From assembly GCF_006538725.1 (NCBI RefSeq), contig NZ_BJLQ01000004.1:1-64000 (forward strand): 64,000 bases of DNA, written 5' to 3'. The notes below the pieces were generated by a model that searched no databases, was not told the DNA's origin, and saw nothing but the letters and a program-made list of their open reading frames with translations. Position 1 is the stretch's first letter. The number at the start of each line of letters is the position of its first letter. Positions 1-64,000 of the stretch are shown here, piece by piece. Position numbers and translations under genes: made by a program. This DNA is from Cellulomonas gelida (GTDB taxonomy: Bacteria; Actinomycetota; Actinomycetes; Actinomycetales; Cellulomonadaceae).

Positions 1-442
1 TCTTCCGTCCCGGGCTTTCGACCCGTTCAGGAGGCAACCTCTCTAACTTAGCGGTTCGAGTCCCGCTCGTCAAACCGCCTGTTCGGCGATCATCGGTTCG
101 GATCTCTCCCGCATCCGGCGCAGCTCACCAGGCCGGCGACATGGTCGTCGGTGGAGTGATGCTCCGGGGGGTGTCGCCTGCGGGACCAGCCATCGCGGTG
201 CGTTCCGCGGTGTCCGTTCCTCCCTGCCGGGCGACATCGAGAACATTACGCAGCCCCTGGCGCCGAGGGCAAATCCGTGACGTGGTGACGCCGGTCACCG
301 TCCCCAGATCCGCATGATCACCGGCCGGGACATCGTTCCGCGGCCTCCCTGCGGTGGCCGCGAGCCCTCCGAGCGCTGGCCGCGAGCCTCCGAGCGCCCT
401 CGGCGAGCGGCGTGGCGACCCGTGGCCAGGCGTCGAGCGGGG
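1..442. other. Gene-poor left edge with a tRNA-like 3' fragment
   Basis: No convincing coding region is seen here. Positions 12-76 can be drawn as tRNA-like pieces: a hairpin CGGG/CCCG with a 7-base loop, a GAGG-CAA-CCTC stem like a long variable arm, and a T-arm-like AGCGG/CCGCT stem enclosing TTCGAGTC. The T loop has 8 bases instead of 7, and the acceptor 5' strand would lie outside the window, so this may be a cut or degenerate tRNA, or chance. The rest is the 3' flank of the ybbN-like gene on the minus strand; no U-tract terminator is evident. Confidence 0.25.
355..397. repeat. Two-copy tandem direct repeat (~22 bp)
   Basis: A 22-base unit at 355-376 (TGGCCGCGAGCCCTCCGAGC plus GC) is repeated immediately at 377-397 with a single C missing. 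It lies about 45 bases downstream of the stop of the minus-strand ybbN-like gene. It has no evident coding or regulatory role and looks like a local duplication. Confidence 0.7.
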
Positions 443-1372
443 TCAGTACAGCGCGCTCGCCATGGCTCGCCGTGCCGCGACGACGCGCTCGTCCTCGCCG
501 CCGATCACCTCGAAGAGGTCGACCAGTCGGATCCGGATGCGCTCACGGTCGTCGCCCGCCGTCACGCGCAGGAGGTCGATCAGCCGGTCGAACGCGTCGG
601 TGACCTTGCCGCCCAGCACGTCGAGGTCGGCGACCGCGAGCTGCGCGTCGACGTCACGGGGCGCGTCGGCTGCGGCGGAGCGGACCGCGGCCAGGTCCAT
701 CCCGCGGGTGCGCGCCAGGAGCGCGACCTGCGCCAGGCCGGCACGGGCCTCGTGGTCGCGCGGGTTCTCGCGCAGCGCCTGCTCGTACGCGGCCGTCGCG
801 GCGTCGAGGTCGTCTCGCTCGATCGCGTCGTACGCGGCCTGGTGCAGCGGCGGGAGCTCGGGCTCGGACGCCTCGGGCGCGGGGGCCTCACCCGGGGTGA
901 CTGTCGCGGTCAGACCGTTGGCGGCGGCGGCCTCGAGCACCTGGTCGATCACCGGGCGGATCTGCTCGCGCGGGGCGGCGCCCTGGAAGAGCGGGACCGG
1001 CTGCCCGGCGAGCACCGCGGCGACCATCGGCACGGACTGTGCCTGGAAGGCCGCGGCGATCTGCGGGTTGGCCTCGGAGTCGACGCGGGCAAGGAGCCAG
1101 CGGCCCGCGTCCTCGTCGGCCAGCGCAGCCAGGTCCGCAGCGACCTGCTGGCTCGCCTGGGACCACGTCGCCCACAGCACGACGAGCACGGGGTGCTCCG
1201 TCGAGCGCCGCACGAGCTCCGGGAACGAGGCCTCGTCGACGTCGACGACGTACGCACCGGCCGGCGGCAGCCCGCCCGGGGTGCCGGGCGCGGGGGTCGG
1301 TCGCGCGAGCGCGGACAGGTCGACTGCCCCCCGCACGTCGAGCCGGGGTCGCTGGGGATCGGTCTGGGCCAT
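443..1372 (-). CDS. YbbN/CnoX-type thioredoxin-like TPR protein lacking the CXXC pair
   Basis: A 309-residue protein with a thioredoxin-like fold at about 40-150 followed by TPR-like helices at about 180-305, the architecture of the YbbN/CnoX co-chaperone family. In the active-site loop the expected Trp-Cys-x-x-Cys reads W70-S71-Q72-A73-S74, so both redox cysteines are replaced and dithiol chemistry is not possible. The family is known to deliver stress-damaged proteins to chaperones; that role is inferred here. It is cytoplasmic, with no signal peptide. It stands alone, about 140 bases downstream of the lipoprotein gene on the same strand. Confidence 0.85.
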   Translation of the reverse strand: MAQTDPQRPRLDVRGAVDLSALARPTPAPGTPGGLPPAGAYVVDVDEASFPELVRRSTEHPVLVVLWATWSQASQQVAADLAALADEDAGRWLLARVDSEANPQIAAAFQAQSVPMVAAVLAGQPVPLFQGAAPREQIRPVIDQVLEAAAANGLTATVTPGEAPAPEASEPELPPLHQAAYDAIERDDLDAATAAYEQALRENPRDHEARAGLAQVALLARTRGMDLAAVRSAAADAPRDVDAQLAVADLDVLGGKVTDAFDRLIDLLRVTAGDDRERIRIRLVDLFEVIGGEDERVVAARRAMASALY

Positions 1373-1510
1373 CTCGTCGTCCTTCGTCGTGCTGATCGTT
1401 CTCGGCCGGCCCGGTCCGGGCGTGTGGCGCGGTCCGGGCCTGGTGCGCTGCGGTGTCCCTTGCCGTGCTCCGTGCCCGTCGCGGCAGCCCGACGCGCACG
1501 ACCGATCGTG

Positions 1511-2539
1511 TCAGGACGCCGTCACGGCCGTCACCACGAGCTCGCCCGCGAGGACCTGGACCTGAGCGTCAGACCCGGTGGGCGGGACGTACAGCACGAC
1601 GATCCCGGTGAAGGTGCGCTTGGACTCCTTCGCGGCCGACGTCGCGCCCGCGAGCGCGGCGTAGAACGGGTCGGACAGCCCGATCGTCGCGCCCTCGAGA
1701 GTCACGGTCATGCGCGAGACCGCCGTGAACGTGCCCGTGACGATCGCCCCGCCGTCGACCGTGCGCAGCGCGGTCGCGGGGGTCGGGTCCATCGTGTAGC
1801 TCGTCGCGGCCGTGCCCGCCGAGCCGATGCCCGACCGGGCCTCGGCTCGCATGTCCTCCAGCTCCTGCACGAGCGGGCTGGGCGCGAAGCTCGCGGCGTA
1901 CTGCGACGCTGCGCCGTTGGCCGCGACGTCCATGAACTGCGTCAGGGCGTCCGTCGGCGTCAGCAGCAGGCTCGCGTCGTCCGCGGCGAGCGACTCCGAG
2001 CCCGCGTCCGCGGGTGCCGTCGCCGGCATCTGCGAACCGGGCATGAGCCGGGCCCAGCCCCACAGCTTGTAGAGCGCGCGCGGGTCGTCCTGGCGCAGGA
2101 CGAGTATGCGCTGCGCCTGCAGGTCGTCGGGCTGCTCGGTGACGACCAGCTGGGTGCGCGACCACGTGGTGGTCTGCGGCACGATCATCGCGAGCGCGCT
2201 CGTCGGGAGCGCCGTCGGCGGCTTGGCTCCGGCCGTCGCCGAGGCCCGCACGTACTCGGCCGTGCGCATCGCGAGCGCCGGGCCCTCGACGCGCGGCGTG
2301 AGCGCGGTCGCGTCGAGCGCCGCGTCCGACGCCGTCAGGAGCTCGCCCAGCGAGGTCAGGACGCGCTCGGACTGCGGCACCGTGAGCGCGGCCGGAGCCA
2401 CGGCGGGTGCGGGCGGCGGGTCGGGCTGCGGGAGGTCGGGCGCGCAGGCGCCGACGAGCAGCGCGACGATCGCGGTGCCGCCCAAGAGCGTGCTGCGCCG
2501 GCGCAGGCGGGCAGTCAGAGGACGAGACGTCGCGCTCAT
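1511..2539 (-). CDS. Putative secreted lipoprotein of unknown function
   Basis: A 342-residue protein with an Arg-rich N terminus, a hydrophobic stretch and a lipobox (LVGAC, Cys32), so it should be a membrane-anchored lipoprotein. The mature part is Ala/Thr-rich with no motif I recognise. Its start codon overlaps the stop of the upstream 651-residue membrane protein gene by four bases (ATGA), implying translational coupling and a shared job. Pairs like this are seen in high-GC Gram-positives without assigned function. No catalytic signature is visible. Confidence 0.75.
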   Translation of the reverse strand: MSATSRPLTARLRRRSTLLGGTAIVALLVGACAPDLPQPDPPPAPAVAPAALTVPQSERVLTSLGELLTASDAALDATALTPRVEGPALAMRTAEYVRASATAGAKPPTALPTSALAMIVPQTTTWSRTQLVVTEQPDDLQAQRILVLRQDDPRALYKLWGWARLMPGSQMPATAPADAGSESLAADDASLLLTPTDALTQFMDVAANGAASQYAASFAPSPLVQELEDMRAEARSGIGSAGTAATSYTMDPTPATALRTVDGGAIVTGTFTAVSRMTVTLEGATIGLSDPFYAALAGATSAAKESKRTFTGIVVLYVPPTGSDAQVQVLAGELVVTAVTAS

Positions 2540-4491
2540 CGGTCACCCTCCCGCGGCTCGGTGCCCTGGTCGGGCGTATCGGTCGTCTGCCCTCCGGACT
2601 CCGGCTCCGCTGCGGCCGGCAGGCCCCATGCGCGGCGCCACGCGTCGGCGCGGGACCCCGCCGGGTCCGCGGGGCGCGGGCCTGTCCCCTCCGCGCCCGG
2701 GTCGCCGGTCGGTGCCGGACGAGCCGGGGACGACGACGCGTCGGGGTCCGGTCCGCGCGGGATCCAGCCGCCCGGCGTGGGGAGCACCGAGCCTCCGCCC
2801 GGCGCTCCACTCACCGTCGGGCCGCCCGCCGGGCCGGCAGGCGTCGGGCCCGCCCCGACGGAACGCGTCGAGGCCGCGGTCGCGCCCGCCGTGCCGAGCC
2901 ACGACGGGCGTGTGCGACCGCCGTGCTCCGGCGACGGGCTCTGGTCGGGCGCGGGCGTCGGCCCGCCGACCGCCACGGTGGGTTCGGGGCGGGCCTGCGG
3001 CGCAGCGGCGGGCGTCGCGGGGAGGTCGTTCCCGACGCCGGGGCGTCGGCCCCAGGCGCTGCGCCCGGAGACTCCCGCAGAGGTCGCCGGGGAGGCTGGC
3101 ACGGGCCCGGGCAGCGCCGGGCCGGTGGCGGCCGTCGCGGCCTCCGGCCGGGCCGTCGGCGGCGTGGCGCGCGGCGCCGTGCCGGCGGCGGGAGGGGCCT
3201 CGACCGGCGGGGCCGAGGACGCGCGCGGGGAGGTCGTCGACGGCTGCGACGACGCGGGGGCAGGCGGGCCGCCGGTCGGGACCGACGGGAAGCGCTCGGT
3301 GGTCGCAGCAGCAGCGCGGTCGGCGGTGGGGGCCGGCGAGAGGCGGTCGCCGGGCGCGGAGGCCGCGGGTCGCGCGGGGTTCGGGGACGCGGGAGCGCCG
3401 GACGGGACCGCGGGGACCGTCGCAGTCGGCGGCGTGCCGCTGCTGCGCATCGCTCGGCGGCTGAGAGGTGCCGACTGCCCCGCCGCCGGAGCCATCGGGG
3501 ACGGGGCCGGCGCCGACGCCGGGGCGGTACGCGGGTCGGTGCTCGACGCGTGGCGGCCCTCGTCGTGGGGCGGCACGACCTGCTGCGCGCCGGTCACCCG
3601 CGGGAGCGCGCCGGAGTGCGGCTGCCCCGAACCGCCGCGCGACGCCTGCGCGGCCTCGCGCAGCTCGCGACGGGTGAGCGGGCGACCGTCGGGGACGACC
3701 GGGACCGTCCCGGTGTGCACGGGCTCCCACGAGCCGGCGCGGTTCGCCGACCAGCCACGCAGGAGCACGAGCGCGGCGCCGAGGGCGAGCAGCGCACCGA
3801 CGACCACGCACGGCCAGAGCCAGGGCGTGGTCACGACGCGGGGCCAGGAGATCTCGACGGTGGGCTCAGCGGCCCCGGTGCTGACCGCGAGCAGGCTCCA
3901 GCGGCCGCTCTGCGCGGGCCAGACGAGCTCGACGCTGCCCTTGCCCGACGCCTCCGCGACCCAGTTGTCGTTGCCCGCGGGGCTGACCTGAGCCGGGGCC
4001 TCGGCGGGTGCGTCCGTCCCGGGGGTCGCGCCCGCACTCGGGTCCGCGGTGGCGGCGGCGGTCGCAGGCGCGGTGGCCGCGGTGGTCGCAGGAGCGGTGG
4101 CGGTCGGTGCCGGGGTCCCGGTCGCGGCCGGGTCGGGCGTCGCGTCGGCGCCCGGCGTGGGGACGACCGGCTCGCCCGTCGTGGTCGCGAGCGCGTCCCA
4201 GCCTGAGAGCCCCGTGACCCGCGTGTAGGGGTCCGAGCCGACCCAGCCGTCGACGTCCGTGTCCCGGCCGACGACGGCCACGACGTCCGAGCCCGCCGCG
4301 GTGACGCGCACCGTGGCGGGGTCGCCGCCGAGCTCGAGGACACCGGGGTCGGACACGACGACGTGCGTCGACGCCGTGGCGGTCGCGACGAGCACGTCGT
4401 CGGCCCGCCAGAGCGTCGCCGAGGCGACGCCGAGGCCGATGACGACCAGTCCGACGACGCCGACGGCGGCCGTGATCACTCGCTTGCGCAC
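2536..4491 (-). CDS. Two-TM membrane protein with a long Pro/Ala-rich cytoplasmic tail
   Basis: A 651-residue protein. TM1 spans about residues 5-27. An exported domain (28-222) contains an Ala/Thr/Pro-rich linker at about 110-170, TM2 lies at about 223-245, and roughly 400 residues of low-complexity Pro/Ala/Ser/Gly sequence follow on the cytoplasmic side. The tail carries short basic motifs of the type PLTRRELREA and PLSRRAMRSS. I do not recognise a named family. It is the first gene of a two-gene unit with the lipoprotein at 1511-2539 (ATGA overlap) and is transcribed divergently from the FilP-like gene. On the minus strand a TATCCT hexamer at 4519-4524 could be its -10 element. Confidence 0.75.
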   Translation of the reverse strand: MRKRVITAAVGVVGLVVIGLGVASATLWRADDVLVATATASTHVVVSDPGVLELGGDPATVRVTAAGSDVVAVVGRDTDVDGWVGSDPYTRVTGLSGWDALATTTGEPVVPTPGADATPDPAATGTPAPTATAPATTAATAPATAAATADPSAGATPGTDAPAEAPAQVSPAGNDNWVAEASGKGSVELVWPAQSGRWSLLAVSTGAAEPTVEISWPRVVTTPWLWPCVVVGALLALGAALVLLRGWSANRAGSWEPVHTGTVPVVPDGRPLTRRELREAAQASRGGSGQPHSGALPRVTGAQQVVPPHDEGRHASSTDPRTAPASAPAPSPMAPAAGQSAPLSRRAMRSSGTPPTATVPAVPSGAPASPNPARPAASAPGDRLSPAPTADRAAAATTERFPSVPTGGPPAPASSQPSTTSPRASSAPPVEAPPAAGTAPRATPPTARPEAATAATGPALPGPVPASPATSAGVSGRSAWGRRPGVGNDLPATPAAAPQARPEPTVAVGGPTPAPDQSPSPEHGGRTRPSWLGTAGATAASTRSVGAGPTPAGPAGGPTVSGAPGGGSVLPTPGGWIPRGPDPDASSSPARPAPTGDPGAEGTGPRPADPAGSRADAWRRAWGLPAAAEPESGGQTTDTPDQGTEPREGDR

Positions 4492-4796
4492 GCACAGTCC
4501 TCTCGGGCGGAGAGCCCCAGGATAGGCAGACGAGCAGTGGAGACGCGGACGGTACGGACGTCATGGGACGAGCCGGGTGCTCCCGCAGGGGCTCCGGGAC
4601 GGCCGGTGCGGCGGGCCGCGGACGCGCACCGACGGGCCTCGGACAGGACTCCATCCCCCCATCGGGTGAGCCGGAGCCTCTATCCTGAGACCGGGTCAGG
4701 TTCGTCGACGTCCGCATCGTCGCTCGCGGCACCCGTCCCCATCAGGACGGGCGTCGTCACCTACCGCCCGGCCCACGCCACCGAGGAGGAGATCTC
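4492..4796. promoter_or_regulatory. Divergent intergenic region between membrane-protein pair and FilP-like gene
   Basis: This 305-base divergent region must carry both promoters. TATCCT hexamers suited to -10 elements occur on the minus strand at 4519-4524 and on the plus strand at 4681-4686, but neither has a good TTGACA-like partner at 17 bases. A strong GAGGAGGAG ribosome-binding site at 4783-4791 fixes the GTG start of the plus-strand gene. No conserved RNA or gene is seen. Confidence 0.4.
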
Positions 4797-7154
4797 GTGC
4801 CCGAAGCCCGGCCTCAGTTCCCCGTCGTCAACTTCCGCGGGTACGAGCGGGAGGCCGTCGACAGCCGGATCAGCGGCCTCGAGCACGCGCTCGCCGAGGC
4901 TCGCGCCCAGGTCGAGGCTCTCGACGCCAAGGCGATGCAGGTCTCCGGTGAGCTCTCCGAGGCGCACCGCCAGCTGCGGGAGGCCGAGCGCCCGACGTAC
5001 TCCGGGCTCGGCTCGCGCATCGAGCAGCTGCTGCGGTCCGCGGAGGAGCAGTCCTCCGACGTCGTGACGCAGGCCAACGCCCAAGCCGCCGACGCGCTCG
5101 CGCGGGCCAAGCTGTCCGCCGGGCAGCTGCGCGCACGCGCCGAGAACGAGGTCGCCGAGCTGCTCGCGACCGCGCGCCGCGAGGCGGAGGAGGTCCGCAC
5201 GACCGCCACCACCGAGGCCGAGAGCACCCTCCTGGCCGCGCAGCGTCGCGCCGAGGAGCTCGTCGGCTCCGCCGAGCGCGAGGCCGCACGCATCCAGAGC
5301 GCGATCACGACCGAGGAGAGCGAGCGCCGCACGTCGCTCGAGCGCGAGCTGGGCACGCTGCGCGCGAGCGTCGAGCACGAGGCGACGCAGCTGCGGGTCG
5401 CGACCGAGCGCACCGCGAGCGAGCTGCGCGCACGCGCCGAGCAGGAGACCACGCAGCAGCGCGACGAGGCGGACCGCTACGCGCAGGACCTGCGCCAGAC
5501 GGCCGACGAGGAGACCACCGCGCTGCGTCAGCAGGTCGAGGCCGACGCGGCCGCACTGCGCACCGAGGCCGAGCGGTACGCCGCCGAGCTGCGCGCGAAC
5601 GTCGCGCTCGAGGTCGCGGAGCAGCGCCAGGAGGTCGGCGCCGAGACGACCTCGCTGCGCACGCAGGCGCAGGAGTTCGCCGACTCCACCCGGGCCGCGG
5701 CGGAGCGGGACGCGACCGCGCTGCAGCAGCGCGTGGCCGCCGAGGTCGCCGCGCTGCGCACCGAGGCCGACCAGTACTCGGCGTTCGTCCGGGCCCAGGC
5801 GGACCGTGAGACGGGCGAGCTGCGGGCCACGGTCGCCGACGAGACCGCCGCGCTGCGCCAGCAGGTCGAGCAGGAGATCGCGGCGCTGCGGGCGCAGGCC
5901 GAGCAGTACGCGAACGAGGTACGGGCCGCCGCCGAGCGCGAGAGCACCGAGCTGCGCGAGCGCACCACGCACGAGACCACTCACCTGCGCGAGACGACCG
6001 AGCGCGAGACCACCGAGCTGCGCGAGACCACGGGGCGCGAGAGCACCCAGCTGCGCGAGGCGGCCGACCGCGAGACGCGCGAGCAGCGCGAGCAGACCCG
6101 CCTCGACACCGAGCGCGTGCTCAACGAGGCGCGCCGGTCCGCGGGCGAGACGCTCGCGAACGCCAAGGCGCGCGCCGACGAGCTCGTGCGTGAGGCCGAG
6201 CAGCGGCTGGCCGACGCCGAGCTCGAGATCGCGTCGAAGCGCGAGGCGAGCGAGCGCGACGACGCCGCACGGCACGACGCCGCACGCGCCGAGACCGAGC
6301 GGCTCGTGCGCGACGCCGAGGCGCACGCCTCCGAGGCCGAGGAGCGCGTGGCCAAGGCGCTCGCGCAGGCCGAGAAGGTGCGCACCGACGCCGAGAGCCA
6401 CGCCAAGGAGCTGCTCGCCAACGCGCGGCGCAACGCCGACAAGGTGGTCGCCGAGGCGCGCGAGCACGCCGAGAAGCAGATCTCCGAGGCGATGACCGAG
6501 TCCGAGCGTGAGCGCACCACCGCGGCGCGCCAGGTCGAGGACCTCAACCGTCAGCGTGAGTCGATCACGACGTACCTCGACGAGCTGCGCAACCTGCTCG
6601 GCCACGACCCGGACCGCGCGGCGCTCGACCGTGCGCGCCGCGCCGAGGCCGAGTTCGCCGCGACCCACGGCCCCGCCGGCGGGCACCCGAAGGATGCGGC
6701 CAAGCAGGCCGCGAAGAGCCGCTCCGCCGAGCCCGCGGCCGTGACCGTCGCGATGCCCGCCGCGGCTCCCGCGGCGGCCCGGCCCGCGGCGAAGTCCCGT
6801 CCCAAGTCGCGACCGGCCCCGCTGTCCGCCGCCGCGGCGGCTCAGCCTCAGGGTGAAGCGCCGGGCGCCGCCGCGGGCGAGCCCGCCGATGCCCCGCAGT
6901 CGGACGCCGCAGCGCAGGGCACCGAGCACGCGGATACCGAGCTCGTGAACGCCGAGCAGGTGAAGGGCGCGGCGACGGACGAGCACACTCCGGCCAGGGA
7001 GTCCGACGGCCAGGTGGACGAGACGCCGGACGGCGACTCGCCGACCGGTGACGAGGGCGCCGACCAGCACGACGAGCGCCGGCAGGACGACGAGCACGGC
7101 GACGGCCAGCAGGACGAGGCCTCGTCGCAGGACGAGCACGCCGGCTCTCGCTGA
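4797..7154 (+). CDS. FilP/Scy-like coiled-coil (DivIVA-related) cytoskeletal protein
   Basis: A 785-residue protein starting at GTG 4797, six bases after a GAGGAGGAG ribosome-binding site. The N terminus (FPVVNFRGYEREAVDSRI) resembles the short DivIVA-type membrane-binding segment. Residues of about 20-605 form one nearly uninterrupted coiled coil rich in Glu, Arg, Ala, Thr and Gln. An Ala/Pro-rich linker (about 620-690) and an acidic Asp/Glu/Gln/His tail end the protein. Relatives in Streptomyces (FilP, Scy) organise polar growth as intermediate-filament-like scaffolds, and homologues are often mislabelled cellulose-binding protein. The filament role is inferred. No signal peptide is present. 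Confidence 0.75.
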   Translation: MPEARPQFPVVNFRGYEREAVDSRISGLEHALAEARAQVEALDAKAMQVSGELSEAHRQLREAERPTYSGLGSRIEQLLRSAEEQSSDVVTQANAQAADALARAKLSAGQLRARAENEVAELLATARREAEEVRTTATTEAESTLLAAQRRAEELVGSAEREAARIQSAITTEESERRTSLERELGTLRASVEHEATQLRVATERTASELRARAEQETTQQRDEADRYAQDLRQTADEETTALRQQVEADAAALRTEAERYAAELRANVALEVAEQRQEVGAETTSLRTQAQEFADSTRAAAERDATALQQRVAAEVAALRTEADQYSAFVRAQADRETGELRATVADETAALRQQVEQEIAALRAQAEQYANEVRAAAERESTELRERTTHETTHLRETTERETTELRETTGRESTQLREAADRETREQREQTRLDTERVLNEARRSAGETLANAKARADELVREAEQRLADAELEIASKREASERDDAARHDAARAETERLVRDAEAHASEAEERVAKALAQAEKVRTDAESHAKELLANARRNADKVVAEAREHAEKQISEAMTESERERTTAARQVEDLNRQRESITTYLDELRNLLGHDPDRAALDRARRAEAEFAATHGPAGGHPKDAAKQAAKSRSAEPAAVTVAMPAAAPAAARPAAKSRPKSRPAPLSAAAAAQPQGEAPGAAAGEPADAPQSDAAAQGTEHADTELVNAEQVKGAATDEHTPARESDGQVDETPDGDSPTGDEGADQHDERRQDDEHGDGQQDEASSQDEHAGSR

Positions 7155-7244
7155 GCCGTCGAGCACCAGCTGAGCCAGGGAGCAGCACGAGGGGACGCGA
7201 CGCGCGTCGGACGTCAGCACGCGCGTCGCGTCGCACCCCGGCCC

Positions 7245-7270
7245 GCCCCGCCCGTCACGGGTGGCGGGGC
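7245..7270 (+). terminator. GC hairpin downstream of the FilP-like gene
   Basis: GCCCCGCC at 7245-7252 pairs with GGCGGGGC at 7263-7270 around a 10-base loop. It lies about 90 bases after the stop of the FilP-like gene and about 45 bases before the next start. It lacks a U-tract, as do the other strong hairpins in this window, so termination is inferred from position and stem strength. Confidence 0.5.
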
Positions 7271-7314
7271 GCTGCGGCTCAGGTCGAGACCGTGAGCGAC
7301 CGATCAGGACGAGC

Positions 7315-7737
7315 ATGAGTGACACCGACGCCGCGCGCTGGCGCGAGGAACGCCGCGAGGCCGCACACGCGCACGCGGAGGCGCTCGAGCTCCGACGCCA
7401 GGCGGAGTCGGCCCGCGCGCACGCGATGATCACGGAGTTCGTCGCGCACGCGCTCGAGCACGGTCCCGCACCCGAGCCGCTGCGGGTGCGCACGTACGAC
7501 GGTCGGCAGCGGTACCGCACCCCGCTGCAGGGCTGGTACCTGCGGTTCGACGAGACGGTCGCGATCGACACCGACGGCGCGTTCTACGTGCTGCGAACGC
7601 CGCCGAGCCTCGTCGCGCGCGTGCGCGGCGTGCGACCCGAGCCGTCGGACCCCCCGCTCGTGATCGGGGCGGGCGGCAAGGACGGCGAGTCGGTCGACAT
7701 GAAGGACGCGCTCGCACGCCTGCGCGCATCGGCCTGA
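7315..7737 (+). CDS. Conserved hypothetical protein
   Basis: A 140-residue protein. I chose ATG 7315 (MSDTDAARW), with an AGGACGAG ribosome-binding site just upstream, over an in-frame GTG at 7261 that would add 18 Arg/Gly-rich residues. Residues 5-45 are a charged helix; the C-terminal half (QGWYLRFDETVAIDTDGAFY and after) looks like a small beta-rich domain. No membrane segment or known motif is seen. It converges on the alpha/beta hydrolase at 7790. Confidence 0.75.
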   Translation: MSDTDAARWREERREAAHAHAEALELRRQAESARAHAMITEFVAHALEHGPAPEPLRVRTYDGRQRYRTPLQGWYLRFDETVAIDTDGAFYVLRTPPSLVARVRGVRPEPSDPPLVIGAGGKDGESVDMKDALARLRASA

Positions 7738-7789
7738 GCCCACACGGCGTACGGAGAGTGCGCGCCCGCTGAAGGTGTCGGCGCGGCGA

Positions 7790-8572
7790 TCAGGCCGAGG
7801 CAGCGCGCTGCGCGAGGTCGCTGAGGGCGGCGGCCACCGCAGCGGGTTGCTCGACCGCGGACATGTGGCCCGAGTGCGGGACGACCACGAGCTGCGCGGC
7901 GGGCGACGCAGCCACCATGTGCTCGGCGGCCGCGACGGGGGTGACCGTGTCCTCGTCGCCCACGACGACCGTGACCGGGCCGGTGAACGCGGCCAGCACG
8001 TCGGTGCGGTCGGGGCGCGCGGCCATCGCGCGCTGGGCCCAGGCGACGCCCGCGGGCGTCTGCTCCTCGATCCACTGCGCGAGCTGGTCGCTCACCTCGG
8101 GCTGCGCGGCACGGGTGCTCTCCCCCACGAGCGACGTGGCCATGGCCCGCACGGGCTCGACCGTGCCGGTGCGCTCGGCCTCGTCGGCGACGCGCAGGCG
8201 GTGGGCGCGGGCCTCCTCGGTGTCCGCGGTCGACTTGGTGTCGACCAGGCCGAGGGCCGCCACGAGCGCAGGGTGCCGTTCCGCGAGCGCGAGCGCCACG
8301 TAGCCGCCCATGGACAGCCCGACGACGACCGCGCGGTCGACCCCGCGGTCGGCGAGCGCGGCCGCGAGCCGGTCGGCCGCCGTGTCGAGCGACGGCTCGC
8401 CGCGCCCGGCGTCGGGACCCGCGGCTCCGGGGACGTCCGCGGCCAGCACCTCGTGCGAGCCGACGAGCTCGGCGGCGGTGGCCGCCCACATGCGGTGGTC
8501 GAGCGGGAACCCGTGCAGCAGCACGATCGGCGGTCGGTCGTCGCGCGCCTCGCGCAGCACGTGCAGCGTCAT
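7790..8572 (-). CDS. Alpha/beta-fold hydrolase
   Basis: A 260-residue cytoplasmic hydrolase. It shows HGFPLDHRMW near the N terminus (oxyanion region), the nucleophile elbow GLSMGG with Ser87, the acid-bearing strand VVGDEDTVTP and the catalytic His236 in HSGHMSAVEQP. These make a complete Ser-Asp-His triad of the esterase/lipase/haloperoxidase-like type. The substrate is unknown. The start at 8572 is set by a TGATG overlap with the stop of the upstream hydrolase gene, so the two are probably translated together; longer readings of the frame run into a different gene. Confidence 0.85.
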   Translation of the reverse strand: MTLHVLREARDDRPPIVLLHGFPLDHRMWAATAAELVGSHEVLAADVPGAAGPDAGRGEPSLDTAADRLAAALADRGVDRAVVVGLSMGGYVALALAERHPALVAALGLVDTKSTADTEEARAHRLRVADEAERTGTVEPVRAMATSLVGESTRAAQPEVSDQLAQWIEEQTPAGVAWAQRAMAARPDRTDVLAAFTGPVTVVVGDEDTVTPVAAAEHMVAASPAAQLVVVPHSGHMSAVEQPAAVAAALSDLAQRAASA

Positions 8573-9444
8573 CACGCCTCCTCGTCGTCCGGGAGCGCGT
8601 CGCCGCGCTCGTCGTCGTCCGTGCCGTTCGTCGGCGCGACGCTCGTCGTCCCCGTGGTGGACGGTCCGTCCCACGTCGTCGGGAGCGGGGCGTGGCCCGG
8701 CAGGACATGCCCGACGATCTCGTCGAGGGCACGCCGCACGGCGGGCTCGCCGACCCACAGGTGCTTGGCGCCGTCCACGCCGATCACCTCGGCCTGGGGC
8801 ACGCGCGCGAAGCGGGCGCGCGCGTCGTCGGGTCGCAGGTAGTCGTCGAGCTCGGGGACCAGCACGACGAGCGGACGGCCGAACTCGGCCCACGCGTCGA
8901 GGTCGGCGTCGGTCGCGCGGTGCAGCGGCGGTGACAGCAGGATCGCGCCCTCGATCGCCGGGTCACGTCCGTGCATGAGCGCGAGCTCGGTGCCGAACGA
9001 CCAGCCGACGAGCCAGGGCCGGGGCAGGTCGTGGAACTCGGCGTACTCGATCGCGGCCGCGACGTCGAACCGCTCGCCGACGCCCTCGTCGAACGCCCCG
9101 TCGCTGGTGCCGCGCGGGCTGGAGGTGCCGCGCGTGTTGAACCGCAGGACCGCGAGGTCGGCGAGCGCCGGCAGCCGCCAGGCGGCCTTGCGGTAGACGT
9201 GCGAGTCCATGTAGCCGCCGTGCGTCGGCAGCGGGTGCAGCGTCACGAGCGTCGCGGCGGGGGTCGCCGGGCCGCCGTCGGCCGCCAGGGGGCGCGCGAG
9301 CTCGCCGACGAGCGTGAGGCCGTCGGCCGTGTGCAGCTCGACGTCCTCGCGGTGGCCCGGCAGGACGGTCAGGGAACGGATCTGCGTGGTGTCCTGGGTG
9401 CGGTCCTGGGGAGGTCCGGCTGCAGGCTCGGTCGAGGTCGTCAT
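8572..9444 (-). CDS. Alpha/beta hydrolase (dienelactone-hydrolase/CocE-like superfamily)
   Basis: A 290-residue protein with an alpha/beta-hydrolase core: TLHPLPTHGGYMDSHV near residue 70, the nucleophile elbow GWSFGTE with Ser149, an acid after VPELDDY, and a histidine in DGAKHLW. The pattern resembles bacterial hydrolases of the alpha/beta YfbB/KANL3-like group; the substrate is unknown. ATG 9444 (MTTSTEPAAG) was chosen because a longer frame would cross the HAD gene. An acidic, Thr-rich tail of about 35 residues ends the protein. It is coupled by TGATG to the next hydrolase. Confidence 0.8.
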   Translation of the reverse strand: MTTSTEPAAGPPQDRTQDTTQIRSLTVLPGHREDVELHTADGLTLVGELARPLAADGGPATPAATLVTLHPLPTHGGYMDSHVYRKAAWRLPALADLAVLRFNTRGTSSPRGTSDGAFDEGVGERFDVAAAIEYAEFHDLPRPWLVGWSFGTELALMHGRDPAIEGAILLSPPLHRATDADLDAWAEFGRPLVVLVPELDDYLRPDDARARFARVPQAEVIGVDGAKHLWVGEPAVRRALDEIVGHVLPGHAPLPTTWDGPSTTGTTSVAPTNGTDDDERGDALPDDEEA

Positions 9445-9454
9445 CCGTTCGAGC

Positions 9455-10315
9455 CTAAGCCCGGGCGGCGCGCGCCCGCGCGAGAGCGGTCGCGTGCTCG
9501 AGGACGTGGGCCACGCCGTCGTCGGCGTTCGCCGGGCACGCGTGCCTGGCCCGGGCACGCACCTCGTCGTACGCGTTCGCCACCGCGAACGACTCCCCCG
9601 CCCACGCGAGCATCGGCAGGTCGTTCGGGGCGTCGCCGCACGCCCACACGTCGTCAGCCCGCAGGCCACGCTGCTCGGCCCAGCGCGCGAGCGCGTTCGC
9701 CTTGGTGACGTCCAGCGCGCTGATCTCGCCGAGACCGACCGCACCCGAGTCGACCGCGATCGCGGCGGTGCCGATCGCGGTCTGCACCGTCGCCGAGTGC
9801 GACTCGCCGTGGTCGGCCGCCGTGCGCACCAGGAGCTTGAGCGTCGAGTCCGTCAGCACGTCCTCGATGCGGCGCGCGACGGGGCTGCCGGGCGGCACGC
9901 GGTGCACGTCGACGAAGCCCCGCTCCGCCGCGAACCCCTCGGTGCGCTCGACCGCCAGGTGCACCTCGCCCAGCACGGCGCGCAACGACGCGGCGAGCTC
10001 GCCGACGAGTGCCGCGCTCATGCCGTGCTCGGCGAGCACGCGCCCGGTGGCGACCTCGACCACCGCGGCGCCGTTGGCGCAGATCGCGACGCCGTGGCCC
10101 GCGACGTGCGGAGCGAGGTCCGCGAGCCACCGGGGCGGGCGCGCGGTCACGAAGACCACCTCGATGCCCGCGTCCTCGGCGTCGCGCAGGGCGTCGGCGG
10201 TGCGCGACGAGACCGTGCCGTGCGGGTCGAGCAACGTCCCGTCGAGGTCGGTCGCCACCAGTCGCGGCGCGCGTGCGGGCCAGGTCGAGCGGGTCGTCGT
10301 CGGGACCTGCGGCAC
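9455..10315 (-). CDS. HAD-superfamily phosphatase (Cof type)
   Basis: A 286-residue hydrolase with HAD motif I DLDGTLLD (Asp23/Asp25), motif II VTARP, a conserved Lys in LDVTKANAL and motif IV GDAPNDLPML. The long cap between motifs II and III is that of the Cof/SUPFAM IIB class, which dephosphorylates sugar phosphates, nucleotides and cofactors. GTG 10315 is used: it begins one base after the stop of the upstream small gene, giving a coupled start. No membrane segments are present. Confidence 0.85.
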   Translation of the reverse strand: MPQVPTTTRSTWPARAPRLVATDLDGTLLDPHGTVSSRTADALRDAEDAGIEVVFVTARPPRWLADLAPHVAGHGVAICANGAAVVEVATGRVLAEHGMSAALVGELAASLRAVLGEVHLAVERTEGFAAERGFVDVHRVPPGSPVARRIEDVLTDSTLKLLVRTAADHGESHSATVQTAIGTAAIAVDSGAVGLGEISALDVTKANALARWAEQRGLRADDVWACGDAPNDLPMLAWAGESFAVANAYDEVRARARHACPANADDGVAHVLEHATALARARAARA

Positions 10316-10316
10316 G

Positions 10317-10634
10317 TCAGCGCCCTCTCGCGGGTGTGCGTCTGGTCGGGCCTCGTCGGGTGCGCGCGTCCCAGCACGCCGCGTGCCAGTGCCTGCGGTC
10401 CTCGACGGCGTCTCCGAACCAGGCGTCGGCCCGCCAGGCGACCACGTGCGCAGTGCCCGAGGGGACCAGCTGGTCGCACCCGGGGCAGCGGTAGTCACGC
10501 TCGCCGCCGCGCACCTGCTGCACGACCCACTCGCCGTCGGGTGCGTCCTGCACGGTGCGGCCGCCGGTCGCGCGCTGCACGTCGAGCGGCACGTGCTCGG
10601 ACCCGTACGGGCGCTTGGTCGAGCGTCGGGCCAT
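10317..10634 (-). CDS. Small zinc-ribbon-like actinobacterial protein
   Basis: A 105-residue protein with a CPGC pair followed by H-x3-C (HWHAACW), a likely single zinc site, and a basic C terminus. Homologous actinobacterial proteins are usually labelled ATP/GTP-binding protein without experimental basis. It heads the minus-strand run that continues into the HAD phosphatase one base later. Start ATG 10634 precedes MARRSTKRPYGSEHVP. Confidence 0.75.
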   Translation of the reverse strand: MARRSTKRPYGSEHVPLDVQRATGGRTVQDAPDGEWVVQQVRGGERDYRCPGCDQLVPSGTAHVVAWRADAWFGDAVEDRRHWHAACWDARTRRGPTRRTPARGR

Positions 10635-10740
10635 GGCTCGATCCTCCCCGATCGCGCGTCGAACGACGAATCCGCCCCCGCGTGTCGTCCTGCACCCGCG
10701 ACGGTCGCGAGCGACGGGCGACGGACGCGACTCACGGCGG

Positions 10741-10796
10741 CACCCGGGTGCGACCGTGCCCCGGGACGCGAGGCGCCTCGGGGCACGGTTCGGGTG
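10741..10796 (-). terminator. Strong hairpin after the GH1 gene
   Basis: ACCGTGCCCCG (10753-10763) pairs perfectly with CGGGGCACGGT (10779-10789), extended by CACCCG/CGGGTG at the outside. It begins about 36 bases past the GH1 stop codon and so is a likely terminator of the GH1 transcript. There is no U-tract. Apart from this hairpin, 10635-10831 holds nothing recognisable. Confidence 0.6.
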
Positions 10797-10831
10797 CGGC
10801 GGCGGGCTGCCGTGCAGACCCGCCGCTGCGG

Positions 10832-12277
10832 TCAGAGGGTCGCGGCCGACTCCGGCGTGGGGACGGTGCCCGTCCGGATGAGCTCGGCGTACCAGTGGCC
10901 CGAGTCCTTGACGGTGCGCTCGAGCGTGTCGTAGTCGACCCGCACGATCCCGAAGCGGCGGTCGAAGCCGTAGGCCCACTCGAAGTTGTCCATGAGCGAC
11001 CACACGAAGTACGCGCGGACGTCCACACCCTTGTCCCGGGCCTCGCCGACGGCGTCGATGTGGTCGTGCAGGTAGGCGACGCGCTCGGCGTCGTGCACGC
11101 GGCCGTCCTCGCTCACCGTGTCGTAGAACGCCGCACCGTTCTCGGTGATGGCCAGCGGGAGGCCGGGGTAGCGCTCGTGCAGCTCGACGAGCAGCTCGAC
11201 GAGGCCCTCGGGCTCGATGTTCCAGCCCATCGCCGTGTGCGGGCCCGGCAGCGGGAGCCACTCGACCTGCGACGCGCCGACCCACGGGCTGTTGGGCGAC
11301 GAGCGGTGGCCGTCCGGGCCCGGGGTGCCGTCACCCTTGGGCGGCGTGCCGTGCTTGACCTTGCCCGTGGAGTAGTAGTTCACGCCGAGCACCGCGAGCG
11401 GGACCTTGATGAGGTCGAGGTCGCCGTCCAGCACGAAGCCCCAGTCGGTGATCTCGGCCGTGTCGGCGAAGACCTCCTTGGGGTACTCGCCGTCGAGGAT
11501 CGGGCCGATGAAGACCTCGTTCGCGATGGTGTCGATGCGGCGCTTGGCCTCGACGTCGGCCGGGTCTTCGCTCGCGGCACGCGTCACGTGCAGGTTGAGC
11601 GTGATGGACACCGGCGTGTCCTCGCCGAGGACGTCCTTGATCGCGCGCGCGGCCAGGCCGTGCGCGAGGTTCAGGTGGTGCACCGCGCGCAGCGCCTTCT
11701 CGTCGTCGGTGACGCCCGGCGCGTGCACGCCGCTCGCGTAGCCGAGGAACGACGAGCACCACGGCTCGTTCAGCGTCGTCCACATCGTGACCCGGTCACC
11801 GAGCACCTCGGCGACCTTGCGCGCGTACTCCGCGAAGCGCAGCGCGGTCTCGCGGTTCGCCCAGCCGCCCGCGTCCTCGAGCGGCTGCGGCAGGTCCCAG
11901 TGGTAGAGCGTGACGTAGGGGTCGATGCCCTGGGCGATCAGGCGGTCGACGAGGTCGGAGTAGAAGTCCAGGCCGGCCTGGTTGAACTCGCCCGAGCCCG
12001 TCGGCTGGATGCGCGGCCACGCGATCGAGAACCGGTACGCCTGCAGCCCGAGGTCGCCCATCATCGCGACGTCCTGCGGGACGCGGTGGTAGTGGTCGGC
12101 CGCGACGTCACCGGTGTCGCCGTCGAGCACCTTGCCGGGCGTGCGCGAGAACGTGTCCCAGATCGACGGACCGCGGCCGTCGACGTCGACGGCCCCCTCG
12201 ATCTGGTAGGACGCCGTGGCCGATCCCCACAGGAAGTCGGCAGGGAACTGGCGGCCGGAGGGGCGCGTCGTGGTCAT
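10832..12277 (-). CDS. GH1 beta-glucosidase
   Basis: A 481-residue GH1 enzyme of normal length. The acid/base Glu171 lies in TLNEP and the nucleophile Glu379 in ITENG. Other family marks are [24 protein letters not shown] and [11 protein letters not shown]. No signal peptide is present, so it acts in the cytoplasm on imported cello- or xyloglucan-derived oligosaccharides. ATG 12277 is preferred over an ATG 33 bases upstream because GAAGGACT lies at the right spacing. It is transcribed alone, from a region carrying two palindromic operator-like sites (12339-12354 and 12361-12374). Within the locus it would hydrolyse the unbranched glucan backbone. Confidence 0.95.
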
Positions 12278-12338
12278 GGCTGAGAGTCCTTCGATGGCTG
12301 ACGGGGGCACCCGCGGTCAGACCCGCGGTCACCGCGGG

Positions 12339-12354
12339 CCGGAACCGGTTCCGG
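12339..12354. promoter_or_regulatory. Perfect palindrome upstream of GH1
   Basis: CCGGAACCGGTTCCGG is a perfect 16-base palindrome with a central CG, the usual shape of a LacI-family operator, 62 bases before the GH1 start. Its sequence differs from the TCGAAGCGCTTCGA class found at the other transcription units, so a second regulator may act here. Confidence 0.45.
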
Positions 12355-12360
12355 CGCAGT

Positions 12361-12374
12361 TCGAATCGTTACGA
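12361..12374. promoter_or_regulatory. Operator-like site of the locus-wide class (TCGAATCGTTACGA)
   Basis: It fits the inverted-repeat consensus TCGAAKCGNTTCRA with one mismatch in the right arm. On the minus strand it overlaps a possible -10 TATCGT (12371-12376) for the GH1 gene, so a bound repressor would block that promoter. Confidence 0.45.
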
Positions 12375-12428
12375 TAGCGGAGAGGTCGGTCGTTCGACCA
12401 GCGTGCCGGACCACCGCACGATACCGAG

Positions 12429-14729
12429 TCATGAGCCCGGCCCCGCCAGGACGACCTCCAGCACGCCGACGCCCGCGGCCGCGTGCGCCTCGACGGGCTC
12501 GCCGCCAGGCGCGGCCTCGACCCGCACGCTCCACGGCGCCGTCGTCCCCTCGGCCTCGACGCGCACGGTCGACCCCTCGCGCACGACCGTGAACCACGCC
12601 GGACCGCCCGAGGACGACGGGACGCGCGTGCGGCTGCGGTGCCCGTCCGGCAGGTCGAACAGGCGCAGCGTCACGCCGTCGACCCAGTCGGTGTCCGGCC
12701 GGTCGGCGCGCGCCCCGAACGGCAGCACCGTCCCGGGTCGCACGTACAACGGGAGCGACGTGAAGTCGTGCCGCTCGCGCACCCAGCGCGGCCCCGACAC
12801 GCGCGAGCCGTCGAGCAGCGACGTCCACGTGCCCTCGGGCACGTACACGTCCACGTCGCCCTCGGCGCTGAACACCGGCGCGACGAGCAGGCTCTCGCCC
12901 AGCATGTACTGCGTGTCGACCGTCGCGGCGCCGCGGTCGTCGGGGAACTCCAGGACCATCGGGCGCATCACGGGCACGCCCTGCTCGTGCGCCTGCTCGC
13001 CCAGCTCCGCGAGGTACGGCATGAGGCGGTGCTTGAGGTGCGTGAAGAGCCGCGTGACCTCGACGGCCTCGTCGTCGAACGCCCACGGCACCCGGTACGA
13101 GTCGGAGCCGTGCAGGCGGCTGTGCGACGAGAGCAGGCCGAACGCGACCCAGCGCTTGAACACCGCAGGGTCGGGCTCGCCCTCGAACCCGCCGATGTCG
13201 TGGCTCCAGTACGCGAACCCCGACGAGGCCAGCGACAGCCCGCCGCGCAGCTCCTCGGCCATCGACGCGAACGTCGACTCGCAGTCGCCACCCCAGTGCA
13301 CGGGGAACTGCTGCCCGCCCGCGGTCGCCGACCGCGCGAACAGCACCGCCTCCCCCGCGCCGCGCTCGGCCTCGAGCAGCTCGAAGACCACGCGGTTGTA
13401 CAGGTGCGTGTAGTAGTTGTGCATCCGGTGCGGGTCGCTGCCGTCGTGCCACACGACGCCGGTCGGGATCCGCTCGCCGAAGTCGGTCTTGAACGCGTCG
13501 ACGCCCTGACCGAGCAGCTCGCGCAGGTACCCCGTGAACCACGCCGAGGCGTCGGGGTTGGTGAAGTCGACGAGCGCCATGCCCGCCTGCCACATGTCCG
13601 TCTGCCAGACCGAGCCGTCGGCGCGCGTCACCAGGTAGCCGCGCGCCTTGCCCTCGTCGAACAGGCGCGAGCGCTGCGCGATGTACGGGTTGATCCACAC
13701 GCAGATGCGTAGGCCCTTGGCCTTGAGCCGCGACAGCATGCCGACCGGGTCCGGGAAGGTCGCCGGGTCCCACACGAAGTCGCTCCAGTGGAACTCGCGC
13801 ATCCAGAAGCAGTCGAAGTGGAAGACCGACAGCGGCAGGTCGCGCTCGGCCATGCCGTCGACGAACGACGTCACCGTCTCCTCGTCGTACCGGGTGGTGA
13901 ACGACGTCGACAGCCACAGCCCGTACGACCATGCGGGCAGCCGGGCCGGGCGGCCGGTCAGCGCGGTGTACTTGCGCAGGATCTCCTTGGGCGTCGGCCC
14001 GTAGATCACGTAGTAGCGCAGCCGTTGACCCGCGACCGAGAACTGGGTGCGGGAGACGACCTCCGTGCCGACCTCGAACGACACCAGGCCCGGGTCGTCG
14101 ACGAACACGCCGTAGCCCGCGTCCGACAGGTAGAACGGCACGTTCTTGTACGCCTGCTCGCTCGCCGTGCCGCCGTCGGCGTTCCAGATGTCGACGCTCT
14201 GGCCGTTCTTGACGAACGGGCCGAACCGCTCGCCCAGCCCGTACACGTGCTCGCCCACGCCGAGCGAGAGCTGCTCGTGCACGTACGCGCTGCCCTGGGC
14301 GTCCGTGACGATCCCGATGCTGCGGGGCGTCGAGGACGTCAGCACGCGGCCGTCGCCCACGAAGTCCACGCCCCACGCGCCCCCGGTGCGCACCGCCGCC
14401 GTGAGCGCACCCGAGCGGACCTCGGCGACGCGCGCGGCCTCGTCGTGCGTGATCTTGAGGTCGGGTGTCCCGCTCGCGACCTCGAACCGGGGGCCGCGGG
14501 CGACGTCGCCCGTGTGGTGCTCGATCTGCACGCCGACGACGTCGTCGAGCGGCGAGGAGAACGTCACGGTGACCAGCGGGCGGTTGAGCGTGTCGCCGCG
14601 CGTCGTGAGGGGCGCGGTCGAGGACCACACCGTCAGCGAGTCGTCGTCGACCCGCACGTCCGCGACGTCACGGGGGCGCAGCACCTGCACGCCGGGCAGC
14701 GTGAGCCAGTAGCCGTCGGTGAACTTCAT
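12429..14729 (-). CDS. yicI: GH31 alpha-xylosidase (YicI type)
   Basis: A 766-residue protein close in length to E. coli YicI (772). The catalytic residues fall at the YicI positions: nucleophile Asp416 in KTDFGERIPTG and acid/base Asp482 in HWGGDC. The YicI-type segment HFDCFWMREFHWSDFVWD, which distinguishes alpha-xylosidases from alpha-glucosidases, is present. It removes alpha-1,6-xylose from the non-reducing end of xyloglucan oligosaccharides such as isoprimeverose. There is no signal peptide, so it is cytoplasmic. ATG 14729 follows AGAGAGAGCACCCC. It lies 125 bases downstream of the GH42 gene with no operator between, so the two probably share a transcript. Confidence 0.92.
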   Translation of the reverse strand: MKFTDGYWLTLPGVQVLRPRDVADVRVDDDSLTVWSSTAPLTTRGDTLNRPLVTVTFSSPLDDVVGVQIEHHTGDVARGPRFEVASGTPDLKITHDEAARVAEVRSGALTAAVRTGGAWGVDFVGDGRVLTSSTPRSIGIVTDAQGSAYVHEQLSLGVGEHVYGLGERFGPFVKNGQSVDIWNADGGTASEQAYKNVPFYLSDAGYGVFVDDPGLVSFEVGTEVVSRTQFSVAGQRLRYYVIYGPTPKEILRKYTALTGRPARLPAWSYGLWLSTSFTTRYDEETVTSFVDGMAERDLPLSVFHFDCFWMREFHWSDFVWDPATFPDPVGMLSRLKAKGLRICVWINPYIAQRSRLFDEGKARGYLVTRADGSVWQTDMWQAGMALVDFTNPDASAWFTGYLRELLGQGVDAFKTDFGERIPTGVVWHDGSDPHRMHNYYTHLYNRVVFELLEAERGAGEAVLFARSATAGGQQFPVHWGGDCESTFASMAEELRGGLSLASSGFAYWSHDIGGFEGEPDPAVFKRWVAFGLLSSHSRLHGSDSYRVPWAFDDEAVEVTRLFTHLKHRLMPYLAELGEQAHEQGVPVMRPMVLEFPDDRGAATVDTQYMLGESLLVAPVFSAEGDVDVYVPEGTWTSLLDGSRVSGPRWVRERHDFTSLPLYVRPGTVLPFGARADRPDTDWVDGVTLRLFDLPDGHRSRTRVPSSSGGPAWFTVVREGSTVRVEAEGTTAPWSVRVEAAPGGEPVEAHAAAGVGVLEVVLAGPGS

Positions 14730-14854
14730 GGGGTGCTCTCTCTCGCGTCGCTGGCGACCGTCGTGTGAGGTCGTGGTTCGTGCGGCCGGGTTCGTCGGCC
14801 GGGTGCACGCCGGTTCGTAGGCGGCAGGGCCCCGTCGAGCGGGCCGCTGCCGGC

Positions 14855-16906
14855 TCAGCCGGGCGGGCTCGTCGTGCGGCGGACCACGGCAGCGCCGCCG
14901 CCGGGCAGGCGCAGGCGGCCGGCGACGACCGCGGTGCCCAGGCCCTCGACCTCGCCGGACCAGGTCTCGCCGACGTCGACCTCCCGCTCGTCGCCCGCGA
15001 GGTTGAGCAGGAACAGCAGGTCGCCGCGCTGCGCCACCTCGACGCCGTCGGGCACGTGCGCGAGCGGCCCGCGCACCCCTGCTGCCGCCGCGGCGTCGAG
15101 CACGACGCGGTCGAGCAGGTCCCCGCCGGGCAGGTGCGGGTCCGGCACGGTGCTGACGTACCAGGCCTGGCCGCGCTCGCCCACGAGGCGGCGCGTGACG
15201 GCCGGTGCCCCCGCGAGGTCCGCGCCGCCGTACGTCACGAGGACCTGCGCGTCCCGCGCGGTGAGCCGCTCGGACCACACGCGCGCGGCGTGATCGCCGT
15301 ACCGCTCGCTGAGCAGGCTCGTGCCCGCCTCGGGCAGCGGCCGCCACTCCTCGCCCGCGATCCCGAGCACGTCGACCCACGGACCGGGGAACGGTCCGGT
15401 CCGCACGCGCGTCGTCGGGTCCTGCACCGCGCTGAACGGGCCGACGACGAGCACGCCTCCGCGCTGCGGCACGCGCGCGACGGCGGCGGCCGCAGCGTCG
15501 TCGACGAGCGGGAGCGCGGGGACGACGACGAGGTCGTACGCGTCGAGGGTGGCGTTCGAAGGGACGACGTCGGTCGCGATCCCCGCACGCCACAGCGGGC
15601 GGTGGTACGCCTCGAGCTGCTCGACGACGCGCAGCCGGTCCGACGGGCGCGCCGGCAGCTCGCCCGCCCACAGCGCGGGCCAGTCGAACACGAGCGCGGC
15701 GCGCGCGGGCACGCCGGTGCCGACCACCTCGCCGAGCGCGGCGAGCACGCGGCCCTGCTCGCGCGCCGCGCGGTGCAGGTGCGTATCCGGCCCGGCGTGC
15801 GGCAGGAGCGCCGAGTGGAACGCCTCGGCGCCCGCGCTCGACTGCCGCCACTGGAAGTAGCAGATGCCGTCCGCGCCGTGCGCGACTGCGCGCAACGAGT
15901 CCTGGAGCATCTGCCCGGTCGTCTTCGGGACGTTGTGCGGACGCCAGTTCACCGCGCCCGCCGCCTGCTCGAGCAGGAGCCACGGCGCACCGCCGCCCAC
16001 GCCGCGCGTGAGGTCGTGCGTGAGGGCCGAGCGCGCCGGGCTCGTCGGGTCCGGCGGGTCGCCGTAGTGGTCGTCCGACACGACGTCGAGATCGGGCGCC
16101 CACGAGTGCTGGTCGACGCCGCCGAAGAAGCCCATGAAGTTCGTCGTCACGGGCGCGGTCGAGCCCTCGCGCAGGACCTGGGCGTGCTCCCGGAACAACG
16201 TGCGCAGCTGGTCGGACGTGAAGCGGCGCCAGTCCACGCTCTGCGCGGGGTTGTGCAGGTACGGCACGGCCCGCGGCGGGACCACCTCGTCGAACGAGCC
16301 GTAGCGCTGGCTCCAGAACGCAGTCCCCCACGCCTCGTTGAGCGCGGCCACGTCTCCGTACCGCGCGACGAGCCACGCACGGAGCTCCTGGGCGCACAGG
16401 TCGCAGAAGCACTCCTGGCCGTACTCGTTGCCCACGTGCCACAGGGCGAGCGCGGGGTGGTCGCCGTAGCGCTCGACGAGCGCGCGGGCGACGCGCACGG
16501 CCGCGTCGCGGTACGCGGGCGCGCTCGGGCAGAAGTGGTTGCGCGAGCCGACGCTCATCCGGACGCCGCGCGAGTCGACCGACGACGTCTCGGGGTGGCG
16601 CGCGGCGAGCCACGGGGGCGGCGACGCGCTCGGGGTCGCGAGGTCCACGGCGATGCCCGCGCCGTGCAGGAGGTCGAGCACCTCGTCGAGCCAGCCGAGG
16701 TCGTACCGGCCGGGCTCCGGCTCGAGCACCGACCACGAGAAGACGCCGACCGTGACGAGCGAGATCCCGGCCTCGCGCATGAGCGAGACGTCCTCGGGCC
16801 ACGCCTCGCGTGGCCACTGCTCGGGGTTGTAGTCGCCGCCGTAGAGCACCCGGCGCCCGTACGGGCCGTCCGTGAGCCCGGCCAGGCCGCGGCGCGGGGC
16901 GGTCAT
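14855..16906 (-). CDS. GH42 beta-galactosidase
   Basis: A 683-residue GH42 enzyme. The acid/base Glu161 is in WHVGNEYG and the nucleophile Glu313 in WLLLEQAAG. A trimerisation-type domain (about 395-600) and a small C-terminal beta domain follow. Cysteines at 166-171 (CFCDLC) and Cys126 form the zinc cluster seen in several GH42 enzymes. There is no signal peptide. ATG 16906 has GGAGGAT upstream. Its role here is probably removal of beta-galactose from side chains of imported xyloglucan fragments; some GH42 members act on other galactosides or arabinopyranosides. It is read from the operator region at 16976, divergent from lacI. Confidence 0.92.
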   Translation of the reverse strand: MTAPRRGLAGLTDGPYGRRVLYGGDYNPEQWPREAWPEDVSLMREAGISLVTVGVFSWSVLEPEPGRYDLGWLDEVLDLLHGAGIAVDLATPSASPPPWLAARHPETSSVDSRGVRMSVGSRNHFCPSAPAYRDAAVRVARALVERYGDHPALALWHVGNEYGQECFCDLCAQELRAWLVARYGDVAALNEAWGTAFWSQRYGSFDEVVPPRAVPYLHNPAQSVDWRRFTSDQLRTLFREHAQVLREGSTAPVTTNFMGFFGGVDQHSWAPDLDVVSDDHYGDPPDPTSPARSALTHDLTRGVGGGAPWLLLEQAAGAVNWRPHNVPKTTGQMLQDSLRAVAHGADGICYFQWRQSSAGAEAFHSALLPHAGPDTHLHRAAREQGRVLAALGEVVGTGVPARAALVFDWPALWAGELPARPSDRLRVVEQLEAYHRPLWRAGIATDVVPSNATLDAYDLVVVPALPLVDDAAAAAVARVPQRGGVLVVGPFSAVQDPTTRVRTGPFPGPWVDVLGIAGEEWRPLPEAGTSLLSERYGDHAARVWSERLTARDAQVLVTYGGADLAGAPAVTRRLVGERGQAWYVSTVPDPHLPGGDLLDRVVLDAAAAAGVRGPLAHVPDGVEVAQRGDLLFLLNLAGDEREVDVGETWSGEVEGLGTAVVAGRLRLPGGGAAVVRRTTSPPG

Positions 16907-16975
16907 GCGGATCCTCCGGAGGGTGGTGCGGCTGCGGCGCGTGGTGATGCGTGGCGGGCCGTCGTTCTCGGCCGA

Positions 16976-16995
16976 ACGTCGAAGCGCTTCGACGT
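16976..16995. promoter_or_regulatory. LacI-type operator (perfect 20-bp palindrome)
   Basis: ACGTCGAAGCGCTTCGACGT is perfectly self-complementary and lies 70 bases before the GH42 start in the GH42/lacI divergent region. It is the best example of the 14-base core TCGAAGCGCTTCGA that recurs across the locus. Position and symmetry match a LacI-family operator, with the adjacent LacI gene as the obvious candidate binder. Confidence 0.75.
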
Positions 16996-17008
16996 CACGT
17001 CGCTCATG

Positions 17009-17038
17009 ATGCTAGGGCTCGTCGCGACCAGGCGTCCA
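17009..17038 (-). promoter_or_regulatory. Candidate promoter of the GH42-GH31 unit
   Basis: On the minus strand a -35-like TGGACG (17033-17038) is followed after 18 bases by TAGCAT (17009-17014). The 20-base operator begins 13 bases downstream of the -10, where a bound repressor would block initiation or elongation. The hexamers are only moderate matches. Confidence 0.35.
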
Positions 17039-17090
17039 GACACCTCGGCTATCAGCGCAGTCATACCGGGCGCCGCGGGGGCGACTGTCA

Positions 17091-17104
17091 TCGAAGCGTT
17101 TAGT
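17091..17104. promoter_or_regulatory. Imperfect second operator in the lacI promoter
   Basis: TCGAAGCGTTTAGT has a perfect left half-site and a degenerate right arm. A weaker relative, TCGAATTGGATCGA (17116-17129), overlaps the lacI -35 element. Together they suggest autoregulation of lacI. Confidence 0.35.
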
Positions 17105-17125
17105 CGACAGGCCACTCGAATTGGA

Positions 17126-17153
17126 TCGACACGGCGTTCTGCATCGGTAGAAT
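17126..17153 (+). promoter_or_regulatory. lacI promoter predicting a leaderless transcript
   Basis: TCGACA (17126-17131; 5 of 6 matches to TTGACA) and TAGAAT (17148-17153; 5 of 6 to TATAAT) are spaced by 16 bases. The -10 ends seven bases before the ATG at 17161, so transcription should begin at or next to the start codon. No Shine-Dalgarno sequence is present, in agreement. Confidence 0.65.
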
Positions 17154-17160
17154 CCGCCCC

Positions 17161-18171
17161 ATGGCTACGATCGCCGACGTCGCGAAGCTCGCCGGCGTCT
17201 CGTCGTCCACGGTGAGCTACGTCCTGTCGGGCAAGCGACCCATCTCCGGGCCCACCCGCACGCGGGTCGAGCGCGCGATCCGGGAGCTGGGCTTCAGCCC
17301 CCACGCCGGAGCGCGCGCGCTGGCCACCAACCAGACCAACGTGCTCGGCCTCGTCGTGCCGCTGCGCGCGCTCGAGACGAACTCCGCGACCGTCATGGAG
17401 ATCGTCGCGGGCGTGCTCGCGGCCGCGCGCGAGCACGGGGACGACGTGCTCGTCCTCACCGACGAGGACGTCGCCGACGTGCACCGACTGGCCGCCGGGT
17501 CGCGCGTCGACGCGCTCATCCTCATGGACATCGAGCGCCACGACCCGAGGCTCCCCGTGCTCGCGGCGCTGCGCCAGCCGTCGATCCTCATCGGCGTCCC
17601 GAGCGACACGCAGGGGCTGTCCTGCGTCGACCTCGACTTCACCGCCGCGGGCCGGCTCGCCGTGCGGCACCTCACCGAGCACGGCCACACGCGCATCGCG
17701 CTGCTGGGCGCAGGCGAGGCGGCAGTGGCGCGCAGCGCCAACTACGCCGTGCGCATCATCGACGGCTTCCGCGAGGAGGCGGGCCGGCTCGGCGTGCACC
17801 ACACCGTCGTGCCGCTCGAGGAGTCCTACCCGCAGGCCGCCGCGGCCGTCGCCCGCGCGCGTGCCGAGGTCGACGGCCTGACCGCGCTCGTCGTGCACAA
17901 CGAGGGCGCGCTGCCCGGCGTGCTCGACGCGCTCGCGCGTGACGGGCTGCGCATCCCGCAGGACGTCTCGGTGCTCGCGGTCAGCCCCACCCGGCTCGCC
18001 GCGCACCTGCCCGTCCCGCTGTCCGTGATCGACGTGCCCGCGGTCGAGATCGGCCGGACCGCGGTCGCGATGGCGGTCGACCGGCAGCAGCGCCCGATGG
18101 CGGTGGAGACCCGGCTGCTGGCCCCGCGCCTGCTCGAGCACGGGAGCTGCACCGCACCCCCGGCGCGCTGA
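17161..18171 (+). CDS. LacI-family transcriptional regulator
   Basis: A 336-residue protein with an N-terminal helix-turn-helix (ATIADVAKLAGVSSSTVSYV), the hinge region (about 45-60) and a periplasmic-binding-protein-like effector domain to the C terminus. It most likely represses the glycan locus in the absence of an oligosaccharide or sugar. The gene is divergent from GH42-GH31 and convergent with the GH95 operon. A perfect palindrome at 16976 and partial copies in its own promoter are the probable targets. The effector cannot be read from the sequence. Confidence 0.93.
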   Translation: MATIADVAKLAGVSSSTVSYVLSGKRPISGPTRTRVERAIRELGFSPHAGARALATNQTNVLGLVVPLRALETNSATVMEIVAGVLAAAREHGDDVLVLTDEDVADVHRLAAGSRVDALILMDIERHDPRLPVLAALRQPSILIGVPSDTQGLSCVDLDFTAAGRLAVRHLTEHGHTRIALLGAGEAAVARSANYAVRIIDGFREEAGRLGVHHTVVPLEESYPQAAAAVARARAEVDGLTALVVHNEGALPGVLDALARDGLRIPQDVSVLAVSPTRLAAHLPVPLSVIDVPAVEIGRTAVAMAVDRQQRPMAVETRLLAPRLLEHGSCTAPPAR

Positions 18172-18181
18172 GCAGCACACG

Positions 18182-20674
18182 TCAGCCCGCACGGTCCACC
18201 TGCCTGTCCACCAGCCGGTCCCCCAGCCGCAGCGGTCGCCCCGCGCGCAGCACGACGCGGCGCACGAGGCTCCCGTACCGGACGACGCGCACCTCGTCGC
18301 GCCCCGGGTGAAGCGTCGCCTCGACGAGCCGCCCGCGCGCCCACTGCACATCCACGACCAGCGCCCCGCGCGCCCGCAGCCCGACGACGGCGCCGTCCGG
18401 CCACGACGGCGGCAGCGCCGGCAGGAGGCGCAGCGACGAGCGTGTCGAGGCGACGAGCGCCTCGGCGACCGCGGCGACGAGACCGAGGTTGCCGTCGATC
18501 TGGAACGGCGGGTGCGTCGAGAACAGGTTCGGCAGCAGTCCCCCACCCTCACCCGACGGGAGGTCCTGGCGCGCCAGCCGCAGCGCGTCGCCGAGGACCT
18601 CGTCCACCGCACGACCGTCGCCGAGGCGCGCGCGCAACGCGGCCTTCCAGGCCATCGACCAGCCGGTCGACCCGGGGCCGCGCGCGTCCAGGCTCGCGCG
18701 CGCCGCCTCGGCGAGGTCACGTCCGGTGCCGGGTGCGGCCGGGCCGGACGAGGGGCGCTCCTGCGGCGCTGCGGCGTCCGCGAGGAGCTCGCCGAGCGGG
18801 TACAGCCCGACGAGGTGGGAGAGGTGACGGTGGTGCGGGTCGCGGGCGGGGGCGTCGTCGGGCCACTCGCGCAGCAGCCCGTCGGGGCCGACCGACGCCC
18901 GCGGGAGGCGCCCGAGAGCGTGCCGCCACCGTGGCGCGAGAGGCTCGTCGAGCGCCAGCACGTCGGCCGCCTCGACGCAGGCGCGCAGCAGGTCGCGCAC
19001 GAGGGCGACGTCCGCCGCGGACCCTGCGCACAGCGCGACCAGCCGACCGTCGACGACCCTCTCGTTCTCGGGCGACGACGACGGGCTCGGCACGAGGCCG
19101 CCTGCTCCGTCCGGGACCAGCCAGTCGAGGGCGAACGCCCCGGCGCCCCGCAGCAGAGGCCACACGTCGCGCAGCACGTCCGGGTCGAGCGTGAACGTGT
19201 ACCGGTCCCACAGGTGACGGCACAGCCACACGCCGCCCATCCACCACGCCGCCCACGCCGGGTCACCCTGGCCCCGGCCCACGGGCAGCGCCCAGCCCCA
19301 CACGTCGCTGTTGTGGTGCGCGACCCACCCGTCGCACCCGTACAGCTCACGTGCGACGGGCTCGCCCTCACGGGCCAGCACCCGGACGAGGTCGACCAGC
19401 GGCTCGACGCAGGAGCCGAGGCCCGTGACCTCCGCGGGCCAGTACGCCATCTCCAGGTTGACGTTGAGCGTGTACCCGCTCGACCACGCGGGCCGGTGCT
19501 CGTCGTTCCAGATCCCCTGGAGGTTCACGGGCGGTGCGCCCGGACGGGACGCGGCCATGAGCAGGTAGCGCCCGTACGCGAACGCAGCCTGGGTGCGCGC
19601 GGCGAGCGGGGCCTCGGCGCCCGGGGTGAGCGCGTCGGGCAGCAGCAGGTCGAGCGGCGGTGCGATCTCGAGCCGGGTGGCGTCCGCGAGCGCGCGGTGG
19701 TCCGCGACGTGCGCCGCGCGAGCGGCCTCGCCCTCGGCGGGCGACGAGGGCAGCGCGGCGTCCGCGCGGGCCGTCGCATCGGCGAACGCCTCGGCCGGCT
19801 CGCGCAGCGGCCCGGCGTCCGGCCAGCGTGACGTCGTCGCCGTGGCCAGCACGAGCTCGACCCAGGTCGCGCCGTCGACCCGCACGTGCGCTCCGACAGC
19901 CGTAGCGCGGCCGTCAGTCGCGACCCGGAGCGTGGCCGCGCCGACGAGCGAGGCGTGCGGGCCGTGGTCGGTGCGCGCGGGCAGGTCCGGCTCGTGAGCG
20001 GGGGGGACGTCGTACGGGAGCTCGACGCTCACGCACGCGCCCAGCACGCCCTCCGGTGTCGCGGCGACCTCGCCGGGGTGGGCGCCCGCGAGCAGGACGC
20101 CCCAGCCGAACGCACCGCCGTCGGCGCGCCACCGGCCGTGCAGGCAGCCGTCGGGCGCGCTCGCGAACCACTCGACCTCGACGCCCCGACCGCCGCCCTC
20201 GACGACCTCGCCCACCACCCCGTCGCGCAGGTCGAGCCGGCGTCCGGCCGAACGCGGCCGCCGCTCCTGCTCGTCGGCCCGCTCGTCGACTTGCTCGTCG
20301 ACCCGGACCGATGGCCGGGAGGTCTCGTGTGGACCCGTGAGGCGCAGGTCGACCACGAGGTCGACGAACGGCTGGAACGCCTGCGCGTACGGCCCCTGGA
20401 ACTCCCGCGCGAGAGCCGCCGCCTCGTCGTGCCGGCCGTGCGCGACCGCGTCCCGCAGCCGTGCGAGCGTCCCCGGCCCGGCGCCGCGCTCGAGCACGCG
20501 GGCCAGCGCCTCGCGCGGGCCGGCGGGGTGACCCGACCACGCGGTCGCGTCGTTGACCTGCACGCGCGCGCCGCTGACACCGCCGAACACCATCGCCCCG
20601 AGCCGCCCGTTGCCAACCGGGAACGCCTCGACCCACGCACGCGCAGGTTCCGCGAACCGCAGCACGTCCCCCAC
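18182..20674 (-). CDS. GH95 alpha-L-fucosidase
   Basis: An 830-residue protein with the full GH95 pattern: an N-terminal beta domain beginning FAEPARAWVEAFPVGNGRLGA, then an (alpha/alpha)6 barrel with NLQGIWN, YTLNVNLEMAYWPAE, HHNSDVWG and PSSSPEN, and QIDGNLG near the C-terminal domain. GH95 enzymes are inverting 1,2-alpha-L-fucosidases, some being alpha-L-galactosidases; fucosylated xyloglucan side chains are a known substrate. An Arg/Glu/Asp-rich insertion at about 120-150 looks lineage specific. There is no signal peptide. GTG 20674 lies 13 bases after the permease stop, with GAGGG upstream, so it is the last gene of the ABC operon. Confidence 0.9.
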   Translation of the reverse strand: MGDVLRFAEPARAWVEAFPVGNGRLGAMVFGGVSGARVQVNDATAWSGHPAGPREALARVLERGAGPGTLARLRDAVAHGRHDEAAALAREFQGPYAQAFQPFVDLVVDLRLTGPHETSRPSVRVDEQVDERADEQERRPRSAGRRLDLRDGVVGEVVEGGGRGVEVEWFASAPDGCLHGRWRADGGAFGWGVLLAGAHPGEVAATPEGVLGACVSVELPYDVPPAHEPDLPARTDHGPHASLVGAATLRVATDGRATAVGAHVRVDGATWVELVLATATTSRWPDAGPLREPAEAFADATARADAALPSSPAEGEAARAAHVADHRALADATRLEIAPPLDLLLPDALTPGAEAPLAARTQAAFAYGRYLLMAASRPGAPPVNLQGIWNDEHRPAWSSGYTLNVNLEMAYWPAEVTGLGSCVEPLVDLVRVLAREGEPVARELYGCDGWVAHHNSDVWGWALPVGRGQGDPAWAAWWMGGVWLCRHLWDRYTFTLDPDVLRDVWPLLRGAGAFALDWLVPDGAGGLVPSPSSSPENERVVDGRLVALCAGSAADVALVRDLLRACVEAADVLALDEPLAPRWRHALGRLPRASVGPDGLLREWPDDAPARDPHHRHLSHLVGLYPLGELLADAAAPQERPSSGPAAPGTGRDLAEAARASLDARGPGSTGWSMAWKAALRARLGDGRAVDEVLGDALRLARQDLPSGEGGGLLPNLFSTHPPFQIDGNLGLVAAVAEALVASTRSSLRLLPALPPSWPDGAVVGLRARGALVVDVQWARGRLVEATLHPGRDEVRVVRYGSLVRRVVLRAGRPLRLGDRLVDRQVDRAG

Positions 20675-20687
20675 CGCGTGCGCGCCC

Positions 20688-21683
20688 TCAGCCCTTGACG
20701 GCGCCGAAGATGACGCCCTTGGTGAAGTGGCGCTGGACGAACGGGTAGACGAGCAGGATCGGGATGATCGCGAGGATCATCACGGCCATCTTCACCGGCA
20801 TCCCCGTGACCGCACCCGAGCCGACGTCGACCTGCCCCGTGCCGGAGCCGGGCAGGGTCACGCCCTGCAGGACGTACGAGCGCAGGACGAGCTGCAGCGG
20901 CCACTTGGTGTTGTCGTTGATGTACAGCATCGCGTTGAAGAACGCGTTCCAGTACCCCACGCCGTAGAACAGCGCGACGACCGCGACCACGGCCTTGGAC
21001 ATCGGCAGGACGATCCGCCCGAGGATCCGCCACTCCCCCGCACCGTCCACGCGCGCGGCGTCGAGGATCGCGTTGTCGATCCCCATGAAGAAGTTGCGCA
21101 GGATCAGCACGTTGAACGCCGAGACGGCCCCCGGCAGGATCAGCGCCCAGTACGTGTCGATCAGGTCCAGCGAGCTGACCAGCAGGTACGTGGGGATCAT
21201 CCCCGCGCCGAAGAACATGGTGATGAGGAAGACGAACAGCAGCGGGCGGTGCCCGAACGAGCCAGGCCGCGACAGCCCGTAGGCCGCGAGCACCGACACG
21301 ACCACCGAGATGACCGTGCCGACGCCCGTCACGCCCACGCTCACGAGCGCGGCGCGCGTCACGACGCCGCCCGACAGGATCTGCTTGTAGGCGTTGAGCG
21401 TGAGGTCACCCGGCACGACGACGAGCCCGCCGGCCTGGATCGACTCCTGCGTCGTCGAGAAGCTCGTCACCACGACCGTCCACAGCGGGAAGAGCACCGC
21501 CAGGACCACGACGCTCAGGATGACGGCCTTCGTCATCTGGCCGATCCCCGAGGGCTCCTCCTCCCACACCGGTCGGTGCTTGTGGCGTCGCGGGCGGCGC
21601 GGCGCCCGGCCACGCGCGTCGTCGACGAGGTCACGTGGGAGCACCGCCGCCTCGGCGTCGATCTCCGGATTCTGTCCGCTCAT
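20688..21683 (-). CDS. Carbohydrate ABC transporter permease (MalG/LplC type)
   Basis: A 331-residue protein with about 50 cytoplasmic N-terminal residues, then six membrane helices. The EAA loop DAARVDGAGEWRILGRIVLP couples to the ATPase. The C-terminal HFTKGVIFGAVKG is typical of the LplC/YtcP branch of complex-oligosaccharide permeases. It pairs with the permease encoded just upstream (ATGA overlap) and the binding protein at 22774. No ATPase gene lies in the operon, so a shared MsiK-type ATPase elsewhere is likely. Confidence 0.92.
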   Translation of the reverse strand: MSGQNPEIDAEAAVLPRDLVDDARGRAPRRPRRHKHRPVWEEEPSGIGQMTKAVILSVVVLAVLFPLWTVVVTSFSTTQESIQAGGLVVVPGDLTLNAYKQILSGGVVTRAALVSVGVTGVGTVISVVVSVLAAYGLSRPGSFGHRPLLFVFLITMFFGAGMIPTYLLVSSLDLIDTYWALILPGAVSAFNVLILRNFFMGIDNAILDAARVDGAGEWRILGRIVLPMSKAVVAVVALFYGVGYWNAFFNAMLYINDNTKWPLQLVLRSYVLQGVTLPGSGTGQVDVGSGAVTGMPVKMAVMILAIIPILLVYPFVQRHFTKGVIFGAVKG

Positions 21684-22777
21684 GCGCGTCGGTACACCCC
21701 CGCCTCACCGAACACGTGCGCGAGCTTGTTCGCCCCGAGGACGAGCGCCAGGCTCACGACGCCCTTGACCAGGCCCGCGGCGGCCGCGAAGCTCCAGTCG
21801 CCGTAGATGACACCCTGGTAGTAGACGTACGTGTCGATCACCTCGGACACGTCCGACCCCACGGCGTCGCGCTGCAGGATCAGCTGCTCGAACCCGACCG
21901 TCAGCGCGTCGCCGAGGCGCAGGATCAGCAGCAGGACGATCACGGGCCGCAGCGCGGGCAGGGTCACGTGCCACATCCGGCGCCACCGGTTCGCGCCGTC
22001 CACGACCGATGCCTCGTACAGCTCGGGCGAGACGGTCGTCAGTGCGGCGAGGAAGATGATGATCCCCCAGCCTGCGTCCTTCCAGATCGCCTGCGACGTG
22101 ATGAGGACCAGGAACGTGTCCGGGTTCGTCATGAACGACACCGTGTGGTCGGCGCCGTGGGTGTGCAGCGTCTGGTTGATCAGCCCGGCACCGCCGAAGA
22201 TCTGCTGGAAGATCGTCACGACGAGCACCCACGAGAAGAAGTGGGGGAGGTAGACGATCGCCTGGATCGCCGTGCGCACGCGCGGTGACAGCACGCTGTT
22301 GAGCAGCAGCGCCAGGAAGATCGGCACCGGGAAGTAGAAGACGAGCTGGAACAGCGTGATCGTCAGCGTGTTCTCGACCGCGTGCAGGAACGCCGGGTTG
22401 GTGAAGACGCGCTCGAAGTTCGCCCAGCCGACGAACGGGCTGTTCAGGAAGCCCCGGTACGGCGAGTAGTCCTGCCACGCGATGACGTTGCCCAGCATCG
22501 GGACGTAGGCGAAGACGACGAGCACGGCGATCGCCGGCACCGTCATGACCAGCAGCGAGCGGTCGCGCCGGAGCTTGGTCCGCCACGACAGCCGGCGGGT
22601 CGGGACCCGCGCGCCCGACCGTCGCGGGCCGGGACGGCGCGAGCTCGTCGCCGGCCGCGTACCCGGCTCGAGCGCAGGGCGCGACGGGACCGCCCGGGAC
22701 GCGCCCGTCGAGGGTGTGCCCGGGGGCACCGCCGCGGAGTCGGCGGCGGTGCCCCGGGTGACTCGTGCGCCCGTCAC
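21680..22777 (-). CDS. Carbohydrate ABC transporter permease (MalF/LplB type)
   Basis: A 365-residue protein: a Pro/Arg-rich cytoplasmic leader of about 65 residues, then six membrane helices with the EAA loop EASVVDGANRWRRMWHVTLP. GTG 22777 is used because it overlaps the binding-protein stop as GTGA; the frame remains open further upstream but would run inside the binding-protein gene. With 20688-21683 it forms the membrane channel of the oligosaccharide importer. Confidence 0.88.
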   Translation of the reverse strand: MTGARVTRGTAADSAAVPPGTPSTGASRAVPSRPALEPGTRPATSSRRPGPRRSGARVPTRRLSWRTKLRRDRSLLVMTVPAIAVLVVFAYVPMLGNVIAWQDYSPYRGFLNSPFVGWANFERVFTNPAFLHAVENTLTITLFQLVFYFPVPIFLALLLNSVLSPRVRTAIQAIVYLPHFFSWVLVVTIFQQIFGGAGLINQTLHTHGADHTVSFMTNPDTFLVLITSQAIWKDAGWGIIIFLAALTTVSPELYEASVVDGANRWRRMWHVTLPALRPVIVLLLILRLGDALTVGFEQLILQRDAVGSDVSEVIDTYVYYQGVIYGDWSFAAAAGLVKGVVSLALVLGANKLAHVFGEAGVYRRA

Positions 22778-24441
22778 TGCGCGTCCAGGATCTCCTGGTA
22801 GAACGCGCGCAGCTCCTCGCCCCCCGCGGACTTCCAGGTCGCGATCGCCGCGTCGAGGTCGTCGAGCGTCTTGCGTCCGCGCGAGATGTCCTTCTCCAGG
22901 TCGACGAACGGCTGGCCGATCGACGCGTACTGGGGCGGCTCGACGATCTGCATCGCGAAGAACAACGGCTCGGTCACGTACTGCGCCGCGTCCGCCATCC
23001 AGGTGCTCGACGCCTCGACGAAGCCCGGGTACTGGACCCGCGTGTTCGCGATGGGCGGGTCGACGAGGAACATGTACGTCGGCTGCAGCTCGGTCGCGGC
23101 GAGAGCGGTGGGAACCGGGACGCCGTCGTCGCCCTTCGTGTAGTGCACGCCCTCGACACCGTTGTTGATCACGTCGAACTCGGTGGTCCCGAAAGGTGCG
23201 GCCAGGACGTTCGCGAGCTGCAGGAGCTCGCGGATCCTCGCCTCGTCGTCGGACCGCTTGAGGAACGAGAAGATGTTCGCCGGGTTGCCCTGGAACAGCA
23301 CGGGTGTGCCGCCGTCGGCCGCGATCGGCGCGAACGGCTGCTGCCAGTACGCGGGGTTCGCGGCCAGGTTGTCGCGCAGCGCCTCGTGCCAGCCGCCCAG
23401 GCCGTCGTTCGAGATGAGCGTCTGCCCGCCCTGGAAACGGGTCTTGGCCTCGCCGGTGTTGCCGGCGACCGCGTCCGGGTGCACCGCACCGGAGGCGAAC
23501 AGTCGCGCGTTCCAGTCGAGCGCCGCACGGTACTCCTCGGTCTCGCACCGGGCGACGAGCTTGTCGCCCTCGAGCTTCCACTTCGGCGGGACGGCGTGCA
23601 TCTGCACCGACGTGACCCACAGGTCCTCGGCGCCGTAGACGTTCCCGCCCGTGAGCTCCTTGGCGAGGGCGAGCAGGTCGTCGGCCGTCCGCACATCGGC
23701 CTCGACGCCCTTGGCGTCCAGCAGGTCCTTCCGGTAGAAGGTCGCGTCCGTGATGATCTCGCCGGGAAACGGCAGGCCGTAGAGGCGGCCGTTGAACACG
23801 CAGAACTTCCACGCGGCCGTCGGGATGTTGGCCAGGTTCGGGTAGTCCTTGACCTTGTCGCCGGCCAGGAAGTCGGTCAGGTCCTGGAACAGGTTCGGCA
23901 CGATCTCCGAGCCGAACCGCGACGGGATGTTCCAGGTCGGCACGCAGACCCAGTCGGGCACGTCCTTCGCGGACGCGAGCACGGTCGCGAGCTTGTCACC
24001 GTACGTGTTGCCGTCGGAGATCTGGAAGCTGATCGTCGAGCCGAGGACCGCGTTGACGGCCTCGTAGTACTGGTTGCCGTCGACGGGCGGGATCGTGCCC
24101 CACAGCGGCGTCATCGCCGTGAAGGTCGCACCCGAGCCGGGCGGCGTCGTCACGGACTGCACGAACGATGCGGGGATCGTCGCGAAGCCCGGCGTCGAGC
24201 CCTTGACGCTCGGGAAGTCGGGCTTGACGTACTCGACCGGGTAGTACGCCGGCAGGATGTCGGTCGAGACGCTGGCCTGTGCGGTGGGACCGGCCGCGCC
24301 GCCTCCGCCCCCGGAGCTGCACGCGGACAGCAACGACGGCACACCGATCACGGCCGCACCAACGGCGATCATCCCGAGGAACCCGCGCCGGCCGACCTCG
24401 ACGTCAGCGATCCGGCCGGTTCGGGGGGTGGAGCTGTTCAT
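22774..24441 (-). CDS. Tat-type lipoprotein, extracellular oligosaccharide-binding protein
   Basis: A 555-residue solute-binding protein, first gene of the importer operon. Its leader carries a twin-arginine-like VGRRGFLG followed by a hydrophobic core and the lipobox LLSAC, so it looks like a Tat-exported lipoprotein. The length and C-terminal FYQEILDAQ match the large LplA/YtcQ-type binding proteins for complex oligosaccharides. ATG 24441 has GAGGAC at good spacing. An operator-like site lies about 115 bases upstream. In context it should capture xyloglucan fragments; the ligand is inferred. Confidence 0.88.
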   Translation of the reverse strand: MNSSTPRTGRIADVEVGRRGFLGMIAVGAAVIGVPSLLSACSSGGGGGAAGPTAQASVSTDILPAYYPVEYVKPDFPSVKGSTPGFATIPASFVQSVTTPPGSGATFTAMTPLWGTIPPVDGNQYYEAVNAVLGSTISFQISDGNTYGDKLATVLASAKDVPDWVCVPTWNIPSRFGSEIVPNLFQDLTDFLAGDKVKDYPNLANIPTAAWKFCVFNGRLYGLPFPGEIITDATFYRKDLLDAKGVEADVRTADDLLALAKELTGGNVYGAEDLWVTSVQMHAVPPKWKLEGDKLVARCETEEYRAALDWNARLFASGAVHPDAVAGNTGEAKTRFQGGQTLISNDGLGGWHEALRDNLAANPAYWQQPFAPIAADGGTPVLFQGNPANIFSFLKRSDDEARIRELLQLANVLAAPFGTTEFDVINNGVEGVHYTKGDDGVPVPTALAATELQPTYMFLVDPPIANTRVQYPGFVEASSTWMADAAQYVTEPLFFAMQIVEPPQYASIGQPFVDLEKDISRGRKTLDDLDAAIATWKSAGGEELRAFYQEILDAQ

Positions 24442-24554
24442 GAGCGTCCTCACTCCCGGAGTTGCCCTGCGCGTGGTGTCGCGCAGGGATGGCACCTGCT
24501 CGGCCGAGCGTCGACCCGGACGCTGCGGACGGCCGCCGAACCGTCGACCTCTGC

Positions 24555-24570
24555 GTCGAAGCGGTTCGAC
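24555..24570. promoter_or_regulatory. Operator-like site before the binding-protein operon
   Basis: GTCGAAGCGGTTCGAC has perfect six-base arms and differs from full symmetry only at the centre. The core TCGAAGCGGTTCGA matches the locus-wide class in 13 of 14 positions. It sits four bases downstream of a possible -10 for the ABC operon. Confidence 0.65.
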
Positions 24571-24746
24571 GGGGAACGTAGCCGGACTTCCGGAGGAATG
24601 CAACCATCGTGACAATCCACCCGGACCCCCTCGTTCGGCATGGTGACCCTCGTCCGGGATCGGACAACCCCGACAGATGGCCCGGCGACCGGCACGTGTG
24701 CGAGGATCGCCCGGACGACGACGAGAGTGCCACGCCGCGCACATCA

Positions 24747-24760
24747 TCGAATCGGTTCAA
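24747..24760. promoter_or_regulatory. Operator-like site before GH3
   Basis: TCGAATCGGTTCAA fits the same inverted-repeat class and lies 41 bases before the chosen GH3 start, which supports the downstream GTG start. Confidence 0.55.
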
Positions 24761-24800
24761 CGGGTCCAGGACCCCCACGCACTCGACGAGGAGTACGCAC

Positions 24801-27731
24801 GTGACCGACGACGCGACGCCGCCGGACGCGCCCGACGCCACGCGGCCGCACCACGGCGCCAGCCACCTCGAACCCGTCCTCGGCGCGCACGAGCTCGCGT
24901 CGGACCTCGTCGCGCGCCTGACCACCGACGAGAAGATCGCGATGTTGCACCAGCGCGGACCCGCGGTCGAACGGCTCGGGCTGCGCGCGTTCACCACCGG
25001 CGCCGAGGTGCTGCACGGAGTGTCCTGGCTGGGCACCGCGACGGTGTTCCCGCAGCCCGTCGGGCTCGCCGCGACCTGGGACCCGGACCTGCTCACGCGC
25101 GTCGGAGCCGCGGTCGGGGTCGAGCTGCGGGCCAAGCACGCCGCGGACCCGTCGGTGTCGCTCAACGTGTGGGCACCCGTCGTCAACCCGCTGCGGCACC
25201 CAGCCTGGGGGCGCAACGAGGAGGGCTTCAGCGAGGACCCGTACCTCACCGCGCTGCTCGCGACCGCCTACGCCCGCGGGCTGCGCGGCGACCACCCGGT
25301 GTACTGGCGCACCGTGCCCACGCTCAAGCACGCGTTCGGCTACAACAACGAGACCGACCGCGCCGTGACGAGCTCCCAGCTGCGTCCGCGCGTGCTGCAC
25401 GAGTACGAGCTGCCCGCCTTCACCGGGCCCCTCGCTGCCGGGGTCGCAGGCGCGGTCATGGCCGCCTACAACCTCGTCGACGGCCGCCCCAACCACCTGC
25501 ACGGCGAGCTCCTCGACCTCCTGCGGGAGGCCGCACCCGGGTCGCTGCTCGTCGTCTCCGACGCCGCCGCACCCGGGTTCGTCGTCGACCTCCAGCGCTT
25601 CTACGACGACCACGTCGAGTCGCACGCCGCGATGCTGCGCGCGGGCGTCGACTCGTTCACCGACAACGACGCGGACGCGGGACCGACGATCGCGCACCTC
25701 ACCGAGGCGCTACGGCGCGGGCTGCTCGACGAGCCCGTCATCGACCGCGCGGTCGTGCGCCAGCTCGAGCTGCGGATCCTCACCGGCGAGCTCCACCCCG
25801 AGCTCGACCCCTTCGTCGTCGGAGCCGGCCAGATCGACCTGCCCGAGCACCGGGCGCTCGCACGCGAGGCCGTGGCGCGGTCCGTCGTCGTGCTCGAGAA
25901 CACCGGCGCGCTCCCTCTGTCCTCGCGGGCGCGTGTCGCGGTCGTCGGACCGCTCGCCGACCGCGCGCTGCACGACTGGTACTCCGGGACGCCGCCGTAC
26001 ACCGTCGGGCTCGGCACCGCGCTGCGCGAGCGGGTGGGCACCGACCAGGTCCGGGTCGCCGACTCCTCGGACCGGCTCGTGCTGCGCGCGACGAGCACGG
26101 GCCGCGCGGTGCGCGCGGTCGGGCCCGACCACGTGCTCACCGCCGACGCCGACGCGCGCGACGACCACGCGCAGCACGACGCGACGCTCTGGGAGGGCGG
26201 GCTGTGGACGCTGTCCGTCGCCGCGACCGGGCTGCTCTGGACCGGCGCACGCTGGGTCGCGCGGGCCGATGCGAGCCGTGTGGGCGGCTGGGTCGCGCAG
26301 GAGACGTTCCGACGCCACGTGCACGACGACGGGACGTGGTCGCTGCAGCACGCGGGCTCGGGCAGCTGGCTGCGCGTGCAGCACGACGAGGCGGGCACGC
26401 TCGTCGCCGACGGTCAGACGCTCGACGACGCCGAACGGTTCGCTGCCGAGACGATCCGCTCGGGTGCCGCGGCCGTGCGCGACGCGTGCGCCGACGCCGA
26501 CGTGGTCGTCGTGGCGCTCGGCAACGACCCACACCTGGGTGGACGCGAGACCCAGGACCGCCGTTCCCTGACCCTGCCCACCGCGATGCTCGACCTGTGG
26601 CGCGTCGCCGCTGACGCCGCGCCGGCCGCGCGCCGCGTCCTGCTCGTCGTCTCGTCGTACCCGTACGTCCTGCCCGACGACCTCGGGGCGGACGCCGTCG
26701 TGTGGAGCTCGCACGGCGGTCAGGAGCTCGGGCACGGGATCGCGGACGTGCTGCTGGGCGACGAGGAGCCGCACGGACGGCTCACGCAGGCCTGGCCCGC
26801 GCGGGTCGAGCACGTCGGCGACCTCTTCGACTACGACATCATCGCCGCGGGTCACACCACGTGGTACGCGGCCCACCCACCCCGGTACGCGCTCGGGCAC
26901 GGGCTCACGTACGGCGACGTGCGGTACGTCGCCGTACGTGACGCGGACGTCGCCGGCGCGGGAACGGGGTCCGACGAGGCCACGGTCGTGCAGGCCGACG
27001 ACGAGCAGGTCGGCCTCGTGGTGACCGTGCGCAACGACGGAGCGCGTCCCGCGCACGAGCTCGTGCAGGTGTACGCCGACGCGCCCACGCACCGGCTGCC
27101 CTACGGGCACCGGCTCGTCGCGCACGCACGGGTCGAGCTCGCCGGGGGCGAGCAGCGTGACGTCGCGCTGCGCGTGCCGGTCGCGCGCCTCGCGACGTGG
27201 GACGTCACGCGCGCGCGGTTCGTCGTCGAGCCGGGCCGGTTCGATCTCGGCATCGGCCCGTCCGCGGCGAACCTCCCGCTGCACGTCGCGGTCGAGGTGC
27301 ACGGCGAGCCCGTACCGCCGCGCACGCTCGTCGGACGCGCCGTGCGCCTCGCGGACGGCGACGACCTCGCGGACGTCGAGCTCACGGCGCACACGCGCGA
27401 GCGCGGGACCGCCGTGCAGGTCGCGCGAGGACGCACCCGCGGGTCCGTGGTCCTGCGGACGTGCGACGTCGCCGGAGCGGCCGGGCTGCGAGCCGTCGTC
27501 GCCCGGACGCGCCCCGGACCCGCGCGGCTCTCGCTCGCGGTCCGCGACGCGGGTGCGGACACGTGGCGCACGCTCGTCGACCTCGACGTCCCCGAGGGCG
27601 GCGACCGGTGGACGTGGCGCACGCTCGACGCGCCGTTCACCTCGCCGCCCGACAACGACGGACCGCCGGTCGACGTACGGGTCACGCTCGTCGGCGCCGC
27701 ACGCGCCGCGTCCGTCGAGCTGACCGTCTGA
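24801..27731 (+). CDS. GH3 glycosidase with an inserted domain and C-terminal beta domain
   Basis: A 976-residue GH3-like enzyme. The N-terminal barrel has WAPVVNPLRHPAWGRNEEGF, KHAFGYNN and the predicted nucleophile Asp in VVSDAAAPGF (usually SDW). The (alpha/beta)6 sandwich contains ARVAVVGPLAD and WPARVEHVGDLFDYD. About 120 residues inserted in the sandwich (near 440-560) have a beta-trefoil-like, Trp-rich look. An Fn3-like domain and a CBM6-like domain end the protein. It is probably a cytoplasmic beta-glucosidase or beta-xylosidase. GTG 24801 was chosen for its GACGAGGAG ribosome-binding site and because the operator at 24747 precedes it. No signal peptide is present. Confidence 0.85.
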   Translation: MTDDATPPDAPDATRPHHGASHLEPVLGAHELASDLVARLTTDEKIAMLHQRGPAVERLGLRAFTTGAEVLHGVSWLGTATVFPQPVGLAATWDPDLLTRVGAAVGVELRAKHAADPSVSLNVWAPVVNPLRHPAWGRNEEGFSEDPYLTALLATAYARGLRGDHPVYWRTVPTLKHAFGYNNETDRAVTSSQLRPRVLHEYELPAFTGPLAAGVAGAVMAAYNLVDGRPNHLHGELLDLLREAAPGSLLVVSDAAAPGFVVDLQRFYDDHVESHAAMLRAGVDSFTDNDADAGPTIAHLTEALRRGLLDEPVIDRAVVRQLELRILTGELHPELDPFVVGAGQIDLPEHRALAREAVARSVVVLENTGALPLSSRARVAVVGPLADRALHDWYSGTPPYTVGLGTALRERVGTDQVRVADSSDRLVLRATSTGRAVRAVGPDHVLTADADARDDHAQHDATLWEGGLWTLSVAATGLLWTGARWVARADASRVGGWVAQETFRRHVHDDGTWSLQHAGSGSWLRVQHDEAGTLVADGQTLDDAERFAAETIRSGAAAVRDACADADVVVVALGNDPHLGGRETQDRRSLTLPTAMLDLWRVAADAAPAARRVLLVVSSYPYVLPDDLGADAVVWSSHGGQELGHGIADVLLGDEEPHGRLTQAWPARVEHVGDLFDYDIIAAGHTTWYAAHPPRYALGHGLTYGDVRYVAVRDADVAGAGTGSDEATVVQADDEQVGLVVTVRNDGARPAHELVQVYADAPTHRLPYGHRLVAHARVELAGGEQRDVALRVPVARLATWDVTRARFVVEPGRFDLGIGPSAANLPLHVAVEVHGEPVPPRTLVGRAVRLADGDDLADVELTAHTRERGTAVQVARGRTRGSVVLRTCDVAGAAGLRAVVARTRPGPARLSLAVRDAGADTWRTLVDLDVPEGGDRWTWRTLDAPFTSPPDNDGPPVDVRVTLVGAARAASVELTV

Positions 27732-27738
27732 GCGCGAC

Positions 27739-27760
27739 GCCCCTCGGCCCGCTCAGGGGC
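27739..27760. terminator. Short bidirectional hairpin between GH3 and the VOC gene
   Basis: GCCCCT (27739-27744) pairs with AGGGGC (27755-27760), overlapping the VOC stop codon in the 21-base gap between two converging genes. It could serve both transcripts but is short and lacks a U-tract. Confidence 0.35.
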
Positions 27761-28133
27761 CCGTCACGTGCCAGCGATGCCCGTACGGGTCGACGAGCCA
27801 GCCGCTCCGCGTGCCGTCGGGCACGTCCTGCGGCGGACGGTCCTGCGTCGCGCCCGCCGCGACCGCCCGCGCGTACGCCTCGTCCACGTCCGGCACGGAC
27901 AGGACGACCGCGCTGGTCGACCGGCCGCCGAGCGACTTCGGGGCGTACGCGCCGTACTCGTGGTACTCGTCGGACAGGTACACCGACGCCCCGTCGAAGT
28001 CGAGCGCGACAAACCCGATCCGGCCGTCCTCCTCGTCGTAGCGTTCACCCGCGGTCGCCCCGAACGCCGCCGCGTAGAACACGATCGCCCCAGCGGCGTC
28101 GTCGACGGTCAGGTAGGGCACGGTCCGTCCCAT
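27753..28133 (-). CDS. VOC/glyoxalase-like small protein
   Basis: A 126-residue protein with the beta-alpha-beta-beta-beta repeat of the vicinal-oxygen-chelate fold: VPYLTVDDAAGAIVFYAAAF at the start and DPYGHRWHVTGP at the end, as in PhnB-like members. The metal ligands and substrate cannot be settled. ATG 28133 (MGRTVPYL) is preferred over an upstream start at 28184, which would overlap an operator-like site. Confidence 0.85.
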   Translation of the reverse strand: MGRTVPYLTVDDAAGAIVFYAAAFGATAGERYDEEDGRIGFVALDFDGASVYLSDEYHEYGAYAPKSLGGRSTSAVVLSVPDVDEAYARAVAAGATQDRPPQDVPDGTRSGWLVDPYGHRWHVTGP

Positions 28134-28183
28134 GGATCCCCCGCTCCCGGTCGGCGCCGTCGCCGACCTTCTGTCGCTCCGCA

Positions 28184-28197
28184 TCGAGGCGTTTCAA
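28184..28197. promoter_or_regulatory. Operator-like site before the VOC gene
   Basis: TCGAGGCGTTTCAA belongs to the same class as the glycan-locus operators, with one change in the left arm. It overlaps a perfect TTCAATTGAA palindrome (28193-28202) and lies about 50 bases upstream of the VOC start on the minus strand. Confidence 0.4.
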
Positions 28198-28247
28198 TTG
28201 AATGCCGCTCGGTGACGACCGTCAATGTTCTGCGCGACGGGGCGAGG

Positions 28248-28298
28248 TTGACGGAAACGTCCGGTGTGGGCGACGATCGGGCGTTGAAGCGCTTCGAC
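28248..28298 (+). promoter_or_regulatory. tatA promoter with operator-like palindrome
   Basis: TTGACG (28248-28253) is a good -35; GACGAT (28272-28277) is a weak -10 at 18 bases. GTTGAAGCGCTTCGAC (28283-28298) follows at once: a 16-base palindrome with a single mismatched pair and the same core as the lacI/GH42 operator. It ends 29 bases before the tatA start. Confidence 0.55.
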
Positions 28299-28326
28299 GA
28301 CGAAGCCACGAACGGAGACCCCCACC

Positions 28327-28593
28327 GTGCTGCGAAACCTGTCCGCCTGGCACGTCATCATCCTCGTCGCCGTCCTGGTGCTGCTGTTCGGCGCCAACAG
28401 GCTGCCCGAGCTCGCGCGCGGCGTCGGTCAGTCGCTGCGCATCTTCAAGAGCGAGGTCAAGGACCTCGCGAGCGACGACGACGGCGCCCCGCGCGGCGCC
28501 ACGGCCTTCGCCGCCGCTCCTGCTCCGGCCCCCGTGACGCAGATCGGCGCGCAGCCGAGTCCGCACGACCCGGACCACCGCCCCGCGGCCTGA
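28327..28593 (+). CDS. tatA: Twin-arginine translocase subunit TatA
   Basis: An 88-residue protein with one N-terminal membrane helix (HVIILVAVLVLLFGANRLPE), the conserved FG and LPE hinge, an amphipathic helix to about residue 48 and a Pro/Ala-rich tail. TatA oligomers form the passage for folded proteins with RR signal peptides. It is solitary here; tatC is not in the window. The GTG start at 28327 follows CGGAGACC. An operator of the glycan-locus class lies directly upstream, and the nearby binding protein has a Tat-type leader. Confidence 0.9.
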   Translation: MLRNLSAWHVIILVAVLVLLFGANRLPELARGVGQSLRIFKSEVKDLASDDDGAPRGATAFAAAPAPAPVTQIGAQPSPHDPDHRPAA

Positions 28594-28632
28594 CGCGCCG
28601 GCCGCCCGGGATCGGGTCGGGTCACGCCCCGG

Positions 28633-29892
28633 TCAGTCCACCAGGACGCCTGCGCGCAGCACGCGCCGCGCCCGCAGGTGCTCGTCCGCCACGACGACGT
28701 CCGCGCGCAGCCCGACCGCGAGCGCGCCCACGTCGGCCAGCCCGAGCACCGTCGCCGGCGTCGTCGAGGCGGCCCGCACCGCGTCGACCAGCGGGACTCC
28801 CGCCGCCACGGTGGAGCGCACGACGTCGAGCAGGTGCGCGACGCCACCCGCGATCGCACCGCTTCGTCCGTCCGGTCCCACGATCCGCGCGACGCCGTCG
28901 GCGACGCGGACCGCCATCGGCCCGAGCTGGTAGTCGCCGTCCGCCATCCCCGCAGCAGACATCGCATCCGTCACGAGGGCGATGCCGGCGGCCCCCACGA
29001 GGTCGAACACCGAGACCACGGTGGCGGGCGCGAGGTGCGTCCCGTCCGCGACGAGCTCGACCACCAGCTCGCCGCGCGACGCCGCCGCGAGGCACGCCAT
29101 GACGGGCCCCGGGTCGCGGTGGTGCACCGGGCGCATGCCGTTGAACAGGTGCGTCGCGGTCGGCCGGGTCCCCCGCGCGCTCGTGGCGCCGGCCAGCAGG
29201 TCGAACGCCCGGTCGACGGCCGCCTCGACCTGCTCGGCGCTCGCGTCCGTGTGGCCGATCGACGGCAGCGCGCCGGCGCGCACGAGCGCCGCGATCACGT
29301 CGGCGTCGGCCTCGCCGTCCGCGTCGGCAGACGTCTCGGCCGCGGTCACGCCCGCGACTTCAGGTGCGATCGTCATGGTGACGAGGTACCCGCGCGCGGC
29401 CTCGGCGATCTGCCGGACGAGCCCCGGGTCACCGGCCAGCATGTCGTCGGGGTTCTGCGCGCCGCACCGCGCGTGCGACAGGAACGGACCCTCAAGGTGG
29501 ATGCCCGCGAGCACGCCCTCCTCGGCGGCCTCGGCCAGGAGTGCCGTGCGAGTGAGCAGCTCGTCGGCGGGGGCAGTCACGAGCGAGGCGACGAGCGAGG
29601 TCGTCCCGTGGCGCAGGTGCTCGTCGGCGGCGCGCCGGACCTCCTGCGCGGTCGTCGCGTCCGGGAAGCTCGCGCCGCCGCCGCCGTGGCAGTGCAGGTC
29701 GACCAGGCCCGGCAGCACGGTGTCGTCCGAGGTCTCCGGCAGGCGCTCGTTCCACGGCGCCGGGGCCTCGCCGGCAGGACCGATCCACGCGATCGTCGCA
29801 CCCCGGGTCACGAGGAGGCCGTCCTCGAGGACGTCGGTCGGCGTGACGACCCGGCCACGCAGCAGGATCTCGGACTCGGGCTGGTCGCTCAC
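28633..29892 (-). CDS. nagA: N-acetylglucosamine-6-phosphate deacetylase
   Basis: A 419-residue amidohydrolase of usual NagA length. It shows the metal motif DLHCHGGGG, the Glu of HLEGPFL, metal or substrate histidines in GHTDAS and THLFNGM, and the catalytic Asp in VTDAMSAAG. It deacetylates GlcNAc-6-phosphate in amino-sugar and chitin catabolism or cell-wall recycling. GTG 29892 is chosen, with GGGAAG upstream; an in-frame GTG at 29910 is possible. No nagB or transporter neighbours it, so it is a single-gene unit convergent with tatA. Confidence 0.92.
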   Translation of the reverse strand: MSDQPESEILLRGRVVTPTDVLEDGLLVTRGATIAWIGPAGEAPAPWNERLPETSDDTVLPGLVDLHCHGGGGASFPDATTAQEVRRAADEHLRHGTTSLVASLVTAPADELLTRTALLAEAAEEGVLAGIHLEGPFLSHARCGAQNPDDMLAGDPGLVRQIAEAARGYLVTMTIAPEVAGVTAAETSADADGEADADVIAALVRAGALPSIGHTDASAEQVEAAVDRAFDLLAGATSARGTRPTATHLFNGMRPVHHRDPGPVMACLAAASRGELVVELVADGTHLAPATVVSVFDLVGAAGIALVTDAMSAAGMADGDYQLGPMAVRVADGVARIVGPDGRSGAIAGGVAHLLDVVRSTVAAGVPLVDAVRAASTTPATVLGLADVGALAVGLRADVVVADEHLRARRVLRAGVLVD

Positions 29893-29997
29893 GCCGCCAT
29901 TCTTCCCCACCCGCGCACGTCCGCCCGGGACGCCTGGCCCGTCAGCCGGACGTTCTCGCGCCGACCGCGTGGCGACCTGCTCGCGGCTGTCGCGCCA

Positions 29998-30438
29998 TCA
30001 GACCTCGAGGGTCGCCGGATGCCGCGCCCGGCGGACGTCGCGGCGCCGGACCGACCGGTCCGCCCAGAGGCACGCCCCCGCCGCCGAGACCGCGCCGACC
30101 ACGACGATCCCCAGACCGAGAGCCGAGAGCGACCACCGCTGCAGCACGACCACGGTCGAGAGGAACGCCACGAGGGCACCCAGCAGCCCGTACACCGCGG
30201 CCCGCCGCTCGGCAGCGGCCCGGGCGAGCCGGTGCTCGACGAGCATCGACAGCGTCCCGCCCACCACGAGCACCGGCACAGCGCCGAGGACCACGGCGTA
30301 CGACACGACCACGAGCCCGAGCGCGCCGTTCCCCGCGGCCAGCGAGACCGCGGCACCGATCAGCCAGAACAGCACCAGGGCGCGCCACACGATCGCGGCA
30401 GCGCGGCGGACGTCGACCTCGGGGGCGCTGCTCGTCAT
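29998..30438 (-). CDS. Small four-helix membrane protein, unknown function
   Basis: A 146-residue protein with four predicted membrane helices and a basic C-terminal tail (RSVRRRDVRRARHP). The start is uncertain among in-frame ATGs at 30450, 30447 and 30438; 30438 (MTSSAPEV) is given. No family is recognised. It lies between nagA and nucS on the same strand with gaps of about 100 and 75 bases. Confidence 0.65.
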   Translation of the reverse strand: MTSSAPEVDVRRAAAIVWRALVLFWLIGAAVSLAAGNGALGLVVVSYAVVLGAVPVLVVGGTLSMLVEHRLARAAAERRAAVYGLLGALVAFLSTVVVLQRWSLSALGLGIVVVGAVSAAGACLWADRSVRRRDVRRARHPATLEV

Positions 30439-30512
30439 ACGCCCCATCATCGCGCCCGGCCCCCGGCGCCGGAAGTGCGCGTGACCGCGACCCGTCCTGT
30501 CCGACCAGGGGC

Positions 30513-31208
30513 TCAGAACAGGCGGGAGTCGACGTCGTCGACGCCGCGCATCGCCTCGTAGTCGAGCGTGAGGCACGCGATCCCGCGGTCGGCGGCGAGG
30601 ACCCGCGCCTGCGGCTTGATCTCCTGGGCGGCGAACACGCCGCGCACCGGGCTGAGCAGCGGGTCGCGGTTCAGCAGCTCGAGGTAGCGCGTGAGCTGCT
30701 CGACGCCGTCGATGTCGCCCCGGCGCTTGATCTCGATCGCGACCGACCCGCCGGTGGGGTCCTTGGCCAGGATGTCGACCGGCCCGATGGCCGTCGGGTA
30801 CTCGCGCCGGACGAGCACGTGACCGTCGCCCAGCAGCCCGATCTGCGCCGCGAGCAACTCCTGCAGGTGCGCCTCGACGCCGTCCTTGACCAGCCCGGGG
30901 TCCACGCCGAGCTCGTGCGCGCTGTCGTGCAGCACGTCGTAGAGCTCGATCTCGAGCCGGTCGTCCGACTTCTGGTGCTGCACCGTCCACACCTGCGTGA
31001 CGCCGGCCGCCCGCGACTCGTCGTCGGGCTCGACGACCGCGAGCGAGCACGGCGGGCTCATCCAGTTCAGCGGCTTGTACGAGCCGCCGTCGGAGTGCAG
31101 CAGCACGCTGCCGTCGGCCTTGACGACGAGCAGTCGCGTCGCGCGCGGCAGGTGCGCCGAGAGACGCCCGGTGTAGCGGGCGGCGCAGGACGCGACGACG
31201 AGACGCAC
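30513..31208 (-). CDS. nucS: Mismatch-specific endonuclease NucS (EndoMS)
   Basis: A 231-residue protein of typical NucS length with an N-terminal dimerisation/DNA-binding domain and a C-terminal RecB-like nuclease domain. The catalytic residues lie in GPVDILAKD and AIEIKRRG (D...E-x-K). The extreme C terminus DSRLF resembles the beta-clamp-binding tail of actinobacterial NucS. In Actinobacteria lacking MutS/MutL this enzyme performs non-canonical mismatch repair by cutting both strands at mismatches. GTG 31208 follows GGAGGATC. Its place after atpC and DUF2550 follows the usual actinobacterial order. Confidence 0.95.
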
Positions 31209-31245
31209 GCGGGATCCTCCGTCAGGTCAGGGGTCGGAGCGGCGG

Positions 31246-31662
31246 TCAGATGACCGAGCCGACGCGCGACGGCGTCGCCTCGATCCAGGAGGTGAGCCCG
31301 GCGTACGCCTCGGGCGACAGCCGCAGCTCGAACTCCACGGGCTTGCCGTTCGACCGGGCGTGGCACGTCACGACGAGCTGGCCCGCGCCCGGTCCCTCGG
31401 CGGCACGCCGGGAGACGATCGTGAGCGACTGGCGCTCCCAGCGCCGCGCCGGACGCGGGGCCAGGGACGACGAACGCCACCAGTAGAGCGAGGCCGCACC
31501 GTACTGGGCGACCCCGCTCGGCCAGCGCGCACCGTGGCGCAGCCCGCACCGGAACGACCCGACGCGCCGGTCGAGCGTGTGCCGGCGCGACAGCCACAGC
31601 CCGAAGCTGCCGATCACGAGCACGACGACCGTCAGAACCGCGACGACGATCTCCCCGGGCAC
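31246..31662 (-). CDS. DUF2550 family membrane protein
   Basis: A 138-residue protein with one N-terminal membrane helix (VVAVLTVVVLVIGSFGLWL) and a soluble domain with FRCGLR and a C-terminal SWIEA segment, the form of the DUF2550 family found beside atpC across Actinobacteria. Its function is unknown. GTG 31662 is 13 bases past the atpC stop, so it is probably part of the atp transcript. Confidence 0.85.
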   Translation of the reverse strand: MPGEIVVAVLTVVVLVIGSFGLWLSRRHTLDRRVGSFRCGLRHGARWPSGVAQYGAASLYWWRSSSLAPRPARRWERQSLTIVSRRAAEGPGAGQLVVTCHARSNGKPVEFELRLSPEAYAGLTSWIEATPSRVGSVI

Positions 31663-31675
31663 GTGACCTGGCGCC

Positions 31676-31953
31676 TCAGTGGCCCGTGGACGTCGGGTCG
31701 CTCAGCGCGTCGACGACGACCGTGACCGTGTCGGAGTCCACCGACAGGAACCCGCCGTCCACGTGCCAGGCGAGCTGCTCGCCGTCGGTCGTGCGCACGC
31801 GCAGCTCGCCCGCGCGCAGCACCGACAGGATCGGCGTGTGCCCGGCGAGGATCCCGATCTCCCCGTCGGCCGCGGGGGCGGAGACCTGGCGGGCCTTGCC
31901 CGACCAGACCTTGCCCACCGCGTCGACGAGGTCGACCTCGAGAGAGGACGCCA

Positions 31954-31954
<1 letters not shown>
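31676..31954 (-). CDS. atpC: F1Fo ATP synthase subunit epsilon
   Basis: A 92-residue protein, shorter than the about 138 residues of enteric epsilon because it ends after the N-terminal beta-sandwich, as is common in Actinobacteria. Marks are LEVDLVDAVGKVW and GEIGILAGHTPIL. It links gamma to the c-ring and can inhibit ATP hydrolysis. The start overlaps the atpD stop by one base (TGATG). Confidence 0.95.
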
Positions 31955-34402
<2,448 letters not shown>

Positions 34403-34404
34403 GC

Positions 34405-36033
34405 TCAGGCCTTCTTCTGCCGGACGATCTGCTCCTGCTCCACCGCGACCGACTCGTCCTCGTCCTCGACGCCGACCAGCGGCGTGCCGTCGAACTTGAG
34501 GAAGCCGTTGCGGAACTCGGCGACCGCGTCCGCCAGGGTCTGCTCGGTCTGCGACTCGAGCTTGCCCGTGGAGGCGATCGTCGACAGCACGTCCGTGTGG
34601 CGACGCAGGTGGTCGAGCAGCTCCGACTCGAAGCGCTTGACGTCCTCGATCGGCACGTCGTCCAGGTGGCCCTTGGTGCCCGCCCAGATGGACGCGACCT
34701 GGGACTCGACCGGGTACGGCGTGTACTGCGCCTGCTTGAGCAGCTCGGTCAGGCGCGCACCACGCGCGAGCTGGGCGCGCGACGTCGCGTCGAGGTCGGA
34801 CGCGAACATCGCGAACGCCTCGAGCGAGCGGAACTGCGCCAGGTCGAGCTTGAGCGTGCCGGAGACCTGCTTCATGGCCTTGATCTGCGCGGCACCACCG
34901 ACGCGGGACACCGAGATGCCGACGTCGACGGCGGGGCGCTGGTCGGCGTTGAACAGGTCCGACTGCAGGAAGATCTGGCCGTCGGTGATCGAGATGACGT
35001 TCGTCGGGATGTACGCCGAGACGTCGTTCGCCTTGGTCTCGATGACCGGCAGACCCGTCATCGAGCCCGCACCCAGCTCGTCGGAGAGCTTGGCACAACG
35101 CTCGAGCAGCCGGGAGTGCAGGTAGAAGACGTCACCGGGGTACGCCTCGCGGCCCGGCGGGCGGCGCAGCAGCAGCGACACGGCGCGGTAGGCCTCGGCC
35201 TGCTTCGACAGGTCGTCGAACACGATGAGGACGTGCTTGCCGTCGTACATCCAGTGCTGGCCGATGGCCGAGCCCGTGTACGGCGCGAGGTACTTGAAGC
35301 CCGCGGGGTCCGAGGCGGGAGCCGCGACGATCGTCGTGTACTCGAGCGCGCCGGCCTCCTCGAGGGCGCCACGCACGGCGGCGATCGTCGAGCCCTTCTG
35401 GCCGACCGCGACGTAGATGCAGCGCACCTGCTTGGTCGGGTCGCCGGTCTCCCAGTTCGCCTTCTGGTTGATGATCGTGTCGATCGCGATGGCCGTCTTG
35501 CCGGTCTGGCGGTCGCCGATGATGAGCTGACGCTGACCGCGCCCGATCGGGATCATCGAGTCGATCGCCTTGATGCCGGTCTGCAGCGGCTCGTGCACCG
35601 ACTTGCGGGCCATGACGCCCGGCGCCTGGAGCTCGAGCGCACGACGCGCGGTCGTCTCGATCTCGCCCAGACCGTCGATGGGCTGGCCGAGCGGGTCGAC
35701 GACGCGGCCGAGGTAGCCGTCACCGACGGGGACCGAGAGCACCTCGCCCGTGCGACGGACCTCCTGGCCCTCCTCGATGCCGGAGAACTCACCCAGCACG
35801 ACGACGCCGATCTCGCGGACGTCGAGGCTGAGCGCGAGGCCGAGCGTGCCGTCCTCGAACCGCAGCAGCTCGTTGGCCATGGCACCGGGCAGGCCCTCGA
35901 CCTGCGCGATGCCGTCGCCAGCGAGGGTCACGCGGCCCACTTCTTCGGCCACGGCGCCCGAGGGCTCGTAGCTCTTCACGAAGCTGTCCAGCGCGGCGCG
36001 GATCTCCTCCGGCCTGATCGTCAGCTCAGCCAT
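34405..36033 (-). CDS. atpA: F1Fo ATP synthase subunit alpha
   Basis: A 542-residue non-catalytic nucleotide-binding subunit with Walker A GDRQTGKT, the [11 protein letters not shown] segment and SRVGGAAQ. The C-terminal extension after about residue 510 is acidic. The start ATG 36033 follows GGAGAGAGCA. It is part of atpBEFHAGDC. Confidence 0.98.
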
Positions 36034-36089
36034 TGCTCTCTCCTGTCATGGGGCCTGCACACGCAGGCTCCGCGTTCTGGGGTGCCGGT

Positions 36090-36901
36090 TCAGCCGGCGA
36101 GTCGTCGTCGGGCGTCGGCGAGCCGGGACAGCACGGTCGAGTCGACGACCTGCGCTCCCACCTGGATGCGCAGACCACCGAGCACGTGCGGGTCGAGGAT
36201 CACGTTGAGCTGGATCTCGCGGCCGTAGGCCTGGCGCAGGATCTGCGCGAGCCGGTCCTGCTGCGCCGAGGTGAGCTCGGACGCCGTCGTGATGGTCGCG
36301 ACCTCGCGCTTGCGGCGCTCGGCGATCAGGTCGCCGACGTGCCCGAGCGTGGCCAGGTACCGCCGGCCGCGCGACGCGGACGCCGCCCGACGGGCGACGA
36401 TCGCCGTGACCTCGCTCGCTCGGCCGGCCAGGATGGCGTCGACCAGACCTGCACGAGCGTCACCGGGGATCGCGGAGTCGTACAGGGTCCGGTTGACCTC
36501 GCGCTGACCGATCAGCGCGCGCGTCAGCCGGAACAGCTCTGCCTCGACCTGCGCGAGGGCGCCCTCGTGCTCGGCGCGCGCCAGCACGGCCATGAAGCCG
36601 AGCCGCTCGAGCGCCTCGGCCAGGTCGGCGTCCGCCGACCAGCGCTGGCGCACGGCGTCCTGGGCGACCGCGACGACCCGGGGGTCGGCAGCACCGAGGA
36701 GCTGTCCTGCGAGCCGTGCCTTCGCCTCGCCGTCGACCGACGGGTCGCCGAGGGTCCGGCGCAGCGAGCCCGACGAGTCGAGCGCGTCGACCACGGCGAA
36801 CAGCTGCTCGCCGAGGTCGGACGCCGCCGACCCGGCGGAGGCGAGAACCGGCTCGAACCGCTCCTCGACCGCCGCCAGCGACGCACGCGACGTCCCGCGC
36901 A

Positions 36902-36902
<1 letters not shown>
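36090..36902 (-). CDS. atpH: F1Fo ATP synthase subunit delta
   Basis: A 270-residue subunit, longer than the about 177 residues of E. coli delta, as usual in Actinobacteria. The conserved C-terminal part includes YGREIQLNVILDPHVLGGLRIQVG. It ties the peripheral stalk to the top of F1. The start overlaps the atpF stop by one base (TGATG). Confidence 0.95.
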
Positions 36903-37828
<926 letters not shown>

Positions 37829-38623
37829 TCAGTGCTCTTCCTCGACGGACAGGCTGATGTAGACGGCCGTCAGGACGACGAAGATGTAGGCCTGCAGCGC
37901 GCCGACGAACATCTCGAAGAGCGTCATCGCGAAGCCGGCGGCGAAGGTCAACGCACCGAAGGACTTCATGATCCCGGTGGCGTCGAACAGGAAGTACTGC
38001 GTGGCCGAGAAGCACAGCACCAGCATGAGGTGCCCGGCGACCATGTTGGCCATGAGTCGGATCGCCAGCGTGGCGGGCCGCAGGATGAACACCGTGAGGA
38101 ACTCGATCGGCGTCAGCAGCACGTACATGAACCACGGCACGCCGGGCGGGAAGAGGCTCGCCTTGAGGAAGCCGCCGAGGCCCTGAGCGCGGACGCCCGC
38201 CGAGAGGTACCGGACGTAGGCCCACGCCGCGAGCAGCAGCGGCAGGCCGATCAGCGCGGTGCCGGCCATGTTGAGGCCCGGGACGACGCTCGTCAGGTTG
38301 AACGCGAGGATCGCGAAGAACATCGTCGTCAGCAGCGCGGTGTGCTCGCGCGCCCGCTCCTTGCCGAGGATCTGCTCGGCGACCTGCACCCGCACGAAGT
38401 CCAGACCCATCTCCACGACGTTCTGGAACCGGCCCGGCACGAGCTTGGCGCGGCGCGCGGCGATCACGAACACGACCACGATCGCGACCGCGGCGATCAG
38501 CCGGACCAGCTGGATCCGGTTGAACTCGAAGATCGTCCCCTCCCACAGCACCGGCGGCGGGAAGAAGTCCGCGATCGACGGCGCGTGGAAGCCGCTGCCT
38601 CCCTCGTCGGACGCGAGTGGCAT
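37829..38623 (-). CDS. atpB: F1Fo ATP synthase subunit a
   Basis: A 264-residue membrane subunit with five to six helices. The essential Arg lies in ATLAIRLMANMVAGH, and QAYIFVVLTAVYISLS is the family C-terminal helix. It forms the proton half-channels next to the c-ring. It is the first gene of the atp structural set, 155 bases downstream of the AtpI-like gene. Confidence 0.97.
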   Translation of the reverse strand: MPLASDEGGSGFHAPSIADFFPPPVLWEGTIFEFNRIQLVRLIAAVAIVVVFVIAARRAKLVPGRFQNVVEMGLDFVRVQVAEQILGKERAREHTALLTTMFFAILAFNLTSVVPGLNMAGTALIGLPLLLAAWAYVRYLSAGVRAQGLGGFLKASLFPPGVPWFMYVLLTPIEFLTVFILRPATLAIRLMANMVAGHLMLVLCFSATQYFLFDATGIMKSFGALTFAAGFAMTLFEMFVGALQAYIFVVLTAVYISLSVEEEH

Positions 38624-38740
38624 GAGGGTCGCGAGGCTGGACAGGGTGCGCTCCTGGTGGTCGTTGGCGCCGGTGCCGGGGCGTCGTCGCGGGCACGCGA
38701 TCGGCGTCGGCCGTCGGGGTCGGGAGGAAGCCTAACTCAT

Positions 38741-38752
38741 CCACGGCCGTGG
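38741..38752. promoter_or_regulatory. 12-bp palindrome upstream of atpB
   Basis: CCACGGCCGTGG is a perfect palindrome in the 155-base gap before atpB, about 120 bases before the start. A TAGGCT hexamer follows on the minus strand and could be a -10, but there is no good -35, so an operon-internal promoter is only a possibility. Confidence 0.3.
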
Positions 38753-38778
38753 ACAGGCCGTGATCCAGGACTGTCGTC

Positions 38779-39345
38779 CTACGATTCCGACGGGGTCGTG
38801 CCCGAGGCTGATGGGTCGACGTACGGGATGCGCGCACGCGTCACCGCGCGGTAGTCCAGGTAGGCCGATCCGAGCACTCCGACCAGCAGGACGACCGCCA
38901 GCACCTGGCGTGAGTAGAAGTCCTGGTCGCGCAGGATCGCGAGCACGACGATCACCACGATCACCTTCGCGAGCCACGTCCCCATCACCACGGCGGCCAT
39001 CACCTGGGCGTTCGAGTGCGCGGTCCGCAGCATCGCGACGATCGTCGTCCCGGAGAACACCAGGGCGAGCCCCACGCCGATCAGCGCGCCCCACACCCCG
39101 GCGCTGCCGGCGACGAGCCAGCCGATCGGGACGCCGAGCACGAGCAGCCCGCCGAGCAGCCAGAGCATGGTGCGCAGCGACGTGCGGAAGACGTCCTCGG
39201 CCGACGTGTCGCGCCGGGTGCCCGCCGCGTCGTCGTCGGTCGTGTCGCCAGGCACCTGCCCGGGCGCGACGGTCGGGCCGGTCGGGTCGGTCGTGCCGGT
39301 CGGGTCGACGTCCGGCTCGTGGTCGGAGCTCGTCGGCTCGCTCAT
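38779..39345 (-). CDS. AtpI-like membrane protein at the head of the atp operon
   Basis: A 188-residue protein: a Thr/Asp/Pro-rich N-terminal 50 residues, then four membrane helices, matching the small protein between wecA and atpB in Actinobacteria (AtpI position). AtpI proteins assist c-ring assembly; that role is inferred from position and topology. ATG 39345 overlaps the wecA stop (ATGA). Confidence 0.75.
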   Translation of the reverse strand: MSEPTSSDHEPDVDPTGTTDPTGPTVAPGQVPGDTTDDDAAGTRRDTSAEDVFRTSLRTMLWLLGGLLVLGVPIGWLVAGSAGVWGALIGVGLALVFSGTTIVAMLRTAHSNAQVMAAVVMGTWLAKVIVVIVVLAILRDQDFYSRQVLAVVLLVGVLGSAYLDYRAVTRARIPYVDPSASGTTPSES

Positions 39346-40451
39346 GCGGTCCCCAAGGGTGTGCGGTGCGACCGGCCGCGCAGCGGCCCGATGGTCAGCA
39401 GGACGGCGACGACGACGGCCGCGGCGAAGATCCACAGCACCGTCGTCGTCGAGAACACGACGAGCGCGCCCACGCCGTAGGCGAAGACGGCCGTCCAGAC
39501 GTACATGATCGCCACCGCGCGGCGGTGGCTGTGCCCGAGCGCGAGCAGCCGGTGGTGCAGGTGCAGGCGGTCGGGGTGGAACGGGGACTTGCCCTGGATC
39601 GTGCGGCGCACGATCGCCAGGCCCATGTCGAGCAGCGGCAGCAGCAGCACCGCGATCGGCAGGAGCACGGGCAGGAACGCGGGGAACGACTGCCGGCGCG
39701 AGATCTGCTCGGGGTCGATCTGCCCCGTCACGACGATCGCCGCGGCCGAGAGCACGAACCCGAGCAGCATCGCGCCCGAGTCCCCCATGAAGATGCGCGC
39801 GGGGTACACGTTGTGCGGCAGGAACCCGATGCACGCACCGACGAGCGCCGCCAGGACGAGCGCCGACAGGCTCGCGTAGTCACCCGACGTCGCCCTCGTG
39901 AGCAGGTAGCAGTAGAGGAAGAACGCCCCGCCGCCGATCGCGAGCACACCGGCGGCGAGCCCGTCGAGCCCGTCGACGAAGTTCACCGCGTTCATCGCGA
40001 CGACCACGGTGACGATCGTCAGGAACGTCCACATGCGTGTCGAGCTGACCGTGACCCCGCCGAGCGGCAGCTGGTAGAGCTGCACGCCCTGCCACGCGAG
40101 GAACCCGGCGGCGAGCACCTGCCCCATGAGCTTGGTGAGCCAGTCGAGGTCCCAGATGTCGTCGGCCACGCCGAGCAGCACGACCAGGCCCGCGCCGCCG
40201 ACGATCCCGATCAGCGCGCGCGGGTTGTCGTAGACGCCCGCGAGGAACGGCAACGGGCTGGCCAGCACGATCGCCACGACGATGCCGAGGAACATCGCGA
40301 GACCGCCGAGCCGGGGCGTGGGCACGGCGTGCACGTCACGGTCGCGGACGGCCGTGATCGCGCCCCAGCGCAGCGCGCACCACCGCGCGAGCGGCGTCAT
40401 GACGTACGCCACCGCCGCGGCGATGATGCCGACGAGCAGGTAGACCCTCAC
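39342..40451 (-). CDS. wecA: Undecaprenyl-phosphate GlcNAc-1-phosphate transferase (WecA/TagO type)
   Basis: A 369-residue polytopic enzyme of the MraY/WecA family with about ten helices. Motifs are DVHAVPTPRLGG, NAVNFVDGLDGLAAG, FMGDSGAMLLG and the cytoplasmic loop HPDRLHLHHRLLALGHSHR with the WecA-type histidines. It transfers an N-acetylhexosamine phosphate to undecaprenyl phosphate to begin a wall or surface glycopolymer. GTG 40451 overlaps the sua5 stop (GTGA). Confidence 0.92.
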   Translation of the reverse strand: MRVYLLVGIIAAAVAYVMTPLARWCALRWGAITAVRDRDVHAVPTPRLGGLAMFLGIVVAIVLASPLPFLAGVYDNPRALIGIVGGAGLVVLLGVADDIWDLDWLTKLMGQVLAAGFLAWQGVQLYQLPLGGVTVSSTRMWTFLTIVTVVVAMNAVNFVDGLDGLAAGVLAIGGGAFFLYCYLLTRATSGDYASLSALVLAALVGACIGFLPHNVYPARIFMGDSGAMLLGFVLSAAAIVVTGQIDPEQISRRQSFPAFLPVLLPIAVLLLPLLDMGLAIVRRTIQGKSPFHPDRLHLHHRLLALGHSHRRAVAIMYVWTAVFAYGVGALVVFSTTTVLWIFAAAVVVAVLLTIGPLRGRSHRTPLGTA

Positions 40452-41155
40452 CCGGCGGCACCGGCCTCGGGTGCGTCGGGCGCCTCGGGCGCCGCCGCCG
40501 GGAGCCGGCCGTCCGTGCCGTGCACGGGCGCGATCGTGTTGAGGTCCTCGAGCGTGATCGCACCCTGGCGCACGACCTGCAGCCGCGGCCCGGTCGCGTC
40601 GACGATCGTCGAGGCGACCTGCCCGGGCGAGTCGCCCGCGTCGAGGTACACGCGCACGCTGTCGCCCAGCATGCGGTGCGCCTCGGCCGCCGTCAGGGCA
40701 GCCTCCTCGCCCGTGCGGTTGGCGCTCGAGACGGCCATCGGGCCCGTGCGCTTGAGCAGGGCGCGCGCGGTGGCGTGGTCGGGCACACGCAGCGCGACGG
40801 TGCCGTGCGTCTCGCCCAGGTCCCACGCGAGCGACGGCTGCGCGCGCACGATGAGCGTCAGGCCGCCGGGCCAGAACGCCTCGGCCAGGAGGCGCGCGTG
40901 CGCGGGGACGTCGGTCGCGAGCCCGTCGAGCGTGCGGACGTCGGCGATGAGGACCGGCGGCGGCATCTGCCGTCCGCGGCCCTTCGCGTCGAGCAGCGCC
41001 TGGACGGCCGGCGGGGAGAACGCGTCGGCGCCGATCCCGTAGACGGTGTCGGTCGGCAGGACGACGAGGCCGCCGTTGGCGATCACGTCGACCGCCTCGT
41101 CGAGCGCCGGGCCCCAGGTCGCCGCGTCGTGGGCGGGCAAGGTGCGCGCAGTCAC
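40448..41155 (-). CDS. L-threonylcarbamoyladenylate synthase (Sua5/YrdC/YwlC)
   Basis: A 235-residue YrdC-fold protein with VLPTDTVYGIGADA at the ATP/Thr site, a GRQMPPPVLI strand and PMAVSSANRTGEEA. It makes threonylcarbamoyl-AMP for the t6A37 modification of tRNAs reading ANN codons. An Ala/Pro-rich C-terminal tail is not the full Sua5 domain. GTG 41155 overlaps the prmC stop (GTGA). Confidence 0.93.
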   Translation of the reverse strand: MTARTLPAHDAATWGPALDEAVDVIANGGLVVLPTDTVYGIGADAFSPPAVQALLDAKGRGRQMPPPVLIADVRTLDGLATDVPAHARLLAEAFWPGGLTLIVRAQPSLAWDLGETHGTVALRVPDHATARALLKRTGPMAVSSANRTGEEAALTAAEAHRMLGDSVRVYLDAGDSPGQVASTIVDATGPRLQVVRQGAITLEDLNTIAPVHGTDGRLPAAAPEAPDAPEAGAAG

Positions 41156-42102
41156 GCGTTGGATCCTGCCACGTGCGGGCGGGTGCTCCGACGCGCGACG
41201 AGCATCCGGGGCCGTCCGGTCAGGTCGGGCAGGGTCGCGATCTCGACGAACGCGCCCGTGCCGGCCGCCGCGACGCGGGCCTCGACGTCCTGCACCTCGG
41301 CGTGCTCCATGACGAGCAGGCCACCGGGCGCGAGCAGGCGCTGCGCCGCGGCGATCACGGCACGCGGCACGTCCAACCCGTCGGCGCCCCCGCCGTACAG
41401 CGCGAGGTCAGGGTCGTGGTCGCGGACCTCGGGCTCGCGCGGCACGGCGTCGGGCGGCACGTACGGCGGGTTGGAGACGAGCACGTCGACCTTCCCGACG
41501 AGGTCGGCGAGCAGCGCGGGGTCGCGCACGTCCCCCTGCTCGACGCGCAGGCGCAGCGTGCCGACGGCCCCGCTGTTCGCGCGCGTGAGCGCGACCGCCT
41601 CCGACGACAGGTCGACGGCGACGACCTGCGCCCCGGGCACCTCGGTGTCGACCGACAGCGCGATCGCTCCCGTGCCGCAGCACAGGTCGACGACGACCGG
41701 GCTGCCACCGGCCGCGACCAGCCGCGTCGCCTCGTCGATCGCGACCTGCGCGACCACCTCCGTCTCGGGGCGGGGCACGAACACCCCGGGCTCGACGCGC
41801 AGCGTCAGGTAGCGGAACACGGTCGACCCGAGGATGTGCTGCAGCGGCTCGCGCCCGCGCCGACGTTCGACGAGCGCGGCCAGCTCCTCGACGAAGCCGT
41901 CGGGTGCGACCTGCGGTGCGAGCGCGAGCTCGAGGTGCGGCACGCCGAGCGCGAAGGCCGCCAGGGCCACGGCGTCGACGCGCGGCGAGGGGACGCCCGC
42001 CTCGTCGAGCACGCGCGCGGCCCCCTCGACCAGAGCGCGCACGCCCGGCGCCCGCCGCTGCTCGTCGGGCACCTGCACGACGAGCGGCTCGTCGCGGCTC
42101 AT
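41152..42102 (-). CDS. prmC: Peptide chain release factor N5-glutamine methyltransferase
   Basis: A 316-residue SAM-dependent methyltransferase with an N-terminal helical domain, the SAM loop [13 protein letters not shown] and the catalytic NPPYVPPD. It methylates the Gln of the GGQ motif in release factors. Its substrate gene prfA lies directly upstream, overlapping by four bases (ATGA). Confidence 0.96.
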
Positions 42103-43184
42103 GCGCCCGCCTCCGCGAGCCGTGCGGACTCGTCGGCCTCGATCGCGGACGCGATCACCGGCCCCAGGTCACCCGCCAGCACCGCGTCGAGGTTGTACGC
42201 CTTGTACCCCGTGCGGTGGTCCGCGATGCGGTTCTCGGGGAAGTTGTACGTCCGGATGCGCTCGGACCGGTCGACCGTGCGCACCTGGCTGCGCCGCGCC
42301 TCGCTCGCCGCCGCCGCGGCCTCCTCCTGGCGCGCCGCGAGCAGTCGCGCGCGCAGCACGCGCATGGCCTGCTCACGGTTCTGCAGCTGGGACTTCTCGT
42401 TCTGCATCGACACGACGATGCCCGTGGGCACGTGCGTGATGCGCACGGCCGAGTCGGTCGTGTTGACGGACTGGCCGCCGGGGCCTGACGAGCGGTAGAC
42501 GTCGATCCGCAGGTCGTTGGGGTCGAGCTCGACCTCGCCCTCGTCGTCCGCCTCCGGGAAGACGAGCACGCCCGCGGCCGACGTGTGGATGCGCCCGGCC
42601 GACTCCGTGACGGGCACGCGCTGCACGCGGTGCACGCCGCCCTCGTACTTCAGGTGCGCCCACACCCCGTCCTCGGGGGCGACCGCGCCGCGCGCCTTGA
42701 CCGCGACCTGCACGTCCTTGAGCCCGCCGAGGTCCGAGGGCGTCGACTCGAGCACCTGGGTCGCCCAGCCCTGCTGCTCGGCGTAGCGCAGGTACATGCG
42801 CAGGAGGTCGCCCGCGAACAGCGCCGACTCCTCGCCGCCCTCGCCGGCCTTGATCTCGAGGATCACGTCACGTGAGTCGTCCGGGTCGCGCGGGATCAAG
42901 ACCTCGCGCAGCCGCGCGGCGGCCTCGTCGGCGGCGGCGCGCAGCGCGGGGAGCTCGGCAGCGAACGACGCGTCCTCGTCCGCGAGCTCGGCGGCGGCCG
43001 CCGCGTCGTCGGACGCCGAGCGCCACGCGCGGTAGGCCTGGGCGACCCGACCGAGCTCGGCATACCGACGGCCGAGGGTCCGGGCGCGGCCGGCGTCGGC
43101 GTGGACCGCGGGGTCCGAGAGCTGCGCCTCGATCTGCGCGTGCTCGGCGAGCAGCGCCTGCGCGGCGGCGAACTGCTCGCTCAC
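42099..43184 (-). CDS. prfA: Peptide chain release factor 1
   Basis: A 361-residue RF1 with the GGQ catalytic loop in [18 protein letters not shown] and, in place of the classic PAT tripeptide, PVT in [14 protein letters not shown]. That is the RF1-side codon-recognition loop, so UAA/UAG specificity is expected. GTG 43184 follows GAGGGAGA; an in-frame extension to 43274 would cross the hairpin and is rejected. Confidence 0.95.
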
Positions 43185-43243
43185 GGGGTCTCCCTCTGGG
43201 GTGCGGACGTGCGACGGGGCACGCGACGCACCCCGGGAACGAC

Positions 43244-43309
43244 GCAGCGCCGGTGCCCTCGCGGACACTGCCATGGAGGGCAGTCGTCCGCGCCGGGCAC
43301 CGGCGCTGC
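43244..43309 (-). terminator. Very long hairpin between rpmE and prfA
   Basis: The perfect 15-base arms GCAGCGCCGGTGCCC (43244-43258) and GGGCACCGGCGCTGC (43295-43309) enclose two further pairings, GCGGAC/GTCCGC and ACTGCC/GGCAGT, around a six-base loop. The structure starts eight bases after the rpmE stop and ends 60 bases before prfA. There is no U-tract. It is probably a terminator, attenuator or 3' stabiliser for the short rpmE mRNA. Confidence 0.75.
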
Positions 43310-43316
43310 GAAGGTG

Positions 43317-43529
43317 CTAGTTGGCCTTCTTGCCGTAGCGCGCCTCGAACCGGGCCACGCGGCCACCGGTGTCGAGGATCTTCTGCTTGCCCGTGTAGAA
43401 CGGGTGGCAGGCGCTGCAGACGTCGGCGTGGATCTTGCCGCTCGTCACGGTGCTGCGGGTGACGAACGTGCTGCCGCACGTGCACGTCACCTCGGTGACG
43501 ACGTACTCGGGGTGGATGTCAGACTTCAC
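43317..43529 (-). CDS. rpmE: 50S ribosomal protein L31, zinc-binding form
   Basis: A 70-residue L31 with cysteines in TCTCG and CSAC, the four-cysteine zinc-containing C+ form. It bridges the ribosomal subunits and can act as a zinc reserve. GTG 43529 with GGAGAG upstream. It lies between the small-gene island and prfA. Confidence 0.97.
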
Positions 43530-43727
43530 GAGAGCTCTCCTTGGTGGGATGTCTCCGGGTCCCGGCGCGAGGCGCGCGCGGGTGAACCGCAGACCAGCGA
43601 ACCATCATGCCAGAACGAGACGCGCGCTCGAAATCTTCCCCGGTGACGTGGACCCACCCGCGGCCGCCGCGTCCGGCGGGCGTGAGCCGTCGGCACCCGG
43701 CCCGCCCGCCCTCTCTAGGATGCTCAG

Positions 43728-44927
43728 GTGCCGTCCCCCCACCGTGAGCGCCTCGTCGTCGGGCTCGTCATCGACGACAACCTCGACCGTCCCGACGGCG
43801 TGCAGCAGTACGTCCTGACGCTCGGGGCCGAGCTCACGCGACGCGGGCACGAGGTGCACTACATCGCGTCCACGACCGTGCGCACCGACCTGCCGAACCT
43901 GCACGTCATCGGGCGCAACGTCGGGGTGACGTTCAACGGCAACCGGCTCAACACGCCGCTGCCCGCGTCACGCGCCCAGGTCCGCGACCTGCTCGCCCGG
44001 GTGCCGTTCGACGTCCTTCATGTGCAGATGCCCTACTCCCCCGTGCTCGCCGGCGCGCTGGTCTCGGCCGCGCCGGCGCGCACCGCGGTCGTCGGGACGT
44101 TCCACATCTACCCGCACTCGTGGTGGGTGACGGCCGGCACGCGCGTGCTCGGGCTCGTCGAACGGCGGCGCCTGCGCCGGTTCGGCACCGTGTTCGCGAC
44201 GTCGGAGGCCGCCTCGGCGTTCGCCCGGGCGACGTTCGGGGTGCCGACGACGGTGCTCGGGAACCCGGTCGACGTCGCGCGGTTCCGGCCATCACCAGAC
44301 GAGCCATCACCAGACGAGCCATCGCCCGACGGGCCGTCGCCCGACGGGCCGTCGCCCGACCGCCCCGTGCGCATCGTGTTCCTGGGGCGTCTGGTGCCGC
44401 GCAAGGGCCCGCGCGAGCTGCTCGCCGCGGCCGTCGCGATGACCCGCGCGGGCACGCAACGGCCCTGGACGCTCACGCTCGCGGGGCGGGGACCGCTGCA
44501 CGACGAGCTCGCGGCGACGGTCGCGCGCGAAGGGCTGACCAACGTCGACCTGCCCGGCTTCGTCGCCGAGGAGGACAAGGCCGCGCTGCTGGCCGACGCG
44601 GACGTCGTCGCGCTGCCGTCCACGGGTGGCGAGAGCTTCGGCATCTCCGTCGTCGAGGCGCTCGCGGCCGCACGCGGCGTGGTCCTCGCCGGCGACAACC
44701 CCGGCTACCGCACGACCATGGCGGGCCTCGAGCGCCAGCTGCTCGACCCGGCCGACACCGCGACGTTCGCGCGCACGCTCGGCCGGTGGGTCGACGACCC
44801 GCAGGGACGGGCCGAGATCGCCCAGCGCCAGCGATCCGCGGCGGCACGGTTCGACACGCCGCGGATCGCCGACGAGGTCGAGCGGGGCTACCGGGCAGCG
44901 CTCGCCGCAGCACGCGCGGCGCTCTGA
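43728..44927 (+). CDS. GT4 family glycosyltransferase (PimA/PimB-like)
   Basis: A 399-residue GT-B enzyme. The N-terminal acceptor domain includes DDNLDRPDGVQQYVLTLGAE, and the C-terminal nucleotide-sugar domain contains FLGRLVPRKGPRELL, AGRGPLHDEL and the EX7E-type STGGESFGISVVEAL. It resembles mannosyltransferases acting on phosphatidylinositol or other lipid acceptors; donor and acceptor are not determined. The linker between the two domains is five copies of PSPD[E/G/R]. GTG 43728 with AGGA upstream. It is a solitary plus-strand gene. Confidence 0.88.
   Translation: MPSPHRERLVVGLVIDDNLDRPDGVQQYVLTLGAELTRRGHEVHYIASTTVRTDLPNLHVIGRNVGVTFNGNRLNTPLPASRAQVRDLLARVPFDVLHVQMPYSPVLAGALVSAAPARTAVVGTFHIYPHSWWVTAGTRVLGLVERRRLRRFGTVFATSEAASAFARATFGVPTTVLGNPVDVARFRPSPDEPSPDEPSPDGPSPDGPSPDRPVRIVFLGRLVPRKGPRELLAAAVAMTRAGTQRPWTLTLAGRGPLHDELAATVAREGLTNVDLPGFVAEEDKAALLADADVVALPSTGGESFGISVVEALAAARGVVLAGDNPGYRTTMAGLERQLLDPADTATFARTLGRWVDDPQGRAEIAQRQRSAAARFDTPRIADEVERGYRAALAAARAAL
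44289..44363 (+). repeat. Five 15-bp tandem repeats coding PSPDx in the GT4 linker
   Basis: Five in-frame 15-base units begin with CCATCACCAGACGAG (44289-44303 and 44304-44318) and drift to CCGTCGCCCGACGGG and CCGTCGCCCGACCGC. The first two copies are identical, suggesting recent duplication. Copy-number change would alter linker length without a frameshift. Confidence 0.9.
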
Positions 44928-44999
44928 CGGAAGCATCGCCTGCGCGGGCCCCGCACGTGCGGTCAGCGCGGGGTCAGCCGGCGGGCACGGAGGCAGCGT

Positions 45000-45374
45000 T
45001 CAGCGTGCGGGCACGGACGCAGCGGTCCGCGCGCCGATCGCGACCCACCGGCCGAGCACCGCGTCGTCGACGAGCTCGGCCGTGTCGACCACGACCCACC
45101 CGCGCAGGTCCGACCCGCGCATCTGCATCGGCCGCACCCCCGCGCTCGCGAGGAGCTCACCCCGGTGCTCGAGCGGGACGCGCACCATGAGCCCGCCCGA
45201 GCGCGTGCTCACGACGACCGCCATCCTGCCGTCGAGCAGGAACGCCAGCCCGCCGAACATGCGCTTCTCCGTGACCACGGGCTCGTCGTCCCGCGACCCC
45301 GCTCCGGCGGCGCGCGCCCGCAGGTGGTCCGCGAGCGCAGCCCGCACGCGTGCCCCCAGTGCCTCGTCGACCAT
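45000..45374 (-). CDS. TfoX N-terminal-domain protein
   Basis: A 124-residue protein with the TfoX/Sxy N-terminal domain signature KRMFGGLAFLLDGRMAVVV and the conserved PLEHRGELL region. Unlike full TfoX it has no C-terminal helix-hairpin domain. Stand-alone versions are common in Actinobacteria, with unknown roles. ATG 45374 (MVDEALG) lies in a 194-base divergent region shared with the DinB-like gene, in which I see nothing else. Confidence 0.85.
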   Translation of the reverse strand: MVDEALGARVRAALADHLRARAAGAGSRDDEPVVTEKRMFGGLAFLLDGRMAVVVSTRSGGLMVRVPLEHRGELLASAGVRPMQMRGSDLRGWVVVDTAELVDDAVLGRWVAIGARTAASVPAR

Positions 45375-45568
45375 CGGTCCCCCTCGTCCCGTCGCGTCCG
45401 GACCATGGTGCCCTCGGGGGCGCCGACGCGGAAGACGCCCGGCTGGGCGACGTGACGCTGCGCTCTCGGTGTGCGGGACCGCGGGCGTGTCAGTGGCCAC
45501 CCCCAGGATGCGGAGGTCGGTGCGAGGGCCCAGATTGGGAGTACTCCCGCCGCAGGACCGGAGGAACG

Positions 45569-46201
45569 ATGACGACCACCGAGCGCGCCGCGGGCACGGT
45601 CGCCGACGAGCGGGCGGTGCTGCTGCGCTACCTCACGGACGCGCGCGAGTCGCTCGTCTGGAAGCTCGACGGCCTGTCCGAGCGCGACGCGCGCTGGCCG
45701 ACGACGCCGACGGGCACCAACCTGCTCGGCCTGGTCAAGCACGCCACGAGCGTGAAGATCGGCTACTTCGGCCCGACGTTCGGGCGCGCGTGGACCGGGC
45801 CGGACTTCGAGTGGATGCACGACGACGCGCCCGTGAACGCCGACATGTGGGCGACCGCGCAGGAGTCCGTGCCGTCCCTGGTCGAGCTGTACCGGTCGGT
45901 GTGGGCGTTCGCGGACGAGCTGCTGGCGAGCGCCCCGCTGGAGCTGGTCGGCCGGGTGCCGTGGTGGCCCGCCGCGCGGGCACAGGTCACGCTGCGCGAG
46001 GTCGTGGTGCACGTCACGAGCGACCTGACCCGGCACGCCGGGCACGCCGACATCGTCCGCGAGCTCCTCGACGGCGCGGTCGGCCTGCGCCCGCAGGCGC
46101 TGAACGTCCCTGAGCAGTCCGCTCAGGACTGGGCCGACTACGTGCGCGACCTGCGCGCGCTCGCCGACTCGTTCGCCACCACACCCAGGGGTACGCCATG
46201 A
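45569..46201 (+). CDS. DinB/DUF664-like four-helix protein
   Basis: A 210-residue DinB-like metal-site protein with histidines in GLVKHATS and HVTSDLTRHAGHADIVRELLDG, the usual His pattern of DUF664/mycothiol-transferase-like proteins. The activity is unknown; relatives use bacillithiol or mycothiol. ATG 45569 follows GGAGGA. The stop overlaps the start of the FMN reductase (ATGA), so the two are coupled and perhaps related to thiol or redox detoxification. Confidence 0.85.
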   Translation: MTTTERAAGTVADERAVLLRYLTDARESLVWKLDGLSERDARWPTTPTGTNLLGLVKHATSVKIGYFGPTFGRAWTGPDFEWMHDDAPVNADMWATAQESVPSLVELYRSVWAFADELLASAPLELVGRVPWWPAARAQVTLREVVVHVTSDLTRHAGHADIVRELLDGAVGLRPQALNVPEQSAQDWADYVRDLRALADSFATTPRGTP

Positions 46202-46782
46202 CCTACCGGATCGGCTACTTCGTCGGCAGCCTGTCGAGCACCTCGATCAACCGCGTGCTGTCTCGCGCACTGATCGGGCTGGCTCCCCCGTCGCTCGAGT
46301 TCAGCGAGATCGCCATCCGCGACCTGCCGCTGTACAGCGCCGACCACGACCAGGACTACCCGCCCGTGGCTCGAGCGCTCAAGGAGGCGATCGAGTCCTC
46401 CGACGGCATCCTGTTCGTCAGCCCCGAGTACAACCGCTCCATCCCCGGCGCGCTCAAGAACGCGATCGACTGGGGCTCACGCCCGTGGGGCACCAACTCG
46501 TTCGCGCGCAAGCCCACGGGGATCGTCGGGGCGTCGATCGGTGCGATCGGCACCGCGGTCATGCAGTCGTCGATGCGCAGCGTGCTGAGCTTCCTCAACG
46601 CCCCCCAGCTCAACGCGCCCGAGGTCTACCTGACGTTCCGGCCCGAGCACTACGGCGACGACGGGACCGTGCACGACGAGTCGACCGCGGACTTCCTGCG
46701 CCACTACATGGAGGAGTACGCCGCGTTCGTCGAGCGCGTCCTGTCGGTCACGGCGCCGGGTCACATCGGCGACCGCGACTGA
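46198..46782 (+). CDS. NADPH-dependent FMN reductase family protein
   Basis: A 194-residue flavodoxin-like protein with the phosphate-binding loop GSLSSTSINRVL and the flavin-contact segment SPEYNRSIPGALKNAIDWGSR. Members reduce quinones, chromate or azo compounds using FMN. It is coupled to the DinB-like gene. Confidence 0.9.
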   Translation: MTYRIGYFVGSLSSTSINRVLSRALIGLAPPSLEFSEIAIRDLPLYSADHDQDYPPVARALKEAIESSDGILFVSPEYNRSIPGALKNAIDWGSRPWGTNSFARKPTGIVGASIGAIGTAVMQSSMRSVLSFLNAPQLNAPEVYLTFRPEHYGDDGTVHDESTADFLRHYMEEYAAFVERVLSVTAPGHIGDRD

Positions 46783-46847
46783 CGGGCTCCTCCCCGCCCC
46801 AGGTCGCGCCGCCGGTCACGCCAGGGCGGGTGCGGGCCGCGTCGCCG

Positions 46848-47372
46848 TCAGGCGGGGATGCCGGCCTCCTCGCGCACGGAGTCGTGCCACGCGACCAGAG
46901 CCTCACCCGCGTCGCCCACGCAGCGGCGGAACGCGCGCGGGCGCAGCGTGCGCGGCGTCAGGTCGAGCCACCCCGCGACGAGCATGCCCGGCAGCCCCGC
47001 CGGCGCGCGCACGTGGTCCCGACGACCGCTCTTGTCCTGGGAGGTGAACCGCGCGACGACGACGTGGCGGCCGGAGCGGCGCAGCACCAGGACGGGGCGG
47101 TCCTTGGCGCCCGTGCCGTCGTCGAACGGCACCAGGGCGTACCAGACCTCCCCGGGGCGCGGGGCGCGGCGGCCCCGGCGGGATCCACCGCGCCGCTTCC
47201 GGCGCACGAGCGCGCGCAGGATGAGCAGCACGAGCACGAGCACGGCCACGCCGGCCGATCGTTGCGGGGTCGTGAGGTCGGCGAACCACTGCTGCAGCGT
47301 CTCGACCACCGCCGCGACGAGCCCGTCGTCGGGCTCGGTCACGGTCGGCGAGCTCCAGGGCATCGTGCGCAT
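46848..47372 (-). CDS. Membrane-anchored PemK/MazF-like protein
   Basis: A 174-residue protein: about 38 exported or peripheral residues, one membrane helix (AGVAVLVLVLLILRALV), a strongly basic RRKRRGGSRRGRRAPR stop-transfer stretch, then a PemK/MazF-type SH3-barrel (RPGEVWYALVPFDDGTGAKD RPVLVL). Classical MazF toxins are soluble and paired with an antitoxin; no antitoxin gene is adjacent. The usual RNase residues cannot be confirmed. It may be a repurposed, membrane-tethered RNA- or protein-binding barrel. Confidence 0.75.
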   Translation of the reverse strand: MRTMPWSSPTVTEPDDGLVAAVVETLQQWFADLTTPQRSAGVAVLVLVLLILRALVRRKRRGGSRRGRRAPRPGEVWYALVPFDDGTGAKDRPVLVLRRSGRHVVVARFTSQDKSGRRDHVRAPAGLPGMLVAGWLDLTPRTLRPRAFRRCVGDAGEALVAWHDSVREEAGIPA

Positions 47373-47434
47373 GCGACTGCATCGACGACCCCGCCGTCAG
47401 CCTTGAGCCCCGCACGCCCCGAGATGGGACGGGC

Positions 47435-47476
47435 ACGACGAAGGCCGCGACCCGGGGTGGGCGCGGCCTTCGTCGT
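47435..47476 (-). terminator. rho terminator hairpin
   Basis: ACGACGAAGGCCGCG (47435-47449) pairs perfectly with CGCGGCCTTCGTCGT (47462-47476) over 15 bases around a 12-base loop, beginning 13 bases after the rho stop. No U-tract follows. Stem and location strongly suggest the 3' end of the rho mRNA. Confidence 0.75.
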
Positions 47477-47489
47477 CGGTGAGCGGAGG

Positions 47490-49439
47490 TCAGACCGTGC
47501 GGCCCGCGTTCTCCTGGCCCCAGCTGCCCGGGGTGGTCTTCTGGACCTGCAGGAGGAACTCCACGTTGGACTTCGTCTCCTTGATCTTGCCCGTGAGCAG
47601 CTCGATCGCCTGCTGCTGGTCGAGCGCACCGAGCACCCTGCGCAGCTTGTAGACGATCTGCAGCTCGTCGCGCGACATGAGGAGCTCCTCGCGGCGCGTG
47701 CCCGACGCGTTGACGTCGACCGCCGGGAAGATGCGCTTGTCCGCGAGCGAGCGGGACAGGCGCAGCTCCATGTTCCCGGTGCCCTTGAACTCCTCGAAGA
47801 TGACCTCGTCCATCTTGGAGCCGGTCTCGACGAGCGCGGACCCGAGGATCGTCAGCGAGCCACCGTTCTCGATGTTGCGCGCGGCGCCGAAGAACTTCTT
47901 CGGCGGGTAGAGCGCGGAGGCGTCGACACCACCCGACAGGATGCGGCCCGATGCCGGCGCGGCCAGGTTGTAGGCGCGCGACAGACGCGTGATCGAGTCG
48001 AGCAGCACCACGACGTCCTGGCCGAGCTCCACGAGACGCTTGGCGCGCTCGATCGCGAGCTCGGCGACGATCGTGTGGTCCGAGGCGGGGCGGTCGAACG
48101 TCGAGGCGATGACCTCGCCCTTGACCGTCCGCTCCATGTCCGTGACCTCCTCAGGGCGCTCGTCGACGAGCACGACCATGAGGTGGACCTCGGGGTTGTT
48201 CGTGGTGATCGCGTTCGCGATCTGCTGCATGATGATCGTCTTGCCGGCCTTGGGCGGCGCGACGATGAGGCCGCGCTGACCCTTGCCGATCGGGGCGACG
48301 ATGTCGATCACGCGCGGCGTCAGACGGCCCGGGTCGGGCGTCTCGAGGCGCAGCCGCTCCTGCGGGTACAGCGGCGTGAGCTTGGTGAACTCAGGCCGCT
48401 CGCGGGCCTCGTCGGGCGACAGGCCGTTGACCGAGTCCAGGCGCACGAGCGCGTTGAACTTGTTCGGCCGGTTGCCCTGCGCGGGCTGCTCGCCCTCGCG
48501 GGGCTGGCGCACCGCACCCGTGATCGCGTCGCCGCGGCGCAGGCCGCTCTTCTTGACCTGGCCGAGCGAGACGTACACGTCGTTCGGGCCGGGCAGGTAG
48601 CCCGTGGTCCGCACGAACGCGTAGCTGTCGAGGATGTCGAGGATGCCCGCGACCGGCAGCAGCACGTCGTCGTCGGCGAGCTCGATCTCGTCGAGGCCCG
48701 ACAGGTCCGGCTGACCGGTGCGACCGCCGGTACGACCGCGCTTGCGGTCCCGGTCGCGGTAGCGGTCACGCGAGCGGCGACGACGACCGCCGCGCTCCTC
48801 GTCGTCGTCCTGCCCGCCCTGGCCGTTCGGGGCGCCGGCACCCTGGGCGCCCGGCGCGTTCTGCTGGCCGGCCTGACGCGGCTGCTCGCCCTGCCCGCGC
48901 TGCTGGTTGCGCTGGCCCTGACGCTCGCCGTCGCCCTGCGTGTCGGGAGCACCCGACCCGCGGCCCGCACGACGCGACCGACGCTCGCCCTGCTCGCCCA
49001 CGGCTTCGACGGCCTCCGCCGCACGCTGCGCGCGGTCGTCGCCGCGGCTCGCGCGCTCCGGGGCCTCGGCCGAGGCGACCTTGGCGTCGAGCGCGGCCTC
49101 GAGACCGGCGAGTGCGTCGGTGGCCGGTCCCTGCTCACGGCGTGCGCCGCGCGACCGCTGCGGGCGACGCTCGGCACCCTCGCCGCGCTGCTCGCCGGTC
49201 TCGGCGGGCGGTGCGGCCGGGGCCTCGGTCATCTGCTCCTTGACGGGGGCGACGGCCTGCTCACGTCGCGCGTCGAGGGCGCGGGAGCGCGATCCGCCGC
49301 GGGCGGCGTTGATCGCCTCGACCAGGTCGCCCTTGCGCATCTTCGAGGTGCCCTTGACGCCCAGCCCCGAGGCCATGGCCTGGAGCTCGGGCAGCCGGAG
49401 CGCCGCGATCGACCCGCCGGTCTGGTTGGTGTCTGTCAC
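47490..49439 (-). CDS. rho: Transcription termination factor Rho with large disordered insertion
   Basis: A 649-residue hexameric RNA helicase. The N-terminal SAP-like part ([29 protein letters not shown]) is followed by about 210 residues of low-complexity Arg/Gly/Gln/Asp sequence (about 50-265). The RNA-binding domain and RecA-type ATPase core follow, with Walker [26 protein letters not shown], the Q-loop and R-loop segments, and the C-terminal [19 protein letters not shown]. Such insertions are typical of actinobacterial Rho. GTG 49439. Confidence 0.97.
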
Positions 49440-49750
49440 GAAGGACCCTTCCCCCTCGTCGGAGGCCTCGCCCGGTTCTCGGGCGACGGCCGGCGTCTCG
49501 TCGTCGGATGCGGTTCACCCGTCAGCGAGGCGGTGCTGGAAGCCACACGCGCGACTCACGACAATGTCGGCGACACGTTCAGGCTGGGGTGTTCCCGGAT
49601 GGTCGACTCGCCTGAGGCACGGCCGCGGACCTGGAGAGGAGCTGACCTGTTCAGGAGCGGCGCGCGACCCGGAGGATGTGGTCCGGGGAACGCGACGATG
49701 CTACCACTGTCGACCTCACCGACCGCCCGGATGACCTCCGGCCACGGCCG
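49440..49750 (-). other. Intergenic leader between thrB and rho
   Basis: A 311-base gap upstream of rho. It contains a minus-strand TAGCAT hexamer (near 49690) that could be a -10, but the expected -35 is poor. Rho genes often have autoregulated leaders; I see no clear hairpin, leader peptide or conserved RNA here. No gene is supported. Confidence 0.35.
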
Positions 49751-50749
49751 TCACCCGATCGGGTGCTCGCCCACCACGAGCCGCGCCCCGGACGGGTCGA
49801 CCGCGAGCGGACGGATGATCCAGCCGCCCAGGACGCCACCGAACGCCTCGGCGATCGCCGCGTCCGCGTCGGTGCCCCGGGCCCGCTCGTCGTCGGCTCC
49901 GGCGGCGGCTCCCGCGCCCGGCGCCGAGGCGTCCTCGAGGCGGCGCGCGAGCGCGAGCACGGTCGGCCCGGCGCCCGAGACGACCGCCGCGACCCCCCGC
50001 GCACGCAGCGCGTCGACGAGCGCGAGCGAGTCCGGCATGACCGCGCGCCGGTACTCCTGATGGAGCTTGTCGACCGTCGCGTCGAGCAGCAGGTCCGGCC
50101 GACGACCGAGCGCCTGGACGAGCAGCGCGGAACGGCCGGCCTGGAACGCGGCGTCGGCGTGCGGGACGTGTGCGGGCAGCACGTCGCGCGCGGCCTTCGT
50201 CGACAGGTGCGTCGGCGGGATCATGACGACGGGTGCGATGTCGAGGTGCACCTCGACCTGCGTCGCCCCGACCCCGCCGGTGGCGTTGGTCCACGCGACG
50301 GTCGCACCGCCGAGGATCGCCGGTGCGGCGTTGTCCGGGTGCCCCTCCATCTGCGTCGCGAGCGCGAGCACGGTCGCGTCGTCGAGCGCCTCGGGCTCGG
50401 AGATCAGGCCGCGTGCCGCGACGATGCCCGCGACGACGGCCGCCGCCGACGAGCCGAGGCCGCGTCCGTGCGGGATGGCGTTGCGGCAGGTCAGCGCGAG
50501 GCCCGCCTGAGGAGCGCCCACGTGGTCGAGCGCGACGCGGATCGCGCGCACGACGAGGTGGCGCTCGTCGTCAGGCACCGTGCCGGCACCCTCGCCCTCG
50601 ACCACGACCTCCACGCCCGCGGACGCGACGGCGCGCACCTCGAGCTCGTCGTGCAGGGCCAGGGCGACGCCCATCGCGTCGTAGCCCGGCCCGAGGTTCG
50701 CCGAGGTCGCCGGGACGCGCACCCGGACACGGTCGGCCCGCAGTCGCAC
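49751..50749 (-). CDS. thrB: Homoserine kinase
   Basis: A 332-residue GHMP kinase with RVPATSANLGPGYDAMGVAL at the N terminus, the ATP loop PHGRGLGSSAAAVVAG and a C-terminal AVVSGAGPTVLAL. It phosphorylates homoserine in threonine synthesis. GTG 50749 lies 10 bases after thrC. Confidence 0.96.
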   Translation of the reverse strand: MRLRADRVRVRVPATSANLGPGYDAMGVALALHDELEVRAVASAGVEVVVEGEGAGTVPDDERHLVVRAIRVALDHVGAPQAGLALTCRNAIPHGRGLGSSAAAVVAGIVAARGLISEPEALDDATVLALATQMEGHPDNAAPAILGGATVAWTNATGGVGATQVEVHLDIAPVVMIPPTHLSTKAARDVLPAHVPHADAAFQAGRSALLVQALGRRPDLLLDATVDKLHQEYRRAVMPDSLALVDALRARGVAAVVSGAGPTVLALARRLEDASAPGAGAAAGADDERARGTDADAAIAEAFGGVLGGWIIRPLAVDPSGARLVVGEHPIG

Positions 50750-50759
50750 GACCGTCGCC

Positions 50760-51851
50760 TCAGCCCAGGCCGAGCGCGTCGGCGATGGACACGACGTCCG
50801 CGCTCACGCGCACGAGGTCCACGTCGCCGCCGTCCGGGCGACGCAGCGCCCACTGCGGGTCCTTCAGGCCGTGGCCCGTCACCGTGATCGTGATGCGCGC
50901 ACCGGCGGGCACGCGGCCCTCGTCGGAGAGGCGCAGCAGACCCGCGACACCCGCGGCGGACGCGGGCTCGACGAACACGCCGACCTCGGCCGACAGCACG
51001 CGGTGGGCGCGCAGGATCTCCTCGTCGGTCACCGACTCGATGAGGCCGCCCGAGACGTCGCGCGCCTCCTCGGCCTGCTTCCACGACGCGGGGTTGCCGA
51101 TGCGGATCGCGGTCGCGATCGTCTCGGGCTCGTCGACGGGGTGACCGAGCACGATCGGCGCGGCACCCGCGGCCTGGAAGCCCCACATGACCGGCGTGCG
51201 GGTCGCGACCGCGCCGTGAGCCGCGCCGTCGTCGAGGCCCGCGTACTCGCGGAAGCCCTTCCAGTAGGCGGTGATGTTGCCCGCGTTGCCGACCGGCAGG
51301 ACGTGGATGTCGGGTGCGTCGCCGAGCGCGTCGACGATCTCGAACGCGCCGGTCTTCTGGCCCTGGATGCGGTCGGGGTTCACCGAGTTCACGAGCTCGA
51401 CCGGGTAGGACTCGGCGAGCTTGCGGGCCGCGATCAGGCAGTCGTCGAAGTTGCCGTCGACCTGCAGCAGGCGCGCCCCGTGCGCGACGGCCTGGCTGAG
51501 CTTGCCCATCGCGATCTTGCCGTCCGGCACGAGCACCGCGCACACCATGCCCGCGCGCGTCGCGTACGCCGCCGCCGAGGCCGACGTGTTGCCCGTCGAC
51601 GCGCACACGACCGCCTTCGCGCCGCGCGCGGCCGCCGCCGAGATCGCGGTCGTCATGCCGCGGTCCTTGAACGAGCCCGTCGGGTTCATGCCCTCGAACT
51701 TCACGTACACGTCTGCACCGGTGCGCACGCTGAGGGCGGGCGCGGCGATCAGGGGCGTGCCGCCCTCGTACAGCGTGACCGGGTGGGTCGTGAGGTGCGC
51801 GGGCAGGCGGTCGGCGTACTCGGCGATGACGCCGCGCCACTGGTGGGCCAT
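50760..51851 (-). CDS. thrC: Threonine synthase
   Basis: A 363-residue PLP enzyme (class of short threonine synthases) with the Schiff-base lysine in [11 protein letters not shown], the phosphate-binding [16 protein letters not shown] and [12 protein letters not shown]. It converts O-phosphohomoserine to threonine. The start overlaps the hom stop (TGATG). Confidence 0.97.
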
Positions 51852-53176
51852 CAGGCTCCTTCGACTCGCAGGACGGACACGACGTCACGCACGACGTCGA
51901 GGTCGGTGAGCGCGGCCACCGTGGCCGCGAGCGCGCGCTCGGGCGCGGCGTGGGTGGTGATGAGCAGGCGCGCGAGGTCCGTGCCGTCGCCGCTGCCGTC
52001 GGCCCGGCCGTCCGCGCTCTGCCGGACCGCCTCGATCGACACGTCGTGCTCGGCGAGGGCCGCCGCGACCTGTGCGAGCACGCCCGGGCGGTCGTCGACG
52101 TCCAGGCGCACCTGGAAGCGCGTGCGCGCGGCGTCGGCCGGCAGCACGGGCAGCGCCGCGTACGACGACTCGACCGGTCCGCGCCCGCCGAGCACGCGGT
52201 GCCGCGCGACGGAGACGAGGTCTCCCAGGACGGCCGACGCGGTGGGCGCGCCGCCCGCGCCGCGCCCGTAGAACATGAGCTCGCCGGCGGCCTCGGCCTC
52301 GACGAACACCGCGTTGAACGCGCCGCGCACACCGGCGAGCGGGTGCTCGTCAGGCACGAGTGCGGGGTGCACGCGCACCTGGATGCCCGCGACGTCGTCG
52401 GACGTGTTGCGCTCGGCGATCGCGAGCAGCTTGATCGTGTGGCCCGTGCGCTTCGCCCACGCGACGTCGGCGGCGGTCACGGACGTGATGCCCTCGCGTG
52501 CGACGTCGTCGATCGAGACGCGGGTGTGGAACGCGAGCGACGCGAGGATCGCGGCCTTGGCCGCCGCGTCGAACCCCTCGACGTCCGCGGTCGGGTCCGC
52601 CTCCGCGTAGCCGAGCGCCTGCGCCTCCTTGACGGCCTGCTCGAGCTCGAGGCCCTCGGTCGCCATGCGGTCGAGCACGTAGTTGGTGGTCCCGTTGACG
52701 ATGCCCAGCACGCGCTGCACCTGGTCGCCCGCGAGCGACTCGCGCACCGGGCGGACGATCGGGATCGCACCGGCCACCGCGGCCTCGAAGTACAGGTCGA
52801 CACCCGCCGCGTCCGCGGCCTTGTAGAGCGTCGGGCCGTCCTGCGCGAGCAGCGCCTTGTTGGCGGTGACCACGCTCGCGCCGTGCTCGATCGCGCGCAG
52901 GATCAGCGAGCGGGCCGGCTCGATGCCGCCCATCACCTCGACCACGACGTCCGCGCCGTCGACGAGCGACTCGGCGTCGTCGGTCAGCAGGTCGGCGAGC
53001 GGCGTCCCGGTCACGCCCTCACGCGGTGCGGCAGCGTCGCGGACCGCGATCCCGACGAGCTCGAGCGACGTGCCGACGCGCGGCGCGAGCTCCTCGGCGT
53101 GCTCGAGCAGACGCCGGGCGACCTGCGTGCCGACGACCCCGCAACCGAGCAGGGCGACCTTCAGGGGGGCGGGCAC
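51851..53176 (-). CDS. hom: Homoserine dehydrogenase with C-terminal ACT domain
   Basis: A 441-residue enzyme: NAD(P)-binding [15 protein letters not shown], catalytic-domain motifs [23 protein letters not shown] and [14 protein letters not shown], and a C-terminal ACT domain (about 355-435) that gives threonine feedback in relatives. It reduces aspartate semialdehyde to homoserine. GTG 53176. It heads hom-thrC-thrB; lysA, its usual upstream neighbour in Actinobacteria, is displaced by the heme cluster. Confidence 0.97.
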
Positions 53177-53310
53177 ACGACCTCCGGTGCTCTCGTCGGG
53201 AACTGCGCACAGGATAGGGCGCGCGCGCGACCGCCCGTGCGGACGTCCGGTCGGCAGGACGCGGCGTCGTCGCCCCGCACGTGGGGTCCACGCGCGCGGC
53301 GCCGGGACGC

Positions 53311-53346
53311 CGCAGGGGCGGTCGGGAGACCCCGACCGCCCCTGCG
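53311..53346 (-). terminator. Terminator hairpin of the heme cluster
   Basis: CGCAGGGGCGGTCGGG (53311-53326) pairs perfectly with CCCGACCGCCCCTGCG (53331-53346) around the tetraloop AGAC. It starts 17 bases past the stop of the HtaA/Ig gene and before hom. It is a 16-pair, nearly all-GC stem without a U-tract. Confidence 0.8.
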
Positions 53347-53362
53347 TCCTGCGGGAGTCCGC

Positions 53363-55321
53363 TCAGACGACCTTGAGCGAGACCGTCCTGCTCGACGCCT
53401 TGACGTTCGACGAGCCCGCGTAGGTCACCTTCACCGTGTACGTGCCCTTGGTCGTGAGCTTCGGCAGCGTGACCGTGCGGGTGCCGCCCTGCAGCGTGAC
53501 CGTCTTCGTGGCGTAGGACCTGCCGTTGCGCGTGACCTGGACCGTCGCCTTGCCCGTCGGCACCGTGCCGGTCGCCTTCACGGTCACGACGACCGTGCCG
53601 CGCACCGTGGTCGTGACCGTCGCGGCCTTGGCGGTGACCGCGCTGGTCGCCTTGGCCACCGTGCGCTTCGAGCTCACCTTGGCTGCGTCGAGCTGGCTGC
53701 TGCCGCCGTAGGAGACGGTCAGCGTGCGGGAGCCCGCCGCGAGGGTCTTCGGCACCGTGAGCGAGGCCTTGCCGCCCGAGAGCGTGCCGGTCGCCAGGAC
53801 CTTGGTGCCGTGCAGGAGCGTGACCTTGCCCGTCGCGGCCACCGGTCCGGTGACGGTCACCGCCACCTTCGCCGACCTGCCGTGCGTGAGCGACGGCCAG
53901 GTCGCGGCGACCTTGGCGGCGCCCTTGGCGACCGTCACGACGGCGCTCGTCGTCGCCGGGGCGTAGTCGATGTCGCCGAGGAACGCGACGGTCATCGTGT
54001 GGGTGCCGGCCGCCAGCGGCTTGTCGAGCGCCACCGTCACGGCACCGTCCGCGACGACGCCCCGGCCGCGCACGACGCCCTTGGCGTCCCGCACCTCGAC
54101 GTCCCCGACGGGCGCCGAGGCGTCGACCGCGGAGACCGTGGCCCGTACGACCGGCAGCGCACCGACGACGGAGCGGGAGCTGCTCGCGACGACCTCGGTG
54201 CCGAGCTTCGAGAACTCGACGGGCGTGAAGGTCTCGAACGCGGGCGTGGCCGCGCTGCCGCCCGGGTAGGTGTAGATGCCGAACCGGCCCGCGCTGACCT
54301 TGCCGGCCGCGGCGGCGAGCGCCGCGGCGCGGTCGACCGTGAGGGTCGCGGTGAACGTGCCGTCGGGGCGCAGCTCGACGCCGCCGCTCGCCGCGCCGCC
54401 GATCGTCGGGACGTCCGCGGCCAGGACGGCCCACGCCGTGGCGGCGGCGGGACGGCTCGCCGACGTGGCGCCCTGCGACGGACGCCACGTCGTGGCGAAG
54501 TACCCGAACGCCACGTAGGCACCGCCAGGCTTGCCTGCGAGCGGGGGTCGGGCCGCGAGCGACGCCTGCGGGACGAAGCCCGAGCCCTCGACCGTCACGG
54601 TCGCCGATCCGTCGCGCTCGAAGCTCGTCCGCGAGACCGCGACCGTGGGCGTCGCGGTCTCGAGCGAGCCCGAGATGTCGTCGAGGACCTCACCCACGGG
54701 GTAGAGCGGCACGGCGGCGCGGCCCGCCGCGGTCAACGTGAGCTGCGTGCCGGTGAACGTCGCGCCGGTGGCGCTCGTCGTCACCGCGAGGTGGCCGATG
54801 TTCGCGATCGCGACGTCGTCCGCCTGGTACTCGCCGGCCTCGAACTCGCCGAAGTCCGACGTGACGACGGTGCGCGCGTCGGCCGTCACGACGGCCTGGG
54901 TGCCGACCGTCCCGATGCGCACGTCGCTCAGCGAGATCGTGAAGTAGTGCGAGGGGAAGCTGTAGGTGACCCCGCCGTCGGAGTCGAGCGTCAGCGCCGC
55001 GGGGTCGAACGACCCGGCGTTCACCGGGAACACGTACGGGCGGGCCTCCCCGACGCCGGGCTCGGCGAACGTCGCGGGCGCGGTCAGCACCACGCGCTCA
55101 CCGACCGGCTCGGTGTTCAGCCCACTCGCGACGTACGTGCGGAAGCTCTGCTTGAAGCCCCACGTGAGGCTCCCCGAGGACACCACGCGGGGCGCGTCCG
55201 CGGCGCTCGCCGGGACGGCCGCAGCGGCGACCAGGGCGGTGGCTCCGAGGGCGGTGGCCGTGGCGGCGGCCACGAGGCGCCGAGTCCAGGCCTGACCGCG
55301 GGTGGCGGTACGTGTGAACAT
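53363..55321 (-). CDS. Secreted HtaA-domain protein with Ig-like repeats
   Basis: A 652-residue exported protein. The signal peptide ends near ASAADAP (about residue 42). A canonical HtaA domain follows (about 45-220; LTWGFKQSFRTYV, YSFPSHYFTISLSDVRIGT). Next comes a domain at about 228-375 shared with the 408-residue protein at 58719 (WRPS..., ETFTPVEF). Three bacterial Ig-like repeats with AKVAATWPSLTHGRSAKVAV-type units run to the end. There is no LPXTG motif or C-terminal membrane helix, so it is released or wall-associated by other means. HtaA domains bind heme in Corynebacterium. It has its own iron box at 55385. Confidence 0.82.
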   Translation of the reverse strand: MFTRTATRGQAWTRRLVAAATATALGATALVAAAAVPASAADAPRVVSSGSLTWGFKQSFRTYVASGLNTEPVGERVVLTAPATFAEPGVGEARPYVFPVNAGSFDPAALTLDSDGGVTYSFPSHYFTISLSDVRIGTVGTQAVVTADARTVVTSDFGEFEAGEYQADDVAIANIGHLAVTTSATGATFTGTQLTLTAAGRAAVPLYPVGEVLDDISGSLETATPTVAVSRTSFERDGSATVTVEGSGFVPQASLAARPPLAGKPGGAYVAFGYFATTWRPSQGATSASRPAAATAWAVLAADVPTIGGAASGGVELRPDGTFTATLTVDRAAALAAAAGKVSAGRFGIYTYPGGSAATPAFETFTPVEFSKLGTEVVASSSRSVVGALPVVRATVSAVDASAPVGDVEVRDAKGVVRGRGVVADGAVTVALDKPLAAGTHTMTVAFLGDIDYAPATTSAVVTVAKGAAKVAATWPSLTHGRSAKVAVTVTGPVAATGKVTLLHGTKVLATGTLSGGKASLTVPKTLAAGSRTLTVSYGGSSQLDAAKVSSKRTVAKATSAVTAKAATVTTTVRGTVVVTVKATGTVPTGKATVQVTRNGRSYATKTVTLQGGTRTVTLPKLTTKGTYTVKVTYAGSSNVKASSRTVSLKVV

Positions 55322-55384
55322 CCGAGTCCCTTCGTCGTGCGCCGCAGGACTGGTCAGGGCGCGCTGGTAGGAGGCTAGCCGAAG

Positions 55385-55403
55385 TTAGGTAATCCTTGCC
55401 TTA
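55385..55403. promoter_or_regulatory. DtxR/IdeR-type iron box
   Basis: TTAGGTAATCCTTGCCTTA matches the 19-base consensus TWAGGTTAGSCTAACCTWA at 15 positions. It lies 64 bases before the HtaA/Ig gene start and just overlaps the end of the upstream CDS. Iron-loaded DtxR/IdeR would repress here. Confidence 0.8.
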
Positions 55404-56033
55404 CTCGACGCTGTGCGGCACGTCACGCCGCCGCCGCAGCACGACGACCGCCCCGGCCGCCACGGCGGCGAACGCGCCGACCACGAGCGCGCCGACCACG
55501 AGCCCCCACGGACCCGCGTCGGACGCGCCCGGTGCCTCGACCGTGAGCACCACTCGCAGGGCGAGGCGGCGTTCGACGGCCAGGCCGCCCTGCTCGTCGG
55601 GCGCGGTCGTCACGACAGCCGCGACGTACGTGCCGGGGGCCGCGTCGGGTGGCACGACGACGTGCACGGGGACGCCGACGTCCTCGCCGGCCGCGAGCGT
55701 CACCGGCTCGACGGGCACCGAGACCCACGCCGCCGGTCCGGTCCGGGTGTCCGCGACCTCGAGCGCGCCGTCGGCGTCCGCGCGCGTGTCGGAGGCCGAC
55801 ACCGCGAGCTCGAGCGTCCGGCCGCCCTCGTTCCGCACGACGACCGCGTCGTCGACCTCGTCGCCCGCGCGCAGCACGTGCTCGATCACCGCCGAGCCGT
55901 CGCGCGGCCGGACCGACCAGCTCGCCTCGTCGGACGCCCCCGCCGAGACCGCCGGGAGCAGGACCCCGAGGGCGACGGAGATGACCGCGAGCACGGGGAC
56001 GACGAGCCCGCGCGGCCGCACCGCTGACGTCAT
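55401..56033 (-). CDS. DUF916 (WxL-interacting) membrane-anchored protein
   Basis: A 210-residue protein with a signal peptide (cleavage near AGASDEA), one immunoglobulin-like domain (about 38-165; VLRAGDEVDDAVVVRNEGGR, PPDAAPGTYVAAVVT) resembling the peptidoglycan-binding DUF916 domain of WxL-interacting proteins, one C-terminal membrane helix and a short basic tail. In Firmicutes such proteins anchor WxL proteins to the wall. Here the gene overlaps (ATGA) the HtaA-WxL gene upstream, consistent with a direct partnership. Confidence 0.72.
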   Translation of the reverse strand: MTSAVRPRGLVVPVLAVISVALGVLLPAVSAGASDEASWSVRPRDGSAVIEHVLRAGDEVDDAVVVRNEGGRTLELAVSASDTRADADGALEVADTRTGPAAWVSVPVEPVTLAAGEDVGVPVHVVVPPDAAPGTYVAAVVTTAPDEQGGLAVERRLALRVVLTVEAPGASDAGPWGLVVGALVVGAFAAVAAGAVVVLRRRRDVPHSVE

Positions 56034-57406
56034 CCGAGCGCCGTGATCGTCAGGACCGTCTCGTACCGGCCGGGCGCCGCGCCGTCGGGGACCCGCAGCG
56101 TGAGGCCTGCGGTCACGCGGACCGTGCGCTCGCCGCGCGTCGCGCCGCCGACGACCAGCGTGCGTGGCGAGGCCAGCCCGCCACCGGTGACCGTGGACGG
56201 CGTGATCGCGCGGCCTGCGCGCACCCCGGCCACGGGCTCCAGCAGCGAGGGCTGCCAGCCGAGGTGCTGCGCACCGAGGACGTGCGCGCCGTCGTGCGTG
56301 GTGAACGGGCGGGCCTGGCCCGAGAGCGTGAAGCCGGGGCTGCCCGCGCGGGTGTCGGTGATCGTCACGGCCGGCAACGTGCCGGTGGCCGTGAACGCGC
56401 CGTCGGCCGTCGTCGCCGTGCCGAGGCTCGCCGTGGCGTCGGCGAACGACCACGTGAGGGCGCCGGGCTCGGCCGGTGCCGTCGGCGTCGGGCCGGGCGT
56501 CGGGCCCGCGGTCGTCGTCGGGGCCGGGGTCGGCGTGGTCGACGGGTCGGGGTCCGGCCCGTCGAGCGTGAAGCCCACGTCGACCGGCAGCGCCGGCTTG
56601 GAGTCCTGCGTGCCCTGGCAGCCGGTCGAGTAGAAGTGCGTCTGCAGGCTCGCAGGCATCGCGGCGACGAAGTCCGCGGGCCACGAGCCCCACCAGCCGG
56701 TCGCGGCGCCCGACGTCGAGCACGACCGCACCTGCGCGCCACCCGCCGCGTCGACGGTGACGCCCTGGTAGTCCGGCGTGAGGCGGAACGAGTCGTCGTC
56801 GAGGCCGCTGCGCGCGCCCGACGAGAACGTCAGCACGGTCACGCGACCCACCCGGACCGGGGCCGACGGCTGGCCGTCGAGATCGACGCCCGACCCGACC
56901 GCCACGTCGAACGACAGCGTGCCCGCTCCGCTACGGGCGACCGAGAGCACCGGGTCGGAGTAGACCTCGTCGGGGGCGTTCAGCGACGCCGGGTAGGCGT
57001 TGACCGTGTACGACCCGGTCCAGCTGAGCTCGGCGGCGCCCGTCTGCGGGTCGACCGTCCCCGTGCCGCCGGTGAACCGCACGGCGTTGGGGGTCTTCTG
57101 CGGGGTCGAGCGCGGCATCGACGTCGCGGGGACAGGCGCGACGGCGTAGACGTCCTGCGAGCCGCCGGAGACCGAGCCCCGGAGGATCTCGGCCCCGCCG
57201 CGCGCCCCCGACAGGGTCCACGGCCCGAAGATGCCGACCTGCGCGTAGCCGCTGATGCCCCACGTGAGGGTCGCGTCGTCGAGCACCGGAGCGTCGCCGG
57301 GCTCGTCCGCGAACGCTGGCGCGGCGGCCAGCGTCGCGACGAGCGAGCACAGCGCCGTCAGCGCGACGGCCTTCCTGCTCAGCGCACCCACGGGAGCACC
57401 ACCCAT
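56030..57406 (-). CDS. HtaA-like / WxL-like fusion protein, secreted
   Basis: A 458-residue exported protein. The signal peptide ends near PAFADEP. An HtaA-like region (about 40-285) contains DATLTWGISGYAQ, AELSWTGSYTVNAY, DPVLSVARSGAGTLSF, a YxGV strand and WWGSWPADFV. A Pro/Thr linker (about 288-315) leads to a C-terminal WxL-like beta domain (GFTLSGQARPF, LGWQPSLLEP, GRYETVLTITALG at the end). ATG 57406 overlaps the previous gene by 28 bases; GTG 57391 is also possible. It is homologous over the first region to the 447-residue neighbour. It probably captures heme at the surface and is held by the DUF916 protein. Confidence 0.72.
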   Translation of the reverse strand: MGGAPVGALSRKAVALTALCSLVATLAAAPAFADEPGDAPVLDDATLTWGISGYAQVGIFGPWTLSGARGGAEILRGSVSGGSQDVYAVAPVPATSMPRSTPQKTPNAVRFTGGTGTVDPQTGAAELSWTGSYTVNAYPASLNAPDEVYSDPVLSVARSGAGTLSFDVAVGSGVDLDGQPSAPVRVGRVTVLTFSSGARSGLDDDSFRLTPDYQGVTVDAAGGAQVRSCSTSGAATGWWGSWPADFVAAMPASLQTHFYSTGCQGTQDSKPALPVDVGFTLDGPDPDPSTTPTPAPTTTAGPTPGPTPTAPAEPGALTWSFADATASLGTATTADGAFTATGTLPAVTITDTRAGSPGFTLSGQARPFTTHDGAHVLGAQHLGWQPSLLEPVAGVRAGRAITPSTVTGGGLASPRTLVVGGATRGERTVRVTAGLTLRVPDGAAPGRYETVLTITALG

Positions 57407-58722
57407 CCCTGTCGCAGTCCCAGCGCACCGGCGGCGGCCGCCACGACGCTCGCGCCCAACGCGCCGAGCGCGAGCGGGTCGTCGAGCAGCCCGTCGAGCA
57501 GGCCGCCCTCGTCGGGCCCGGGGGTCGTCACGGGCTGCGCCGAGAGCGCCTGCGCGCCCGAGCTCGCCGGGACCTGCGGAGCCACCGCGGTCAGTCCGCC
57601 GTCGGCGTGGGCGCCGAGCGCCGGGCGGGCGACGCCGCCTGCCGGGCGGTTCCGCACCTGGTTCTCCGGCACGCGCGGTCCCGCGGTCGGCGCGGGCCCG
57701 CCGCCCTGGTCGTCGTCGTCCGCGGCGGGCGGGGTGACCGGGCGGCTCGCGTCGAAGCTCACGACGAGCGCGGCCGCGGGCTTGGCGCGGTCGCGCGCTC
57801 CCCCGGTCGAGTACCAGTACGGTGCCTGGCCGACCTCGCCCTGGAAGTCCACGAAGTCCTGCGGGAACGCGCCCCAGTACGCGGCGCTCGCCGCGTCGCG
57901 CGCGCTCTGCGGAGCCGCACCCGCGGGCGCGGTCACCGAGACCCCGACGTACTCGGGCACGACGACGAGCCCTGCCTCCGTGACCTCGACGTCCTCGAGG
58001 ACCGCCAGCGCGGCCGTGCGCGGCGTCAGGGCGGTCCACGTTCCCGGCTGGGTGCGGTCGGCGCCGAAGCCGGAGAGCGTCGCGGTGAGCGTGCCGGTGC
58101 CGTCGGCGACCTCGAGCACCGGGTCGGTCGCGCTCCAGTACGTCAGGCCGCCGTAGAACACCACCGTGAACGAGCCGGTCCAGCGCACCGACGCGGTGCC
58201 GCTCGCGGCGTCGACCGTGCCGACACCGCCCTCGATGACGACCTCGTTGCCGGTCGTGCTCTCCGGTGACGCCACCGCGACCGGCGCGCCGGACGCGTCG
58301 AGGCAGCGGGTCGCCCACGACGCCTCGACGTGCCCGCCGCCGGGGGCGTCCTTCTCGATGCGGACGTCGTCCGCGCGTGACGCGTACAGGCCGTCCTGCT
58401 CGGTCCACGCGCGCGAGCCCCCGGCCGAGCCCGCCTTGCCGGCCGACAGGAAGTTGCAGCCGCCGAAGAACGCGCCGCCGCCCGTCTCGTCGTTCAGGGC
58501 CCAGCGCAGCTGGGCGTCGCTCACCGTGAGCGCGTCGGGCTCCGGGATGGTGACGTCGACGACGACGTCGTCCGCGGCGGCGGACAGCGCCGCGGGCACC
58601 GTCAGCACGCCGAGGGCGAGCGCCGCGACGGCGAGCAGCCGCCCGGCGCGGGTCCGGCGCTCACGGTGGGTCCGCGCGCGAGTCGTCGGGTCGGTCAGGG
58701 GCTGAGGCGTCGGCGGGGTCAT
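57379..58722 (-). CDS. Membrane-anchored HtaA-like protein
   Basis: A 447-residue exported protein with signal peptide (ending near LSAAADD), an HtaA-like domain at about 62-325 (LRWALNDETGGGAFFG, SVRWTGSFTVVFYGG, DPVLEVADGTGTLTATLSG, YWGAFPQDFVDFQG), an acidic/Pro linker and a C-terminal membrane helix (LALGALGASVVAAAAGALGL). HtaA-type domains bind heme. ATG 58722 overlaps the upstream stop (ATGA). It shares the WTGS, DPVL, GTLT and YSTG blocks with the HtaA-WxL protein. Confidence 0.78.
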   Translation of the reverse strand: MTPPTPQPLTDPTTRARTHRERRTRAGRLLAVAALALGVLTVPAALSAAADDVVVDVTIPEPDALTVSDAQLRWALNDETGGGAFFGGCNFLSAGKAGSAGGSRAWTEQDGLYASRADDVRIEKDAPGGGHVEASWATRCLDASGAPVAVASPESTTGNEVVIEGGVGTVDAASGTASVRWTGSFTVVFYGGLTYWSATDPVLEVADGTGTLTATLSGFGADRTQPGTWTALTPRTAALAVLEDVEVTEAGLVVVPEYVGVSVTAPAGAAPQSARDAASAAYWGAFPQDFVDFQGEVGQAPYWYSTGGARDRAKPAAALVVSFDASRPVTPPAADDDDQGGGPAPTAGPRVPENQVRNRPAGGVARPALGAHADGGLTAVAPQVPASSGAQALSAQPVTTPGPDEGGLLDGLLDDPLALGALGASVVAAAAGALGLRQGWVVLPWVR

Positions 58723-59945
58723 CGGGTGGCCCCCGCGAGCTCCGGCGCGGCCTCGCGCTCGTCGTCGCTCTCGCCGGGCGCAGCCGGGGTACCTCGCTCG
58801 GCCGCGCGGCGACGGCGCCGTGCGGCCAGGGCGCCGAGCACGACGAGCGCGACGAGCAGCGCGGCGACGCCGACGAGCACCCAGGTCGCGGCGGACGGGC
58901 CCGCGCCCGGCTGCTCGCCCGCGTTCGCGAGCGCGGCCGCGACGACCGGGTCCTCGATCACGGTCACGTCGAGCGTCGCGACCTGGCCCGAGGCGGCGCC
59001 GGTCAGCGTGAGGGTCGCGGTGCCGGGCGTGAGCGCCGCGGGGACCGCGAGCACACCCGCGACCTCCCCGTAGGGCCCGGCCGTGAGCGGGCCGACCCCT
59101 GCCTGTCCGCCCGTCAGGGAGCCGACGACCTGCTCGCCGGCCGCGAACCCGCGCGCGGTGAAGCTCAGCACACGGCCCCGCACGACCGTCGACTGGTCGC
59201 TCGTCGCCTCGGCGGGGCCGTCGACCTGCGGCGACGCGGCGCCACCGGTCGCCGGCGTGGCCACCGCTGTCGCCTCCGCGCCGGGCTGCGCCGCCTCGTC
59301 GTCGTCGCCGGCCGCCGCCCCCTGCGCGTCTGCGAGGTCCACGAACTGCACGGGCGTGAACGTCTCGTTGGTCGCGTTGCTGACGCCGTGCGCGCCGAAC
59401 GTGATGACACCGCACGTCACCGTGAGGCAGTCGATGCTCGTCACCGCACCCGAGCGACCCACGACCTCGACCTTCGGTCCCGGGATCGTCAGCGTCGTCG
59501 ACCACGTCCCGTCCGCGGCGATCGTGCCGCCGTTCGCCGACGAGGCGGTGTCCGACCCCGGGTAGGACACGAACCGCTGGAAGCCCGCGTTGTCCTTCGA
59601 CTCGCTGTCGGGCACGTAGAGCAGGTCCTGCCCGCTGACTCCGCCCTTGCTCGGCCGCCACGACCCGCCCGCGGGGTCGTCGACCCACCCGAACACGACG
59701 TAGATGCCGCCGAACCCGCCGGGCACGGACTGGAACCCGGACCCGCTGACCCTCACCGGCGTGGAGTAGGTCGCGTCGGCCTGCGCCTTGCCGTTCTCCG
59801 CCGCGACCGTGACGCGCGCGGCCGCCGACGCGGGCGCCGCGGCGAGCCCCAGCACTCCGAGGCCGAGCGTCGCGGCGAGCAGGCTCGCGACGAGCGGGGC
59901 GCGCCGCCGCGTGCGGACGGTCGTCGACGTGGTCGGGTGCGTCAT
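58719..59945 (-). CDS. Secreted membrane-anchored protein with the WRPS/ETFTPV domain
   Basis: A 408-residue protein: signal peptide (ending near ASAAARV), a domain at about 42-200 (VRVSGSGFQSVPGGFGGIYV, WRPSKGG, NETFTPVQFVDL) also present in the 652-residue HtaA/Ig protein, an acidic Ala-rich linker, an Ig-like domain (about 250-345), a C-terminal membrane helix and a basic cytoplasmic tail. Two cysteines in CLTVTC may form a disulphide. I do not know a function; the operon position right after hmuV implies heme handling. ATGA overlap with hmuV. Confidence 0.72.
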   Translation of the reverse strand: MTHPTTSTTVRTRRRAPLVASLLAATLGLGVLGLAAAPASAAARVTVAAENGKAQADATYSTPVRVSGSGFQSVPGGFGGIYVVFGWVDDPAGGSWRPSKGGVSGQDLLYVPDSESKDNAGFQRFVSYPGSDTASSANGGTIAADGTWSTTLTIPGPKVEVVGRSGAVTSIDCLTVTCGVITFGAHGVSNATNETFTPVQFVDLADAQGAAAGDDDEAAQPGAEATAVATPATGGAASPQVDGPAEATSDQSTVVRGRVLSFTARGFAAGEQVVGSLTGGQAGVGPLTAGPYGEVAGVLAVPAALTPGTATLTLTGAASGQVATLDVTVIEDPVVAAALANAGEQPGAGPSAATWVLVGVAALLVALVVLGALAARRRRRAAERGTPAAPGESDDEREAAPELAGATR

Positions 59946-60733
59946 CGGATCTCCTCCAGGGCGGCGACACGCACCGGCAGCACGACGATCTCGTCGCTGC
60001 CCGGGCGGTGCACCACCTCGATGGGGTGGCGGTAGACGTCGGTGAGGAGCTCGCCCGTCAGCACGTCGTGCGGCCGCCCCTCGCCGCGCACGCGCCCCTC
60101 GGCGAGCAGCACGACGCGGTCCGCGTACGCCGCGGCGAGCGTGAGGTCGTGCAGCACGACGACCACGGCGGCGCCGTCTCGCGCCCAACGCAGGGCCTCG
60201 GCGAGCAGCGACTCCTGGTGGCGGATGTCGAGCGCGGCGGTCGGCTCGTCGAGCAGCAGCACGACCGGCTCCTGCGCGAGCGTCCGGGCGAACGACGCCC
60301 GGGCCTTCTCGCCGCCGGACAGCGTGGGGTACCGGCGCGCGGCCAGGTGCGTCACGTCCGCCGTGCGCATGACGTTCTCGATGACGCGCTCGTCGTCGTC
60401 CTCGCGGTCCGTCCCGCGCCACGGCGCGCGGCCCATGCGGACCACGTCGGCGACGTCGAACGGGAACGACAGCCGGTTCTCCTGCAGCAGCACCGCGCGA
60501 CGGCGCGCGAGGTCGGCGAGCCGCAGCGTGCGGACATCGACGCCGTCGAGCTCGACCACTCCCTCGTCGGGCGTGACGTCCCCGGCCAGGACACCGAGCA
60601 GCGTCGACTTGCCCGCGCCGTTCGGGCCGAGCAGCGCGAGCACCTCACCGGCGACCACGTCGAGATCGACGCCGTCGACCACGGCCGTCGACCCGTACCG
60701 CACGCGCACGCCCCGGGCGCGCAGCGCGGTCAC
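59942..60733 (-). CDS. hmuV: Heme ABC transporter ATP-binding protein
   Basis: A 263-residue ATPase with Walker A GPNGAGKST, a Q-loop (LLQENRLSFPF), signature LSGGEKARA, Walker B VVLLLDEPT and switch His in VVVLHDLTLAA, the FecE/HmuV type. It powers heme import through HmuU. GTG 60733 overlaps hmuU (GTGA); an in-frame extension runs inside hmuU. Confidence 0.93.
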   Translation of the reverse strand: MTALRARGVRVRYGSTAVVDGVDLDVVAGEVLALLGPNGAGKSTLLGVLAGDVTPDEGVVELDGVDVRTLRLADLARRRAVLLQENRLSFPFDVADVVRMGRAPWRGTDREDDDERVIENVMRTADVTHLAARRYPTLSGGEKARASFARTLAQEPVVLLLDEPTAALDIRHQESLLAEALRWARDGAAVVVVLHDLTLAAAYADRVVLLAEGRVRGEGRPHDVLTGELLTDVYRHPIEVVHRPGSDEIVVLPVRVAALEEIR

Positions 60734-61956
60734 GCCCAGCCTCCCGCGCTGCGGCGCGTGCGGCGGATGAGCCAGAAGAAGAACGGGCCGCCGCACAGCG
60801 CGGTGAGCATGCCGATCGGCAGGTCGGCGTACGGCACCGCGGTGCGCGCGACGAGGTCGGCGCACATCAGCAGGACCGCGCCGCCCAGCGCGCTCGCGGG
60901 CACGAGCACGCGGTGGCCGGGCCCGACCGCCATGCGCACGAGGTGAGGCACGACGAGCCCGACGAACGCGATGATCCCGCAGAACGCGACCGCGGCGGCA
61001 GTGAGCAGCGCGACGAGCACGATGCTCACGATGCGCAGGCGCTCGACGTCGACCCCCAGGTGCCGGGCCGGGCGCTCGCCGAGCGCGAGCAGGTCGAGCC
61101 TCCTCGCGAGCAGGCCCGCACCGAGGATCCCGAGCAGGACGAGCGGCGCGACGACCGCGACGTAGGGCCAGCGCGTGCCGTTGAGGCTGCCGAGCTGCCA
61201 GAACACGATCTGCTCACGCGCCTGCGTGTCGCCCAGGAACGTGAGGAACGCGAGCGCGGCGCCCGCGACGGCGTTGACCGCGACACCCGTCAGGACGAGG
61301 GTCACCACCTGCGTGCGCCCGCCGTCGCGCGCGGTCGCGTACACCAGGAGCGTCGTGAGCAGGCCCGCGACGAACGCGGCGACCGCGGCCGTCCACGAGC
61401 CGAGGAACGTCCAGCCGAACACGATCACCGTGCACGCGCCCACGGCGGCGCCCGAGCTCACGCCGACCACGCCCGGGTCGGCCAGCGGGTTGCCGAACAC
61501 GCCCTGCATGAGCGCGCCGCCCGTCGCGAGCGCGGCCCCGACCAGCAGGGCCATGACGATCCGCGGGAACCGGATGGTCCACAGCGCGGCGTCGGTGTTG
61601 ACGTGCGTCGCTGCCGCGCCACCGTCGATGCCGAACCTGCGCAGGACGGCGCCGAGCACCTCGGGGGGCGGGATGTGCAGCTGGCCGACGCCCGCGGCGA
61701 GCACCGCGACGACCACGAGCGCGACCGCGAGCCCGCTGAGCAGCGCGATCGTGCGCGCCCGTCGGCCCGCGGCCTGCGGTGCGAGCACCAGCTCGGCGGC
61801 GCGTGGCGCGGCACCGCGCAGCGCGCTGCGCACGGTCGTCGGCGCGGCGGCCGCGGGGCCGGCCGCCTCGTGCGCGGTGACCGCGGGCGTTGCTGCCTCG
61901 CGGGCGGCGGTCTCGTGCGCCTCCGCGGCTGCCGGGTGGGTCTGCGTCACGGTCAC
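60730..61956 (-). CDS. hmuU: Heme ABC transporter permease (FecCD family)
   Basis: A 408-residue permease with about 65 Ala-rich cytoplasmic residues, then about ten membrane helices. It has the FecCD motifs RFPRIVMALLVGAALATGGA, GNPLADPGVVGVSSGAA and IAFVGLVVPHLVRM. GTG 61956 (MTVTQTH) overlaps hmuT (GTGA). It forms the heme channel with HmuV and HmuT. Confidence 0.94.
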   Translation of the reverse strand: MTVTQTHPAAAEAHETAAREAATPAVTAHEAAGPAAAAPTTVRSALRGAAPRAAELVLAPQAAGRRARTIALLSGLAVALVVVAVLAAGVGQLHIPPPEVLGAVLRRFGIDGGAAATHVNTDAALWTIRFPRIVMALLVGAALATGGALMQGVFGNPLADPGVVGVSSGAAVGACTVIVFGWTFLGSWTAAVAAFVAGLLTTLLVYATARDGGRTQVVTLVLTGVAVNAVAGAALAFLTFLGDTQAREQIVFWQLGSLNGTRWPYVAVVAPLVLLGILGAGLLARRLDLLALGERPARHLGVDVERLRIVSIVLVALLTAAAVAFCGIIAFVGLVVPHLVRMAVGPGHRVLVPASALGGAVLLMCADLVARTAVPYADLPIGMLTALCGGPFFFWLIRRTRRSAGGWA

Positions 61957-63050
61957 GACTGCGCGGGTGCGTAGAGCGCGACGGCGAGCGCGTCGAGGAC
62001 GTCCGCGGTGCGCGGCCCGAACGAGAGCACCGCGGAGTCGGCCATGTCGATGATGCGCCGGCTCTGGCCCGCGGGCGTGCTCGCGACGGCGGGCAGCGTC
62101 TCGAGCAGGCCGTCGACGCCGCCCACCGACGCCAGCCCGTCGGACATCACGAGCACGACGTCAGGCTCGGCCTTGACGACGCCCTCGTCGGTCACGGGCT
62201 TCATGCCCTGCCAGCCGATCTCCCCGGCGACGTCGACCGCACCGAGCGCGTCGATGAGCGAGTCCGTCCCCGAGCCCTCGCCGAACAGGTAGTAGACGCC
62301 GGCCTGGCCGCGCACGTAGAGGAACACGATCCGCAGCCGCTCGGACTCCTGCTCGGGTGCGATCGCGGCGATCTCGGCGATCTTCGCCGTCACGGCGTCG
62401 TCGGTGCGCTGCGCGAGAGCCGCACCGGCCTCGGGTACGCCGAGCGCGTCCGCGACCTGCGTGATGAGGTCACCGACGCCGTCGACCGACCGGTGCGAGT
62501 CGACCACGACGACCGGGATGCCCGCGTCGCGCATCTGGAGCACCACGTCCCACGGGCCCAGGCTCGTGTCGGTGAGGATCACGGTCGGTGCGAGCTCGAG
62601 GATCGCCTCGGCGGACAGCTCGTGCCCGTTCGCCGTGACCAGCGGCTTGTCCTTGATCTCCGCGAACGCGGAGGAGGTGTCGCGTCCGACGACGCGGTCC
62701 CCAAGGCCGAGCTCGTAGACGATGCGGGAGACAGTTCCGTACACGTCGAGCGCGAGGATGCGGCTCGCGTCGCTCACGGTGACCGCTGTGCCTTGCACGT
62801 CGGTGACGGTGACGGGCAGCGCGGGCTCGGGGTCGTCCGCGACGGGCCGGACCGCGGAGTCCGCGACGACCGCGGTCGCGGGGCCCGTGAGCGTCTTGGG
62901 TGCCGCCGCCGGCTCCACGTCGGCGAGGCGCGTGCCGCCGCCGGCCGTGACGTCGTGGTCGTCGGCCGCCGTCGCACCGCCGCATCCGGCGAGCGCCAGG
63001 ACCAGCACGAGCGTCGCGACGAGGGCGCGGGCCGGGCGCGCGACAGGCAT
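61953..63050 (-). CDS. hmuT: Heme-binding lipoprotein of the HmuTUV importer
   Basis: A 365-residue binding protein with lipobox LALAGC (Cys23), then the two-lobed TroA/BtuF-type fold with SRILALDVYGTVSRIVYELG and LTDTSLGPWDVV. The Tyr of DVYGT and the His in ANGHELS are candidate heme ligands, as in HmuT of Corynebacterium, though this is inference. It is the first gene of the importer operon, with an iron box 65 bases upstream. Confidence 0.9.
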   Translation of the reverse strand: MPVARPARALVATLVLVLALAGCGGATAADDHDVTAGGGTRLADVEPAAAPKTLTGPATAVVADSAVRPVADDPEPALPVTVTDVQGTAVTVSDASRILALDVYGTVSRIVYELGLGDRVVGRDTSSAFAEIKDKPLVTANGHELSAEAILELAPTVILTDTSLGPWDVVLQMRDAGIPVVVVDSHRSVDGVGDLITQVADALGVPEAGAALAQRTDDAVTAKIAEIAAIAPEQESERLRIVFLYVRGQAGVYYLFGEGSGTDSLIDALGAVDVAGEIGWQGMKPVTDEGVVKAEPDVVLVMSDGLASVGGVDGLLETLPAVASTPAGQSRRIIDMADSAVLSFGPRTADVLDALAVALYAPAQS

Positions 63051-63114
63051 GGCTGGTCGACCTCCGTGCTGAGGGACGGGGTGAGACCCGTGGACCCCGC
63101 CATCCTAGCCGCGC

Positions 63115-63133
63115 AAAGGTTAGGCTCACCTAC
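63115..63133. promoter_or_regulatory. DtxR/IdeR-type iron box before hmuT
   Basis: AAAGGTTAGGCTCACCTAC matches TWAGGTTAGSCTAACCTWA at 16 of 19 positions. It lies 65 bases before the hmuT start in the 138-base gap to lysA. Confidence 0.85.
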
Positions 63134-63188
63134 CTTCCGCAAGCGGCCTTGGTCACACGTCCAGCGGCGCGCGACGTGCTACGGCAGG

Positions 63189-64000
63189 TCAGCCCTGGTC
63201 GAGGGCGAGCAGGTCGTCGACGGTCTCGCGCCGCAGCAAGGTGCGCACCTCGCCGCCGCGCACCGCCACGACCGGCGGCCGCGTCAGGAGGTTGTAGTTC
63301 GACGCCATCGACCGCCCGTAGGCGCCCGTCGCCGCGACGGCCAGCAGGTCGCCCGCGCGCACGTCGCCCGGCAGCTGCACCTCGTGCACGACGACGTCGC
63401 CCGACTCGCAGTGCTTGCCGACCACGCGGGCCAGCACCGACGGCGCCGACGAGAGCCGCCCGACGACCTCGGCGTGGTACCGCGCGCCGTACAGCGCCGG
63501 CCGGATGTTGTCGCTCATCCCGCCGTCCACGGACACGTACAGGCGCTCGGTCTCGTCGTCCACGCGCACGGGCTTGACGGTCCCGACGGTGTACAGCGTG
63601 AGCCCGGCCGGCCCGACGATCGCGCGCCCGGGCTCGATCGAGAACCGCGGCAGCGGCGTCCCGAGCTCGGCGGCGGCCGCCGCGACCGACGCGGCGACGT
63701 CCTTCGCGATCCGGTCGGGGTCGAGCGCGACGTCGCCCGGCAGGTAGGCGATGCCGTACCCGCCACCCAGGTCGACCTCGTCGACGAGCACGCCGGTGCG
63801 CTCGGCCAGCGCCGCGCGCAGCGCGAGCACCACGCGCGCGGCGACCTCGAACCCCGACGGGTCGAGGATCTGCGAGCCGATGTGCGAGTGGATGCCCAGC
63901 AGGTGCAGCTCCGGGTGGGACAGCACGGCGAGCAGCGCGGTCATCGCGGGCGAGTCGCCGTCGCCGTGCGCCGCGACCGACAGGCCGAACTTCTGGTCCT
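63189..64000 (-). CDS. lysA: Diaminopimelate decarboxylase, 5' end outside the window
   Basis: The C-terminal 270 residues of LysA are present; the reading frame continues to the window edge with QKFGLSVAAHGDGDS, the start of the PLP barrel. Visible motifs are LLGIHSHIGSQ, the PLP-phosphate-binding GGGYGIAY, SIEPGRAIVGPAG, VGKHCESGD with the partner-site Cys, and GAYGRSMASNYN. It makes lysine from meso-DAP. The missing part contains the PLP lysine. Internal ATG 63944 is not the start. Confidence 0.95.
   Translation of the reverse strand, partial: DQKFGLSVAAHGDGDSPAMTALLAVLSHPELHLLGIHSHIGSQILDPSGFEVAARVVLALRAALAERTGVLVDEVDLGGGYGIAYLPGDVALDPDRIAKDVAASVAAAAAELGTPLPRFSIEPGRAIVGPAGLTLYTVGTVKPVRVDDETERLYVSVDGGMSDNIRPALYGARYHAEVVGRLSSAPSVLARVVGKHCESGDVVVHEVQLPGDVRAGDLLAVAATGAYGRSMASNYNLLTRPPVVAVRGGEVRTLLRRETVDDLLALDQG

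Follow-up and report, generated by a model that had tools for sequence, protein, structure and literature searches.

Cellulomonas gelida carries a solitary tatA gene at the edge of a sugar-uptake locus, behind a palindrome that resembles the operators of that locus. Is this gene controlled together with the sugar importer, and if so, which exported protein would it serve? The analysis started from a 64,000-nucleotide stretch of the genome (the window) and was extended to the genus and the order.

The locus runs in the order GH42, lacI, GH95, two permeases, binding protein, GH3, glyoxalase-fold gene, tatA, and nagA-like gene. The GH42 enzyme (14855-16906, minus strand; PF02449, 466.6 bits) is followed by a LacI-family regulator (17161-18171, plus strand; PF00356, 60.6 bits; PF13377, 102.5 bits) and by a GH95 enzyme in which no leader was noticed (18182-20674, minus strand; PF22124, 424.7 bits). 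On the minus strand lie importer permease 2 (20688-21683), importer permease 1 (21680-22762, start picked by eye), both matching PF00528, and the ABC importer binding protein (22774-24441; PF13416), which has a Tat-type lipoprotein leader and is the probable cargo. The start of the GH3 enzyme (24801-27731, plus strand; PF00933, PF01915) was set downstream of an operator. The glyoxalase-fold gene (27753-28133, minus strand; PF00903) is divergent from tatA, and the nagA-like amidohydrolase (28633-29910, minus strand) is convergent with it; the latter exceeds the cut-off of PF01979 but not that of TIGR00221 (187.2 bits against 225.65).

The Window Harbors an Accessory tatA

The tatA gene (28327-28593, plus strand) encodes 88 amino acids from a GTG start, with GGAG at 28314-28317. 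In a profile search the product scored 63.2 bits against PF02416 (cut-off 21) and exceeded the NCBIfam cut-offs of NF001854 (80.8 bits; cut-off 72) and TIGR01411 (59.0 bits; cut-off 53.9); by these curated cut-offs it is a TatA subunit. The sequence-only reading had described the gene as solitary, and its neighbors are indeed the glyoxalase-fold gene and nagA. That reading had also raised the question of whether the genome has another tatA next to tatC. A profile search of the 91 contigs of the 3.79 Mb genome located one on contig C2, adjoining the only tatC detected. The window gene is therefore an accessory copy, situated apart from the housekeeping tat genes, and the case in which it is the only tatA of the genome, which would have spoken against the sequence-only reading, is ruled out. 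A TatB-like match on contig C4 was weak (19.4 bits, below the cut-off).

Predicted Operator and Promoter of tatA

A near-perfect palindrome with the core of the lacI/GH42 operator had been noticed ahead of tatA, and this was borne out. The palindrome, GTTGAAGCGCTTCGAC (28283-28298), matches in 7 of 8 palindromic pairs, ends 28 nt ahead of the GTG, and shares its core with a perfect 16-base palindrome between GH42 and lacI (16978-16993). Further palindrome matches, also taken as operators, are located upstream of the binding-protein gene (24555-24570) and of the GH3 gene (24747-24760). We predict that 28283-28298 is a LacI-type operator of tatA. With up to three mismatches allowed, the palindrome has 7 matches in the window (both strands, 4 places) against 0.85 expected, a number that no shuffle out of 100 attained. 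For the bare 10-base core with one mismatch the signal was weaker, its 5 matches being equaled by 3 of 100 shuffles. Three places in the whole genome carry TYGAAGCGCTTCRA, and its reversed-pattern control has none; six carry TYGAANCGNTTCRA, again with none for the control. Of these six, four are within the sugar locus, one is on contig C29, and one is on contig C67. The 16-base form with up to two mismatches showed no excess across the whole genome (16 places versus 15 in the control); loose matches are therefore noise.

A probable sigma-70 promoter (28248-28277, plus strand) consists of TTGACG at 28248-28253, an 18-nt spacer, and a weak -10 element, GACGAT, at 28272-28277. The palindrome had been placed right after the TTGACG box; the box is present, but the adjacency is loose, with 29 nt between the two. 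This gap has room for a -10 element, GACGAT being a poor match to TATAAT, and the operator should lie over the expected transcription start. No TTGAC was found within 70 nt of the other three window operators, and a promoter type common to all units is thus not supported.

On the glyoxalase side, about 100 nt upstream of the tatA operator, there is a degenerate second palindrome, TCGAGGCGTTTCAA (28184-28197). Its role may be to control the glyoxalase-fold gene or to act jointly with the tatA operator.

The locus has the makings of a LacI regulon: lacI lies within it and has an operator at its own promoter, and the common operator stands before the importer, the glycosidases, and distant secreted enzymes. 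There are 18 LacI-type matches in the C. gelida genome, so a regulator other than the local LacI could use the tatA site. Two of these 18 genes have TYGAANCGNTTCRA no farther away than about 210 nt, namely the local lacI and one on contig C67, where the core differs. The C67 site, TCGAATCGATTCGA (C67:2955-2968), adjoins this other LacI-type gene and is probably the operator of that neighbor; a like arrangement is seen in G099, G032, and G002.

Distribution of the Second tatA in Cellulomonas

We counted TatA matches of at least 39 bits in 81 Cellulomonas genomes. Two strong matches were present in six genomes and one in 71; four genomes had none, three of which are less than 90% complete. The six are the window strain (G000), Cellulomonas sp. 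JH27-2 (G002), C. uda NBRC 3747 (G099), G021, G025, and G032; the five closest of these carrier species are near kin and not independent. In all six, the second tatA is within the GH42-lacI-GH95-importer-GH3-nagA locus, between GH3 and nagA, and has an exact TYGAAGCGCTTCRA upstream. Between the 14-base operator and tatA lie 29 nt in G000, 27 in G025, 126 in G021, 28 in G032, 30 in G099, and 464 in G002. TTGACG is located 34-36 nt upstream of the operator in all six, the chance of TTGAC per 8-nt slice of the window being 0.2%. The promoter spacer is 18 nt in G000 and 17 nt in the other five; the -10-like hexamers (GACGAT in three species, GACCAT, CACGAT, and CATATT) are poor in five of the six, CATATT being better. 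Each of the six genomes contains TYGAANCGNTTCRA six to eight times, with four occurrences in the sugar locus and none for the control.

The binding-protein gene provided the comparison with loci that have no tatA. It was found in 41 of the 81 genomes: 30 at at least 70% identity, three at 57-58%, and eight as weak partial matches, which were dropped. Of the 33 loci compared, 27 are without tatA: both GH3 and nagA are visible in 20, four are cut by contig ends, and three are without a nagA match. The interval between GH3 and nagA contained an operator (up to one mismatch to TYGAAGCGCTTCRA) in none of the 20 tatA-less loci that show both genes. Phylogenetic footprinting, with operator and TTGACG present in six of six carriers and the operator absent from 20 of 20 comparable loci, supports the proposal of the sequence-only reading that tatA is under predicted control by the local LacI, and we regard the predicted wiring of tatA to the local sugar operator as well supported.

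Two other readings of the palindrome can be weighed here. Were it a chance match or a repeat without a role, the near-equality of two-mismatch matches between genome (16) and control (15) would be expected, but exact matches stand at 3 to 0 genome-wide, and a chance match should hardly be kept at the tat promoter in six of six species while missing from 20 of 20 comparable intervals; we consider this reading scarcely credible and rejected it on the exact-match counts. Alternatively, the operator could serve the divergent glyoxalase-fold gene, with tatA beside it by accident, and in five of the six species the site does lie between the two genes. In G021, however, no glyoxalase match was found, yet operator, TTGACG, and tatA are kept, so that the operator there has tatA alone to serve. 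The glyoxalase side also has a separate degenerate palindrome in five of the six species (at one mismatch, 80-110 nt before the tatA operator; G021 has none), and the operator itself keeps its place at the tat promoter in all six, always 34-36 nt downstream of TTGACG. Control of the glyoxalase-fold gene is thus very unlikely to be the role of the site and was rejected as the main reading, given G021 and the separate palindrome.

The second tatA looks intact. GGAG precedes its start in each of the six species, and the FG hinge is kept in each product (LLFG context, by eye). At the position of E. coli Phe39, read by eye, four of the six copies have Phe (G000, G021, G032, and G099) and two have Leu (G025 and G002); the amphipathic-helix context is RIFKSE in the former four, RILKSE in G025, and KILKSE in G002. 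The helix Leu makes the case for an intact second tatA slightly weaker in G025 and G002. Where E. coli has Gln8, the window TatA has His, as does its housekeeping partner. Over 51 codons of the six copies, a small sample, pN was lower than pS in 15 of 15 pairs, a pattern that fits purifying selection.

A Full tat Set in Cellulomonas sp. JH27-2 and the History of the Cassette

A TatB-like gene starts 31 nt past the operator in Cellulomonas sp. JH27-2, and tatA, tatC, and nagA come next (L076 3346-4931, minus strand). The TatB-like product is below the cut-offs of both models it matched (TIGR01410, 40.8 bits, cut-off 56.5; NF002377, 53 bits), and the TatC is above that of TIGR00945 (165.9 bits). 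Among 58 genomes searched, 36 of them from the genus, this is the only one with two TatC copies, one in the sugar locus and one adjoining its other tatA. Given this gene order, the operator there would control an apparent whole second translocase, which the tatB-like/tatA/tatC set presumably is. No convincing remains of tatB or tatC were found in the five tatA-only loci; the best match, 91 residues at 31% identity with an E-value of 0.004, is inside the window GH3 region and was taken as chance.

In the phylogeny of the binding protein, the six loci form one group (93/96; recovered in 95% of 200 bootstrap trees). The atpD phylogeny groups five of the six species (93/99) and places JH27-2 with G030 and G063 (100/99); likewise, the housekeeping TatC phylogeny places JH27-2 with G030 (100/100), apart from the other five. 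In the TatA phylogeny (51 columns, several partial rows), the six second copies do not form one group, the partial row of G001 falling inside. The sugar-locus TatC of JH27-2 is a long branch whose placement in the TatC phylogeny is ambiguous.

The simplest reading, and the one toward which we lean, is that importer cassettes have been exchanged at one place, with the tat genes riding along with one cassette type. An alternative to transfer into JH27-2 would be loss in G030 and G063.

Seven genomes (G030, G063, G005, G014, G020, G077, and G027) have, at the site next to ATP synthase and nagA, a LacI at 51-57% identity and the same operator type with a different importer. The seven sites gave no match to a tat gene; an eighth stretch, from G001, stopped at a contig end. 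This place (window 28633-33801; L334-L340) accordingly holds different LacI-plus-importer cassettes in different species, with a common operator type, and is possibly an exchange site for sugar cassettes.

Candidate Cargo and Extent of the Regulon

The sequence-only reading had ascribed to the binding protein a Tat-like leader, VGRRGFLG, and a lipobox; both are present, the lipobox as LLSAC. The Tat consensus has F-L after RR. Tat leaders were read by eye, and the Pfam TAT_signal model was not reported for the binding protein. A leader of the RR-x-F-L type with lipobox (GRRGFLG) occurs in the binding protein of all six tatA loci, and in each of these loci a product encoded near tatA thus has an apparent Tat signal. 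Similar leaders (RRRSFLG, HRRSFLG, DRRSFLG, and DRRRFLG) were found in 24 of 24 tatA-less loci, a count that covers loci with at least 70% binding-protein identity and leaves out the three at 57-58%. A binding protein can thus have a Tat leader where there is no second tatA: the Tat-type leader would be older than, or independent of, the second tatA, and in the tatA-less loci the housekeeping Tat system is evidently enough.

Outside the sugar locus, the six genomes contain nine strict operator sites; eight precede the genes described here, and one (G002 C2:588881) is without an assigned gene. Five of the six species have one such site each before a CBM2 protein with BNR/sortilin-type repeats; in the window strain this is the site on contig C29, before a secreted beta-propeller enzyme. 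Two strict sites precede GH5-CBM_X2-CBM46 enzymes (G025 and G002) and one a GH10-CBM2 enzyme (G032); in G099, a near site precedes a GH10-CBM2 enzyme. We take the CBM2 beta-propeller proteins to be GH74 xyloglucanases, a family to which no Pfam match assigned them. Along with the GH95, GH42, and GH3 enzymes of the locus, this assignment suggests xyloglucan as the substrate, and xyloglucan fragments are our best guess for the inducing sugar.

From the conserved wiring, the position of the gene, and the leaders, we think it fairly probable that the second TatA is retained as part of the LacI-controlled sugar-uptake regulon and is induced with its cargo. One competing account would make tatA a relic of a former tatB-tatA-tatC set of the cassette, its operator inherited and now of little effect. 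The full set is indeed found in JH27-2 only, with tatA alone kept in the other five, and second tat genes can act weakly: deletion of tatA2 in C. jejuni is reported to leave growth on nitrate unchanged (PMC4148689). A relic, however, would not be expected to keep tatA, GGAG, TTGACG, and operator in all five reduced loci, where no convincing remains of tatB or tatC were seen, or to show pN below pS in every pair; moreover, reduction is one direction only, and JH27-2 may have gained the extra genes. We judge the relic account improbable. A different possibility accepts the LacI operator of tatA and assigns the main cargo elsewhere, to another exported protein of the regulon or to a general Tat load during growth on plant polymer. 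The strict sites before the secreted beta-propeller protein (five of six species), the two GH5-CBM_X2-CBM46 enzymes, and the GH10-CBM2 enzyme are in keeping with this, as are an RR in the beta-propeller leaders and the Tat-type leader that the binding protein keeps in 24 of 24 loci without the second tatA. In the beta-propeller leaders, however, RR is followed by Ala-rich residues and not by the F-L of the consensus, and the binding protein has the one clear Tat leader seen in the locus. Cargo other than the binding protein therefore seems unlikely to us, if less so than a relic.

Proposed Mechanism and Known Cargo-Linked tat Genes

If the second TatA is induced with the binding protein, events might run as follows. 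As is typical of the LacI family, the local LacI would bind the operators when sugar is absent and repress all units, including tatA. An oligosaccharide, perhaps a fragment of xyloglucan, would release LacI and so switch on tatA and the importer units, and the induced cell would make much binding protein with a Tat lipoprotein leader. The extra TatA could then join housekeeping TatB and TatC, and export capacity would rise with the cargo, to fall back once the sugar is gone. In JH27-2, the same operator type would drive the whole tatB-like/tatA/tatC set. A TatABC ratio of 20-30 to 1 to 1, with TatA in excess, is quoted in PMC3305326. As TatA is the subunit in excess, capacity could plausibly be raised by supplying more of this subunit alone, the benefit proposed here for cargo export. 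More tentatively, and with somewhat less than even confidence, we suggest that one and the same sugar switches on both the importer and the Tat subunit by which export of its binding protein is limited (in one species, a complete private translocase), and that the tat genes travel with the importer cassette between species and so belong functionally to the importer.

Were this true, a sugar signal would govern Tat capacity, and the regulated quantity would be TatA dosage alone, without TatB or TatC, in a soil genus amenable to experiment. Cassettes without tat genes, with tatA only, and with the whole tatB-like/tatA/tatC set offer a natural comparison, and whether the TatA level limits export in vivo would be directly testable. 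A use that suggests itself is raising Tat export along with a chosen cargo.

Substrate-linked control of tatA had been called unusual. This holds, but cargo-linked tat genes are already known for a phosphatase and for respiratory enzymes (PMC3988878, PMC4148689), and three cases tie a tat gene to its cargo. In Bacillus subtilis, tatAd-tatCd is described as lying downstream of phoD and being expressed under phosphate limitation (PMC3988878, PMC3827258). As here, the extra tat genes adjoin a cargo gene and are expressed when the cargo is called for; there, however, phosphate controls a complete tatA-tatC pair and the cargo is a phosphodiesterase, whereas in Cellulomonas tatA is alone in five of six species, the predicted control is by a sugar-type repressor, and the probable cargo is a lipoprotein binding protein. 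The tatA2 of C. jejuni, within the nap operon and transcribed from the napA promoter, with the housekeeping tatA elsewhere (PMC4148689), is the closer parallel in being a solitary second tatA inside a Tat-cargo cluster. It differs in serving a respiratory enzyme from the promoter of the cargo; the Cellulomonas gene has a predicted promoter and operator of its own. C. jejuni TatA2 is also reported to be without Gln8 and Phe39, two residues essential in E. coli (PMC4148689), whereas Phe is kept in four of the six Cellulomonas copies and His occupies the Gln position in the window copy and in its housekeeping partner. According to the discussion of PMC4148689, P. stutzeri has a tatE in its nos cluster, which is again a solitary tatA/E paralog in a cargo cluster, in this case for denitrification and not sugar uptake.

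The layout of lacI, importer, and glycosidases with palindromic sites resembles the CelR-type regulons of actinobacteria, in which lacI adjoins an ABC importer and intracellular glycosidases and the sites precede the importer and secreted enzymes (PMC3377646). The CelR sites have another core (TGGGA.CG.TCCCA type), and the available part of that account mentions no tat gene (PMC3377646). We found no description of a sugar-controlled tatA, or of a tat gene linked to sugar uptake, in a literature search outside of which most subscription journals fall. Within the literature searched, the predicted sugar-type operator, an importer binding protein as the probable cargo, and the existence of tatA-only and apparent whole-set versions of one cassette appear to be new.

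tatA Genes Outside of the Genus

Relatives of the binding protein are encoded in 105 loci, and among the best 80 of these, a set that includes loci truncated at contig ends and may omit the genome of the window itself, TatA was present in two (L180 and L200), both among the six described above. Across the order, 30 of 396 genomes have at least two TatA matches (E-values up to 1e-9), 26 of them outside of the genus. Nine of these 26 were examined, with two copies each: TatC is nearby in 16 of the 18 copies, and the palindrome was found in none of the 18 TatA stretches.

In three of the nine genomes, the extra tatA adjoins a large secreted GSDH-domain protein (PF07995) with PKD and Ig-like domains; it is solitary in L300 (G382) and L307 (G244) and accompanied by tatC in L296 (G282). 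This is possibly another cargo-linked Tat gene. Extra tatA-tatC pairs also adjoin likely Tat cargo in L304 (G353), L306 (G446), and L302 (G303), where the neighbors are, respectively, a molybdopterin oxidoreductase for which Pfam reports a TAT signal and two proteins with an RR leader, the first pectate-lyase-like and the second ferritin-like.
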